DNA of 64,000 bases. Source: Hysterangium stoloniferum (taxonomy: Eukaryota; Basidiomycota; Agaricomycetes; Hysterangiales; Hysterangiaceae). Position numbers and translations under genes: made by a program. The DNA lies in the NCBI GenBank assembly GCA_015178975.1, contig WHVD01000011.1, positions 1 through 64,000 on the forward strand, written 5' to 3'. This document shows, in pieces, positions 1 through 64,000 of the stretch (positions within the stretch are counted from its first letter, which is position 1; each line of letters begins with the position of its first letter). Under the pieces are notes generated by a model, which had not been told where the DNA came from, ran no database searches, and saw nothing but the letters and a program-made list of their open reading frames with translations.

Positions 1-402
1 ACGCGCTGCCGCTTGGAAGGGACTCCTTCTCTTGCTCCCCTCGCCTCCTGTTGACTTCTATACTCAGCACGCCTTTCTCTTTTGCGGGCGAGTCTCCTTG
101 CGTTGTGTTCTTCCATGAACATTTCCTGCTTCCGCATGCTAGCAGCGACTTCCTCAGATGATGGCCTGACGGAGGGGCCTAACGGCTTGCTCCAATCCGT
201 ACCGGTATTTTTCCCGGCTCATCACCAAAGGAGAAAGTCGAAGGAGGGGGTTGATTCCTGGGTACCCCAATTGCTCTCGACATTGTCTGTACGAGGCACG
301 CGGGTGATGATCCCCGCCGGTCGTGGATGTACTGGCTGTCGGGGCTCGCGGGACCTTTTTGAACTTAGGGAGGACTTGCTTGTTTTGTTGGAAAGGGAGC
401 AT
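1..402 (-). CDS. Left-edge accessory ORF of element E1, partial
   Basis: An ORF starts at an ATG at 402 on the minus strand and reads to a TGA at 154-156. A one-base frame change there leads into a frame open to the window edge that encodes a strongly charged, probably helical stretch rich in Arg, Glu and Gln. The start has a typical fungal context: a pyrimidine-rich leader just upstream and a TATA-like run at about 491-508. It lies about 330 bp after the integrase stop of E1, in the same orientation. No 3' LTR of E1 is seen between them, so it is probably a third ORF inside E1. The role is unknown. The frame change could be a mutation or an unrecognised intron. The C-terminus is off the window. 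Confidence 0.4.
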
Positions 403-490
403 TATAGCGACGATAAAAGTGGTGAAGTTGAAGATAGAGGGAAGGACGTGGTGTGAAAGATAAAGAAAATTTATGCGAATTTACGTGTAC

Positions 491-508
491 TTTTTTTTTT
501 ATATATAT
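491..508 (-). promoter_or_regulatory. TATA-like run upstream of the left-edge ORF
   Basis: On the minus strand an AT run reading TATATATAAAAA lies about 90-105 nt before the ATG at 402. The integrase stop (736) is upstream. It suggests the left-edge ORF has a promoter separate from the element's LTR. This is inferred from composition and position only. Confidence 0.3.
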
Positions 509-735
509 TGAATTGAAACTCCGCTCGGTTGGTCGTTAAATAGAATTCATTAATTGTGGCCGGGTTTTGGGGAAATGTGTCCGCTGCCAATTAATGGTTG
601 TCCCAATCGACCGAAGGGATAGAAAAATGAAAAAGAATAAAAGCCAACGAGATGGCTCACCGAATAACTGAGATATTTCTGAAAGGAAGTTACAAAAGAG
701 AGGGAATAGATGATTCCTTGAGCGCATATATCCCG

Positions 736-2151
736 TTAAATGTTGAACAGCGCCTTGTACGCCCTCAAAAGTGCCGGAGCGTTTCTAAGGTCAGTGCTGC
801 TTAACCACGAATCCTCCTCGGGTCCATAACCTTTCCAGCGCACCCTAAATAGCAGACGATTTCGCTGTTTCCTATGTCCAACAATAGCTTCGACTTCATA
901 TTCTTCGTGATCTGATTTCAACTCTCTTAGGTTCTCAAGTTGGGGTCTCGGACCTAGCTTGGAAGGAGAGGGTTGATATTTCCGCAGATGATCCCGATTA
1001 ATGACTGGATGCATAGGATACTCCGGGGGAATCTTAAGCCTAAATACTTGAGAGTTCAATTTCTCAAGGACCTCGAATGGTCCAATCCGTCTTTGTATCA
1101 GTTTCTTCCCCGTTCCCTTGACTTCCACCAGTTCGAGGGAGTGGGGGTTCACCAATACAAAGTCTCCCTCAGAGATATCTTCTACAGGTCTTTGCTTCTT
1201 GTTATACGCTCGTGCTTGAATCTCTTGGGCTCGAGCGATGGAATCCCGCGCCATCTGCCGATGATTTTCTAGCTCGAGGATCCATTGGTCGGCCATAGGG
1301 CTGTCTGATAGTTCTCTAGGAACTAGGGGCTCGTCACCTCCTAGAACTCGAGACATTCCTCTTGGGAGGTATCCCATTAATAAGAAGGCCGGGGCGTAGT
1401 TTGTGGAACTGTGAACAGTCGAGTTGTATGCGTGAACAACTACCTCAATCCACTGGGACCAGCTTTCTTTAGCAGAGGCACAATAGGCTCGAAGCATCTG
1501 TTCTATGGTCGCGTTCATATTCTCCGTTTGCCCATCCGTTTGAGGATGATGAGCCGAAGATACCGCAAGGGTGGTACCATAGATCTTACAGACTTCCCGC
1601 CAAAACCTGCAGGTCCATCTCTTATCCCGGTCACAGATTATTCGAGAGGGCAGTCCGAAGGGGCTTGCTACCTGTTTGACAAATATTCGTGCGAATCCTT
1701 CAGCTGTAAGGTTCGAAAAGGTAGGTATTGTAATAGCGTAACGCGTCAATTTATCAACGGCAACGAAGACTGCGGAATACGAATCCTTTCCTGAATCGGG
1801 TAGTCCAGTGATCAAGTCCATAGAAACTACCTCGAATGGCCTAAAAGGTACGTCAGCCGGTCTGAGGGCTCCTTGACGAGCGGTGCGATCGACTTTGGTT
1901 TTTTGGCAGATATCGCAGGTACGCGCGTACGACACGCAATCTTGTAGCATTCTCGGCCAAAAGAACCGGTCTTTCATCAGGTTGAACAACCGCTGGCCTC
2001 CGGCGTGTGCTCCCTCAAAAGGGTTATCATGCACCAACCTTAGAATCGAGTTAATCATGGTTCTGGGTACACAGACTCGACTTTTCCAGTCCGAGTCGCG
2101 AAAGTACAGGAGTCGGTTTGCTCCCACGAAGTAGTGGAGAAGGAGTAACAA
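736..2151 (-). CDS. E1 integrase with C-terminal chromodomain
   Basis: This 471-aa ORF is the 3' part of the E1 polyprotein. The HHCC zinc-binding region is near residues 40-85 (H and H, then CDIC). The DDE core follows: Asp in SMDLITGLPD, Asp in ICDRDKRW, and Glu in HHPQTDGQTENMN. A basic C-terminal domain precedes a chromodomain in the last 70 residues (YEVEAIVGHR, then VRWKGYGPEEDSW). Integrase joins element cDNA to chromosomal DNA, and chromodomains of this class direct insertion to marked chromatin. The first 25-30 codons overlap the previous frame (2051-2563), so the true product is a polyprotein broken by a one-base change near 2130. The stop codon is TAA at 736-738. Confidence 0.9.
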   Translation of the reverse strand: MLLLLHYFVGANRLLYFRDSDWKSRVCVPRTMINSILRLVHDNPFEGAHAGGQRLFNLMKDRFFWPRMLQDCVSYARTCDICQKTKVDRTARQGALRPADVPFRPFEVVSMDLITGLPDSGKDSYSAVFVAVDKLTRYAITIPTFSNLTAEGFARIFVKQVASPFGLPSRIICDRDKRWTCRFWREVCKIYGTTLAVSSAHHPQTDGQTENMNATIEQMLRAYCASAKESWSQWIEVVVHAYNSTVHSSTNYAPAFLLMGYLPRGMSRVLGGDEPLVPRELSDSPMADQWILELENHRQMARDSIARAQEIQARAYNKKQRPVEDISEGDFVLVNPHSLELVEVKGTGKKLIQRRIGPFEVLEKLNSQVFRLKIPPEYPMHPVINRDHLRKYQPSPSKLGPRPQLENLRELKSDHEEYEVEAIVGHRKQRNRLLFRVRWKGYGPEEDSWLSSTDLRNAPALLRAYKALFNI

Positions 2152-2770
2152 CCGCGTTGGGTGAAGGGGTATCTAAAGCATAGAGATTCCTGAAAACCGG
2201 GTCCTTTGAATAACCCTCTAGAAATTTCTTTATATATCCCTCCTCGATGCTGATTAGTAGCTGAGGATGACGCAATGCGAAGTCGGACTCGTCTTCCTGG
2301 TCGTTCCTTATTGCGTTATGAGTATCCCATTCTGACCGTCGGACCTTTTGAGTTACTCCGAAAGGCTCCATAGAATCGAGTATGGTAGAGAAGACCGCTT
2401 TCTTAGCGGGTTCGTCTTTCCATAGTTTTTCCTCAGTATTCTTGTCCAGAGAAGTCGAGGTGATAGCCTGCAAATCATCTCTAATAGGGCTCACGAAGGC
2501 TGGTACCCGAGGGAGTCTGGACAGTGGATCCACGTTGCTGTGAACTCTCCCTGCTCGATGCAAAATCTCGAGACCTGGAAATGCAGCGTATATCGCCCCC
2601 CATGCGGCTAGTCGACGATTAGTGTTCTCGTAAGATCTAGCCCATTGCAGAGCTGCATGGTCCGTAATGAGCAGGACATGTTCACCTTCAATGAAAGGTT
2701 GAAAGTGGACCAGTCCCTCCTTTGCTGCTAATGCTTCCCGTTCAGTAGCAGAATAGTTACGCTCCAGCGC
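2051..2770 (-). pseudogene. E1 RNase H and connection to integrase, frame-broken
   Basis: From about 2770 down to 2051 one minus-strand frame is open and encodes the RNase H core: NYSATEREALAAKEG (catalytic Glu) and LLITDHAALQWAR (catalytic Asp), then the typical linker ending HRAGRVHSNVDPLSRLPR. The frame differs from both the RT ORF upstream and the integrase ORF downstream, so one-base changes near 2770 and 2130 disconnect it. The part between 2770 and 2950 is open in yet another frame. Without these changes it would be continuous with RT and integrase, as in ordinary gypsy pol. Confidence 0.7.
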
Positions 2771-2946
2771 TTTTCAGCGTGCGACTCCAATATGCAATGA
2801 CTCGTTCAACAGTAACTTCGGTCGCCTCAAAAGTGGATCCCCACGAATCCGACCACTCAATCTCGGGCTGTTTGGTTTTGTACCGATGAACAAAGGATGG
2901 CACGTCCTGCGCACGGTCAAAAGCCAATTTGGCTTGGGCATAGATT

Positions 2947-4947
2947 TTATGTGTCCACTAAATCTCCTAAAGCCATCTTCTGGACTTGTTGGAGGCAACA
3001 ACCCAAGGCAAAATCCGAAGCGTCCGTATACAATCGGTAGGGCATCCCACTAACTGGATGTCCCAACACTGGAGCTGATCCTAATGCGGTTTTAACATCC
3101 TCATAAGCTCGGACATGTTCAGCAGTCCACGTCCAAGGTGTTCCCTTTTTTAGGAGCGAGAATAAAGGGGACACCATCCATGAATAAAATGGTATATATG
3201 CTGAAAAGTAAAGGACCATTCCAAGGAACCGTTGTAGATCAGAAACCTTAGTGGGTGGGGCCAATTCCAATATAGCGCGAACTTTTTCTTGGTGGGTTGA
3301 AAAACCCAGCCTAGATACTTTATGACCCAATAACAATATCGAATTATATCCGATAAAACATTTCTTGGGAGAGAGAGTGATACCGGCCGAAGCGATAGCG
3401 CCAAGCACCTGATTCAGGTGAAGCAAATGATCATCCCAGTTCTTAGAGAATATGACTATGTCATCGATGTAGACTAAACAAAAAATCCACAAGTAGGGTG
3501 CTAGAACTGTTTGCATGACGCGCTGAAATGTAGAGGGGCCGTTTCTGAGCCCAAATGGCATCCTTTTAAATTGCCACAGCCCTCTATGGGATCTAAAGGC
3601 TGTTTTGGGCTTATCGTCCTCCAACATTTCTAATTGAGTAAACCCGGCCAGCGCATCGAAAGAAGAAAGAACATTTGACCCCGACAGCGCTTGCATAATC
3701 TCCGATTGACGTGGTAAAGGGAATTCGTCTGGAACAGTGAGATGGTTAAGTTTCCGATAGTCGATGACCACCCGCGGTTTACCATTGCGATATACTACAA
3801 AGGCTGGCGCTCCCCAGGGGCTTTTAGATGGCTCAATGACACCCTGTTCGAACCAGGTATCCATTTGCTCGTCTATAACTCTCCTATTGGCAGGGGACGA
3901 GGGGAACATAGGCATGGATATGGGCTGAGCGCCCTCTTTCAAGGGGACAGGGACTCTACATTCCACTTGCCCTAACCGTCCGTCGACTCCGAAAGCCTTA
4001 ACGTTCTCAGTCAAAACTGATCTGAGACGTGGCAGGACCTCCGTTGGTATATCCGGTCCCAAATTGACTAACTTGTGAAGATCCTCTGAGGCAAATTTCT
4101 CATTATCAGCCACTGCAGCCGTCTTAGGACCAGGCGGTTCGAAATCGTCTGCAATCTCTGGTTCAACAGGTGGCTTAGGTCTTTCTGAGGCGACTTGACG
4201 GTCCTCCTCAAGTTGAGAGAGACTTTCAATAAGGTGTGCGATCTTGGTCGCGCCTGCTACCATTAAACCTTTCTCCTCGAGTGACCTGGGCTTGTGAGCC
4301 CAACGAGCAGGGTCATGAATTATCCCTATTGTCTCCCCTCGTCGGATAGTCTTAGGGGTTAGCGATGGATTGGCTAAAGGTACTGCCGCACTATTCCTTG
4401 AAATTGCCGTGATTGGTGTGGCTAATATAGAACCGTCCTCGTTTTGCAGTACAATTCCTTCAACAATCCATTCCTCGCCCTTTAGATCTTCAACAAAAAT
4501 AGGCACTAGTCTGGCTGACTCTGGATCGATAGTGCAATCCTCCAAGGCTCGCGCGACTCTTTCAGTACGCACACCTTTATCGGGGAGAGAGGTGAGTTTG
4601 GATGACTCCTTCTCATGCTTCCCGAAAGGGGCCTTATTGACGGTGAAGGTCAAAGGTTGAGGTTCCTTAGAAGAGCTGGCTGGAATAAAACCCTGTCGTC
4701 CCGGGAGAATAAGTCTAGATCCCAACGGCTGATCTCTTAGAGTACCAATTTCATAATTAATATGGAAGTCTTCTCCCAAAAGAATTGGCACCGTCATTCC
4801 TCTAACGACATAAGTTTCTGCCGCGAACTTCAGTAACGTTCCACTGTCGTCCTCCAGGTAAATGGGGACATTAACATATCCGATAACCTTAGCGTTACCC
4901 GTGAGCTGAATTAGACGTAATTTGAGTCCTTGTTTCAACTTATACAT
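2947..4947 (-). CDS. E1 protease C-terminal part and reverse transcriptase
   Basis: A 666-aa ORF. Residues 1-75 continue an aspartic protease fold (VPILLGEDFHINYEIG). About 260 residues of linker follow, longer than in E3. The RT domain covers roughly 340-520, with RVVIDYRKLNHL, the KRMPFGLRNGPSTFQRVM region and the intact catalytic motif VYIDD. The tether to RNase H begins near residue 600 (YRLYTDASDFALG, first catalytic Asp). It reverse-transcribes the element RNA inside virus-like particles. The ORF begins out of frame with the upstream gag-protease ORF, the break falling within the protease active-site loop, and ends at a TAA produced by a frame change at about 2950. Confidence 0.88.
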   Translation of the reverse strand: MYKLKQGLKLRLIQLTGNAKVIGYVNVPIYLEDDSGTLLKFAAETYVVRGMTVPILLGEDFHINYEIGTLRDQPLGSRLILPGRQGFIPASSSKEPQPLTFTVNKAPFGKHEKESSKLTSLPDKGVRTERVARALEDCTIDPESARLVPIFVEDLKGEEWIVEGIVLQNEDGSILATPITAISRNSAAVPLANPSLTPKTIRRGETIGIIHDPARWAHKPRSLEEKGLMVAGATKIAHLIESLSQLEEDRQVASERPKPPVEPEIADDFEPPGPKTAAVADNEKFASEDLHKLVNLGPDIPTEVLPRLRSVLTENVKAFGVDGRLGQVECRVPVPLKEGAQPISMPMFPSSPANRRVIDEQMDTWFEQGVIEPSKSPWGAPAFVVYRNGKPRVVIDYRKLNHLTVPDEFPLPRQSEIMQALSGSNVLSSFDALAGFTQLEMLEDDKPKTAFRSHRGLWQFKRMPFGLRNGPSTFQRVMQTVLAPYLWIFCLVYIDDIVIFSKNWDDHLLHLNQVLGAIASAGITLSPKKCFIGYNSILLLGHKVSRLGFSTHQEKVRAILELAPPTKVSDLQRFLGMVLYFSAYIPFYSWMVSPLFSLLKKGTPWTWTAEHVRAYEDVKTALGSAPVLGHPVSGMPYRLYTDASDFALGCCLQQVQKMALGDLVDT

Positions 4948-6235
4948 GCCCTGCAGTTCCTTGTAGAATTCCTCCGATATAAGGGAAAGATCCGCTCCCG
5001 ATGTCCATTCGAATTTTAACGCGTTCGGGTGAATCGGGAGTTCCTACATGACCGAAAACATGGAGCGCTGCAACTCCTATGCTAGAGTAACCACTGGGAG
5101 GATCCCGTTTTCGATAAAGGATTGTAGTATCCTCCTTCATCAGACGACTGGGACGAGGGTATTGGATTCGAGGCCTCTTACTTTCCTTGCGCAGGGACAA
5201 GATTACGTTCCTGCGTTCACTTCGGCAAGGAACACGCTTCGAAGGGGAATCCAATACTGGATCATCGTCGCTGTCCTCCGAATCCGAATTCTCGTACGGT
5301 AGTAAATCGGGGGGGTTCCCGGGATCAAACGGGAACGTGTCAACATCAGCTCCAGGCGAACAGAGCGAATTCGAACTGATTTGTTCGTGAGAATCTCCAG
5401 TCTGACAGTAGTCCTCGGTCAGGCCTTCAAGGTCCTGCCGATGAACACTCAGCCGGTCTCCTTTTTCGAAGAAATCTGCGGCGAGTATGGATACGTAAGC
5501 TTCTGACAGAAGAGCTTCACCAGTCGTTCGATTTTCCTCCCTCACTAATTTGTCTTCGACATGGGGCGAATAAACGGAAACAAAAGTCAATTCGTCATCA
5601 GAGTTATTTACTTGTCCTTGTATAGATAGTCCATGAACCGCTTCATATAACCTTTGCTCCTCAGCTTCCTCCGACATATCCTGTGCGGAGCATTTGTTGA
5701 TAGAGACATAATGAGACATTTTGCCAGCTTGAGGGCAGTCTATCTTAAAATGCTCCGGACTTCCACATATCCAACATTCCTTGGTGGGTTTGATCGAACT
5801 CCTCTTGTTACTCCTCTCGAAGAACATTTTTCCGTGACGCTTTCCCTGTTTTGGATCAGCGACGTCTGGAACGGTCCTTCTCGTCGAGCCTCTCTCGTTA
5901 GTCTCACTAACGAGAATATGGTTAGGTGAAGAGGAGTCGCCGGTGACTCTAAAATCCAATTCTTGACCCTCCGATAACATTACGTGCGGTTTCTGGAACC
6001 TGTAACGTTCCCGGTGTGTTTGGACCCAAGCGTTAATCAGAGCTTCTTGCAGGTTATTAGCATAAGTCTGTAAACTCATGATATTATCGATGGGTTGTCC
6101 TTGAAGAAGGTAGAGCCATTCCGTAGGCAGTGTGAGAATGAGTCTGCGTGTCTCATCCCCTCTGTCCTGGTGGAACCCGTACAGGAAACGATAAAGTTTA
6201 ACTCTCCAGTTGGATATAGTGGACGGGTGTCTCAC
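4940..6235 (-). CDS. E1 gag C-terminal part, zinc knuckle and start of protease
   Basis: A 431-aa ORF. The start continues a retrotransposon gag capsid domain (RVKLYRFLYGFHQD). A CCHC zinc knuckle of spacing C-X2-C-X4-H-X4-C (CWICGSPEHFKIDC) follows near residue 155 and would bind element RNA. The C-terminus reaches the protease active site, MDIGSG, where the expected frame is lost by one base. It overlaps the upstream gag ORF (6198-7265) by 38 bp in a different frame. This could be a mutation or a programmed +1 shift, but no clear shift signal is seen. Confidence 0.75.
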   Translation of the reverse strand: MRHPSTISNWRVKLYRFLYGFHQDRGDETRRLILTLPTEWLYLLQGQPIDNIMSLQTYANNLQEALINAWVQTHRERYRFQKPHVMLSEGQELDFRVTGDSSSPNHILVSETNERGSTRRTVPDVADPKQGKRHGKMFFERSNKRSSIKPTKECWICGSPEHFKIDCPQAGKMSHYVSINKCSAQDMSEEAEEQRLYEAVHGLSIQGQVNNSDDELTFVSVYSPHVEDKLVREENRTTGEALLSEAYVSILAADFFEKGDRLSVHRQDLEGLTEDYCQTGDSHEQISSNSLCSPGADVDTFPFDPGNPPDLLPYENSDSEDSDDDPVLDSPSKRVPCRSERRNVILSLRKESKRPRIQYPRPSRLMKEDTTILYRKRDPPSGYSSIGVAALHVFGHVGTPDSPERVKIRMDIGSGSFPYIGGILQGTAGHV

Positions 6236-7265
6236 GATCGTGACCAGCCTGTCGAAATTTCATAGCTTCCCATTCTAAGGCTAAGGATTCACGCCAACGA
6301 GTTCCGAGCAATCCTTCGACGATACCCCAAAGAAACGACCCATGAGATTGACTGAATTCAGTACGATGCTCACGGTCTAAGGTGCTCCACCAGACCTTAG
6401 CGTGCCCCTTGAGTCGTCTTGGCAGAGCAACTCCTAAGATCGCACTCATAGAGTCTGATATCTCCGCGAGACTCATGATATCCATGATATAGTCCAGGGC
6501 TTCGGATTGAGCTCCATCGTATTCAGGGAGATCAGACCATTTGATCTTGAGGTCGTTGGTGTTAAGAGTGACCTTCTTGTCCTTAGGTAAGTCATCAATA
6601 AGCGCGCTAGCTCGAGACCGCATCGGAGTTCGAAAAGGGGTATTAGGCACTCCATTGTGGCGTTCCCCACGTCCTGAGTTCCCTCCCCGGTCTGAAGTAT
6701 TCGAACTCCCAGATGAATCGCTAGGGGGTCCTCCTGATGGCAAGAAAGGGTTTGAAGCGATCGGTAGAGAATGGCGGGGACCGTCTGGATTAAGCGATCC
6801 TCGACCAGCAACTGGGCCAGCTATGCCCTCAGTAAATGCCGTGGAGAAGGACGGTCGACCCTTGTTGGCGACTGATCGGTTTCTGAGAGTGGTCACTTCA
6901 TCCCTGAAGTTAGGGCTGTTGGAGACTCCCTCAAATGCGACGCGAGAGCGGTGATCTCCCTGGAAAGACGTTAGGCCTGGTTCCATCGCGATTTGTCTCT
7001 CGATCTCCGTCGCGTTCAGAAGTCGACACGGCTGGGGTTGATGGAAGGGAGCGCAGACCTCAATCCTCTTCTCCTGAAGGCGTTCTATTACTTGCGTCCT
7101 CAAATCCAGTGGAAAATCCTCCAATATTACAGGACGGTTGAGAGAATGCAGAAAACGAGTATCAGGGGACCCGTTTAAGTTGCGAACAAACGAATTGGTC
7201 GTGGAGATAGGCGAATCAGGGACCTGGATCGAGTCGTTATAGGGGAGGAGTACCTCTAAAACCAT
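6198..7265 (-). CDS. E1 gag N-terminal part (capsid)
   Basis: A 355-aa ORF. Its first 200 residues are low-complexity and rich in Pro, Ser, Gly and Arg. The C-terminal part is a recognisable retrotransposon gag domain (LPEYDGAQSEALDYI, then GHAKVWWSTLDREH and LEWEAMKFRQAGHD), which assembles the particle. It starts four bases after the stop of ORF1 (TGA, TAAG, ATG), in a different frame, so translation would need reinitiation or a shift. The capsid domain is completed only after a +1 change into the ORF at 4940-6235. Confidence 0.75.
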   Translation of the reverse strand: MVLEVLLPYNDSIQVPDSPISTTNSFVRNLNGSPDTRFLHSLNRPVILEDFPLDLRTQVIERLQEKRIEVCAPFHQPQPCRLLNATEIERQIAMEPGLTSFQGDHRSRVAFEGVSNSPNFRDEVTTLRNRSVANKGRPSFSTAFTEGIAGPVAGRGSLNPDGPRHSLPIASNPFLPSGGPPSDSSGSSNTSDRGGNSGRGERHNGVPNTPFRTPMRSRASALIDDLPKDKKVTLNTNDLKIKWSDLPEYDGAQSEALDYIMDIMSLAEISDSMSAILGVALPRRLKGHAKVWWSTLDREHRTEFSQSHGSFLWGIVEGLLGTRWRESLALEWEAMKFRQAGHDRETPVHYIQLES

Positions 7266-7269
7266 CTTA

Positions 7270-8163
7270 TCAAGTCTTCTTTGGTTTCGCTTTCAACCGA
7301 CCTCTTAAAGTGAGGTATGCCAGCGATAGATTCGGCGTGACTCCATTGAGAGACTCCTCCAACATACGGATGTACATGTACTGGTAGTCAACCTTAGGCA
7401 CAACATGATCTCCGCCAAGCAGGACATGCAGGATCTGTAACACATCATCATGCGTACGAAGTGCTTCAAGGAACATAGAAAACACTTCCCGCTTGAGAAT
7501 TCTTCTTCCTCCTTCCATAGTAATCGTCACCTCGTTCGACCATTCAGGAATCGATTGGGTCAAATCCTCAAGGTTCCCTGGTCGCGTGAATAAATCCCGC
7601 GCCGATAAAATCACTTGATAACGCCCTAACCAGACTGCTACAGTCTCCGGTAGAATAGGGTAATCCGTACTGTACTCCTCCACGAAGGGGGTAACCTGAT
7701 CCTCGGGGATTCGATCGGTGTAGTACATATCCCATTTGTAATCGATGGGCTGGGCGTAAACCATATGACCTCCGAGGAACTGCTTAAGGATGACCTGTCT
7801 CGGAGGGAATCTGAGAACGGGCGTGGGTGCTCGATTAGACTCAATGTTAACTCCAGGGGTGTCCAACTGCTCGAGTAATGAGCGTTCCTCAGGTGGATCG
7901 GGGGGAATGTTCATTGACGATCCAACTACTACTCCGGGGGAATCCTCTGGAGGAGGTGATCCTGGAGGAAGCTGGGGAATGTTCGTAGATGATCCAGCTA
8001 CTACTCCGGGGGAATCCTCCGGAGGAGCTGATCCTTGAAAAGTCGACGAAGACTTCCTCAGGGTGACGTTACGGGGTGGTTCTAGGTTAAAAGATTTTTG
8101 ACGAGGCATGGAGCTACCAGGCGTTGATGAAGGCCTAGACGTTTGATTCTTGCCCGTAGTCAT
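7270..8163 (-). CDS. E1 ORF1, 297-aa protein upstream of gag, function unknown
   Basis: This is the first ORF after the 5' LTR and leader, starting at the ATG at 8163. Residues 1-105 are Ser/Pro-rich and include two copies of a 23-aa unit around PPEDSPGVVAGSS (DNA copies about 7906-7964 and 7975-8033, 69 bp apart). Residues 115-297 are folded-looking and leucine-rich, with many aromatic and acidic residues. I recognise no domain, zinc finger or catalytic motif. Its place between LTR and gag, nearly touching the gag start, suggests it is part of the element transcript, perhaps a gag-like or accessory protein. That role is a guess. Confidence 0.6.
   Translation of the reverse strand: MTTGKNQTSRPSSTPGSSMPRQKSFNLEPPRNVTLRKSSSTFQGSAPPEDSPGVVAGSSTNIPQLPPGSPPPEDSPGVVVGSSMNIPPDPPEERSLLEQLDTPGVNIESNRAPTPVLRFPPRQVILKQFLGGHMVYAQPIDYKWDMYYTDRIPEDQVTPFVEEYSTDYPILPETVAVWLGRYQVILSARDLFTRPGNLEDLTQSIPEWSNEVTITMEGGRRILKREVFSMFLEALRTHDDVLQILHVLLGGDHVVPKVDYQYMYIRMLEESLNGVTPNLSLAYLTLRGRLKAKPKKT
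7906..8033. repeat. Two-copy 69-bp tandem repeat within E1 ORF1
   Basis: Copies at 7906-7964 and 7975-8033 are in frame and nearly identical, giving the duplicated Pro/Ser-rich 23-aa unit of ORF1. Confidence 0.85.
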
Positions 8164-8225
8164 TCGCGTGTCCAGGTCTTAGTAGTCAAATAATAAGTTT
8201 TTCCTCGTAGGAAAAGAACGGTCCG

Positions 8226-8239
8226 GCTCGGATCACCAC
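8226..8239 (-). promoter_or_regulatory. Candidate primer-binding site of E1
   Basis: On the minus strand, one base after the LTR end, the sequence reads TGGTGATCCGAGCC. It begins with TGG, the complement of a tRNA CCA end, and lies at the usual place. The tRNA cannot be named from the window. It differs from the self-priming arrangement of E3. Confidence 0.45.
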
Positions 8240-8877
8240 TGTAAAGAGTGGTGGATTCTGACCGCTCTATATACGAAGAATAGTGTTTATTCAACTACTA
8301 TTAGAGAGTATTGACCGTCAGTACAATACTATAGACTACTAGACTGTTAGTACTAGTATAAGAACGCACTGCACGCCTCAAGAGCAACTGTATAGTTGCT
8401 CTTGATGGCTTAGAACAGTAAGATAACAAGTTGACCTTTTACGGTACAACTAGTAGCTAGAAATCAGAAAGATACTCAGCTAAAGACTGAGTGTCTAGGA
8501 TAGAGTATTAGTAGCGTGAGTCGACTACGGTGTCGACGAGCGCAAAGTCTTGAATGCGGAACTCGACCTTAGCGGTTCGAGTTCAAAAGGCTATTAGTAG
8601 ACTAGAGAATGCTACCTTTATGGTGGCTGAGATACTACCCTTGACACCTCTCGTTATTCGACGTCTGAGTCGTTACGAGGTGGTGTCTGCTGGGTAAAAA
8701 GTTGTCTCCATTTAGCGCTGAGAGCGCCCATAGATATACACAAGACTTCGAACTAAGAAATACGGGTATGCTCGAAGATCTAGAGAGTTAGGGAAAAAGA
8801 GTAAGAACTAAATAATATAATACTATAATATATGTATTATTCCACAGTCCAATCATGATATATGCATACCCTTCACA
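8240..8877 (-). repeat. 5' LTR of E1 (638 bp)
   Basis: The plus strand begins TGTAAAGAGTGG and ends CCCTTCACA. The two ends are inverted copies of each other (TGTAAAGAGTG against TGTGAAGGGTATG). The primer-binding site and ORF1 follow on the minus strand. Flanking sequence at 8878 belongs to an older LTR-A copy. Confidence 0.75.
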
Positions 8878-10254
8878 CTATCAGTCCTGAGGTCATCACC
8901 ACTTATCAATGATTCAAGTTACTATTCAAGTCACCACATCGGAAACCATCGGCCCCCGAAGCTGATGTATGCTTTTGCGATGATCAAACTCCATTTACAC
9001 CCACATCAAAAATACTTGTATTGTCTGGTTAAACTTTTGATACGTCCCTTTTATTATGTTGATCCATTCTATCCTATGTTTCACATATGTCTATCTATAT
9101 TTGTAGTCCTTGAACTATTTCCTTTTACCGTAATTCTGCTCTCAGCCTCCGAACTAATCATAAACTTCCCATTCCTAGTCAAGCTTATTGTTAATACCGT
9201 TTTCCGCCCTTCTCCCCATTAGTATTTTCTAGATGCCTGTTACTTGTATATGAACCCGCTATAGTTGTAGTTACTAGGCAATCAGAATATTGACTCAGAA
9301 TACCCTCATACGTCTGTAACAGTCTCATACTAAGAAGGATATCTGAAAACTATTAAACATACCAAATTCTAATATACTCTAAAAGTCATTTAAACATCTG
9401 GGATGTGATTCAAACATAATTTGGTTTTTAAAACTTTCAAAAAGTTTCTCTCATACATTACAAACTAATGAATCTTTCTGGACACAAGTAGACAATAAAA
9501 AAAATTAGTAGTTTGAAACACTAATACTTTTAAAAAATAGATACTTTTAAATAGTCCATTCCATGTGTATGTATATCATTGGCACCTATAAATACATATG
9601 TATTACTTCGGAATAGATCTGTCAATCTAAACAGATTTCTACTTGATTCAACATACCCAGAATATATAGGGGGTTTTACTTAATAAAGACAGCTGTGGTA
9701 TGAAAGATTTCCAATAATATTTTACATATTTTACATGGAAATAACTTCATTACAACTTTTAAAAAACAAAGTACTAATAAAAGTATTAGTAGGCATCTGT
9801 AAAAGGAAGGAAATTATATACAATGGAATTTGTTAAATAACTATGGGTTGTATAAGATGTAATATGGAGAACTATTTCTGATGGTTGTTTTTTGATGATA
9901 TAATTGTTTCAGAATAGATATCACTATTTAAAGATGGAGTTTTGTAAAAATAAGACTTTTATTAGTAAATATTTGAGATTATAGTAATTATAAACACCCT
10001 CCTAAGAATCCCCTCATCTGCCTTCGCATGCGCTCGCCCACTCCCGGTCCCGACCCCTTGGCCTGACACTCGACTTGTCCTTCGGTCCCGATCAGTATCT
10101 CACCGAAAGGAACTCTTTAGGATCAGTCTTCACCTGTCCGAAATTTAAGGACACCCTACAGATATTTGTGAGGGTGCAGCACATAAGCTGAAGCCAAGTC
10201 CTTCCGATTGGTCCCTGTCGGCCACTGACATTAGTCAGTTTTCAGTTCTTAACA
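8878..10254 (-). repeat. LTR-A copy, reverse orientation, interrupted and left-truncated
   Basis: 8878-9336 and 10009-10254 match, on the opposite strand, the LTR of E3 (56578-57299), including the block around GCAATCAGAATAT and the end at TTAACA (10254). The outermost 25 bp are missing because E1 is inserted there. A 665-bp AT-rich block interrupts it at 9337-10001. Confidence 0.8.
9337..10001. mobile_element. AT-rich 665-bp insertion in LTR-A, type unknown
   Basis: The LTR-A alignment stops at 9336 and resumes after 10001. Both sides carry CTAAGAA (9330-9336 and 10002-10008), a 7-bp duplication. The insert is very AT-rich, with short palindromes such as TACTAATAAAAGTATTAGTA near 9772, but no convincing terminal inverted repeats or ORFs. 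A degenerate non-autonomous DNA transposon is possible. Confidence 0.45.
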
Positions 10255-10491
10255 GCATTCTGCTATCAGTACCCCTGACCATTGTGTCACTGCCTGCAGC
10301 ACCCCAACACTTGGTTCATGATAGCTTTCCCTTTTCACCATCCCACCTTGTCTCCATCCTGACACTCTCCCATCACCCATTCTACATATATATAAACATT
10401 ATTTGCCATCTCATGCCCTTTAGTATACTCTAGTTACATTGCATTCACTTGTAGTATGGTCCCTACCCCTTCCCATGCTTCTTTCAATCCA
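10255..10491. other. Spacer between two LTR-A copies
   Basis: No ORF or complete element. A Pro/Ser-codon-like stretch around 10300-10330 resembles 21940-21970 (shared ACCCCAACACTTGGTT), so it is probably an old repeat remnant. Confidence 0.4.
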
Positions 10492-10820
10492 TGTTAAGAA
10501 CAGAAAACTGACTGATGTCAGTAGACTGATGGGGACCAAACAGAAGGACTTGGCTTCAGCTTATATGCTGCACCCTTGCAAATTACCATCGGGTGTCCTT
10601 AAATTTCAGGCAGGTGAGTATTAGTCCTGTCGAGTAAACCTTACAGTGAATCACCGATCAGAAACTGAAAGATGAGTCAGGGGTTGGGTTGGAGACTAAG
10701 AGTTGGAACCGAGGGTGGGCAAGCATGGATAGAGGCAGAGGGTAGAACACTTAGAGTGAGACTATGAAAGTAATTTAGGAGTAATCTAAGTCAATATTCT
10801 GATTGTCCTAATACTACAAT

Positions 10821-11617
10821 TGTTATAACCAGAATTCCTGCCGAACTCTGGACACTAACTTATATGCACCCACACCCTATTGTCAGTTTACTGGAATACC
10901 CGCTGGACTCTGTACATCAGACTCATCCACATTTGACTTCATTACTTCATGTATCAGTCACCGGAATACCCGCTGGACTCCATCACTGGCTATCTCCGAG
11001 TCTGTCCCACACATCAGCCACTGGAACCCGCTCAGAAAACCCATTATCCCTCTAACTGAGCCCTGTTCCCATTATAGTCAAATAACCTGTCACGATTCAG
11101 ACTCCACTCCCGCTCCATTCCCGTTATGGTTTTTATGACCTGTTACAATTCAGACTCTGCTCCGTTCCATCCCATTCCTAACACCAAGTTTGGTGTTTAC
11201 TTATCTTGTTTTATGTTTGTTAGTTTCATTTTCATTATTACTGGATTTGGTATGTTATTCATTCCACAGTCTATATAGTCTGGCAGATGTTGTACATACA
11301 ATCCAGTCAGAAAATCAGCTTAGATTCTCCCCAGTAATCTAGTACATTTTCTGCTTTAAACTCCTCTTTGAATTACACCACTCTCGCTAGTTGGAGCCCA
11401 CAGGCTCCGACGCATCTATCACTCAACCTCCGACTTATCTATCTCAACACACGACCTCTCAACGCACGAACCCTGCCCAGACTCCCTGGGATTCCCATCC
11501 GCCCATTTGAAATTGGACAAGATGATCTTGTGAGGGTGCAGCCTATAAGCTGAAGCCAAGTCCTACTGGCTTTCCCACAGGTTTCTCCAGAAACCCTCTG
11601 TGTATGCACCCTTAACA
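10821..11617 (+). repeat. Solo LTR-B (797 bp), target duplication ACAAT
   Basis: TGTTATAACCAG at the start and ACCCTTAACA at the end are flanked by ACAAT at 10816-10820 and 11618-11622. Reverse-oriented relatives lie at 52324-53066, 21616-21907 and 22449-22755. No internal coding region remains, so it arose by LTR-LTR recombination. Confidence 0.9.
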
Positions 11618-11936
11618 ACAATACAGTGAGGGACAAAACCCTTCCAATGATTTTTAGTTATGCAAAGATTCTTGAATAACTCAAGAACCACTGTATATAC
11701 AGACCTGAAATTTGATGGTTGGTTAGGTCTATATGTTATCTATATGCCCTTGAAATATTATGACATAAGCATTAGTATTTCCCATGCTATAAATAAAATA
11801 ATAATAAATTCACATTGGAAGGGTTTTGTCCCAGTCACATGATTAGCACAAAACCTTATTGATTATCTGCAAATAAGGTTTTGTTTAATCATGTGACCTG
11901 TCAAAATTACATATATATATAGCTGTTCACTTTCTA

Positions 11937-13473
11937 GTGCAACAACATCCTCACAGCTCAACATTCTACACCATAAAAGCTCTTACTCCTGCTCAGGTTA
12001 GCCACATTCTCACTTTGCACAATAAAGACAAGTCTGCTGCTCAGATCTCTGCAATCACTGGCAGAGGTCTGTCTACTATATCCAGAATTCACTTTACCCA
12101 TTGCCTATTCCTTGCCAAAGCACCTGGTGGCCATCCATGCAAGCTTTCTCCCTCAGATATTCATTATTCCATCCAACAAATTACTTCTCAGAAGGCAGAA
12201 CATGCCACTGAGGTCACCAAAATCCTTCAAAATATGACTGTACAGTCAAATTCAGTGAAGGCTATTCATAGAGCACTCAAGAAGGCTGGAATGAGGGCTG
12301 TGGTGAAGAGAAAAAGGCCTTTACTCACTAAGAGGCATAGGAAGGGAAGGATGGACTTTGCTCTAGCACACAAGGACTGAACTGTGGATAATTGGAAGAG
12401 GGTTGTTTGGTCAGATGAGACAAAAATCAATTGTTTGGGGTCAAATGGGAGGAAGTGGGTGTGGAAAAGGGCAGGAGAGAGGCTCAGTGATAAGGTGGTT
12501 GAGGGTACAGTCAAGTTTGGAGGAGGAAATCTGATGTTGTGGGGCTATATGTTATGGGAAGGACCAGGATATTCCACCAAGATTGATGGAAGGATGGATG
12601 CTGACCTTTATGTTAGCATTCTGGAAGATGAACTTCAAGCAACCATGGAGTATTATGGCAAGAACACAGAAGATGTGGTCTTTCAGCAAGACAATGACCC
12701 CAAACACACAAGCAAGAAGACCACCAATTGGTTTAAAGACAATGGATTTGTGGTCATAGTATGCCCACCTCAGTCTGCTGACCTTAATCCAATTGAACAC
12801 CTCTGGTATTACCTCAAAAGAGGCTGGGAGAGTATGGAGTGGCACCCAAGAGTATTCATGAGTTGTGTCACGAACATACAAGCTCAAATTTCAATAACAT
12901 TCAATATTATATTTCTTCGACATTTCTTCGACATTCCTTTGACATTCCGACTCAACTTCCGACTCGACTATTCTTCAACAATATCTTCGACAATCTTGAA
13001 TATCTTTGACTTGTCTCAGGTTGATGTCATTGATGATTTCACTTTGATATCATATTATCATCATAGGTAAATGATATATAGTATATAAGGGCAATGATAG
13101 GAACGAAGGAAGTCAGTCAGAAAACCTGTACTATATTATATTATTTACTGTATTATATAATCATTGAACTTTTTCCGAGCCTTTCTTCGACTTATTTATT
13201 CATGAGCCTCTGTGTCCTATCTTTGCCTCACGCTTTATCAACAGGACAAATTAATACTTCGTCGAATGAGGCATCTTTATTCAATATTGTTGAATATTCT
13301 TCGATTGTTTATTCGACTTTATTGAGTAAAATTCAATTCATGACAAGTTGTGGGAGAGGGTTCAAACAGAATGGGAGAAGATCCCTGCCTCTACTTGTCA
13401 GAACTTGATAGAAAATATGCCTAGAAGGGTTAAGGCTGTTTTGAAGGCCAAGGGAGGCTATACCAAGTACTAG
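11937..13473 (+). pseudogene. Tc1-type transposase, broken
   Basis: The N-terminal half (11937-12380) has helix-turn-helix regions for binding the inverted repeats and the typical segment KKAGMRAVVKRKRPLL. It ends in TGA at 12378-12380, where the family has Trp (KDW then TVDNW), a G-to-A change. The catalytic half shows WSDETKI (first Asp), FQQDNDPKHTSK (second Asp) and NPIEHLWYYLK (Glu). The second Asp and Glu are 34 residues apart, so the family is DD34E. A one-base loss near 12855 and the 480-bp solo LTR-C at 12866 break the C-terminus. The reading resumes at 13351 (WERVQTEW) and ends TKY plus TAG at 13471-13473. Inactive, though the ends could still be moved by a related transposase. Confidence 0.9.
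12866..13345 (+). repeat. Solo LTR-C (480 bp) inside the Tc1 transposase, target duplication AGTTG
   Basis: It starts TGTCACGAAC and ends CATGACA. AGTTG occurs at 12861-12865 and 13346-13350. Removing it and one AGTTG restores alignment of the transposase. No other copy was noticed in the window. It is the youngest layer of this nest. Confidence 0.9.
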
Positions 13474-14038
13474 ATTGTTTGATTTGTGTTCTTTTTATAT
13501 GAGGAACAAAACCCTTCCAATGTGATTTTATTAGTGTTTTGTTTATAGCATGGGAAATACTAATGCTTATGTCATAATATTTTAAGGGCATATAGATAAC
13601 ACATAGACCTAACCAATCACCAAATTTCAGGTCTGTATCTACAGTAGTTCTTGAGTTATTCAAGAATCTTTGCACAACTAAAAATCATTGGAAGGGTTTT
13701 GTCCCTCACTGTACATGAGCAGCATATATACAGAAATCTGGTGCTTATCAAAATGAAAACAAAACAAAGGAAGTATTAATGGAGAAGATGGAACTACATA
13801 TAGAGTGATATGAAACGGAGACTGATAGATGGAATATTATGAATCTGGATGTAGACTACTATGGGGGTGGAAAAGGCATAAACTGGTTGTATAGGATAAG
13901 GGGCAGACAGAAATACCAATTGGGAACAATGAAGGTGCTTAATGGGGTTAGTTGGAATACTGACAGTTTGCGAGTGATTGGAGTTTTGTGTGAAATCCGA
14001 TCGGGTCTGATGGTGTGCTGAGTATATGGGTTGTAACA

Positions 14039-14303
14039 ATCCATCACTACTTCTCACTTCCTTGATCAGACCTCCACTCATCCATTACACTCTTGTATAA
14101 AGTTCCTACCATATATGCTACTATTCTTCAGTTTGAATATCAACTTATATTACTTTCATTTAGTCTTCAGCTATATACTCTACTCTCTCTATAATACCCT
14201 CAAAGATGTCATTGGCAAGCCACAACTCTGTACCTCACAACTCTTAGCATTTTGGGCCTCTGGTCAAGTAAGCTAAGTGTTATCTTTAGTTCTTATCATA
14301 CTA
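14039..14303. repeat. Diverged repeat shared with 55980-56150
   Basis: 14070-14180 resembles 55990-56105 (shared CCACTCATCCAT and ATATCAACTTA). It is probably an old LTR fragment. No coding potential. Confidence 0.4.
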
Positions 14304-14694
14304 TGTATTAGGACTGGAAAACCTGCCAGGCTCCAGACCCCATCCTATATGCATCCAACTCTCTGCAGCCACCAAATCACAGCTAACTGGACAACCTGCC
14401 AGGACCCAGATGTCACATTTGTCTATGCCTGACTTTCTGTCTTATGTATGCACCAGTCATTGGAAGACCTGCTGGGACCTGTGCACATCAACCCTGTCTA
14501 TATCCAACTTTGTTCCACACACCAGTCACCAGACTCTACCCAAACAACCTGTCAGTGTTCTAACTGAGTCCCATTCCCATTATGGTCAAATGACCTGTCA
14601 TGCTTTCAGACCCTGCTCCCATCCCATTCCATCCCTAACACCTAGTTTGGTGTTTTCTACTCCTGTTTCATATTTACCTGTTTGTCTGTAATTA

Positions 14695-16268
14695 CAGTAG
14701 GGGACAAAACTGTCCCAATGTTTTGTTAATTCTGATTAAATGGTTTATTACTGGTCAAATAAATTTCCTACAATTGTGGAAATATTCTCAGATATATCTG
14801 AACATACTAACCCTCACATATCCAAAGATCATGTAATTTGGATGGGAATTGGTATCACAGTGAATATTTAAAAATAACCAATCATTGGGACAGTTTTGTC
14901 CCCTACTCTTTTCACTGATTTTACTTTATCATAACATCCACTAAAGGAATGGAAAAATTCCAAAATAAATCATGTTACATATATTCAATGATATGTCACA
15001 GTCACAGTCACATTTCAACTATTACTCTCATCATGAAAGCTATTTCTCCTCTCAAAAGAGGATAGACCATCTCTCTCCTCCAAAATAGACTCTCCAATAG
15101 GAATGTGGTCTCTATAATACATAGGTCTTAGCAAGTCTACTAATAAGTAGAATTGGTCAGGAGATGGACATAGACAAATAAAACCTGAAAGGAGGATATC
15201 CTTCCAAGCTTTCTCCTATTGATTAAAGGAGGATCATACATCAAATCACCTCTGGCAAGTTAGATAATGCTGTCTAGGCCATATATTGTGCAAAATTCAT
15301 CCTTCCTTCAATCTCTGCAAGCATTCCCACTCCATTCCAACCCATACAGCCCCACACCATGATATTTCCACCTCCATACTTGACTGTAGGTTAGGTTGTC
15401 CTATAAGAAAGTGGTTCTCCAGCTTTCTTCTACACATATTGATGTCTATCTGACCCAATATTATTGATATTGGTCTCATCAGACTAAAAGACTGTTTTCC
15501 AATTATCCACAGTCCATTTTTGGTACTTGAAGGCAAAGCTTAACCTGGCTTTCTATGTTGAGCCTTGAGCAAGGGCCTTTTTGCTTTGACTACAGGGTTT
15601 AAACCATGCTGTTTCAAGGTCCTCCTGACTGTTTTGGATGAGGCATAGGATTCATTGATGGAATTGATGAAGTGTGTGGCCTGGACAGCATTATCTAACT
15701 TGCCAGAGGTGATTTGATGTATGATCCTCCTTTAATCAATAGGAGAAAGCTTGGAAGGATATCCTCCTTTCAGGTTTTATTTGTTTATATCCATCTCCTG
15801 ACCAATTCTACTTATTAGTAGATTTGCTAAGACCCATTATAGAGGCCACATTCCTATTGGAGAGTCCATTTTGGAAGAGAGAGATGGCCTATCCTCTTTT
15901 GAGGGGAGAAATAGCTTTCATGATGAGAGTAATAGTTGAAATGTGACTGTGACTGTCACATATCAATTAGAACATTGAATACATGTCACATGATTTATTT
16001 TGGAAATTTTCCATTCCTCTAGTGGATGTTATGATAGAGTAAAATCAGTAAAAAGAGTAGGGGACAAAGCTGTCCCAATGATTGGTTATTTTTAAATATT
16101 CACTGTGATACCAACTCCCATCCAAATTACATGATCTTTGGATATGCGAGGGTTGGTATGTTCAGGTATATCTGAGAATATTCCCACAATTGTAGAAAAT
16201 TTATTTGACCAGTAATAAACCATTTAATCAGAATTAACAAAACATTGGGACAGTTTTGTCCCCTACTG
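14695..16268 (-). mobile_element. Fold-back Tc1/mariner element with ~585-bp inverted arms
   Basis: The ends CAGTAGGGGACAAAACTG and its inverted copy are flanked by TA. The left arm (to about 15281) is a long imperfect inverted copy of the right arm (from about 15677), so the two could pair over about 585 bp around a 395-bp centre. As in the other Tc1 element, each tip is itself a cassette of about 212 bp capped inside by an inverted copy of the tip (about 14881-14906 and 16055-16080). The right arm has the real 5' end of the transposase; the left arm duplicates it, replacing the 3' end. The left boundary is uncertain by two bases. Confidence 0.85.
15297..15921 (-). pseudogene. Tc1-type transposase remnant of the fold-back element
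   Basis: On the minus strand from an ATG at 15921: SPLKRG, then FQNGLSNRNVASIMGLS (helix-turn-helix), then VRRTLKQHGLNPVVKAKRP and the catalytic start [24 protein letters not shown]. There are several stops and frame changes, including TAG for the Trp before SDE. The second Asp and the Glu are absent because the inverted duplicate arm replaces the C-terminus. It cannot encode an active enzyme. Confidence 0.8.
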
Positions 16269-16506
16269 TATTACCCGATTTGGTATTACATACATTTCAC
16301 AGTCTATATAATCTAGCTAATGTTGTACATACAATCTGGTCAGAAAATTGACTAAGATTCTCCCCAATAACTTAGCATATATCCCACTCTTTATCTTTGA
16401 ACTACTGTACAACCTTCTCTTCATTGTCACAGGGCTTACAGGCCACCCAACTCACCATACAACCTATTGACCTCCATGGCTTTCTCTGGCTTCTACTGAA
16501 ACCTCC

Positions 16507-19500
16507 ATGCCTCCAAAAATCTCTCTCATTAATGCTTTGGCATTTGTTAGGGTGAGTAAACTGGATGGTTCACAGTGTTTTTCGATCAGCTTAAAAGTTG
16601 ATGAAGCATCTGGATGTTTTGCAACTCCAGAATTATCTGAGTTAAAAGCCGACCTGGAAGGAGTTCCCAAAAAATACCATGATTTCACGAACATTTTCAG
16701 TAAGCAAAAAGCTGACCGGCTTGCACCACATAGGCCCTACGACTTAAAAATTGATATTGAGCCCAGTTCAAACCCTCCGTTAGGACCTATTTACCCATTA
16801 TCCCAATCGGAACTTTCATCTATTTGGGAGTTCCTGGATGAACATCTGTCGATAGGTTTTATCCATCCCTCAAAGTCTCTGTATGGAGCACCCGTCCTTT
16901 TCGTCAGAAAGAAGGATGGCTCCCTTTGACTCTGTGTCGATTTCAGAGGATTAAATTCCATCACACAGAAAGATAAGTATCCACTTCCACTCGTTACCGA
17001 TTTACTCGACGCCCCATGGAAAGCTCGGATCTACACCAAAATAGACCTCAAACATGCCTATCATTTGGTCTGAATTGCCGAGGGCGATGAATGGAAAACT
17101 GCTTTTCGGACTCGCTATGGATCCTTTGAATGGTTGGTTATGCCATTCAGCCTTACCAACGCCCCTTCCGCTTTTCAACGTTTTGTTAATGATATATTTT
17201 CCGACATGCTTGACGTATGTGTTATAGTCTATTTGGATGACATTTTGGTATTTTCTGAGGATCCTGCTCTTCACGATGAACAGGTCCATGAAGTTTTCCG
17301 AAGACTCTGTAAAAACGGTCTTTTCGCCAACAGCAAAAAATGCTACTTTGACATAGATTCTATTGAATACTTAGGTTTCATTATCGGACCTGATGGTCTC
17401 CGTATGGATGAAACCAAGGTTCAAGTTGTCCGTGACTGGCCCAAACCACGGAAAGTCAAGGACATTCAGTCATTTTTAGGTTTCGCCAACTTTTACCATC
17501 GTTTTATTCGGAACTACTCAGACATTACAGTACCGCTCACTCGTCTTACCCGTAAAACTCAACCATGGGTCTTTGACGACAAGTGCTGCTCCACCTGCCA
17601 GACTTTAAAAAATGCTTTCACTTCTGCCCCGATTCTTTCCCATTGGAAACCTGATGTCCCGATTATTGTGGAAACCGATACTTCCGATTATGCAATTGCT
17701 GCGATTCTTTCCATTCAAGATTCCGATGGTGAAATTCATCCGGTTGCATTTCTTTCTCGGACACTTTCAGTGTCCAAACTCAACTACGACGTTCATGATA
17801 AGGAACTTTTGGCAATTTTCGAAGCTTTCAAACATTGGCGCCATTATCTCGAAGGTTCCGCAACTCCCGTTGACATTGTTACCGATCACAAAAATCTCAA
17901 ATATTTTTCTACCACTAAACTTTTAACCCGCTGGCAAGCCCACTGGTCTGAATTCCTTTCTGCTTTCAACATGATTATCCATTTCCGACCCGGACATCTT
18001 GGTGGAGACCAGATGCCATGACTCGACGATGGGACGTCTATCCTAAAGAGGGGGAAAGTAACTATGCCGTTGTTAATCCGCATAACTTGAAACCGGTTTT
18101 TACAATGCAACAACTTTCCGCATCTATTCGAGCAACTTCCCTCTACTATCCAATTATGTGTAGCGTCATGATTATGGACATTGAGCAATTACATCAAGAT
18201 ATCCTTTTCACACTCACTTCCGATCTGGTTCTCAAACCACACCTAGAAGTTCCTGACAATCCTGACCAACCCTGATGGTCACAAGACTCTCAAGGTTTTA
18301 TCCGTCTCGATGGACGTATCTACATTCCAGATTCCAACAATCTCCGACTCCGCATACTTCAGTATAAACACAATCATCCAATCTCCGGACATTACGGCAT
18401 TAACAATACTCTTGGTTTAATCCGTAGAGAATACACTTGGCCCAACCTCTGAGATTTTGTAACCCAGTTCTGTAAGTCATGCACCACCTGCTTACACTCC
18501 AAGACCCAGAGGCATAAGCTGTACGGCCTTCTCAAGCAACTCCCAATACCAGAAAAACCCTGGAACTCAATTTCCATGGATTTTATCGAAAAACTCCCAA
18601 CTTCTGAAGGCTTTACATCCATTCTAGTTGTTGTGGATCGATTCTCGAAACAAGGCATTTTCATACCCACTCATGATACAATCACGTCCTTACAATTAGC
18701 GGAACTTTTCATTATTCACGTATTTTCCAAACATGGAGTTCCGTCTCACATAACTTCCGATTGAGGCTCCAAGTTCATCTCCCATTTCTTCCAGGCCCTC
18801 AGAAAAGCCCTCAACATGAAACTACACTTCACCTTGGGATAGCACCCAGAAGGTGATGGACAAATGGAACGTGTAAATCAAACATTGGAACAATATCTCC
18901 ACATCTATTGCAATTATCAACAGGACAACTGGAAATCCCTTCTTCCGATCGCAGAATTCGCCTACAATAACTCTTTGAATACACCTACTGGCGTATCTCC
19001 TTTTTTCGCCAATAAAGGCTATAATCCAAATCTTACTGTACATTCTGAATGAGATTTGGCTTCTGTCCGAGCTCAAGAATTTATTACCGACCTCGACGAA
19101 TTACATCAAGAACTTCGGAAAGCTATTTCTTCCGCACAGGAATATTATCAACGTTCTGTGGACAAAAACAGGATCCCGCCTCCTAATTTTAAAATCAGTG
19201 ATCAGGTTTTTGTAAAAGCTCAATTCTTCCGTACTACCTGACCTTCTAAAAAACTCGCTGAGAAATTCTTAGGCCCTTTTGAAATTATAGCACAAGCCGG
19301 TTCACTCTCATGGACTCTCCGACTTCCCGATAGTATGCGAGCAGTTCACCCCATCTTCTACGTTTCCATGTTAGAACCCTGTGTTCCTAACAAAATCCCA
19401 GAACGTATTCAACCTCCATCCCCTCCAGTCATCATTGACGGAGAACCCGAATTTGAAGTTTCTGAAATTTTGGATTCTAAAATCAACAATCGCCGACGTA

Positions 19501-19658
19501 CTTGTAAATTGCTCTATTTAGTCAAATGGGCAGGTTATGAAGGTACCGACGAGGAAACTTCATGGATATTGGCCACGGAACTCGGACACGCTATGGAAAT
19601 TGTTACTGATTTCCACACAGCTTATCCAAGCAAACCCAGACCTTTATCATCACTCTGA
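16507..19658 (+). pseudogene. E2 pol: RT, RNase H, integrase, chromodomain
   Basis: The reading starts in the protease-RT linker (ISLINALAF) and covers the RT (VIVYLDDILVFS intact), RNase H (IVETDTSDYAIAAI, DKELLAIFEAF, VTDHKNLKYF), integrase (zinc region, SMDFIEKLP, then the second Asp at ITSD, then [13 protein letters not shown]) and chromodomain (FEVSEILDSK, LVKWAGYEGTDEE). In-frame stops are at 16927, 17071, 18273, 18450, 18762, 18840 (TAG), 19050 and 19239; seven of the eight are TGA at an Arg of E3. One base is missing near 18012. The final stop is at 19656. Non-functional. Confidence 0.9.
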
Positions 19659-19753
19659 CCATTCCCCTTTTCTTTCTGTTTCAGCTTCTGACACTTCCGT
19701 TACTTCCGATATCACACTCATTTTGAAATCATACAAGTCAAATTTATTTGCAT

Positions 19754-20887
19754 CTATTTTAAAGTCTCTGACACTCTGAATCCTCCTTCCATTTCTACTC
19801 CCATATCATCCGCAATCTCCGCACTTTCCACCATATCCTGTACCTCTTCATCTTCACTTTCTGGCCCATTTCCTGACTCCCATCTTTTTTCGACACAGTC
19901 CGCCAACGGATCATTAGGCTGTTCCTGTATCTTATCGGAAAACCTCTTGGAAACTGCGATAATACCGATGCTAACCATTACCTTCTCCAGGAATTCGTTT
20001 TGCCTCCGGAAATTTCAGACCAACAAACGGAAACCTTTTTCCTGGATCTCATTATGGCAATCTAGTGTATCCCGCATTTTCATAACTTCCATCCCAATAA
20101 AGACTAATGCGTCGACGGTGTCCTTGAGGAGCTCCATGCCCGTACTATCCATTTTCGGTACCTCAGTTTCTGCAGCTTTGGCCGCTCCCGAACTTTCCGC
20201 GTCATTAGTTTTCTGAGGCTTCTCACCTTTTGGAACCCGTTTCGAGGCAAGAGTGCATGGAAGTTTAAGAACCGCGCAGGGATAGCAAGTCCCACCCCAT
20301 TTTACCTTCTGTTTCCAACATGTCATACTCTGTATGGAACATCGATAACACAGATTTTCATGGACCACTTCCATCCATTCCAGAGCCTTGACCTTTGGCT
20401 TCTTTTTCGGAAGTTAATCAAATACTGGTCTTTTGTAGATGCACTTACTTTAGGACTCGAAGGTCCAGCCTCTCCCTCTACCTCCACCTCTACGGCTTTT
20501 CGCTGTACCCAATAGTTATCGGCTGAAACCACGGAATCTATGAACGGCACTTACCTTTCCTTCCCTTATCTCCTCACGTTTCTTTGCCACCTCTGACTCC
20601 CGCTGTAACTTTTCCGCCTCTTCCTTCTTTTTCTGAGCCTCTGCCGTTTTCCGGATCCATGCTTCTTTTTCCGCCTTCGCTCGCTCCAACTCCTGTTTTT
20701 CCACCTCTTCCACATCTTTCAACTTCTGCATCAACGCCTTTTCCTCCTCCTCCTGTTGTCACTTCAACTCCTCCATCCTTTGTCGTTTTTGTTGAAGTTC
20801 TGTGACCTTCAACATTTTTTGAAGCACAGCAATTTCAGTATCTGAATCTTCTGGGATAGTGATGAATAGAGGCCGATGAATTGACAT
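19754..20887 (-). pseudogene. E2 antisense accessory gene, Zn2Cys6-like, decayed
   Basis: This runs opposite to pol and ends about 95 bp from the pol stop. Exon 1 (20887-20555) encodes a Glu/Lys/Gln-rich coiled coil ending IREGK. Exon 2 (20502-20449) is short and acidic and ends GPSSPK. Exon 3 (from about 20392) has CYRC, MTC, GGTCYPC and LPC, giving C-X2-C-X6-C-X10-C-X2-C-X6-C, then an acidic tail ending at 19754. Introns are about 52 and 56 nt. In-frame TGA codons at 20759-20761 and 20015-20017 break it. The exon ends and the Cys spacing match the E3 gene at 57473-58452. By spacing it resembles a Zn(II)2Cys6 DNA-binding cluster; the function is inferred. Confidence 0.75.
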
Positions 20888-20954
20888 ACAAGTTGTGGAT
20901 AAAGAAACAAAAATGTTAATTCGAATATTTGGAGGTTTTTATACTCAGAACATC

Positions 20955-21061
20955 AGCTGAAACTCTCACCTCCAGAATTGCGTAAATTTCACGACACATA
21001 ATAATCAGCCGTCACTTCAATCACTCAGTACCTAATCGCCTCTATGGGATTTCGGCCTAAC
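20955..21061 (-). promoter_or_regulatory. Promoter region of the E2 antisense gene
   Basis: On the minus strand, GGCCGAAATCCCA next to the 3' LTR matches the same place in E3 (57314-57326), in both cases upstream of the antisense gene. A TATA-like GTATAAAAACC at about 20930-20940 lies about 45-50 nt before the ATG at 20887. Confidence 0.45.
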
Positions 21062-21071
21062 AGGGGGGTAC
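21062..21071 (+). promoter_or_regulatory. Polypurine tract of E2
   Basis: AGGGGGGTAC directly precedes the 3' LTR start at 21072, the usual site for plus-strand priming of cDNA synthesis. Confidence 0.75.
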
Positions 21072-21615
21072 TGTTACGACCCATTCCCGGATGTTTCAAT
21101 ATCCGACTTCCAATCTCTGACTACGGAACATCATAGTTACCGTATCATCCACATTCTTCCCTTGTTCTGCATTTGGTAATTTGTCTGTTGACAAGTATTC
21201 ACTCGTTTGTTTATTATATTCCCATTTCGGAATATTGTCTCCCTAATATGTCTTATTGTATTTCCATTTTAAGAACACTTCTGTTTCCATCTTATTATGG
21301 TCTTAGTTTGTAGTACAATAATGAGTAGACTTATATTAGTTTCTGCGAATTTGTACTTTACCTTAGATCTAATATCGACTTAGTTTCTTATTCCTTCTCC
21401 CGTCTTTCTGTACACTCGATATTCAGAACTCTTCGGAACTCTGAATATCCATATCTTCCATTGTAAGTCTCACTTCTGAAATTAAGGACTTTGAGTGTTT
21501 GCGTAGAGGTGCAGCATATAAGCTGCAGCCGATGTCCTGACCCTATCCAATAGTTCCCGACTTCCCAGTGACTTTCCGATAGTTCCAGAATAAGTTCCCG
21601 ACACGGCACTTAACA
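21072..21615 (+). repeat. 3' LTR of E2 (544 bp)
   Basis: It starts TGTTACGACC and ends GCACTTAACA, the same termini as the E3 LTR read in element orientation. It shares the block GTGCAGCATATAAGCTGCAG with the LTR-A group in diverged form. The downstream flank is an LTR-B fragment. Confidence 0.85.
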
Positions 21616-21907
21616 AGTCCAAAATGTGACAGGTCATTTAACCATAATGGGAATGGGGCTCAGTTAGAGAGCTGATGGGTATTCCGAGTGGAGTCTGGTG
21701 ACTGGTGTATGGAATGGGGATGGGGATAGACAGGGATGACATGCACAGGGTCCAGGTGGGTTTTCCAGTGACTGATATATGAGATAATGAAGGTTGGATT
21801 GACATCTGGGTCCCAGTGGGTATTCCAGTTAACTGAAAATGGTGTATCTAGAGTGCGGGTGCATATAGGTTGGTGCCTGGAGTCCAGCAGGAGTTCCGGT
21901 CATAACA
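21616..21907 (-). repeat. LTR-B fragment, reverse orientation
   Basis: It matches the right part of the solo LTR-B at 52324-53066 (GTGACAGGTCATTT through the end GTCATAACA). It abuts the E2 3' LTR, so E2 probably inserted into this copy or recombined there. Confidence 0.75.
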
Positions 21908-22135
21908 GACCCTGACATCAGTGCCTCAGACTATGGAGCCACCACCTTGGGACCCCAACACTTGGTTTATGTTGTTATCCCTGTCATTCAGCCCCTGCAA
22001 CTTGTTCATACCCTTGTAACCCTGACATTGGGGCCCCTGGAATATGGTACCACTGCCTCAGCATCCTCAGGGGATAATTGGGTGTAGAGGATAAGAAGAG
22101 TTATTGCATGGGTTGTAGGTACTCTTTGGATCCAT
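21908..22135. other. Repeat-like spacer without genes
   Basis: A short block ACCCCAACACTTGGTT is shared with 10300-10330. No ORF or recognisable element end. Confidence 0.3.
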
Positions 22136-22447
22136 TTATCTTTGTTCCTTGTCTAGGTTCATATGCAGCCAATAATGTATTATGGCAATTTGTATGGAAG
22201 AGATATTTCCAGAAAACAATTTAAGATGCTTTTTAAGGTAAGAGGATTCAGCCTTCAACTCTGAAATAGCCTTCCCAGTGTACAGGTAATCCAAAGCAGG
22301 ACATTCTTCCCTTCTAACTTGTTTTGGTGTCTTCACCAGTTTGTTAAGTAATGGAAGATGAGGTTTCATAAGAACATCAAATATTGGAGATGAGGGATAA
22401 TGAAGGTAATCCAAGATCTTGTCATCCTCCTGTGATAATGAGCACAC
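22136..22447 (-). CDS. 103-aa ORF of unknown origin, cut by LTR-B
   Basis: An uninterrupted minus-strand ORF beginning next to the LTR-B fragment at 22449. The predicted protein is rich in Leu and Lys with no motif I recognise. It may be the 3' end of a longer gene truncated by the repeat, or a chance ORF. There is no intron signal or homologue in the window. Confidence 0.25.
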   Translation of the reverse strand: MCSLSQEDDKILDYLHYPSSPIFDVLMKPHLPLLNKLVKTPKQVRREECPALDYLYTGKAISELKAESSYLKKHLKLFSGNISSIQIAIIHYWLHMNLDKEQR

Positions 22448-22448
22448 C

Positions 22449-22755
22449 TGTTAAGGAGTGTGCATGGAGCTTATCAGAGGGTTTCTGGAGAAACCTGTGG
22501 GAAAGCCAGTAGGACTTGGCTTTAGCTTATATGCTGCACCCTTGCAAGATCATGACATCCAATTCCAGATGGGCAGATGGGAAACCCAGGGAGTCTGGGA
22601 TAGTTGATAGGTTGGGAAGATGGAGGGGGGGGTCAATGGCAGGGAAACCGCAGAGGTTGTTGATAGGTCGGAGGTTGAGTGATAGGGGAGTCGGAGCCCA
22701 TAGGCCATCAGCTAAGTGGAATAACTGGTACTGCTCGCTTTCAAAGAGAACGAAA
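22449..22755 (-). repeat. LTR-B 5' fragment, reverse orientation
   Basis: It begins TGTTAAGGAGTGTGCATGG and matches 52324 onward (GTTTCTGGAGAAACC, GGGAAAGCC). It fades near 22755, where the host-gene region starts. The second end is absent. Confidence 0.75.
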
Positions 22756-22849
22756 AATGACCAAGATTCCTCCGTTACCCTCTCTCGGGGTTTACCAGTA
22801 AACAAGTCATATTCAAATTAAAAATTTCTCTCAGACCTTTAGATATATA

Positions 22850-23795
22850 CTACAGAAGTCCATGGACAGCGGCAAATTCGTCATCGTCCTGATCGACAAC
22901 GCGTAACTCGATTATATTTCTGATCATCATTGCTGTTTCGTTTCCTACTAGATGCGTCAAGAAGGCGTTTGTCATATCCATGCCTGAAAATCAACACTTC
23001 TATGAATTTCCATTAGCCTGATGTTATGCTGAATTACACACCTGCGGTGACTCCTGAGCTGGTCCATACATTCCCGTCTACGACCCAACGAGCCTTCGGG
23101 ACCCAGTTGATTTTATCACTTGTCGCTGCCTGGCAAAGATATGTCAAAGGCGAGTAGTTGACAACAGTCTTGGTTCAGTTACCTTCGCTTCCGCAAACAC
23201 GGCCTTGTTAGTGGTTGCCCTTTTGCCATCGAGCAATCCACAGCCAGCCAAAACCCACGAACCTACCGCTGGTGTCATCGTTTGTACTGCCAGACTCATT
23301 GGTCGCTCACCTGTGCACACGGACAAGATATACATGGCACGAGGAGCCTGTCGCTTTATAAAATCCAATATGACATCTGGTACGTTACCGGGACGTGCGC
23401 CCCGGCCTGTATATGTAACGAATAATCAACTCAATGAATAGTCCTGTTCTATCAGAAACGTCACCGCCGGGAACCAGGATTATATCAAACTGTTCACCAT
23501 CCTTCACATCATCGTAAGTCTGCGTCGGCAAGATATATGGTCCAGAGCTTGGCTCTATAGGCTCCATTGTGTGCGAAAGATACGTGATATCTATCAAATA
23601 TGGACATGTCTTTGGAAGGTTCCTCTTTTTTGCGTTCTTAGGCGATATGAATCCGAGCAACTCAACCGGGCCTTCATAATCTAGAGCTATGATAACATTT
23701 CGAGCTACGTTATTACGAGAATATCGTTGTTCTAACTGACCGGTGACATCTGGAAATAAACAAACAGCAAGGCGGAGTGTTTTCAAGTTGCTCAT
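22850..23795 (-). CDS. DJ-1/PfpI family protein
   Basis: Five exons on the minus strand: 23795-23465, 23406-23311, 23262-23183, 23129-23042 and 22983-22850, with GT-AG introns of 58, 48, 53 and 58 nt. The exons join in frame to 242 aa. The N-terminus LRLAVCLFPDVTGQLE and FDIILVPGG are typical of the family. The nucleophile elbow SVCTG followed by SWVLAGCGLLDGK puts the reactive Cys near residue 141. The C-terminus (VVDGNVWTSSGVTAGMDM) completes the fold. Fungal members of this glutamine-amidotransferase-like class include isonitrile hydratases and stress-related proteins; the exact reaction is not certain. The gene is divergent from the phospholipase gene at 24037. Confidence 0.88.
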
Positions 23796-24036
23796 GTTGG
23801 TCAAGTGCAAGCAGTCTTTGAACAACGTGACTTATAAGTCCTTTGACAGGCGGTTGATTCTATCAATGAGAATTTTCACAAATGAAGTTAGGAAACCCAA
23901 TTTACGGTTATTATTAATAATGTCGACGTACAGGGGGGCACGTGATCGTGTTGGCGGTAACCACGCCACTTTGCCTTAGTATGATCTGCTTACCTTCTCC
24001 TAAGCCTCCATTTATCAGGCTACAACATCTTTAATC
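23796..24036. promoter_or_regulatory. Shared divergent promoter of the DJ-1-like and phospholipase C genes
   Basis: 241 bp separate the two start codons. It contains CACGTG at about 23939-23944, a basic helix-loop-helix site in fungi, and a TATAAG-like sequence near 23832 on the plus strand. A shared regulatory region is likely from the spacing alone. Confidence 0.4.
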
Positions 24037-25940
24037 ATGGAGGGTCGAATAGCACACACCCATACCACGGTTACCCTGGCTGATGATGAAGAAACGATAA
24101 GGTCGACGGACTTGGATACTACTTTCAACGTGAGGCCACCTCCCGGAAGTTCAAACGCAAGGTTAAGCAAAGAAATTATTGAATTCCTGATGGCACGACG
24201 GGCAGTATGTTCTCCTTTCTGTATATACATCAGAATTAAGACAGCCCATGATTTTAGTCTCCACAAGAAATTCTGTCACATCCAATTGTAGCACCACCAC
24301 ATACGGATGATTCCTTACCGGTGTCACATTATTTTATTTCGTATGTTCTATTATCGTATCAATCATATTTATTAAAGACCAAATAGAGCATCCCACAACA
24401 CCTATCTCTTGTCATACCAACTTTTGGGCAAGGCAGATGCCTCTGCTTATACCCGTGTCCTTTCGCATACATGTAGATGTGTAGAAATTGATGTGTGGAC
24501 AGGTTCCAAAGGGCCTATCGTAACACACGGTTGGACAGGGAGCGATCATATACCTTTTCGAGATGTTTGTGTCGCTATTGGAAACGCCGTGACACCAGGA
24601 GACTGGCCTGTCATGGTAAGCTTAGAATGCCACGTCAATATCTCACACCAAGATGAAATGGTTAATATAATGAGGGAAGTCTGGGGGGGAAAACTTGTGG
24701 ATAAAGAAATAGACGGATTTCAAGGAAATAAGAGAGCAGTAACACCTAAACACCTGAAGGGAAAAATAATGCTTATGGCTAGTGCTCTCCTCTTCAAATG
24801 AAAGGTTTGCTCTGATGAGTGCGCATAGGTTGAATATTACCCCCCAGCATCACAAATACGAACTGCTGACGACTCGTTGGAAGAGGATACGGCGCTTTCT
24901 GACGCCTCAGCTTCCAAGATCCCTAGGAAAGAACGAAATATTGGTCCATCACTCGCAGCATTGGGTGTATATGGTCGCAGTATCAAACCACATGCTGATT
25001 GGTTCAAGCGTGGTATGTTCAGACCTCTTTTTTTTTAAAGTTTAGGATGGTATATCAATCATTGGACGGCACGCTTGGCAGAACTTTTCGAGCCCTTTCA
25101 CGTGGTATTTAATTTATCTGAAGGTGCTATTGGAAAACTACTGCCGGAATCATTGGAGTCGTTGATTCAACATTCCCTCACTCACCTGCGCCGAGTCTAC
25201 CCTCAAGGCACGAGAGTAACATCCGACAATCTATCCCCTTTGAAACACTGGAGATCGGGTAGGACATGGAGTTCATTATTGTTTAGACTAATATGCATGG
25301 CATCTTTAGGCAGCCAAATATGTGCACTTAATTGGCAGCGGTATGATCGTGGCCTTCAATTCAATGAAGCTATGTTCGTCGGCAGTGGCGGATGGGTTTG
25401 CAAGCCCGACAGATTGAGGGGACTCAAATTTGTAGACAGAACGCCACACGTGAGACTGACTTGCGAAATCATAGGTGGATGTAATAGTGAGGAAAGTTTT
25501 CTACATCTTAAGGACCGTTCCCTCACTGTTACGTTGATAGTACCCAAGCCGACACACGATGTCAAGGTATATGTCTATGCAGAACTGTTTATTGATTCTT
25601 CCAAAAAGACATGGCGGTCACAATCACGACATCCTTCATCGTCTCTACCTACACAGGCACCAACGGCAGATCTCTTATGGAACGAGAAATTCCATTGGGA
25701 ATACCTAGAAGATAATATGGCATTTATAAGGTATGCCGTTCTTGCAGATTACACTAATTGTAGCTGAAAAGAGTACATAGGTTGACGATGTATCAAGACG
25801 AGTGGGGGAAAGACGATCGTCTGGGTACGTTCTGCGCCAGAGTTGACTATCTACAGCAAGGCTGGCGTTTTATTCGACTGTTCAACAAGCGGGGAAAACA
25901 TAATGGTGGATTGCTACTGGTCAGGTTCACTTATGTATGA
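24037..25940 (+). CDS. Phosphoinositide-specific phospholipase C
   Basis: Seven exons: 24037-24204, 24258-24342, 24389-24777, 24829-25012, 25046-25258, 25310-25730 and 25781-25940, joining in frame to 539 aa. The enzyme cleaves PIP2 to IP3 and diacylglycerol at membranes. The X domain has catalytic His88 (SHNTY), Glu118 and Asp120 (VEIDVW), His132 (IVTHG) and Glu165 (SLECH). The Y domain follows (LSEGAIGKLLPE, ALNWQRYDRG, NEAMFVG), then a C2 domain (LTVTLIVP to DEWGKDDRLGTF). There is no N-terminal PH domain, so it is a short PLC-delta-like form common in fungi. The third intron (24778-24828) appears to use a GC donor and the fourth is only 33 nt. Both were chosen because they alone keep the family sequence in frame. 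Confidence 0.92.
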
Positions 25941-26355
25941 CATATTTGTCAAGCCAGATCTCCTTTGAGATAGGGTCATTTCATCACGAATTCTCCCCTA
26001 ATGCCGGCTTGGGAAATTCATAATATTGTTATTTCGTCTAAGGGATTCGTATCTGGGTAATGCAGTGGCTTGTCTCACCTATTAATGAGTATCCAATATA
26101 TATTTCTCGTATGTATTAGCGTTTGTCCACATATGGCTTCCTGTTGATTTCGAAAACGGCATTGATAAAACAAATCCAAGTACAAATGCGGGTTAGGCCT
26201 GATATTAAGGGGTGTGACGCCCATCCATTATCTTCCTCCCACATGGTTTATATATAGCACGTGGGAATAGAGACTCTAGATGTCCGATTACGATATTTGA
26301 GCAACCATTAGAGTCTACATAGCTTGGTGGATATATTACAATACTACTCACGACC
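25941..26355 (+). promoter_or_regulatory. Intergenic region with TATA box and CACGTG before the membrane-protein gene
   Basis: TTTATATATAGCACGTGGG at about 26248-26266 combines a TATA box with an E-box, about 95 nt before the ATG at 26356. The rest of this gap shows no gene. Confidence 0.45.
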
Positions 26356-26980
26356 ATGACATTCCCCAAGCAATTCACGATACCTGCAAGTCTAATAATC
26401 CTCTCTAAACTGCCCTCAACTCACGCTTTGGAATGTGTAGTCGACCAGTGAGTCTCCCGCCTTTCGGCTTTATTTGATACCGATCCATAATTTAACATAG
26501 AAGTAGCGGACAACAATTCTGCAATGGACTATCCGTCGCTGCTCGGATAGGCATCGCCGTCGGTGCCTTCGCACTAGCAATGGTGATATTGATTATTCTG
26601 GGTCTGACACGAAGGCGGCGGATCCAACGTAGACAACAGGTGTACGCCCCGAATTCGAAGTCTGATCCCCGGCCCTATTATCCCCCTCAAGATCGTGATG
26701 AAATATACGTGTCATACCCGCAAGCAGCATATTCGCCGCCTCAAACCTATATTTATTACTCGCCGAGTGGCCAGCAACCGCCACTGTACCCTGTAGACCC
26801 AAGGTTATCGCTACCACCGGGGGACTACGATGTAGGTGTTTCTATTCGTACGTACTATTGTCGTTCCTGCTGATGTTCAAATTCTCTGTCAAGACGAATA
26901 TGACGCCGGTATATCCTGCATACTACACCCCGTTGCCAGCACCCCATATCGAAAGTGAGGCCTATAACCAACACAGGTGA
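26356..26980 (+). CDS. Small single-pass membrane protein with Pro/Tyr-rich tail
   Basis: Three exons, 26356-26447, 26501-26831 and 26894-26980, with introns of 53 and 62 nt, join in frame to 169 aa. The first 23 residues are hydrophobic and look like a signal peptide ending near STHA. A transmembrane helix spans about 47-66, followed by RRRRIQRR as a stop-transfer signal. The tail is rich in Pro, Tyr and Gln (YYPPQDRDE, YIYYSPSGQQPP). Such proteins are common in basidiomycetes and have no assigned role. The second intron was placed by its branch-site-like CTGAT and because it extends the Pro/Tyr-rich tail. If unspliced, the protein would end at 26873. Confidence 0.7.
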
Positions 26981-27553
26981 TCCTCGTCGCTGCGGATTCG
27001 ATTCGATGGTACCCTCCATCTATGGTTATTTGCCTCACTAACCTAATCAAGCCAAGGCCAGTGGTCGAACCCCGATGGTATTTATGTAACAAGTTCCTGA
27101 TAACTTAACACCCCAGCTTACACATCGCCACATGCTTTGCACGCCTTGATAATATACATTTTGCCGCTGTTTATCCGACAATAGGAGTGCTTCTGTTTAT
27201 TTTTGTACAATATTCAAAGCTGTACCTTGTGTAACCATATTTGACTTTAATCGGTACATAAACCCGGGCTCCTATAAACCCGCAGCTTGCGAGCATACCC
27301 TGCGGTGAGTTCATGGGATATTATGTTACGAAGAGTTTAACAAAAAATGGCATGTATACTTTTATATTTTTCATGTCGTCCTGAAATAAATAACGCCAGT
27401 CAGGGTCGGCTGGAGTAAGACTTACAAAGGATGCTTGATTAGTGAAGGAAAGTTTTAGGCCTAACAAGAACACACAAGAGGACTCGAATGAGGGATAATC
27501 TATACTTTGATGCACGATAAACATAAAGGTAAAAAATACAGTTCGGATATAGG
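26981..27553. other. Intergenic region between convergent genes
   Basis: No supported gene. It contains the 3' ends of the membrane-protein gene and the kinase gene, with AT-rich stretches that could serve as polyadenylation regions. Confidence 0.4.
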
Positions 27554-29322
27554 TCACGCGAGGCTTTGTAGGACAGCATCCGTTTTTTCCAACACCTGTC
27601 TGAACCGTAAGCTGAACTGTATCGAAAAATTAATCATAGAATCGTGCCTTGTGTATATCCGGACGCTCGTTAGGGTCGACCTTGAGCATAAAGTCAATCA
27701 AGCTGCGGAGACCTTCTGAGTATATCGAGCCAGCATTTGCTGGATGTTTATATGAGCCATTTAAAACGGACATGGCGATAGAGCCGCCTTGTTCCGTTGT
27801 CTGGGCCGTCTCAAAAGGGGAGTGGGAGTATGCGAGGGCATACAGCGTACATCCAAGGGACTGGGAACAAATCAGAACAGTTTTAAATGTCATCGTAAAA
27901 CCTAAAGAAAACTTAGCATACCCAAATGTCCACCTTTTCGTCCAGAGTACAGCCCGTTTTGACGTCAAAGAGTTCGGGGGCGCGGTAGGGCATTGTACTT
28001 TGTTCCGCAGCAACATCCTGAATCAATGCATTTTTGGATGATAAACGAAATTAAATAAAGAAATTGCCACACACCTGTTGAGCCACAGCCTGAGACCGTG
28101 TCTCGATTTTTACTCTCGCTTTTATTGTGCTTCCAAAATCCATCAATATTGGTGTGTGCCCATCGTCGGCGAGCATGACATTGCTAATGGCGAATTACGA
28201 AAAGCGACCATCATAAATGCACAACGTACCCTGGTTTGATATCCCGATGGGCATACGGGACAATTTCAGTGAGTCCTCCCGCTTGGGGAGGTTCTTCCGC
28301 CCTTATTTGCTCTGATTCCGCATCACCATCGAACACTACATCACCTTCGCTTTCTACGTGGCGTCTGGTTATTAGCGGGACACTTGCACCGTCATATGAA
28401 TATCCTCCTTCAGCATCTCCCTCGGGATGGGGTAATAGCTGCTCCTCATGGTCGTCATCATGGACGGGATGTCCGTTTTGGGTCGATGTTGGCTCAGAAG
28501 CTGTTGGCATCCCGACACTGCCATTTTGGGCCGGTGCAATGGGTGCGCGGTATGTATGCATGGCTCGGACTGCCTCGCAAGTACCGCGGAATAATCGAAC
28601 CATCTCTCGCTCTGGGAAGTGGTTGCCGTTTACCAGGTTGTGATTGATGGCATCCTGAAGATTGCCGCGCTGGTATCACGTATGTGGGTTAAATTGTGCG
28701 TATGAATCGGCAGAAGAAAGGCACCTTATACAGTGGTAAGAACAAATACACAATTTTTCCCTCTCCATCTCTATCTTGCACGACAGCGGAGTCCTAGTTT
28801 CTATTCAACACACAATGCCAGCGCCTGCAAAGCTAGAATTTACCAGTATTCGAATAATGTTTGGATGTCTAAAGTGATTTGAGCTACTATCTTTGCATAA
28901 TTGAGCAACGCAGCCACTCACTTGAATCGGCGATACGCCTCTACTTCCCGCATTGCCTCCTTGACAGCATCCGATCCGGTGGGACACCGTATTTTCTTGA
29001 GGGCGAATTGTCTCTGACATGTGAAACGTCAGACAAGTTTCCAATACGGACGAGGGCTCTGGAAGCTCACTCCACTCGTCTCATCCTGCGCCAGATACAC
29101 AAATGAAAACCCCCCTTCGCCCAAAACCTTCACAATCTTAACTGCCGAGCAGTTTGGTCAGCCACGAACGAAACATCACAACCCCTAGTGTGGGAACATA
29201 CACGTCCTGCCATTTATTTTGATTTTTGCAGATTGTTGGCAAACACAGGATGATACGGCCCATAGTGCATCCTTGGCCTGGTCTTTAAGGGTATCAAGAG
29301 CTCGAAGTAATTGCGCAGCCAT
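27554..29322 (-). CDS. STK16/Env7-type (NAK family) serine/threonine kinase
   Basis: Ten exons: 29322-29202, 29141-29071, 29013-28922, 28868-28844, 28793-28725, 28669-28230, 28183-28075, 28017-27922, 27860-27648 and 27616-27554, joining to 432 aa. Kinase motifs are the G-loop LGEGGFSFVYLA (48-58), FALKK with Lys70, HRDIKPGN (267-274), MDFGS (287-291), MPYRAPELFD and SLGCTLYALAYSHSPFE. The last is typical of the STK16 group, membrane-associated kinases (Env7 in yeast acts at the vacuole). About 100 acidic, low-complexity residues are inserted between MH164 and the HRD motif. Exon 4 has only 25 nt. The last intron (31 nt, GC donor) is uncertain; otherwise the protein ends at 27630. Confidence 0.9.
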
Positions 29323-31162
29323 GGTTGAGAAAGACGCCGGCCTACGCCGGTCTTACGTAAATTAAAGCTGCTAAAAGCGTATTCTCTTTGTATGGTGTCT
29401 AGAATAACTTTCAGTGGCAGTTTGGTTTTTCATGCTGGTACACACAACGCCTGCACTTCAAGGTGAGGGCCCCTTTACGTCATTATGTAGTCTTCCAGGG
29501 CCTTAAGTTTGGAAGCCAAGCCTGTTTCTTGCCAAATGACTTAATAAATTGTCGGTCAAAATTGAATGTGTTAAGCAATATATATTTTAATAGAATAACT
29601 ATATCCATATATACATTCCAGACCGTAGACCGTTATGGCCAGAAAGTAATTGCATAGCAGCAGGGCAGCGTATACTCACTTATTTATTTAGCCTGGCGGT
29701 TGAGCGGAGGCGGAGCTGTCAGTAATTAATGCTTGAGGGATATATTTACGAGCAAACTATTATGAACAATTAATGTGATATCTCCTGGTGGTCAATCGAA
29801 CAAGCGCTGGGGAGGGGCAATACAGGCTCAAGCCACAGCTGGACTATGAAGGACCCTTCCTCTTATTTTATAGCTTGTAGTCACTCGGGATGAGGGTGAG
29901 GCTCGGTTCAACGTCAAGGTGAATAGACCCAACCTGCCCTCGACAACAGTTGCAAGGACGGTACCTGATATAAGCTGTGGCACTAGTGTTATGGTAGAGT
30001 CGTGCCTCATGACAGCTGGCAACACCACGACATCTTCGCAGTTATGGATCCAGTCGTTTGCCTGTGTTCTAACATTCAACAGAACTCATTGGAGTGCTGC
30101 ACTTGAGAGAAAAACGATACACAGGAGAATGGCTTATTATCGCATTCAAAAACCCGAATCTTAGGCATTGGTGTGGTGCCCGCTCACAGAGAGATTTAGA
30201 GTGTGGACTATTTTGTGACCAACATTAGAAGGTGCCGAGGCCTCAACCAACTCGCAAAGTAGAACCCAAGCACGCGTAATTTATGGTTGACGACGCTCTA
30301 TAGGGTCGGCAGGCATGCAATACGTATTGGATGGGAAATGGCAATAGAATCTAGTTCGTCAAACGAAGCCGTGTAGCCTCCAGGCTTGTCGATCTGTTTA
30401 CTGTTACGCTGTACCATAGAGAGTCTTACGTGAAAGCAAGAGACGATATTGTCAGGATGACGGTGGCTAGGGAGATAAAAGTCCTGCGGATGCGAAATTT
30501 CCTGCCTCAAAACTCAAAACTCTTTGTAAAGGGTCCAGGTTGAGCAATTCTAAGGAAAGGTCAGACACCTTGGTGGAGGATGCAAGTGAGTCAACAACGT
30601 TAATGGTAAGGCATCGTCAAGTGTAACTTGAAGTCGATGTCGGCACCGCCTAGATGCTGTTGGAGTCAATATAATTAATGTACCCAGAGCCCTTTGCACG
30701 TAATAGGATTGGATACGGTTATCTATACTGGTGCATTAGTTTTGGCCCAAAAAAGGACACCTCATGTTGAAGAGGGAGAGGAACTTGTATTCAGAGGAAG
30801 GCTGCAATATCAAGTAGTCAGGTCTTCATACCACCGAGAGACCAGTTTTAATTTACTGTGTTTATCGACCACTAAGAACTTTTGCGAGTGTTTGACGGTC
30901 AGCAAAGACAAAGACCTTTTACATCAGGGATTTGGGAATGTCTACACCCATTATGTAGACTCCCTAGCCTCCCTAGACTCCCAAGAACTATAGTAAGCTT
31001 TTATATTACCACTTTTCTGATGTACCATTCGGTATATGGGGCAAACAACACAATTGTCCCACCTGCTCAAATTACCACAAAGATTGAACACAGAGAGGCG
31101 CTGTGAAGAACGACTGGCCCTCACTCACACTTTGAGCAGGACAGATTTCCTCAGACACGCTC
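29323..31162. other. Gene-poor interval with weak ORFs
   Basis: A plus-strand frame open from about 29889 to 30164 gives a plausible protein segment (VNRPNLPSTTVARTVPDI, then LERKTIHRRMAYYRIQ) with no start, splice sites or family I can name. It may be a gene relic. A 99-codon ORF at 30694-30993 is equally unsupported. Confidence 0.25.
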
Positions 31163-31516
31163 ATGTCGTCTACAACAAAAGCACATCCGCACCCGACATC
31201 TGCTCACCCTCACGGGGTCTCATCGTCCGCAGTATCAGTGTCGACTCCTAGCCATAAACATAAACATCAACCGGCGATGGTTTCCTTTCCCACTTGCGTT
31301 GTCAAAACTTGCTCCGACCTTAATTCCCTCCTGCAAATCGGGACCGACGAGGAATTCGAGGGACGGATCAGAGTAGAATCACGTCCCGGGGCATGGAGGC
31401 AGCGGGATCAACGATCAACGGCTCGATACGTCGTTCCGGCTGTGCAACTTATTCGAAAGCCTATTGAGGCCGGGGGAAGGAAAGCTGGGGTCGGATATGT
31501 AGATCACAAATCATAA
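31163..31516 (+). CDS. Hypothetical 117-aa ORF
   Basis: The start follows a CTC ATG TCG context. The first 38 residues are rich in Ser, His, Pro and Thr, the remainder is more balanced (FPTCVVKTCSDLNSLLQIG, then RYVVPAVQLIRKP). No domain is recognised and no introns are needed. It could be a small secreted or nuclear protein, or a chance ORF. Confidence 0.25.
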   Translation: MSSTTKAHPHPTSAHPHGVSSSAVSVSTPSHKHKHQPAMVSFPTCVVKTCSDLNSLLQIGTDEEFEGRIRVESRPGAWRQRDQRSTARYVVPAVQLIRKPIEAGGRKAGVGYVDHKS

Positions 31517-33800
31517 TTAAGATTACATAGAAGTGGAATATGGAAGTTGGAAATCAGGGGCGCCGAAGAGGGCAGATTCATTTGGCTGGTCATTGACGTA
31601 CCTGATATACACTAGATATGCTATGTAGACTCAGAGCGCTAGCGCTAGTCTTTAAGTGTCCGAAAAAATGTCCATACATTATTAAGTACTGAGATAAATT
31701 TAAAAACTCTTATTTAATTGTATGGCAGAATTAAATACTCGCGTGGGGGGTAAAGGTAAAGGAAGCCGGTGTGCCTTGTATGCTCCCATCTGTGTGTTCC
31801 GCCTGACGATACTCATTCTTAGCAGGTATTTTGATGCACTTACTAGTACTTCCTGACAGATCCCAGTGTATTATACCTGATCACTGGTAGCTTCCAGATG
31901 TTGCAGTCCCTTCGAACTCCAATAGGCTAGGCGGTATTATGAACATTCATCCGGGATTACTCATGCTTCTGTAGATAGGCAACTAAGCACTCCATTCACA
32001 ACCCGCTTAATGACTAATTGCTGCTATAGGCACCCATCCACGATTCCTTCCATCACGGATGTCTGTTATAGGCATCGAATTCGACCGTCCCGGAGCCCCT
32101 TCCATCGCGGACGTCATCCGTCACTAATATCGGCCCCCAAGAGAGCCATCAATCGCTTGGATGTTTACATTTCTATTACCTTTTCTATTACCTAGAGCGT
32201 TTCCCTGCCGGAGAGCGTACGTAGTCAAAGCCTTGTTTTTGAGGAATGATTCATGGCCGACCTGTATCGATATTCTGATCGGTATCATCACGTCATTTGG
32301 GGTGCTCTTCTTCTGTATACAGTGCAAGTGCCGTACACCAGCTCATTTCCCGCCTTCTGAGGGCGCCGCGCTCAAACCTTACAAACGGTTGCAACGGCAA
32401 GCCATTTTGCAAGAAGGCCTCTCAACCGTAAGTACCAGAGCGTGCTGACAAACTGCCAAGTATCCGTATCCACATCAAAATAAAACCTCCCATATTCCAT
32501 TCGTGTGCGCTCAGCGTAGGCTGTGAAAACGTCGCCGCCAGCGGTGTCTGCCAGTTGTTAAGCCAATAAAAAAAAAGAAAAAGCGCCACTACCGACTATC
32601 ATAACGGGGAATAACGACTTCCTCGTAAGATAACCTGCATAGGTTCCCTGAAGGCACATTAAACTGCTACACTAAACAGACCTAGCCAACGCCAAACCCG
32701 CATCGGAGCTCCATGACACATGACACGAGGCTCCCAATCCCTCCCGATATATCGGCCCCCATTCCCGCTGCGTATGCGTAACCTCAGCAAGATTTAGCCT
32801 CTCGATCTGAAAAAAGCATATATACCCCTCACCTGTACATCCTGCTTATGGAAAAGCACTTTTTCGGTGCTAAGAATAACATACGCTGATGACTCTCGCC
32901 CGACATAGCCAGATATACCTGTCAATTTCAAATTGCTCACGCTCGCTTTTTTGTTCCACTTGTAATCTCGCTTCGTAATTGGAAATAGCTCCAGGACATG
33001 GCATATCCCGGCTGTGATGAACAATAGCTGGGTGCATACAAAGGCAATTGGGGGGCGCTTGATGAGGCCTGGTTGGCACTAGTCCTCAGTTCGACACAAG
33101 TAGAAATGAAGTAAATCCATCCCGTGCCCGTAGTAGGAGCCAAGCATATGGATATTGTGGGGTAAAGATCGCTAGCATAGCAAATGCAGTAGTAACGTGT
33201 GATTTAAAATCATACGATCACCGATCGCTGACGGCGCAGATCTGACGCCAGCTTGGCGACAAAATGGACTAATACACATGCTGTAAACAGACGCACATGA
33301 TCAGATGTCAAATAGGGGGGGCACACACACAGAAGCCGGGGCAGCAGCTGGATAAGGAGTGATCCGGATCCTCAGCCCCCCACCGATAATAGCCGGTCGC
33401 AGCAAGCCATTGGCTGGCCGAGTTCCAATCAATGACACGGCGATCAACAACAGGTGTGCGGGTAATTCAGCAGATGCTGTGCGTTGATACATGGGGCGAT
33501 GACATGTACCGAGCACATGCGTAATGGTGGAACTCAGGAATTCCAGTGCTTGGGGGGGGGGTAAGTCTATGTCCTGCTTCCAAAATACAACGCGTGGGGT
33601 GTGGGTTGTATCGGGCTAGCGAAGTCGCTGACAAGCCGAGAGGAACATGAATCGAAAGACCAAGGAGGTCATGATGATTGACCGGCCCCTGTTACCAACG
33701 TACCTAGGGCGAAACAAGACAAATAATATCACGAATCAACAGTAAATCGAGTAAATGAAGTATTAGACACCAAGTCCGATGACAGATGACATTCATGAAA
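31517..33800. other. Intergenic, no supported gene
   Basis: ORFs here are short and without recognisable motifs. No repeats of note up to 33800. Confidence 0.35.
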
Positions 33801-33806
33801 ACTTCG

Positions 33807-33889
33807 CGATCATGTCTGATAGCGGTTATACCTTACGATCATGTCTAATAGCCGTCATAACTTCACGATCATGTCTGATAGCGGTTATG
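33807..33889. repeat. Three tandem copies of a ~24-bp motif
   Basis: CGATCATGTCTGATAGCGG occurs at 33807 and 33866, with a two-base variant at 33836. The period is 29-30 bp. Confidence 0.85.
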
Positions 33890-34670
33890 CGCACCCGAAG
33901 AGCTTATCTTTGACTGCATCACGTCCGTACTTGAGTCGGAGCGGAGGGGGCTTCCACCGGTAAATGACTGTTTCCCCAGGGTCAATGCTAGAACGGGGCA
34001 CACCTCTGAAAAGGAAACACAAGATCGATTGAAGGGCCACGCCGGACGATGCCAGCCATAGCTCACAAGAAAGGGGATTCCGGGGAAACAGTTGCGCCGA
34101 TGGCAATTCGTGGGGAGTATGGGGGGTGCGCGGCGCAGCGGCAACTTGAAAGGAGTGCCAGCTGCGCGGACGGCAACTTGAAGAGCGCATTGCACAATAA
34201 ATAAATGCCCCTCAAGATGGCAGGATATTTGATGATAGGAGATGAACCGACGTCAGAGTGTTGACGTGCGGCAGTGCCCTTGAATAGTCCGCCAGGGCGA
34301 CGCGCTCATCATCAGTTCGGGCTGAGAGAAAGTCAATTTCAGTGCTGAGCGGAGCTGAGCCACTGCTCCGCTGCCCCCCGAGGGCGTGATGTGATGTCCT
34401 CCTTCGTCGCCGCTCATTAGGAATACACGAAATAATTACAATCACGAAGGCACAAAGAAAAAGGGTGAGCGGCAGACTGGCAAACTTGTACAAGCCCCCC
34501 AGCCGATTTTTAAGGTGGGACAGAAGATAGGGACGTTGGCACCGCTGGCGGATCTCCCGTTTTGAGGTGGAGGATAAAGACCGGGCGGGCACAAGGAGAG
34601 AGTCGACCATGACCATGCCCATTTACCATTTCCTTATCGGTCAATAGCCGTCGCACAGTACCTCACTATA

Positions 34671-34839
34671 ATTGCCGTTCGCCTATGAGACAAATCGCTT
34701 GGTAACAAAGGCAAATCCGGCAGGATGCACATACAAGTATTTGTGTACTTACAACAGGTTGATAGAAGGGGGAGCGGCAACAAGTAATTGCCGTTCGCCT
34801 GAAAGGCCCCTTGGTAACAAAGACAAATCTGGTAGGATG
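34671..34839. repeat. Direct duplication of a ~55-bp block, period 116 bp
   Basis: 34671-34727 and 34787-34839 share ATTGCCGTTCGCCT and TTGGTAACAAAGRCAAAT, ending in AGGATG. It lies next to a GC-rich block. Confidence 0.8.
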
Positions 34840-34909
34840 TGTTGATGAGCACACACACAAGTACTTTTGCACAACGGGGAAGAGTAGGCGCCAAGGAAGC
34901 AGGCCCACG

Positions 34910-35560
34910 TAACTAGGCTGCCCAGAGCCCGGGGCGGACCAAGTGAGCCTGGGCCCTCAGGACGCGGTCGCGACACCCCGTAAGCTCGTTCCCACCAGAA
35001 GCCAGAAGACGAAGCAGCAGAAGCCCAGCCAGCCGAACAACTGCCGCTCGCCTGGGGAGAAATCCGCTGCACACCGTAGCGCGACTACCTCCAGCACCTC
35101 GGCGTGCGGCATCTGCACCGCGCCCGCGGGCCGGTGCGCGCGTTCTGCACGGTGCCTGCCCGCCCAGGCGTTCGTGTCCCGCTGGTGGGGACCGAGCCTC
35201 TCCACCGGACAGGAGCAGCGTCCACGCTGGTCGGCCACCCCCAGCACGAGCTACACCCGGCGCCGTGCCTCGGGCGTGCGTGCGTGCCACCCACCCACCC
35301 ACCCACCCTTGTCCATCATGATCCCAACCATCGCGGCACACTGCAGGCGCAACTCGGGCTCGCGCATATGCATAGACAGCTGCGACTATCCTGCACGCGC
35401 ATGCCTATAATTACGCTCGCCTTGGCTGCGTGGGTGTTTTTGCTCGTGAATGCGCGGCGGGAGGGGATGTGGGTCTCCCGTTCGATGCCCCCGCCGGCGC
35501 GAGTCGCGGGTGCGAAGTAGGTGGTCGTGTCCGCGTCGCAAAATTGCGACCATCATCACT
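34910..35560. other. GC-rich block with overlapping ORFs on both strands
   Basis: Composition rises sharply compared with flanks. Four frames are open for more than 90 codons, which is expected of GC-rich DNA and does not prove coding. A CCCA microsatellite lies at about 35288-35308. No splice pattern or domain was found. Confidence 0.4.
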
Positions 35561-37610
35561 GCGGCATACACCTGCGCCGTCCATGTCTTGGTGGGAAGCT
35601 ACAAGCCATGGAAGGTTTTTCGCAGCCAGGGCGGGCGCGCGCAAGAATTTCTTTTATTGGAATCAGACGTGGTTGGTCGAAAAGTGCTTGATAGAAGACG
35701 AAGACGAAGACGGGGGGGCGACTGTCCAAGTAATGAATAGTGCACGGGAAGCTGACGGAGTTAACGGTTTGATGGGTGGGTGCTGGTGATGCGCGTGGCG
35801 GAGCGAAGATGGGACGAGCAGGAGACGCGCACCTGCTAAATTAATATTTCACACGTGCATTAATTAGCTTTGCCCTTACGTGTGCAACATCACGGGAGTT
35901 GCATGTGACAGCAGCGCGAAGCGAGCAGCTGAGCGTGGGTCGCAGCGCAGCTAGCGAGAGTTAATCAACCCCGAGCCCAACTTTGATTCGACAAATTTTC
36001 GATGTGGAGGGCGAAGTACAACTTGCTGCTGGTAACCATGAGGGAAAATTCCCCGGTCACGACAGGGAATCGTGCACGCGCTGTCAGTAAAGACTCTCGG
36101 ACACTTAAGCAGAGCCATTTGCATTAATCAAGCAGTTGCCCACAGGCGCTGTCAACAAATACTCACCGAAACCTCCACCACCCACCATTTCCCTATTGGG
36201 CAGTTCCCTAGCGAGGATTATCTCATTTCCGCGGTGGCGGGAGCCAGGTTGCTGCCACAAGAGAAAAAAAAAAAAGAAAAAAAGTCAAGCCAGTTGATTG
36301 GCAGTTGTTGGCGCTGTGAACAGATGACATGGTGCGCCAGTATTCCTTTTTACTTAGGATCTGATACGTCGTTCCAGGCCAGAATTCGATGCGGGGAGGG
36401 TGGCATCTTCTCGAGATCTTCTCCAGTCACTTCTTACGGCACATCGATGTATTTTACATACCGATGATGATGAGAAGAAAAGCTTCCAAATTTGCTATCT
36501 ATCAATGCTCCCATGTATAACCTTGATCTCATCAGTTCAGTACGAGTTTCAAGGTTAACGTTAGGGTGCTAAAAATAGACCATATATATATCTTGAAACT
36601 CAGGCTACCCCACTGATCCCCGACCGTGACAGGTATACATGGGGTATCCCTCTCATGCAAAGTCCACCCCGAGTGGCACAGCATTACAGGACAGCGATCC
36701 TACGTCACCGGCGCCGTTGGCACTCGGACGCGCCACAGTGAATTCAACAAGAGGAGAGGATCATGCTCAGGTATTCAGTCTTTTTCAACAAGCGCGCGGC
36801 ATTTTACGTGGATGGCTTATCGAGTCGAGGAAAGAGAAGGATGGAGGTCGGAAAAAAAAGAGCGAGATGAAGACGGAGGACCGGACATAAGATGCGGCAA
36901 AAATATGAAATGAAACACGAGAGAATGCCCATACGATACCTGAGGATTGCGGAAAGGACGTGGCCCCCGACCTGACGCAGTGGGCTTGAGTGGCCGGGCG
37001 CACCTATGGTCTAGAAACTGCAATTTGCAAACGTTAGTCCAGGCCGGGGACGTGGCCTGCCGAGGCTGAGAGGCGATTCCTCGGAGATGATAGTGAGCGT
37101 GGGAAAAGAAGACGAGAAAAAACAGCGCAAAAATATAAGCATTTGTGGTCAGTCCTCTGCATTAACGCAGGGCTGAGCGCAACGGACAGAGTGCAAGTTG
37201 GCCCTGCGATTAGAGTTGGTATTAATAAAGATGAACCGGGCGAGTCCCCTTTGAGAGGATAGCCGAGATGGCTGATCTTGGAGTTTATCTGTGGTAAGCG
37301 CACCTTGTATAGTAACCAATGAAAAGTGCGGATATCATCGGAATGCGGGGCCGCGGAGACCGTGGGCACCCGGATTAGGAAATATGCAGGTAAATCCATA
37401 ATTAAATAATAAATAAAGTATTAGGGGGATATACCACACACCAATGTGTATATATAATGGACCTCATTTCACACCTCGAATCCCTTCGTCGACGTGTACC
37501 CTTCCAAGTTCACTGACACCAACGACGACGACGACCCACCCATCAAGAACTGCAGAACTTGAGCGAACCTGTATTCTCCAACAACAAAGCCATACCCCCA
37601 CATCATCATC
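35561..37610. other. Intergenic upstream of the F-box gene
   Basis: No supported gene. Short A-rich tracts occur near 36265-36285. The segment 37440-37610 is pyrimidine-rich and likely holds the promoter and leader of the F-box gene. Confidence 0.35.
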
Positions 37611-38696
37611 ATGTTCTCCTCCTCTTCTGAGTCCAGGTCCTCTTCGTCTCTTCCCATCGAGTTATGGCGTCCGATAATCGAGCAGGTCAGCTCCAAGGAT
37701 TCCCTGGCTTCCCTCGCACGCGTCTGCCGCTTCTTCCAAGGTGAAGCTGAACGTGTCCTCTATCGCTCCGTCATTCTCCACCACAACGACCACGCCCTCT
37801 TCCATGCCCTTTCCAGTCGTCGCCGCGCTGCTCTAGTTGAGGAATGCAGCTTGTATCTACCCCCATCCCCTACGAACAGTCGTAGCAACAGTAACATCAA
37901 ACACACCTCTCAGCAGGGAACCCAACACACTTGCCCCCATCTCGCACTTCTCTCCCGCATGCGCTCCCTCACCTCCCTCTCCCTCCGAGGTCCCCTCCCC
38001 GCCAACTCGACCGCCAAGTCGCTCTCATTCCCGTTCCGCCTCACCACATTCTGCACGACCGAGGCCCTCTCAAAACCGCTCATCACCCTCCTCCGCCTCC
38101 AGCCCTCCATCACCCGCCTCACCCTCCTCAACCCAGTCCTCCCGCCGTGCCCCTCCCTCGCAGGCGCACTCCCGAACGCAACCGCCCTCGCCACGCTCAC
38201 CCCCGCGCCGGCCCTCGCCATCCTGCCCCACCGGCCCGTGAGCCACCTGCACATCCTCGCGTGGGCGAACTCGTCCGTCGCACACGTCGCGCCGCTCATC
38301 GGCGCGTCCTCGGGGCCGCTCAAGGCCCTCATGTGCGCGCAGGGCCTCGCGCTGAGCCCGAGCGACCTCGGCCTGCTCGCGATGCACATCCCGAACCTCA
38401 GCTTCCTCGGCGACCTCGCGCTCACGGAGGACGTCGCCGCGTACCTCCCCGCGCTCGCGACGCTGCCCCTGCGCACGCTGCTCATCAACCGCGCGAGTGC
38501 GGGCCTCGACAAGCGCTTCTCCGAGCGGGCGGTTGTGCGCGCGATTGGCGCCGTGTGTGCGGTGGAGCGCATTGCGTTCACGACGCGCGTGACGGCGGAT
38601 TATGTGTGGGAGCGGCGGGCGGCGGGCGAGGAGTGGGTCAAGGTGAAGGTGGAGGATCCGTGTGAGGTGGCGGGGGACTTGTGGAGGGCGACGTGA
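37611..38696 (+). CDS. F-box domain protein
   Basis: An intronless 361-aa ORF starting after a pyrimidine-rich leader (TCATC ATG). The F-box lies at residues 14-54: LPIELWRPIIEQVSS, then LARVCRFFQGEAERVLYRSV. The rest is leucine-rich with loose repeats (LTSLSLRGPLP, ITRLTLLNPVLPP, LSFLGDLALTED) and resembles the degenerate LRR-like C-termini of agaricomycete F-box proteins. F-box proteins bind Skp1 and bring targets to SCF ubiquitin ligases. The target is unknown. GC content climbs steeply along the gene, with almost every third position G or C after codon 180, unlike the AT-richer neighbours. Large F-box families are typical of mushroom genomes. Confidence 0.85.
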   Translation: MFSSSSESRSSSSLPIELWRPIIEQVSSKDSLASLARVCRFFQGEAERVLYRSVILHHNDHALFHALSSRRRAALVEECSLYLPPSPTNSRSNSNIKHTSQQGTQHTCPHLALLSRMRSLTSLSLRGPLPANSTAKSLSFPFRLTTFCTTEALSKPLITLLRLQPSITRLTLLNPVLPPCPSLAGALPNATALATLTPAPALAILPHRPVSHLHILAWANSSVAHVAPLIGASSGPLKALMCAQGLALSPSDLGLLAMHIPNLSFLGDLALTEDVAAYLPALATLPLRTLLINRASAGLDKRFSERAVVRAIGAVCAVERIAFTTRVTADYVWERRAAGEEWVKVKVEDPCEVAGDLWRAT

Positions 38697-39800
38697 GGCC
38701 TCCTGTCTCTGATGCCCCGTCACGCACGCTCCTTCCCCTCGATCCTTGCATTTCCTTTTTGTCGCCTCTCTTTTTTTTTGTTAAAGCATAACGTATCGTG
38801 AGTCGCATTCTGTGACTTTGTGTCTGCTCAGTACTCATCATTTTTCCTCTCGACAGTGTCCATCTGTACTACCAAAAAGTACCTACATCCACGCCACTGC
38901 ATCGGTCGCCGCTCTATACCCCTGTCGCGGCGACCCGGGGGCATCTACATAGTTAATATTTGGTTATTATTGCACACACAATCCCTCGTCGGCACCGACA
39001 CCACGATAAACCACGCTCCCTCCCGCCACACCCTGTCAAATTGCTCAACGACCGCCTTTTTCGCCCTTCGATTTTTCCCCTTTTTTAACGATATCCCCGC
39101 AAGGACAGTCTCAATTGTTGTATGATTAGCATCCCGCCTCGACTGTGTGCATGGTATGGCGTGCACACCCGCAGGGGTGGTTGGTTGTATTTGTAGATTT
39201 TTGATCGTCGATCGGTGGTGGTCGTGATGATCGTGATCAGTATGGGGCGCCGCCCTTTATGGCGCACAAATGTTATTTGAGTTTTTTTTTGCGACTGCAA
39301 ATTTTGTCTTTGTGATTATTAAGTGGTGTGTGTGTGTGATGTTGAACTGACTGGGAGTGGCGACGGGGCCCCCTGGGCCAGGATAGAGAGATCGTCAAGC
39401 GTCAAAGCGCCCTGTTTGACATACATAATAATAATATGCCCTTTTGATATTTCTGACACTGAAGCGCGCCCGATGTGCTGCTGGCACGATAGATGTGCCC
39501 TTGGCCCGTCCCATCGATTACGTAGTATGTGAAGGAAGTGCGGGTCATGCAGATCCGTCACACCGTTTGTATGCTGCTTTCGGGGAGGATCGAGACGAGT
39601 CGGGACACGGAGGCATATGCGCGCCCTGAATAAATTAGTTTGGGAAGGACGTGAACGCCGAATATGGCGCGGTGTATACGAGGAGTGCCATCCTTGGGCG
39701 TCTGGGGGTCAAAGTCGCGAAGAGCTGCATAGTTTTACACCTTGCATGTTGATGTCGCGCGTTCATTCTAAAACAGTATCCAGGTCTTTAATTGGCAGCA
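38697..39800. other. 3' flank of the F-box gene, no gene
   Basis: A T-rich run at 38770-38780 could be part of the 3' end. A short TG microsatellite occurs at 39327-39338. No coding evidence. Confidence 0.35.
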
Positions 39801-40262
39801 GTCGGGATAATAATGGAATGTCTTGCGTGATAAATGGCGAAAGGGCATACACACGCGGTGAAAGACTTCAAAGGCCACAATATCGACCCACACGCAGTGA
39901 AAGACTTCAAACGCCACCACACAGCTCATCTCACGATCTGACCGGCATATAACATGGCGCCTGCTGGCTGGCTTCACGGGCGATATGACACAGTGTGGCG
40001 GGCCCAAAGTCGGGATAATAATGGAATTCTTGAGTAATAAATAGCGAAAGGGCATAAACACGCAGTGAAAGACTTCAAACGCCACCACACAGCTCATCTC
40101 ACGATCTGACCGGCATATAACATGGCGCCCGCTGGCTGGCTTCACGGGCGATATGACGTGCGCAGTGAAAGACTTCAAAGTCACAATATCGACCCACATC
40201 TCATCTCATGATCTGGCCGGCATATAACATGGCGCCCGCTGGTGGCGTCACGGGCGATATGA
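39801..40262. repeat. Tandem repeat array, ~208-bp unit with ~100-bp core
   Basis: GTCGGGATAATAATGGAAT starts units at 39801 and 40009. A core from GCAGTGAAAGACTTCAAA to CACGGGCGATATGAC occurs three times (ending at about 39989, 40157 and 40262). The third copy lacks the left half. Confidence 0.88.
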
Positions 40263-43200
40263 CATGGAAAGGCGCGTAACTAACGCCTGGGCGAAGAGTG
40301 ATATGAAAGCCTCGCCTTCCCAGCTTGTTCAGGTGGCGAGCGTTTCAAAGAGATCAAACACTGTCGCGCGGCGGGCCTTGGCCTCGAAGAACAACGAGGG
40401 CGGTTGATTCGAAGTGTGCCCTGTGGGGCTCCACTCGTTTCCGTCTGTGAAATGCACGTCCATATGTCACGTTGGGTGATGGAGGACGGACGAGCCTCGT
40501 TCAAGGCAAGAGCGGGGGCGCGAGGCCCGGCCAGCCCGATGCATGTTCCGATAGTTGCACTGTCGACAACCCGTGACCGTCGTCTGCAAGTGAGGCCATC
40601 ACGACATTACGGCCCATCACAACGCGACCTCCTGTGCCTCGCTTCCCGACCCCCGCTCTCCACAGATCCCAAAGAGAGGAAGAATGCACACACTTAACAG
40701 CAGTAGTCCCAGTGTATTTCCAACACACCGGCAAGAGGGGTTTCACGCTCGTGTGTGCATCCCGCATTAACGGAATAGCAGCATGATGGTCGCAGGACCG
40801 AGGTTCAGTCGCAGCTCACAGGCCACCACCCATTTAGCGGCGAATCTGATCAAAGAGATCTCCCCCGAAAATCACCGCATTGGGGAGCACAATAAGTCCG
40901 AGTGTGGACAGACTCGACGCACGGAGCGCGGACATGTCTCGCACAATGGACTCACGTGAAAACGGAGCCGTCAGACAGATGTGATAGACGGTGCCTGCGC
41001 TGTATGCTCAGATCATTTTCGGGGGTCCCGAGCAAATCGTCGCTGGATATGGCGCAGTGCATGTGGGAAGTGAAGCAAGGAGCCGGCGTTCACGCCCATT
41101 TCTTGCGCTGCGGAATGTCCTTGGGGTTATCGGCGATGTGGGGTGGTCTTTTGGGTATTGGGCAGTGGAGATGGCCATCTATACTTGAGAAAAAGAAAAA
41201 AAAAAAGAAAAGGAAGTTACGGCATGCAGAAGGCATGGTTTCTAAGGACATCACGGCCAAATAACATATTCGCCACGTTGGGAAATAAGTATCGCACAGC
41301 AATCATACGCAGCGCAGCAAATAAATCATTCGCAAGAGGTTATAGTGATCTTCAAGCACAGGCCACATGCTGATTTATCACTGTGAGCCACCGGAGATGG
41401 GAGCGGCCAGGTCTTAAGCCACACGGCCAGGATTCGGTGATCTCCAAAATATCCTCGAATAGGAGCGAGCGAGATGTCCGAGAAAGCCATCAGCTTAGCT
41501 TATAAGGGTGGCCATAGCCTCAGTATGCACAGCTTCAAACGGGAAATTTTATTACGTAAGAAATTAGTCTTTGTCCCTCTTCATGGCTCACGATCAACAG
41601 GGGCTTTCAATCACCTATTGTGCTTGGGTGTATGGTGTTTTGACGATAACCTGGAACGGAAGTGATCTGGGCGTTAGTCCAGTGTTAGCGACCAATTTCA
41701 CACTTTTTTGCCTTGTCCTTTGGCGCGCTCCCATGTGAGATGGGGAACTATTTGCCTGGGGGGTGATTAAACTTCGAGTGTCGGCAAGGTATCACTCGCC
41801 TTTAGGATCCAGCGAGGATCGATTAGACCGTGACCTGACGTCGACCTTCGGAGCGGGTACTTCAAGTTCCCGATCTGCCGATTCGTTCATTTTTAGCAGC
41901 TGTTCTGGATGGTGGGAAAGGTCTTTATTTGGATCTTCGGTGCTGAGTTAAAAGTACTGCATCCGTTCGGCCTCGTGGCTACCTGCCGTCGTGGTGGCTG
42001 CGCTCGATAACTTCCAAGGCAGCTGCTAGATGAACTCCGGAGCTAGACGGATATTACCCAGGGGTCACTCGAGTTATAAGGCCTATGGTGTTATCTGTTC
42101 GTGGGCAGTGCATCGAATCGGCTATCTTGATGCTCTGTTCAGAGTTTCTTCCCAAAGAGCTATTAACCCCAATGCTCATTCCCCATCTTTCCCCAAAGGA
42201 CCATTACCCCAATGCTCTTTCGACTTTTCGCCAAAAAACCATATCCCCTGATGAGCTCGTTTAAAGTGTATGCTTGTATTGATTAGGCTTTGGTTTCAAG
42301 GCAGACTGTCAAGAAACATCCGGGTGAATCCGCTTCCCAAATATAGCATTCGGTGATTCCCCTTGGATACTGGCACGACGTTTGTTTGGTTGAAGGATAA
42401 TACCTATCGGTGGAGATCTCAACCATGCTTTTTTAATGGTCATGTTTTCATACACTTTGTGCCAACGCCACCGTCGTCGTCGCGCCAGATATTCACACGG
42501 TCTCGGTGCCTCCCTTCTGTGGTCTCATTATGAGGCAAGCGATTACATTACGCAGTCGCTTTTCTCCCCCTCATCCATTAATGTACGGCAGCTGCAACTG
42601 GAGGAGAATGGACTCTAAATTCAATTTGGTCAAATTCTCCCCCCCCAAACTTAAGGTACCATGTCATTATCAACAGGTGTCATTGAACACTTGGGTCAAG
42701 AATGACTTTGGCTACTCACCAGCCTACCCTTTGAATGCAGTCATCGATATCCAGGCGCCGTAATTTAAAAAAGTGTATACTTGCTCACCTCGTTCAGTTA
42801 GGCGCGCAAGTATTTTAATCACAAAAGCTACCTAACGCCAGTTCTCTCGAATTCGTGAACGTTGTCAGATACACACTTTTATCTCTCACCTCTCACCAGG
42901 TGACATCGAATGTACGGATCAAGAATATTTTTTGCTCCGCCATCTTACCCTCATATGCAGAAATCAAGGTCCAAGACTAGATGGCGCTACATTCCAATCA
43001 GGCGTGCAAGTATTTCGGTCACAGCATTATTTAACGGCAGCCACTTTGTAAACACAAGCATTTCACTCTCATCGGGCGACGTCGCTGGCGTCTCGCCGAC
43101 TCCACTATTCCTGCTACCAGGCCGGATAATGAGGCGATCAAGAGCCATCCTTGTTACATGTATTTTGTTTCACCTCCGACAGGGGGTTTAGATGGATGCC

Positions 43201-43983
43201 TACAATAAGATTCTATACCGGGTATCCTGTACTTTAGCGAAGGCGGTTCGTGCCTATCGCCGCCCGCGACATTCTGTCTGGCACATCGTTCAGTGACAAG
43301 GTACACCCAGATAATTTATGTCACCCCTTATGGGGGATGTATCTCCTATGAGAACGGCGACGAGACACTCCCTGTCCACGTAGGACCCCTGAATAATTCT
43401 CACATCTGCTTCTGCCCCTGATATTATATGAAAACTGCCTAACATCAATTCGAACAGAACGTTTGCAACCGCACCTTGCATGCAAAGACAGCTACTTTTT
43501 TTTTTCCCTTTGGAAGTTCCATACCATACATGAATTGTGTGCTCATTTATCAAAGAGAGCCATCTGCAAGCTAGTTGTAATTTATTAATGAAGGACGGAC
43601 TCTGGGAGAAGATTGTCATTGGTCCGACTTTCACGTGCTTGTGGGAAACACATGACGAACGTGAAGCACCACGCGAGAGTACCTGCCTGTCCTGGACTAC
43701 TACCATTGATATGGTTGACAAGCATGACCGACTATATTCTGATGGCCTCCTGTGAGCTGTACTGTGGTTGTCAATTATGTAGTGTATATATTCGTTTGAT
43801 ATGCAACTCAAACCATATGGAATGTCCCTAACTCCGTGTAAACTCACACGAAGATGTCTCTTGTATAAAATACACAAAAACTTCCAGGCTTCACGCAGAA
43901 CTATCACTCCCCAAACAAATTCGCAGCCTCAGTGGTTTAAAACCCTTATCCTCCCCACGACATTAATTTTCAATAAGTCTATC
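40263..43983. other. Gene-poor interval
   Basis: No gene could be supported. Two diverged copies of a ~50-bp block (around CGYGCAAGTATTT) lie at 42803-42852 and 42990-43041, and a short duplication (CCCCAATGCTC) at 42170-42215. A 205-codon minus-strand ORF at 43290-43907 has no recognisable content. Confidence 0.35.
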
Positions 43984-45084
43984 ATGAATATGACATCCAT
44001 TATTTCCTCCATTTTGGGATCGAAATCAAATAAGCAAGTACCGGAAGCTGTCCCAGTGGTTAAAACCGCAGGGACTGTTGAATTCTACCCACCGGCGGCG
44101 GGAGGGGGAACGATGCTTGATGTCTCGGGCGGACCGACACTGGGAGAGCCTTTAAATGTAAGTGTAGAATTAACAGGGTCGGGCTTGATTGTTCCTCTTG
44201 ATTAAAAGTGCCCGATTTAGGTCATCATTTCAGGGACGAGCTCTCCAGCGGTGCTCACAGACGATGGAGTCCTGAATTGGGCCAGATCGATAGGCTTGTG
44301 AGTGCAGGTATACTAATCACGATCTCATGTGGGCTGAAGGGCGCACTGCCTCCAGCTCTACAGAATTTATGGGTACGTCCAGCGTGAAATAGCATCTACA
44401 GCTTGGTTCGGAGCAACGTCTAATTATATGCTGCAGGACTCCACCTTGGCACTCCCCAGACCGCGAACCTTGGGGATGGCAATGGAGTTCAGAACGAGAT
44501 CAAAGTCATCCGACAGGATTATGGTTCCGTCGTCCTAGGAACAGGCATCGAATCACTCGTTGGGGGGAACCACTTTAGATATTGGAGACAGAATGGCCCG
44601 ACGGCTAACTCTGGCGCGCTATTCCTCGCGTGAGCTTCGTTTCTGCCTTCCTGATTGCTTTGGGGCTGACCCGCGAGGCCGTCAGTACCTCGCATGAACA
44701 GGTACATAGTCGACGTGAAATCAGACGATCACACTTTGATGTTATGTTTCTAACAGGATGTAACCCAGCACCATAACATCGTGCCTAATGGGTACGACAA
44801 GGGGCGGTATGTGGTAGATTTTGTGAATCATTCTTGCGCTGAGTCTTCGCCATTTAGAGATGAACTGGTAGCCCGTGCTGTTGGACAGACTTCGCATGGT
44901 GGAGTCAAGTATTCGACTACATCCCGTGAGATTACAGGCCTGCTGCCAGTTGGGGCCACAGGTATAAACCATAGTATGTTTGAGAAATCATCATTGAAAA
45001 AATTGTTAAACTTACGTATGTGGGCTGCATACAGATATTGCAATTGACGGAAAAGTCGTCCTTCTCACTATTACCATCATATGA
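43984..45084 (+). CDS. Uncharacterised protein with two micro-exons
   Basis: Seven exons: 43984-44157, 44221-44297, 44356-44372 (17 nt), 44437-44629, 44686-44701 (16 nt), 44757-44961 and 45035-45084, joining in frame to 243 aa. Characteristic segments are VEFYPPAAGGGTMLDVSGG, GLHLGTPQTANLGDGNG, ESLVGGNHFRYWRQNG, NSGALFLA and HHNIVPNGYDKGR. I recall similar proteins of unknown role in agaricomycetes but can name no domain. There is no clear signal peptide. The micro-exons were placed because each has canonical AG and GT borders and restores the frame between strongly conserved-looking parts. All introns are GT-AG, 55-73 nt. Confidence 0.75.
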
Positions 45085-48000
45085 AGGTTTATTAGCCCTT
45101 GCATTCATCTTTATCGCATTGTGTACGAACTTAGTGTATTATAATATTATCTTGAACACCTTTGAGGATATAGGGCATTACCGGTCCTGATAAGACATAA
45201 TTGTTGGATTTTTTGTGTTCGAGCTCGGAAGTAGTACTTGCAGTCCGCATTATGTCTTCTGTAAATTTTCAAGGGAAGCCATTATTTTTATCTTCTATAG
45301 AGTAGCTCGATTATGGGAAAGTAACCTGCGCAGGGTTTAAATACTAAAAATCTGAATAAGACAAGGGTTTCGTTTCTAACACTAATGACAGCCGGTAGCG
45401 AACAAAATTCATGGATTACTCGGCAGCCACGTCGGGAGTAGTTCTCAATATATGCAACCCCTACAATGGCTTACCCAGGAATATGATTCACGGTTTTGGG
45501 TTTATGAGCAACGAGGTGCATTGTTTGATAATCAAGAAATTAAAGTTAATACTGAAACCCTATAAAGCCTAAATAAAGCTAATACTTGCTCATTTTGACT
45601 AGGCCAACCTACTGGTCGATATCGCCAAGCATCTGGCCGGACAGACGACAGAAGGAGATTATACTTAAGAGTCCTATTTGTAATTGATTATTGCCACACA
45701 AGAAGCTGCGATAAGCTGCAGGCTATTTAATATTCTAATGTTATTCCACCACAACGGCGCCATATCGCATTTACTTCAAGTTTTCGCCTTCTGCAATAAC
45801 AGCAGTAATTAATTACTAGAAGTATAGAAGACTCATACATTGTATTTCAGCTGTCAATAATACAGGTCCTTTATCCCGAATTCAACGAGTCGACGCATGC
45901 GTGTTTTTTCCTTCCTTGAGTAAATATTTCGCGGTGTGCTTCAGAGTTCAAAGTACCGATCAAATTTCCATCTGTTGTACCGATTCGCCTGGTATGAGCT
46001 TTCCTACGCAGTGCTATATCACAAATCGACTAAGCAATTCGACACGAGAATAATTCCATAATGGGAGGAATAGGCCTGTGAAGGTACGCGGGTGCGCAAG
46101 CGACCGATTCAAAATTGATCCGCGTCATACTGACATGACAAGTACATCTTGAGTGCATTTTACAGGCTGAGAAAGGTTGCTTGGGAGTTTCCGTATCAAC
46201 GAAAAAGAGTACGGACTGAGAAAGCTTGGATGTAAAAGTATACTAAATGTAGAAGTAATTAGCCATGCTATAGGGCGGCACGAGTAAATATACGAGTTGG
46301 AGGTTGTTTAAGTGAGGTTTAATGTGCCTTTATAGATTAGACCTGAAAGAGGGCGATGTGCTGTTATGACATATTCTTGATTATTTTGCTTAATCGGATA
46401 TGCTGTTAACAATAGTTTTTTCTATGATGGTTTCACGTCGTGAGAAACAGAAGATCATGATTCCCTTCCTCATAAATCACCGCGGTGATAATGGTCAGGC
46501 AGGAAGAAGGACAAGTACTTACTCAAAGAGGCAAGATGTGCTTAGAGTTGGCCGAAGCGACATTTAAACTTTCTGAAGGTTCCGAGTGATTTGTGCGAGC
46601 CATCATGCATCGATACCAACCAAAGCCTCGGTCCTCCCCAATAACGACGACCCCCAAAATATGGATCTCACTTCGGAATGCCAGTTGCTACAAATATTTG
46701 GACTTGTTGTCAGCATTGAAGTAAATGAACTGTCATCAATTCATTATAGCCAGCGCATCATTACAAAGATCGCCATAATACCCGCCAATCAAGCACACGA
46801 TCATTGATGCATCGGTCGCCCTGTCGCAATTCATTGGGGGATATGAGACTTCGTTGCCAACGGAAAGTGCTCCAGGTGTTCTTTGGACTACACTAGGTAT
46901 CCGAAAAGGCTTCGATGGGGAAGCGCGAATAATGACCGTACCCAACCCTTCCAACGATGGATAATCTTTCGAAGCATGTAGCCGAGAATAAGTAAGCTGT
47001 CAAGCGTGTACATATTTGCGTTACGGGTGCGTGGATAACCACCTATCTGTAATCACTCGACGGTCCTATTACACGAAGCGAATGATCACATCTGCGCGCA
47101 TAGCAGCATGCCCTTAATGGAAGTTATTTGTGTCGGCAGGGTGTGATGTCTACCAAATACAGTACCAAGCGTGAAGTTTTCAAGTTTCCACATTTGGAAT
47201 GTCACTCCGGGCCTCTTCGCATGACCAGCTTAATTACCAACCGGGTCTTGAGCTTCATGACGAGACAGATTTATGTAACCCACCGCGCTTCCGTCACTTG
47301 AAAGAACATTTTTACTTATTGGTTCCTGAGATTTTTTGATTCTAAGGAGTAGATACAGTATGCGTGGCAAATATGAAGTTTGCTTCAACAATCATCAGCA
47401 TGCAATGCTAAACAAGTGAAGTTTATATATACACACACGCTATCATAATATAGGTCACACGTGACTAATTATAACATCGTCTTCAGCGCCCGGAGAACCC
47501 CTTTTGATCTCATTTAAACAGACTTATACATTCAATAGCCTATAGCCCTATATAGACTTTACTACGTAAGGTCCACCAATGAGAAACAGTCCGGTGTAAG
47601 TCGGCTTTCGAGTAAGCTGCAGATCTGCTTAAATTATACATAATGCACAATTGTATGTAAGTACTTACCAGTTACCCCACGAATTCAAATCCCATGAAGA
47701 GACTGATCCGTCAGTCTTTGAATTCTTCCTGGTTTGGATCCGTTAGTATTGATGCTCAATCGTCTAAGACTACTCTCGAGGATTAATCGCCGTGCAGGAA
47801 GCTAATATCTATTGGTGTTTACAACGGCAGAGACTCCACCTTCGATGTGCACTGTCAACGAAGAAAGATTTCTCAGCCACGTAATGTACTGCCGTAAAAA
47901 ACCATCTTTTGAAAGTATGCAGAAATAGAGGCTTACCCCTTGCTAAAAATGCATGACATTTCCGTATAAGACTCAGAGGAAACAACCCAAGCCCATATCG

Positions 48001-49020
48001 AGTAGACAGCGATCTATCAATGGGTAAGCCATAGATGTCTGTTAATAGAGACGCACCCACTTTGCCTAGGTACGCGATCAATGCCTAGGGATACAATCTC
48101 CCTCCATGTGGCGTAATTCAGGATAACTGATGCTTTGTGGAGAATTCAATCAGTACCAAATTCAGGGCCAGCGTTAAGTGCTCTCCGACGTTTGATGAAA
48201 TCGGCCTGCTTAAGTCGCACTTAGGGGCATGACGTCCATCCAGGGCGTACTCCTCCGCTCGTGGTTGCATTGGTGCTTGTAACGAGCCTCATAGGTTGAT
48301 GTATGTCCACTGCTATTCTGAGCTTGTTTATCCGCCTGACCCCACTTGTTGCCTACGCGTGCCAGTCTCCGATGTTCCTCAATACTAGATACAAGCCAAG
48401 ATGCAATCGACATGGTAGTGTGGCACGAAGTCGATCGGCGGCAGATGTTAGCAAGTTTAATCCCTTGACATCTGTCCAGGTCCAGTGTCTGGAAAGCGAG
48501 AGTGACAGGTAGGACTTCTATTCTAGCTTACGATCCTCTCTGCCATGAGCCCTTCAAATGCAATACCTCACACACATGAGAACGAAGGTAAACGCACCGC
48601 CAGTATTAACGGCAATTTTCTCGTCCTCAAGGTCGTGATCGAAGTTGTTGGCCAAGGAGTATGCAGACCGTAAAATTCACTACCAGAGGTCGCTAGATGG
48701 GTGTATAACTACTTAGAACAATGTTAAAGATGGGACAAATAATCAAGGGTATCGCTATGTCAGGATATATATATCACTGGTATTTGCAATGCAATGGTCC
48801 TGCCGAAGCCTCTCATTTCATCTCATTTTAGTTGCCCAGAATAGAGTTGGCAGAGTCCACCATCGTCTTGCTGTATGGACATCGGCAAAATTTGATCCAG
48901 CAGGGAAACCTGCTGCCTCGGTCCACAATTTGTCAGCTTTGTTGATCATTGATTTTGGGTTGAAGCCTCCCTCCTTGAAAGTAGTTGGTTTGCTAATTCA
49001 CCAATGACAATGTATTGACT
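45085..49020. other. Gene-poor, AT-rich interval
   Basis: No ORF with recognisable content. No clear element ends. A 9-bp inverted repeat (TAGCTATCT) occurs just to the right at 49047-49074. Confidence 0.35.
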
Positions 49021-49530
49021 ATCTAGTTCAATATGGTTGAGAGGATTAGCTATCTTAAGTAGAATAGATAGCTAAGACAAATGAAAGAAAATTGACTTTG
49101 AAGTACGATTCTGAGTGACTGCTTGAGTGTTTAAGGAAATAACGAGAGAGTTGAATAAACAGAGTAGCGTGGATATAGTCTGTGTGGATCGAGATAACAA
49201 TTTGAGTTTCAACTAGTGTAGTCTGACACTGTGATTGTGCTGGTAGTTAAGGCCTGTCTGTGATGGTCAAGACAATACCAATCACAACTTGCAGGACACT
49301 AAGTGGGTGTCTGGGCAAGTCGTGGTTATGGGGTAAAAAGTGTCTGAGTTCTAACTATAGGTGCTAGAATACATAGGTCTGGGGCATATGCACCCACAAG
49401 AGTCTATGTACTGAATGCATAGGTCATTGAACTAAATATATGTGTATAATAAAATAGAGAGAGAAATAGAAATAATAATGGAAATATAGTGTAGGCTCGT
49501 CCAGACTATATTTTGGAGTATATTTTGGAG
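49021..49530. repeat. Possible diverged LTR remnant
   Basis: The order of short blocks (GGTAAAAAGT, a GTGTCTG stretch, an ATATATGT-rich end) loosely resembles the E1 LTR at 8680-8860. Boundaries and target duplication are not visible. Confidence 0.25.
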
Positions 49531-49549
49531 TACCTCTCACAATTATGCT

Positions 49550-50720
49550 CCTGTTCCATTCTGACCTTTGTTCTTAGTATGGTCAACCCTGCCTTGTTCT
49601 AGTTCACCTGCTCTGTCTTTTTATCTTGCTGGATTAGTAGTACAATAATCTTTAGTACTACATATATAGTCAAGTAAATATTTGTATTTACAATCCAATC
49701 AGAAAATCAACTTACATAGCACCCATCTACTATACTATCTATCTGCCCTAGTAAACCTCATACCAGTATATTCCTGAAACCTGTGGGCCCTCCAACCAAA
49801 CACCACTTCCTCTTGGAAGGTCCTCTGTCCCTTTCTCTTTGTACAACCCCAGACATCTGGGTCTCCCATGTCCTCCTGTCTGAAATTGGACCCAACAATT
49901 GTGCAAGGGTGCTGTCAGGGCAATATATATAATATATATTTTTGCCATTTATTTTTGATTTTAGTTTATTTTAACTATATCTACATGTAGCAGTACAGGC
50001 ATGGTGCAAGAGCGATTATGTAATCATGCTGCCACCCACACGAAAAGCAGCACAGTGCAGTAACACCATGACATGACATAGCGGTGGCACGGTGCAAATG
50101 ACGGCACCGACATAAGGCCGACGCTGCCACCCATGCCCCGATGGTCATACAGTGGCGGCCATGCAGCAACACAGTGATGCGACGTAGTGGTGGCATGGTG
50201 CAAATGACGGCACTGACATAAGGCCAACAGTGCCGCCTACACCCCGGCGGACACATAGTGCAAAGCACTGTGTGCCCATGGAGGCCTCCTTGTGTGCCAG
50301 CACTGCAACTGCAGTCGGAACCTACGCAAACGCCGGCGCGCCACGCGGACCTACACAGCGCTGCATGGGATTACATAAGCGCCGAAGTGCAGCTATGCAA
50401 TGTAGGGTGCATACATGCCATTTTTAGTATTCTTCTCAGTTTTTTCATAAATAAAAAATACTAAATAAATATTAAATAAATAGTATAAATAGGGGGCATG
50501 TACATAGTTGGTCTTTAGTTTCAATCTCTTAGGAATCCCACTAAAACAAGTGTGATCTCCCCTGTCATTGAGCTGTCCCCTTTTCACTTCATATCTTTGT
50601 GTTTTATCTTGTGTTTGGTAGCCTTGTTAGTGTTGCCCTAACAGGTGCAGCACATTAGCTGAAACCAAGTCCTACCTGTCCCAGAACATCCACAGGTATA
50701 CCTTGGACACCTGCCCATAA
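49550..50720 (+). repeat. Diverged LTR-B copy split by solo LTR-F
   Basis: ACAATCCAATCAGAAAATCA near 49690, the stretch around GAAATTGGACCCAAC and the part after 50649 (GCAGCACATTAGCTGAAACC) follow the LTR-B order. The left end is not defined. Confidence 0.6.
49913..50643 (+). repeat. Solo LTR-F (731 bp), target duplication GGTGC
   Basis: TGTCAGGGCAA at the start and TTGCCCTAACA at the end are inverted. GGTGC flanks both sides (49908-49912, 50644-50648). Inside are two copies of an ~83-bp block (about 50058-50140 and 50164-50246). The termini resemble copia-type LTRs. Confidence 0.88.
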
Positions 50721-50879
50721 ACCCCAAGTTTAAAAGTATTTTCTGATCTGATCTTGCAGATTGTTTTTGAGAATACCTCCAAGAAAGAAAGCATCTGACT
50801 AGTTGGATCAACCAGACCCTCTACCCTCTGATCTCCACTTGTTTTGTATACCACTCAGACACCTCAAAACCAGCCTAGT

Positions 50880-51256
50880 ACCATGGATAAATCCTATGTC
50901 AAAGAAGTTGCAGAAAACATGGAAGGTTCAGAAAATGGAGATGAGTCCATGGACTCTGATAGTGGCAAGAATGCTCCTGATCTAGCTACTATACCACATT
51001 TGCATTTCACAGACCCCACTACTGACATGTTGGCAAGGATCTTGGATAAATTTGCAGATGTAATGATTGAAGAAAGAAAAAACTAAAATTAAGATCCTGT
51101 GCAATCTAACATCAATGCACCAGAACCTTTCACTTGTTTGAATCCCAACAAACTGTCAACTTTCCTCATGCAGTGTCATTTTAATTTCTATGACAGACCA
51201 GTCACATTTACCACAGACTTCCAAAAAGTCAACTATGTACTCTCTTATCTTTCAGG
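50880..51256 (+). pseudogene. Gypsy gag fragment
   Basis: On the plus strand: MDKSYVKEVAENMEGS, an acidic region, then after two stops the segment APEPFTCLNPNKLSTFLMQC and FYDRPVTFTTDFQKVNYVLS. The latter aligns with E3 gag (EPFTGSNPKKLPTFLMQC). It is cut by the LTR at 51257. It is related to, but not a recent copy of, E3. Confidence 0.75.
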
Positions 51257-51544
51257 TGTAAGGACAACTCCCTAGTTCATACAAACCAGCACACAAGGGC
51301 TCAGGTGTGAGACTAGTAGAGAGGATCCAAAGATAACAGATCTATAAAGCCCTCGACTAGTTACAGGCTTAAATAGAAAGAGTCAGGGGAGACTAACCAG
51401 ACATGGCCTGAGTCCCTTACAGCCTCGGATGTCCGATGCAGTTTCAAAGTAGCATCGATGGAGTTGAACTTCGTTCAACTAGTCGTGGATCATTCAATGG
51501 TCAAAATGGCTGGCTGAAGAGGAAGGTGAAGACTTCCCCTTACA
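51257..51544. repeat. LTR-G, about 288 bp
   Basis: It is bounded by TGTAAGGACA and TCCCCTTACA, inverted ends. The right 95 bp match 53240-53338. No target duplication is seen, so it is not a simple insertion. Confidence 0.6.
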
Positions 51545-53230
51545 TTACCCCTCTTCTAAGGTGTGGCATTTTGACACACCATGAGGGGCCATAAAGGCCA
51601 GGTTGAAGCCATTGCATCGGCAGGGTGGGCAACAATCAAACAGTGGTATTGCACCATCCTGGTATCAGGGGGCCTGTAGGGGTGATACCTTCAGGATAGC
51701 ATTGGTGGAAGGCAGCAACCAATTTTGGAGCAAATATGTTGGTCACCAGCTCCTAGCTATCATGTTCTGTGCTGAACCCTTGCCATTTGATGAGATATTC
51801 GATTCACCCATACTTTAACCTACTGTTGAGTACTTCCTCCACTTCATATTCAACTTCGCCTTCCACCACAATTGGGTCTGGAGGGGGCTCTATACGACAT
51901 CCTAAAATTGGATTGGTAACCATGGGTGTCAGTTTTGTGACATTGAACACACGTGAAGCCTGCCCATTGACTTGGGTAGGTCAAGACGATATGCGATTAG
52001 CAATATGCAGTCAAGCACCCTGAAGGGTCCGAGTCGCAGGTGCAAAAGCTTCTTGGATGGTCGGTTGGTGTGAATATCACTTGCATCAAGGAACACGTGA
52101 TCGCCTACCTCAAAGACCAGTGTGGGAGTTTGACAGTGGTTATAGTACCTCACCATTTCGCCTTTAGCCTTTGTGAGTGCAGCCTTAGCCTCTTCAAGGG
52201 TGGCAGACATACAATTGTGGAACTCGTTTGCCGATTTGACTTTGTCAGAGTAGATGTCTGGTTTGAAACCCATGTGTGGGTTGTGCCTGTGATCAAGCAT
52301 GAAGGGCATATGTTGGGTAGAGGTGTTAAGAGTTGTGCATGGAGCTTATTGGAGGATTTCTGGAGAAACCCATGGGAAAGCCGGTAGGACTTGGCTTCAG
52401 CTCATCTTGTCCAATTTCAAATGGGTGGACAGGAATCCCAGGGAGTCTGGGAGGGGTTTGTGGGTTGAGAGGGAGCCTGCGGGCTCCAAGGAGGTTAAGC
52501 GGTGTGTTTCAAAGAGGAGATTAGAGCAGGAAATGTACTTGAGATTACTGGGGGGAATCTAAGCTGATTTTCTAACTGGATTGTATGTAAAACATCTGCC
52601 AGACTATATAGACTGTGGAAAGACTAACATACCAAATCCAGTAATAATGAAAACTAAACTAGCAAACATGAAATGAGATAAATAAACACCAAACTTGGTG
52701 TTAGGAATGGAACAGAACAGAGTGGAGTCTGAATTGTGACAGGTCGTAAAACGATAACGGGAATGGGGCAGGAGTGGTGTCCAAATCGTGACAGGTCATT
52801 TGACCATAACGGGAATGGGGCTCAGTTAGAGAGCTGTTGGGTTGTCTGAGTGGGGTCCGGTGACTGGTGTGTGGGACAGGGTCAGAGATAGACAGGAGGG
52901 AGTCTGGTGGGTATTCCAGTGACTGATATGTACATGAAGTAATGAAGGTTGAGCATGGACAGGTCTGACGTACAGAGTCCGGCGGGTATTCCAATAATTG
53001 GTGCATGTAGGATGTGGGTGCATGTAAGTTAGTACCCAGAGTCCGGCGGGATTTCTGGTCATAACAAGAGGAGTGGATGTGGTTGTTGTACTGGAATTCT
53101 GCAAGTGGCAGAAGGGTCAGCCCAATTGGACTGATGTTGATTTATGAATATGTGCAGGTAGGTCTCAAGTTCCTGGTTGACCCGCTCGGTCTGTCCATGG
53201 GGGTGGTAGCAGATGAAACCCAACCATTGA
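51545..53230 (-). pseudogene. Gypsy integrase-chromodomain fragment, split by solo LTR-B
   Basis: On the minus strand, 53230-53067 has the end of the integrase core (HPHGQTERVNQELETYLHI). After LTR-B, 52323-51929 continues with PFMLDHRHNPHMGFKPD and DHVFLDASDIHTNRPSKKL. A chromodomain follows at about 51890-51720 (YEVEEVLNSRLKYG, then IEYLIKWQGFSTEHDS) with TGA and TAG stops. It belongs to another gypsy lineage than E1 or E3. Confidence 0.8.
52324..53066 (-). repeat. Solo LTR-B (743 bp), target duplication AGAGG
   Basis: TGTTAAGAGTTG at the left and GGTCATAACA at the right are flanked by AGAGG (52319-52323, 53067-53071). It is in reverse orientation relative to 10821-11617 and interrupts an integrase reading frame. 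Confidence 0.92.
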
Positions 53231-53235
53231 ACCAT

Positions 53236-53338
53236 GGTCAAGACAGCTGGAGATGGAGTTGAACAAAGTTCAACTAGTCATGGATTGTTCAATGGTCAAA
53301 ATGGCCAGCTGAAAAGGAAGGTGAAGACATCCCCTTAC
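53236..53338. repeat. LTR-G end fragment
   Basis: It matches the right end of 51257-51544 (ACTAGTYRTGGATYRTTCAATGGTC, to CCCCTTACA) and abuts a copia gag fragment. Confidence 0.65.
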
Positions 53339-53658
53339 AGAAATGATGGGATCCTAATATATGTTGTAAATCCTTGTGCCCTGTATACCTTCTCAAGATT
53401 CTCCCAGATCTCTTTAGGGTCATTAAAACAAGTGTGTGGGAGTTGATCAGTTTCAACTCAAAGTATGAGTTCTGCTCTTGCCAGTCACTGCTTCTCTTCC
53501 CATGTTTTTGCAGCCTTCTTGTTAGCAGAACCTGCTGGTTAGCTCTCCAATCCATTAATGACATCCTAGAGATCTTTTGTTGTAAAACACACTTCCATCT
53601 GATATCTCCAGTCTGTGTAGTTGGTGTCATTTAGTTTTGGGAATAGTATGTTTGGCAT
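53339..53658 (-). pseudogene. Ty1/copia gag fragment
   Basis: From an ATG at 53658 on the minus strand: LFPKLNDTNYTDWRYQMEV, then INGLESQPAGSANKKAAKTW and DPKEIWENLEKVYRAQG, the N-terminal part of a copia-type gag. It contains several stops and is cut at the LTR-G fragment. This is the only clear copia coding sequence in the window. Confidence 0.8.
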
Positions 53659-53880
53659 ATTGTTTCTGTTAGAGTATGATACTACAGCTCTAATATAGTC
53701 TATTATGTTACCTATATTTTTCTCTATATTTTTCTCATATTTGTAGTGTTTTTCCCAGCACTGTAGGTGCAGTATTTAGTGAGTTACTTAGTTTGGTAAC
53801 TCCTATGTGCTTAGATAAGCACCCAGTAGAATACTCCACTGTGGGTGTGGGAAAGTCTCCTTAGTGTTTACTTTCCAATC
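53659..53880. other. Spacer next to the copia gag fragment
   Basis: AT-rich sequence without ORFs. It may include the leader of the copia element. Confidence 0.3.
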
Positions 53881-54608
53881 TGTTAAGAACTGAAAACTGA
53901 CTGATGTCGGTTGGCCAACAGGGACCGATTGGAAGGACTTGGCTTCAGCTTATGTGCTGCGCCCTTGCAAATGTCTGTTGAGTGTCCTTAAATTTCAGGC
54001 GGGCGAAGACTAATCCTAACGAGTTCCTTTCAGTGAGATACCGATCGGGACTGAAGGTTAAGTCAAGTGTCAGGCCAAGGGTCGGCGACCGAGAGTGGAT
54101 GAGTGCATGCAAAGGCGGATGAGGGGATTCTTAGTACAAGACTGCTAGAGGTGTAAGAGGGTATTCTGAGTCGATATTCTGATTGCCTAGTAACTACAAC
54201 TACAGCGGGTTCATATACAAGTATCAGGCATCTAACTAGGAGAAGAGCGGAACAGGGTATTGACAATAAGCTTGACTAGGAATGGGAAGTTTATGATTAG
54301 TTCGGAGGCCGAAGAGATAACTGAGAGCGTAATTACGGGAAAAGGAAATAGTTCGAGGGTTACAAGTATATATAGGCATATGTGAAACATAGGATAGAAC
54401 GGATCATCATAATAAAAGGGACGTATCAAAAGTTTAACCAGATAGTACGAGTATATTTTGACGTGGGTGTAAATGGAGTTTGATCACCGCAAAAGCATAC
54501 GTCAGCATCGGGGGCGATGGTTTCCGATGTGGTAACTTGAGCGATAACTTGAATCGTCGATAGGTGGCGATAACCTCAGGGCTGAACGGCTGCAACACGG
54601 TCGTAACA
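53881..54608 (+). repeat. Solo LTR-A (728 bp), target duplication CAATC
   Basis: TGTTAAGAACTG to GGTCGTAACA, flanked by CAATC (53876-53880, 54609-54613). It is close to the E3 LTR over its whole length, with scattered differences. Confidence 0.93.
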
Positions 54609-54652
54609 CAATCACACACTCACAGGGTGTTCTGCAAAGCATTATTCAACTG

Positions 54653-55295
54653 TGTTAAGAACAGAAAACTGACTGATGTCAGAAGACTGATGGGGACTGA
54701 ATGGAAGGACTTGGCTTTAGCTTATGTGCTGTGCCCTCGCAAGTTACCATTAGGTGTCCTTAAATTTCAGGCAGGCAAAAACTAAGTCCTATCAAATAAT
54801 CCTCTCAGTAAGTCACTGATCGGAAGCTGAAGGACAGTAGGAGGTCACAAGGTCAGAGACTGAGAGTGAGCAAGTGCACACAAAGGTGGAAGTGGGATAC
54901 TTAGAGTGGGACTATGAGGGAGGTATACAAGTGTTCTGAGTTGATATTCTGATTGTCCTAATACTACGATACATGAGTGGCATATATACAGAAATCCGGC
55001 ACTTATCTGAACAAAAACAGAACAAAGGAAGATACTAATGGAGAAGGTGGAACTACATATAGAGTGACACAAGGATGAAGACCGATAGACGACATTACAA
55101 ATCTGGATGTAGACTACTACGGAGGCAGAAAGAGGTGTAAACTGGTTATATAGAAAGGGTGGACAGAAAATACCAATTGGGAACAATGGATGTGCTAAAT
55201 GGGGTTAGTCAGTTTACTAACGGTTTGCGAGCAATTGAAGGTTTGCATGAGGTCCAATCAGGGCTGATAGTGTGCTGAGCACACAGGTCGTAACA
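54653..55295 (+). repeat. Solo LTR-A variant (643 bp), target duplication AACTG
   Basis: TGTTAAGAACAG to GGTCGTAACA, flanked by AACTG (54648-54652, 55296-55300). The right half differs from the E3 LTR but matches the nested copy at 10492-14038, so these two form a subfamily. Confidence 0.93.
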
Positions 55296-55516
55296 AACTG
55301 TTTCAATAGTTTCTGCAATATTCCATCTCCCATGGTAATACAATGAGTGTGTTTCAGTTACAATCTAAGGGAGTCCCATATCTCACAATATCAAGGTGGG
55401 GTCCATAACCTATTAAAACAATATATATGCAGTGGATCAAGAACACATCATTGACTGATTATGTAAGCAACTGTACAGTACATATGTATCAGATCATATA
55501 TATATATTAACAATTG

Positions 55517-55665
55517 AGTATTTAGGTTTCATCATGGATCCCAATAGACTCCAGATGGGATAAAGCCAAAGTACAAGTCATCAAGGATTGGCCTGAGCCC
55601 TGCAAAGTTAAAGACATTCATCCTTTCCTCTGGTTTGCCAATTTTTACTGGTGGTACAAATGATA
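55517..55665 (+). pseudogene. Gypsy RT-RNase H connection fragment
   Basis: EYLGFIMDPNRLQMG and, after a one-base change, KAKVQVIKDWPEPCKVKDI and FANFYWW align with E3 pol (EYLGFMMGPDGLRMD, KVKDIQSFLGFANFYRRF). About 50 codons remain. Confidence 0.8.
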
Positions 55666-56577
55666 ACACTAGTGGTGGATTCATGGGTTTTAGTTGGTTT
55701 GTTAAGATCCCATCATTTCACCTCCATAACTTGTTTCTCACTAGAAAACCCTCATTATCTCATTATTGGAGTTCCCACCCATATCATTACCCCTCATGGC
55801 TCCCCCAATACTTATTCATAATGAATTAGCAACCTGTTCTGTCTCCACTCCATCCACTCCTCTGTTTCTATATCTACATATTTTCCACCTAATATTGTTT
55901 CTTAGTGCTATACATATATTACTTTCCATTGCCCCCCATCTTGTCATAACTTTCCTCTGATCTGTCTTATACCTTGCTTCTCTAATTGGCTTCCCACTCA
56001 TCCATCTTGATGTAGTATAAAGCTCTTTCCATGTACACTATAGTTCTTTAGTTCAAATATCAACTTAGATTAGCCCCTTTTAGTCTTTTACTTTCTCTTC
56101 TCATTGCTATATTCTTAAGAGTAGTCTTTAGCAAGCTGCAACCCTCTACCTGTAAGGGGACAAGTCATGCACACTTTATTTTCCCCAGATTAGTACCCCC
56201 CAGACTATGCCTTATTGTCTATTCCATTTTATTACCTCCCCATAACAGGACATCTTATTCTTTATAGGGTACATTGAACTGATGTAAGAGGGCACTTAAG
56301 GCGTGGGAAAATACACTGCGTGCTGTATAGCTGATGTGTCACACCTGGTAGAGTTTCCTTAGACTTTTCTCTTTGGATTTCCTCTACTAGGTGAGTAGAT
56401 AGTTATCTTGTATTTAGTCATTTATATATACCTTTGGATTTCCTCTACTAGTGTGATATCCACTCTTAGAGTTGCCCTTACAGTAGAAAAGTCTCACAAT
56501 CTTCGAGAACTGGCTGCGATTTTATTACAGGTATTAGACGGAATAAAATCACGACCCCTCCTCACACCCTTACTTCA
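55666..56577. other. Repeat-like AT-rich region left of E3
   Basis: 55980-56150 resembles 14060-14180. TTTGGATTTCCTCTACTAG occurs twice near 56372 and 56434. The last five bases before E3 (CTTCA, 56573-56577) should recur after the right LTR beyond the window. No gene. Confidence 0.4.
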
Positions 56578-57299
56578 TGTTAAGAACTGGAAACTGACTA
56601 ATGTCGGTGGCCGACAGGGACCGATCGGAAGGACTTGGCTTCAGCTTATGGGCTGCGCCCTCGCAAATATCTGTAGGATGTCCTTAAATTTTGGGCAGGC
56701 GAAGACTAGTCCTAGTGAGTACCTTTCGGCGTGATACCGATCGGAATCGAAGGACAAGTCGGGCGTCGGGCCAAGGGGTCGGGGCCGGGAGTGGGCGAGC
56801 GCACGCGAAGGCGGATGGGGGAAGTCTTAGTATGAGACTGATACAGGTGTATGAGGGTATTCTGAGTCGATATTCTGATTGCCTAGTAACTACAATTACA
56901 GCGGGTTCATATACAAGTAACAGGCGTCTGGAAAATACTAATGGGGAGAAGGGCGGAACACGGTATTAACAATAAGCTTGACTAGGAACGGGAAGTTTAT
57001 GATTAGTTCGGAGGCCGATGATAACCGAGAGCGGGATTACGATAAAAGGAAATGGTTCGAGGACTACAAATATAGATAGACATATGCGAAACATAAGATT
57101 GAACAGATCAACATAATAAAAGGGGACGTATCAAAGTTTGACCAGACAATACGAGTTATTTTGACGTGGGCGTAAACGGAGTTTGATCTTCGCGAAACAT
57201 TCGTCAGCTTCGGGGCCGATGGTTTCCGAGAGGATGACTTGAAACGTTGACAAGTGGTGATAACCTCGGGGCCGATAGGGTTGCGACACGGTCGTAACA
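56578..57299 (-). repeat. 3' LTR of E3 (722 bp)
   Basis: Plus strand TGTTAAGAACTGG to GGTCGTAACA. In element orientation it starts TGTTACGACC and ends CTTAACA. It is identical to 63576-64000 over their overlap except for A versus G in GGGCRGGCG (near 56696). Confidence 0.95.
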
Positions 57300-57313
57300 G
57301 TATCTCCTCTTTT
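57300..57313 (-). promoter_or_regulatory. Polypurine tract of E3
   Basis: AAAAGAGGAGATAC on the minus strand directly precedes the 3' LTR. It is preceded by GGGATTTCGGCC, which is also present at the same place in E2. Confidence 0.8.
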
Positions 57314-57472
57314 GGCCGAAATCCCAAGGAGGCCGAAAATCTAGATCCCGTACGTAAAAACTTGTCGGGTACGGCTGGGTGTGTCAAACATCATGTGACT
57401 CGGCAAAAGTTTGTATATAAAAGTTTGAGAGTTCCTGGCGCTTGAAATTCCACTTCCCTTCCTTTAACCACC
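57314..57472 (+). promoter_or_regulatory. Promoter region of the E3 antisense gene
   Basis: Between LTR and ATG lies GGCCGAAATCCCA (shared with E2), then a TATA box TATATAAAAG at 57414-57423, 50-59 nt before the ATG at 57473, and a pyrimidine-rich leader. This suggests transcription of the antisense gene from its own promoter, not from the LTR. Confidence 0.6.
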
Positions 57473-58452
57473 ATGACCATAGGCTCGGGGTCAAAGCCCT
57501 TCCCGGTTAGGTTAACAGTTGCGCCCATGTCGGCGCCGAGTGGTACGGCGAACGCGAAGGAGCATCGGCGTATACTCGAGCAGAAGAAAAAGGCGCGTGA
57601 AGAGGAGGAGCGGAAAGAGAAGGAGGAGTTGGCGGCCATCGAGGCCGAGGAAAAGAAACAGGCGGCAGAAGAGGCCGCGCGCAAGCACTGGGAAGCAGTG
57701 CTTGCAAAGAACAAGCAGCAGGAGGCCGATCGGGCACGGGAGGAGGCGGCGAAAAAGAAGCGGGAGGGAAAAGTGAGTCGGCTCTGGTGTCTTTTGCGAA
57801 CCTTACTGACAATATCTGTTAGCGCAAGGCTGCAACGCCTTCGGAGTCCGATGACGAAGAGGGAGAGGAGGACGAGGAGGATGCACCGGGGCCGTCGAGC
57901 CCCAAGGTGGGTTCGGTTTCCTAAAAAAACTTCCTAAATAATTTTTTTTTTCTATAGAAACAAAAGCAGGCCCCCAAGGCGGGGCCCGAAAATGACCTTA
58001 AGTGCAATCGGTGCACGAAACGGGGTCGAACCTGTCATCCCCGGACCAATGGTCGGGGCCGCACTTGTCAAGAGTGCGCTGATCAGAAGCTTGGGTGTGT
58101 TTTCCCGGGGGCCGATGGCTCATTCCAGGAGCGACAGGCCGATGCTCTAGAAGAGCAAAACCGCCTCATGCGGACCTACTTCTCGGAGACGAGCCGGTAC
58201 CGATATGAGATGTTGCGACAACAAGGGCTCATAACTGAGCAATTGCGACTCTTGGGCATCGGGCTGGAGAAACAGACCAGCGTTATCGAGTCTCTCGGTG
58301 GTCAACTTGAGCAGTATTTGGAAGTCTCGAGTTGCGGTGGGCATGAAATTGGGGTTTCGGAGAAGGTCGGTGGTGTGGTATCGGTGGCTGTCGGTGCGGA
58401 GGAGGGTTCGGAGGTCGGAGAGGAGGGAGAAGTTGTAGAGGGAGAAACTTAG
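57473..58452 (+). CDS. E3 antisense accessory protein with coiled coil and Zn2Cys6-like cluster
   Basis: Three exons, 57473-57772, 57823-57906 and 57958-58452, with GT-AG introns of 50 and 51 nt, join in frame to 292 aa. Residues 20-100 are a charged coiled coil (KKAREEEERKEKEELAAIEA) ending KREGK. Exon 2 is acidic and ends GPSSPK. Exon 3 has CNRC, GRTC, GRTCQEC and LGC: C-X2-C-X6-C-X10-C-X2-C-X6-C at about residues 143-174, the spacing of fungal Zn(II)2Cys6 clusters that bind CGG-type sites. A second helical region and an acidic Gly/Glu/Val tail follow. It is tail-to-tail with pol, 100 bp apart. DNA binding and control of the element are inferred; another zinc-binding role is possible. Confidence 0.82.
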
Positions 58453-58552
58453 ATAGTGAAATATATCGGTTTTTTTCTTTTTAAACAAACCAAATCATAG
58501 CGTGAAAACATAAGGCATAGTCGGAAAAAAGGTCGGGTACCGCGTGATAGAC

Positions 58553-61500
58553 TTATAAGGAATTGAGAGGACCGGGTTTGTTCGGATAAGCTTGGTGAAA
58601 CCCTAAAACGATTTCCGAGGCATTACCGAGCTCTGTAGCTAGGATCCATGAAGTTTCTTCATCTGTACCTTCATAGCCAGCCCATTTGACCAAATAAAGT
58701 AATTTGCATGAGTGTCGGCGATTGTCGATTTTTGAGTCTAGGATTTCTGATATCTCGAATTCGGGTTCCCCATCAATAATCACGGGTGGAGGTGGTGGTT
58801 GTATGCGATCCGGTATATTGTTAGGAACACAAGGTTCTAACATAGATACATGAAATACCGGGTGCACTGCACGCATGTTGTCGGGGAGCCGAAGCGTCCA
58901 TGAAAGCGTGCCGGCTTGTGCTATAACTTCAAAAGGACCTAAATATTTTTCAGAGAGCTTCTTAGAAGGTCTAGTAGTTCGGAAAAACTCGGCTTTAACG
59001 AATACTCGGTCTCCGATCTTGAAATCAGGAGGTGGAAGGCGGTTTTTATCCGCAGACTGTTGGTATCGTTCTTGAGCCATTGCGATAGTTTTACGAAGTT
59101 CTTGATGTAGCTCGTCGAGGTTTGTAACAAAGTCTTGAGCACGGGCGGATGCGAGATCGCGTTCCGGGTGTATTGCGATGTTGGGGTTGTAGCCTTTATT
59201 TGCGAAGAAAGGCGAAATGCCAGTAGTGGCATTCGGTGCGTTGTTGTATGCGAATTCGGCCAGCGGTAGTAGTGATTTCCAATTGTCTTGTTGATAGTTG
59301 CAATAGACACGGATGTATTGCTCCAAGGTTTGATTCATGCGTTCTGTTTGTCCATCGCCTTCCGGGTGATAGCCCGAAGTGAAATGTAACTTCATGTCTA
59401 GTGCTTTTCCGAGTGACCTAAAGAAGTGAGAGACAAACTCAGATCCGCGATCGGATGTGACATGCGACGGAACACCATGCTTGGAAAATACATGGGTAAC
59501 GAATAATTCAGCTAACTGTACAGATGTTATCGTGTCATATGTTGGAATGAAAATACTTTGCTTTGAGAGCCGATCCACAACAACTAGGATTGCTGTGTGA
59601 CCTTCGGATGCCGGTAGGTGCTCGATAAAATCCATAGAAATCGAGTTCCAGGGTTTTTCCAGTAGCGGTAATTGTTTGAGTAGGCCATATGGTTTGTGTC
59701 GCTGTGATTTAGAGCGTAAACATGTAGTACAGGATTTACAATAGTGCTTAACAAAATCTCGGATGCCGGGCCATGTATATTCTCTTCTAATGAGTGAGAG
59801 GGTCTTATTGAGGCCGAAATGTCCTGAGATTGGGTGGTCGTGCTTATGTTGTAGGATTCGCAGCCAAAGGGTGTCCGAATCCGGTACATAAATGCGATTG
59901 TCAAGTCGAATGAAACCTTGTGAGTCTAATGACCATCGGGGCTGATCGGGGTCGGACGGGTTATCGAGGTGTGCTTTGGTGACTGGGTCTAATGGAATTG
60001 CCGATAGTATATCTTGATGTAACTTTTCGGTATCCATAAGGATAACACTTCGCAAGACTGGATGAATGAGGTAAGTGGCTCGGATAGATGCGGACAGTTG
60101 TTCCGATGAAAACATAGGTTTGAAATTATGCGGGTTAACTGTGGCGTAGTCGCTACTCCCCTCTTTAGGATAGACGTCCCATCGTCTAGTCATAGCGTCA
60201 GGTTTTCCACCAAGGCGGCCGGGACGGAAGCGAATTACCATGTTGAAAGCGGAGAGGTATTCGGACCATCGAGCTTGTCGACGGGTGAGAAGTTTTGTGG
60301 TTGAAAAGTAAACTAAATTTTTGTGGTCTGTAATAACATCTACCGGGTGGGCCGAGCCCTCCAAATAATGTCGCCATGTCTTGAAAGCTTCAAATATTGC
60401 GAGTAATTCCTTATCGTGAACGTCGTAGTTGAGTTCGGGCGCCGAAAATTTGCGAGACAGAAAAGCTACTGGGTGTACTTCACCATCGGTGTCCAGAATG
60501 GACAATATCGCGGCAAGCGCATAGTCCGAAGCATCAGTTTCCACGATGAGTTGAACGTCGGGTTTCCAGTGCGACAAAATAGGGGCGGATGTAAACGCAC
60601 TTTTCAATTCCTGGAATGCCGATCGGCATTCTTCGGAGAAATTCCACGGGGTGTCTTTGCGAGTAAGACGAGTGAGCGGAACGGTAATTTTTGAGTAATT
60701 GTGAATGAAACGGCGATAAAAATTGGCGAAGCCTAAAAAGGATTGAATATCTTTAACCTTTCGGGGTTCCGGCCAATCTTGAATGACTTGAATTTTAGCG
60801 TCGTCCATGCGGAGACCATCGGGTCCCATCATGAAGCCTAAGTATTCAACCGTGTCGACATCAAAAGAACATTTTTTACCATTCGCAAAAAGACCATGTT
60901 TTCGGAGTCTTCGGAGGACTTCACGGATGTGTTCATCATGAAGTGTAGGGTCTTCGGAGAAGATGAGGATGTCGTCTAGGTACACAATGACAAAGACGTC
61001 AAGGAGGTCGGAAAAGACGTCGTTGATAAAACGTTGAAAGACCGACGGAGCGTTGGTGAGGCCGAAAGGCATTACTAACCATTCAAAGGAGCCATAGCGA
61101 GTGCGAAAAGCCGTTTTCCATTCGTCGCCTTCGGCGATCCGAACCAAATGATAGGCATGTTTGAGATCTATCTTTGTATAAATTCGGGCCTTCCGAGGGG
61201 CGTCGAGTAAATCGGAGATTAATGGTAATGGGTACTTGTCTTTTCGAGTAATCGCGTTTAGTCCTCGAAAGTCAACGCAAAGTCGAAGGGAACCGTCTTT
61301 TTTCCGAACGAATAGGACAGGGGCTCCATAGGGAGACTTTGAGGGTCGGATAAAACCTATAGCCAAATGTTCATCCAAGAAATCTCGGATAGCCGATAAT
61401 TCGGACTGCGAGAGAGGATAAACTGGGCCTAGGGGCGGATGTGAACCATCTTCAATATCAATTTTCAAATCGTAAGGCCTGTGAGGGGCGAGTCGATCGG

Positions 61501-62248
61501 CTTTTTGTTTACTGAAGACATCTGCAAATTCATGGTATTTTTTAGGAACACCTTCTAAATCTGCGGTCGGTTCAGTCACCGGGGATGCAAAGCGACCGGT
61601 GACTTCGTCAACTTTAAGATTGACTGTAAATGCTCGGGAGCCGTCCAGCTTGATGGCTCTCATAAAAGCTGCGGCGTTTATTAGAGAGATGGGCGGCGAA
61701 GAGCTCGGATTTGCCACGGGGGCCGGAGGTGCTGTAGAGGCCATATTTGCTGAAACAGGCGGAAACGGACCAGTCATATCGGGTGCCGACGGGGTTCGGA
61801 AATGGATACTGCCCAATACCCAATCAATCAACGGATTGTAGCGGGTGAGCCAGTTATGTCCTAGAACCACGGAGCAGCTCGAGTCCAACTGTGTTACAAA
61901 AAACGTAACTGTCTGAAAGGTTCCACACGGGAACCGAAGTCGGAGTTCACAGGCTTGCGAGATTACGGAGTTTGAGGTACCATCAAAAAGTCGGAGCGGG
62001 ATCGGATCTATTGCATAAGTTTTCAACTGTTTTTTTCAGGAAAAACTTGTATCTATAAAACAATGGGTTGAACCTGAATCTATGAGAGCTCGAAAAGTGA
62101 AACTCCCGAGAGGTTCCGAAGTAAGATTTATGAACAAGGAATTAGGATCATACAAGGCGGATGCGTTAAGATGACAATTTTCCGGTGTGCGAGGAGATTC
62201 AACGCAACTCTCCAACCGCACGGAATCCAGAGAGTTGCTTAATCTTTT
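58553..62248 (-). CDS. E3 pol: protease, RT, RNase H, integrase, chromodomain
   Basis: In the -1 frame relative to gag. The protease has ALIDSGSTHCFI, then an in-frame TGA at 62036-62038, after which the same frame runs 1157 codons without a stop. RT: LRLCVDFRGLNAI, MPFGLTNAPSVFQRF, VIVYLDDILIFS. RNase H: LIVETDASDYALAAI, DKELLAIFEAF, VITDHKNLVYF. Integrase: HHCC region ending CKSCTTC, Asp in SMDFIEHLP, Asp in VTSDRGSEF, Glu in HPEGDGQTERMNQ. Chromodomain: FEISEILDSK, LVKWAGYEGTDEE. All catalytic residues are present. The TGA follows TTT TCC and probably replaced CGA (Arg). As it stands the copy is probably non-autonomous unless the stop is read through. Confidence 0.93.
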
Positions 62249-62250
62249 TT
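62187..62250 (-). promoter_or_regulatory. Candidate -1 ribosomal frameshift signal between gag and pol
   Basis: Gag ends TCG AAA AAA GAT TAA. The A6 run (62245-62250) allows a slip to the pol frame, read AAA A-GA TTA. Beginning right after the gag stop is a perfect 9-bp stem (GCAACTCTC at 62238-62230 with GAGAGTTGC at 62212-62204) and a 17-nt loop. Loop bases GTGCG can pair with CGCAC downstream (62191-62187), giving a possible pseudoknot. Confidence 0.65.
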
Positions 62251-63537
62251 CGACTCGGCAGCCGGCTTGGCCGGTTGTGAGGTCGTGGCCGTATTGGCCG
62301 ATCGGGCTTTTGTGGCTTTTGGGCATGCGGCGACTCGGTGTCCGGGATCTGCACACAACAAACAAAGGTTGTTGTCCATTCGGCGTTGCTTTTCCTGTGG
62401 TAGGAGCTTGCCATCGGAGCCGAGTTTGCCAGTTAAGTCGGGTTTGTCTTTGTCTTGAGACTTATTCGACTGTTTGCCCTTACCTTTTTTGTCGTTAGAC
62501 CCTTTGTTTTCGGACTTCTTGTCGGAAGTTGAGTTGCCAGTGTTATTGGTGTTTTGATTACCAGACTTATTGGCATTTTTGTTGTCCGATGATTTTTTGT
62601 CCGACGGGTTTTCGCGACTGATTTCCGAACGTCGTTCCCAGTATCGAGCGTCTGCGTTTTGGGCTTTCAGGCGCATGAGAGGGAGGGTTTTCGGCTTGCC
62701 GGTCTCTCCTTTGGAAACTTCGTCTTTGAGGCGAGACGGAAGGCCGGAGTAAAACTGGTAACGGAGGGCCGAATCGCCCCAGTCGCAACGCGCGGCGAGG
62801 TTGTTGAACTGGACAATATAATCGGTGATGCGCTGAGTGTCTTTCATTTTGAGATTAGAAAGCGCGGTTTCTGCATCACCGGTTTGGTCGTAGGGGCCGA
62901 AGTTAATTTCGAGTTCCTCGACAAAGGCATCCCAATCGTGGAGCCAATCGGGGTCTTCAGAGGTGAGGCCAGAAAATGCGGGTTCGAACCAGGCTGCTGC
63001 GGAATCCTTAAGGTATGAGAGTGCGAAGTTTACCTTTCGGTCATCCGTTGCGAATGCAGCCGGGCGGTCCCGAAAGTTGAATCGACATTGCATAAGGAAT
63101 GTCGGCAATTTCTTCGGGTTTGAGCCAGTAAATGGCTCGGGTTTGTTGACTCGGGTTTGCCCAGGTTCCTTTTCCTTGATATTGCTTTTAAGGAATTCAT
63201 TAAGGGATCCTAGTGTACCTGAAAACAATTCCCATGTTTCTTCAGGGTCGAGAGCCGGTTTCTTCTTTGCAGACTTCTTGGAGCCACTAGCCTGAGGTTG
63301 GTCGCCATCCTCGGGTTCGTGTTCCAAAACTGGTTGATTGTTAATCTCCTCAGTTGCTTCGGGATCGGTTGCTTCAGTTACTTCTTCAGCATCGCCGGTA
63401 ATCTCCACAAAGCGAGATTCTTCGGAGGTTTCTGGTAGCGGAGTTTTCTGAGTAGCTCAGGCTGTATACAGAAAAGGAGACTTGAGAGTGGAAGATTCTG
63501 CTTCGCCGCTAGGCTTGGCATTTTTCCTCGGAGGCAT
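62239..63537 (-). CDS. E3 gag (capsid and zinc knuckle)
   Basis: The likely start is ATG at 63537 (MPPRKNAKPSGE). An in-frame TGA at codon 27 (63457-63459) interrupts it; the next in-frame ATG is at 63408. The body has an acidic N-terminus, the capsid region (VNKPEPFTGSNPKKLPTFL, AWFEPAFSGL, YQFYSGLPSRLKDEV), a Lys/Asn/Ser-rich linker and a CCHC knuckle CLLCADPGHRVAAC near the end. Gag forms the particle and packages the RNA. If translation starts at 63408 most of the protein is still made. The stop TAA at 62239-62241 lies within the frameshift signal. Confidence 0.9.
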
Positions 63538-63562
63538 GTTTAGACGGGAAATGCGAGTGTGA

Positions 63563-63573
63563 AATCAGAATAT
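63563..63573 (-). promoter_or_regulatory. E3 primer-binding site, self-priming type
   Basis: Two nucleotides inside the 5' LTR edge the element RNA reads ATATTCTGATT. This is the exact complement of AATCAGAATAT in the LTR (63878 down to 63868). In Tf1/sushi elements the first ~11 nt of the transcript fold back to prime at such a site. Confidence 0.65.
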
Positions 63574-63575
63574 AC

Positions 63576-64000
63576 TGTTAAGAACTGGAAACTGACTAAT
63601 GTCGGTGGCCGACAGGGACCGATCGGAAGGACTTGGCTTCAGCTTATGGGCTGCGCCCTCGCAAATATCTGTAGGATGTCCTTAAATTTTGGGCGGGCGA
63701 AGACTAGTCCTAGTGAGTACCTTTCGGCGTGATACCGATCGGAATCGAAGGACAAGTCGGGCGTCGGGCCAAGGGGTCGGGGCCGGGAGTGGGCGAGCGC
63801 ACGCGAAGGCGGATGGGGGAAGTCTTAGTATGAGACTGATACAGGTGTATGAGGGTATTCTGAGTCGATATTCTGATTGCCTAGTAACTACAATTACAGC
63901 GGGTTCATATACAAGTAACAGGCGTCTGGAAAATACTAATGGGGAGAAGGGCGGAACACGGTATTAACAATAAGCTTGACTAGGAACGGGAAGTTTATGA
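63576..64000 (-). repeat. 5' LTR of E3, truncated by the window end
   Basis: 425 of the expected 722 bp are present, starting TGTTAAGAACTGG on the plus strand. One difference from 56578-57002. Confidence 0.95.
63868..63912 (-). promoter_or_regulatory. Predicted E3 LTR promoter: TATA box and transcription start
   Basis: On the minus strand GTATATGA (63912-63905) lies 33 nt before AATCAGAATAT, whose first base (63878) is the predicted start, because it is the self-primer complement. The block is kept in all LTR-A copies of the window. Confidence 0.55.

Follow-up and report, generated by a model that had tools for sequence, protein, structure and literature searches.

An intron-containing antisense gene with a Zn2Cys6-like cysteine cluster in Ty3/gypsy retrotransposons of Hysterangium stoloniferum

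The E3 element, its antisense gene and the E2 homologue

The window analysed here, a 64,000-nucleotide stretch of a Hysterangium stoloniferum contig, contains a young Ty3/gypsy element, E3, whose two long terminal repeats (LTRs, 722 bp each) differ by three mismatches (99.58% identity) and which is bordered by the target site duplication (TSD) CTTCA. E3 combines gag, the RT-RNase H-integrase order, a chromodomain and LTRs with a TSD, as is characteristic of Ty3/gypsy chromodomain elements; the chromodomain scores 23.4 bits, slightly under the Pfam cut-off of 25.1. An additional gene, antisense to gag-pol, lies between pol and the 3′ LTR. The element is laid out as follows.

56578-57299, minus strand: 722-bp LTR (TG...CA) on the antisense-gene side, 3′ relative to pol
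57300-57472, plus strand: leader of the antisense gene, with the pol-strand polypurine tract adjoining the LTR and two GGCCGAAA boxes
57473-57772, plus strand: antisense exon 1, a charged E/K/R-rich stretch with the basic end KKKREGK
57823-57906, plus strand: antisense exon 2, with the basic start RKA, an acidic stretch and GPSSPK at the intron 2 border
57958-58452, plus strand: antisense exon 3, with a six-cysteine cluster (residues 144-175), a long predicted helix, an acidic tail and the stop
58553-62035, minus strand: pol, with RT, RNase H, integrase and a chromodomain-like C-terminus (profile search)
62239-63456, minus strand: gag (Retrotrans_gag, 2.5e-13)
63576-64297 of the contig, minus strand: second LTR (5′ relative to pol); the window ends at 64000

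The antisense gene (57473-58452, plus strand) is predicted from its sequence to consist of three exons encoding 292 aa, and it meets pol tail-to-tail with a gap of 100 nt between its stop and the end of pol. The exon set chosen is one among several frame-keeping splice choices, and its junctions recur in the decayed element E2 of the same window and in a third subfamily, E4. An earlier note on this DNA had placed a spliced antisense gene between pol and the 3′ LTR of a Ty3/gypsy element, and the LTRs, the TSD, the gag and pol profiles and the predicted 292-aa gene bear out this position. The antisense ATG is 173 nt from the edge of the LTR, and a TATA-like TATATAAAAG is located at 57414, 59 nt upstream of the ATG; ATATAAAAG is kept in 39 of 40 E3-type copies. 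Near the polypurine tract, GGCCGAAATCCCA at 57314-57326 is common to E3 and E2. Opposite exon 1 there is a minus-strand open frame of 180 codons (57391-57933), which looks incidental, the reverse frames having six to eight stop-bearing codons gene-wide when E3 and E4 are compared.

A homologous arrangement is found in E2, the remnants of which are given below.

16648-19655, plus strand: remnants of pol that meet the antisense gene tail-to-tail; I1 and I2 match E3 pol at 73-74%
20887-19754, minus strand: decayed antisense gene, exons 20887-20555, 20502-20449 and 20401-19754
21072-21615, plus strand: LTR adjoining the antisense gene, 544 bp

The E2 antisense gene carries an in-frame stop in each of exons 1 and 3. 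Its introns (52 and 47 nt) match those of E3 in phase and in their positions in the protein (REGK|RKA and GPSSPK|K), and GPSSPK at the border of intron 2 is identical in E3, E2 and E4. TATAAAA occurs 56 nt upstream of the E2 antisense ATG, a TATA sequence thus being present in both the E2 and the E3 types. The spacing of the cysteines, C-X2-C-X6-C-X10-C-X2-C-X6-C, is identical in the two elements. Between the E3 and E2 clusters there is 38% identity over 34 residues (E 9e-6, from a single comparison), and comparison of an E3-type with an E2-type profile gave a probability of 90.6% (E 1.3e-6); the shared spacing therefore reflects common descent and not two independent cases. Independent convergence of the spacing is ruled out by these matches together with the intron positions. 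E2 is accordingly the decayed homologue that the note had taken it to be. The acidic linker attributed to both proteins is evident in E3, as it is in E4; that of E2 is short and only mildly acidic.

The window also holds another gypsy element on the minus strand, E1 (736-8178), whose 736-2172 open reading frame has, as judged by eye, a C-terminus resembling a chromodomain; no antisense six-cysteine gene was seen by eye in positions 1-736, where the window edge cuts. A long inverted repeat has arms at 14693-15281 and 15677-16270 that are 95-97% complementary across a spacer of about 395 nt, and a hairpin RNA is possible. At 39890-40157 a 100-nt stretch occurs twice, 99% identical, with starts 168 nt apart.

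Copies across the genome and the pace of change

Relatives were sought in the window's own assembly (111 Mb). In all 39 fetched E3-type loci (L009-L047), among which some stop at contig ends and a few carry truncated pol, the antisense gene runs into pol tail-to-tail. The ATG, both GT and both AG dinucleotides and the six cysteines are kept in all 40 E3-type copies (the 39 fetched and that of the window), a set that comprises the best 40 of 296 candidates and leans to young copies. The spliced frame is intact in 31 of the 40; seven have stops and four have exon length changes, one having both. Searches with the exon 3 protein returned at least 150 places for each of the E2 and E3 types (the best 150 of 568 and 441 candidates, respectively). 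The third subfamily, E4 (represented by L054, which is without its first codons), has introns and cysteine spacing as in E3, and at least 15 more nearly full-length matches of 97% identity or above. The statement that the gene is conserved in two elements thus holds for E2 and E3 but understates its spread.

Among the exon 3 places listed, 95 of 150 of the E2 type and 101 of 150 of the E3 type have a listed pol C-terminus tail-to-tail within 1.5 kb; the pol comparison took in 289 of about 3,000 candidates, so that absence cannot be concluded for the 104 places where no neighbour is listed. A same-strand pol start within 1.5 kb was found at none of the 300 exon 3 places, among the matches listed. 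Taking pol as the starting point, an antisense neighbour is present at no fewer than 95 of 139 E2 pol places (139 of the 150 listed were used), rising to at least 120 of 139 with the matches of the P0003 search, and at no fewer than 101 of 150 E3 pol places, or at least 124 of 150 with E4-type matches added. By these lower bounds from the pol lists, most members of the family carry the antisense reading frame, and the tail-to-tail arrangement suggested earlier is upheld in this genome. Exchange of the antisense gene was considered for the 26 unmatched E3-type pol places and rejected on the basis of three of them: C101, C68 and C9 retain the 3′ end of the gene, and in C101, the one read through, about 490 bp have been lost internally.

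Protein searches, by a method that needs shared five-residue words, found no relatives outside the element copies of this genome, P0004 aside, and viral contigs yielded none. Two proteins bearing the name Hysterangium stoloniferum, P0003 (nr; Agaricomycetes) and P0004, came up in these searches. P0003 was considered as a relative from a second species and set aside, being a copy in the window's own genome: over 146 aa it matches G000:C2:1252619-1253056 at 100%, and the next best copy reaches 78%.

Comparison of E3 with E4 gives 138.3 synonymous differences over 197.8 sites (0.70) and 125.7 nonsynonymous differences over 645.2 sites (0.19), a dN/dS of about 0.11 whose value is rough, dS being saturated, though its direction is not. 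Differences at codon positions 1, 2 and 3 number 51, 65 and 148; the coding frame is free of stops, of which the two remaining forward frames have 10 and 17. Identity is 0.67-0.78 in the exons and 0.46-0.68 in the introns and 3′ flank. Judged from these alignments, the antisense protein is under protein-level selection between E3 and E4, because synonymous changes per site so far exceed nonsynonymous ones. Loss of a cluster cysteine was seen in none of the 40 copies, where the mean replacement rate predicts 7.6 losses and the rate at which the remaining residues of the cluster are replaced (0.0256) predicts 6.0. The note's expectation of selection is supported at the protein level between E3 and E4; the spacing shared by E2 and E3 is a matter of homology.

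Among the E3 copies themselves the picture is less even. Of 180 variants 78 are synonymous, compared with 60.3 expected under a null that keeps base and CpG context (P 0.006), and N/S relative to expectation is 0.55 for singletons, 1.13 for variants in two or three copies and 0.47 for those in four or more. The variant analysis of the 40 copies gave no depletion of stops. For the same three classes pN/pS is 0.33, 0.63 and 0.27 in the antisense gene and 0.31, 0.30 and 0.10 in pol. These variants indicate that the antisense gene is constrained within E3 copies, less so than pol and with an uneven signal; the dN/dS check proposed in the note thus gave a clear direction between subfamilies and a mixed one within E3. 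In the E2 type, exon 3 dN/dS is 0.18-0.46 in all 10 pairs among five sequences, a result of uncertain weight as the copies are decayed.

Over longer distances, exon 3 identity between E3 and E4 is 63% where that of the pol C-terminus is about 95%, and between E3 and four E2-type sequences it is 19-27% (19-20% for the E2 of the window and L051) where that of the pol C-terminus is 85%. On these sequence comparisons the antisense protein changes much faster than pol, yet its cysteines, introns and general plan stay.

The cysteine cluster and the motifs of the LTR

Zn2Cys6 domains are defined by the pattern C-X2-C-X6-C-X5-12-C-X2-C-X6-8-C, and their fold consists of two short helices around two zinc ions. 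Spacing of this type is present in all 40 E3-type copies, in E2, L050 and L051, and in E4; the exceptions are L052 and L053, each of which has lost one cysteine, and L049, which has a stop before the second. The antisense protein did not reach the Pfam Zn_clus (PF00172) cut-off (best E 0.41, in 1 of 12 members), a cut-off passed at 42 places of this genome. Profile comparison with Gal4 gave a probability of 1.8%, with little aligning besides the cysteines, and homology of a Gal4-like kind was rejected on that basis. AlphaFold2 models of E3 exon 3 place helices at residues 14-22 and 38-42, on the first and second C-X2-C pairs, followed by a 73-residue helix at 55-127; for the E2 type the helices are at 19-23, 40-44 and 87-155 (69 residues), with a strand at 29-31 beside the third cysteine. 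A short helix thus accompanies each C-X2-C pair, as would suit the fold, at low cluster pLDDT (42-52 in E3, 61-73 in the E2 type). Where the note had spoken of a binuclear zinc cluster, the cysteine spacing agrees and the profile searches do not; by its sequence the cluster is Zn2Cys6-like and not a proven member of that class.

Candidate target sites were sought in the DNA next to the gene. The hexamer GGCCGA occurs six times in the E3 LTR and leader against 0.46 expected, the best of all 6-mers (P 0.005 over all 6-mers); in the LTR alone P is 0.16. The E3 LTR also contains five CGG-N2/3-CCG sites, and for inverted CGG pairs pol (z 3.4) and gag (z 3.2) show as much enrichment as the LTR (z 2.7). 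In a set of 38 further LTR copies, divergence is 0.032 at CpG positions within the motif sites, which number only 20, and 0.053 at other CpG positions. The E2 LTR has neither the GGCCGA repeat nor CGG-N2/3-CCG sites, its best word being GCTGCA (P 0.048). An LTR-like copy at 53881-54605 is an old relative of the E3 LTR (77% over 300 nt) with two CGG-N3-CCG sites. The idea that an older LTR relative keeps CGG sites better was not clearly borne out, 16 of 20 motif CpG positions being kept against 61 of 84 others and, outside CpG, 8 of 10 motif positions against 518 of 608 others. The GGCCGA and CGG-N2/3-CCG sites are thus a weak lead on putative binding sites.

Candidate functions and known counterparts

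The anatomy of the gene is most simply read as encoding a protein that works in the nucleus as a dimer, on promoters belonging to the element itself. The gene would be transcribed from its own TATA promoter, situated downstream of the polypurine tract and ahead of the coding sequence, giving a spliced mRNA from the strand opposite gag-pol. The protein may enter the nucleus by means of its basic stretches, dimerise through the long helix and bind DNA with its Zn2Cys6-like cluster, thereby controlling the element, most likely at the level of LTR transcription, its own promoter or both. The introns would survive reverse transcription since the genomic RNA, made from the gag-pol strand, does not carry them as introns; antisense orientation would therefore let both pass intact, whereas introns on the sense strand would be lost because genomic RNA is spliced. 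Retention of all splice sites in 40 of 40 copies after repeated transposition fits such protection. Regulation of the element from within the nucleus is the likeliest role for the product. The fuller proposition, that this is a resident accessory gene whose spliced antisense mRNA encodes a nuclear, dimeric, Zn2Cys6-like DNA-binding protein controlling its chromodomain-type Ty3/gypsy family, is one to which we give about an even chance.

Other readings were weighed as well. A DNA- or chromatin-binding protein that shields the element from silencing or antagonises host defence would be expected to evolve fast, as do the anti-silencing VANC proteins of plant VANDAL transposons, and the contrast of exon 3 with the pol C-terminus (63% against about 95% for E3 and E4, 19-20% against 85% for the E3 and E2 types) and the absence from the E2 LTR of the motif repeated in the E3 LTR and leader are in keeping with this. 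Fast change also fits weak constraint, however, dS being saturated, and we consider a shielding role unlikely. Somewhat less probable still is a specific form of regulation in which a fast-evolving Zn2Cys6-like factor would bind subfamily-specific repeated sites in the element's own LTR and leader, in E3 GGCCGA or CGG-N2/3-CCG, and activate the element or undo its silencing, protein and sites changing together and the antisense strand permitting introns. A part in integration, through nuclear import of the pre-integration complex or tethering to chosen sites, would make use of the basic stretches and the zinc-cluster-like domain alongside the integrase core of E3; we hold it comparably doubtful, given that the integrase already has a chromodomain-like C-terminus.

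The layout also implies that the pol transcript should extend across the antisense gene as far as the 3′ LTR, a built-in overlap from which double-stranded RNA with the gag-pol transcript could arise and limit copy number, the antisense RNA alone mattering and the protein being incidental. Protein-level selection, the codon-position pattern and the conservation of the cysteines all speak against this, and it appears very improbable. Least credible is that the gene is a captured host gene carried without use. Stops do build up roughly as fast as in pol, which has 37 over at most 40 x 1160 codons where the antisense gene has 8 over 40 x 292, but the gene has been kept in three deeply diverged subfamilies under protein-level selection, and protein searches found no relative outside this genome's element copies other than P0004.

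Antisense accessory genes are already known from plant elements and from one fungal lineage. In Botrytis cinerea the gypsy element Boty has an antisense gene, brtn, described by Zhao et al. 2011 as cited in PMC7264820, PMC8365987 and PMC4227169. In these citing accounts Boty resembles E3 as a fungal LTR element with gag-pol, a chromodomain (PMC4227169) and an extra antisense gene; its host, unlike that of E3, is an ascomycete, and the likeness is one of described features. The Retand open reading frame with TRP28 (PF04195) is, as excerpted in PMC11963269, likewise antisense, located between pol and the 3′ LTR and predicted to bind DNA; it differs in belonging to plants and to a non-chromovirus lineage and in its domain, and that excerpt mentions no introns. 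Grande gene23 and the RIRE2 open reading frames share the antisense position but are from plants, and the review PMC7264820 reports no known domain for them; for gene23 it gives a promoter upstream and a nuclear product. The same two sources record that authors propose a regulatory role for antisense retrotransposon genes (PMC7264820, PMC11963269). They also name HTLV-1 HBZ, an antisense-encoded nuclear retroelement protein with which the comparison is functional, no homology being claimed (PMC11963269, PMC7264820).

The promoter of HBZ, unlike the candidate promoter in E3, is inside the 3′ LTR. HBZ is a bZIP protein. Gal4-type Zn2Cys6 factors (PF00172) resemble the E3 protein in cysteine spacing and in having a cluster followed by a long helix; the E3 protein differs from them in falling under the Pfam cut-off and aligning little beyond the cysteines. 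No zinc-cluster antisense gene of a fungal retrotransposon was found among the top matches in the open-access literature searched, and in this respect the novelty supposed by the note stands; brtn shows that fungal gypsy elements with an antisense gene are not in themselves new. As far as these searches show, what is new here is that such a gene has a Zn2Cys6-like cluster and a conserved pair of introns and belongs to an agaricomycete. Set against a slow pol, the fast change of the antisense protein points towards its coevolution with either the LTR or the host. An antisense gene shared by three or more subfamilies, which has introns, a candidate domain, a signal of selection and many young copies, makes the function of such genes testable.
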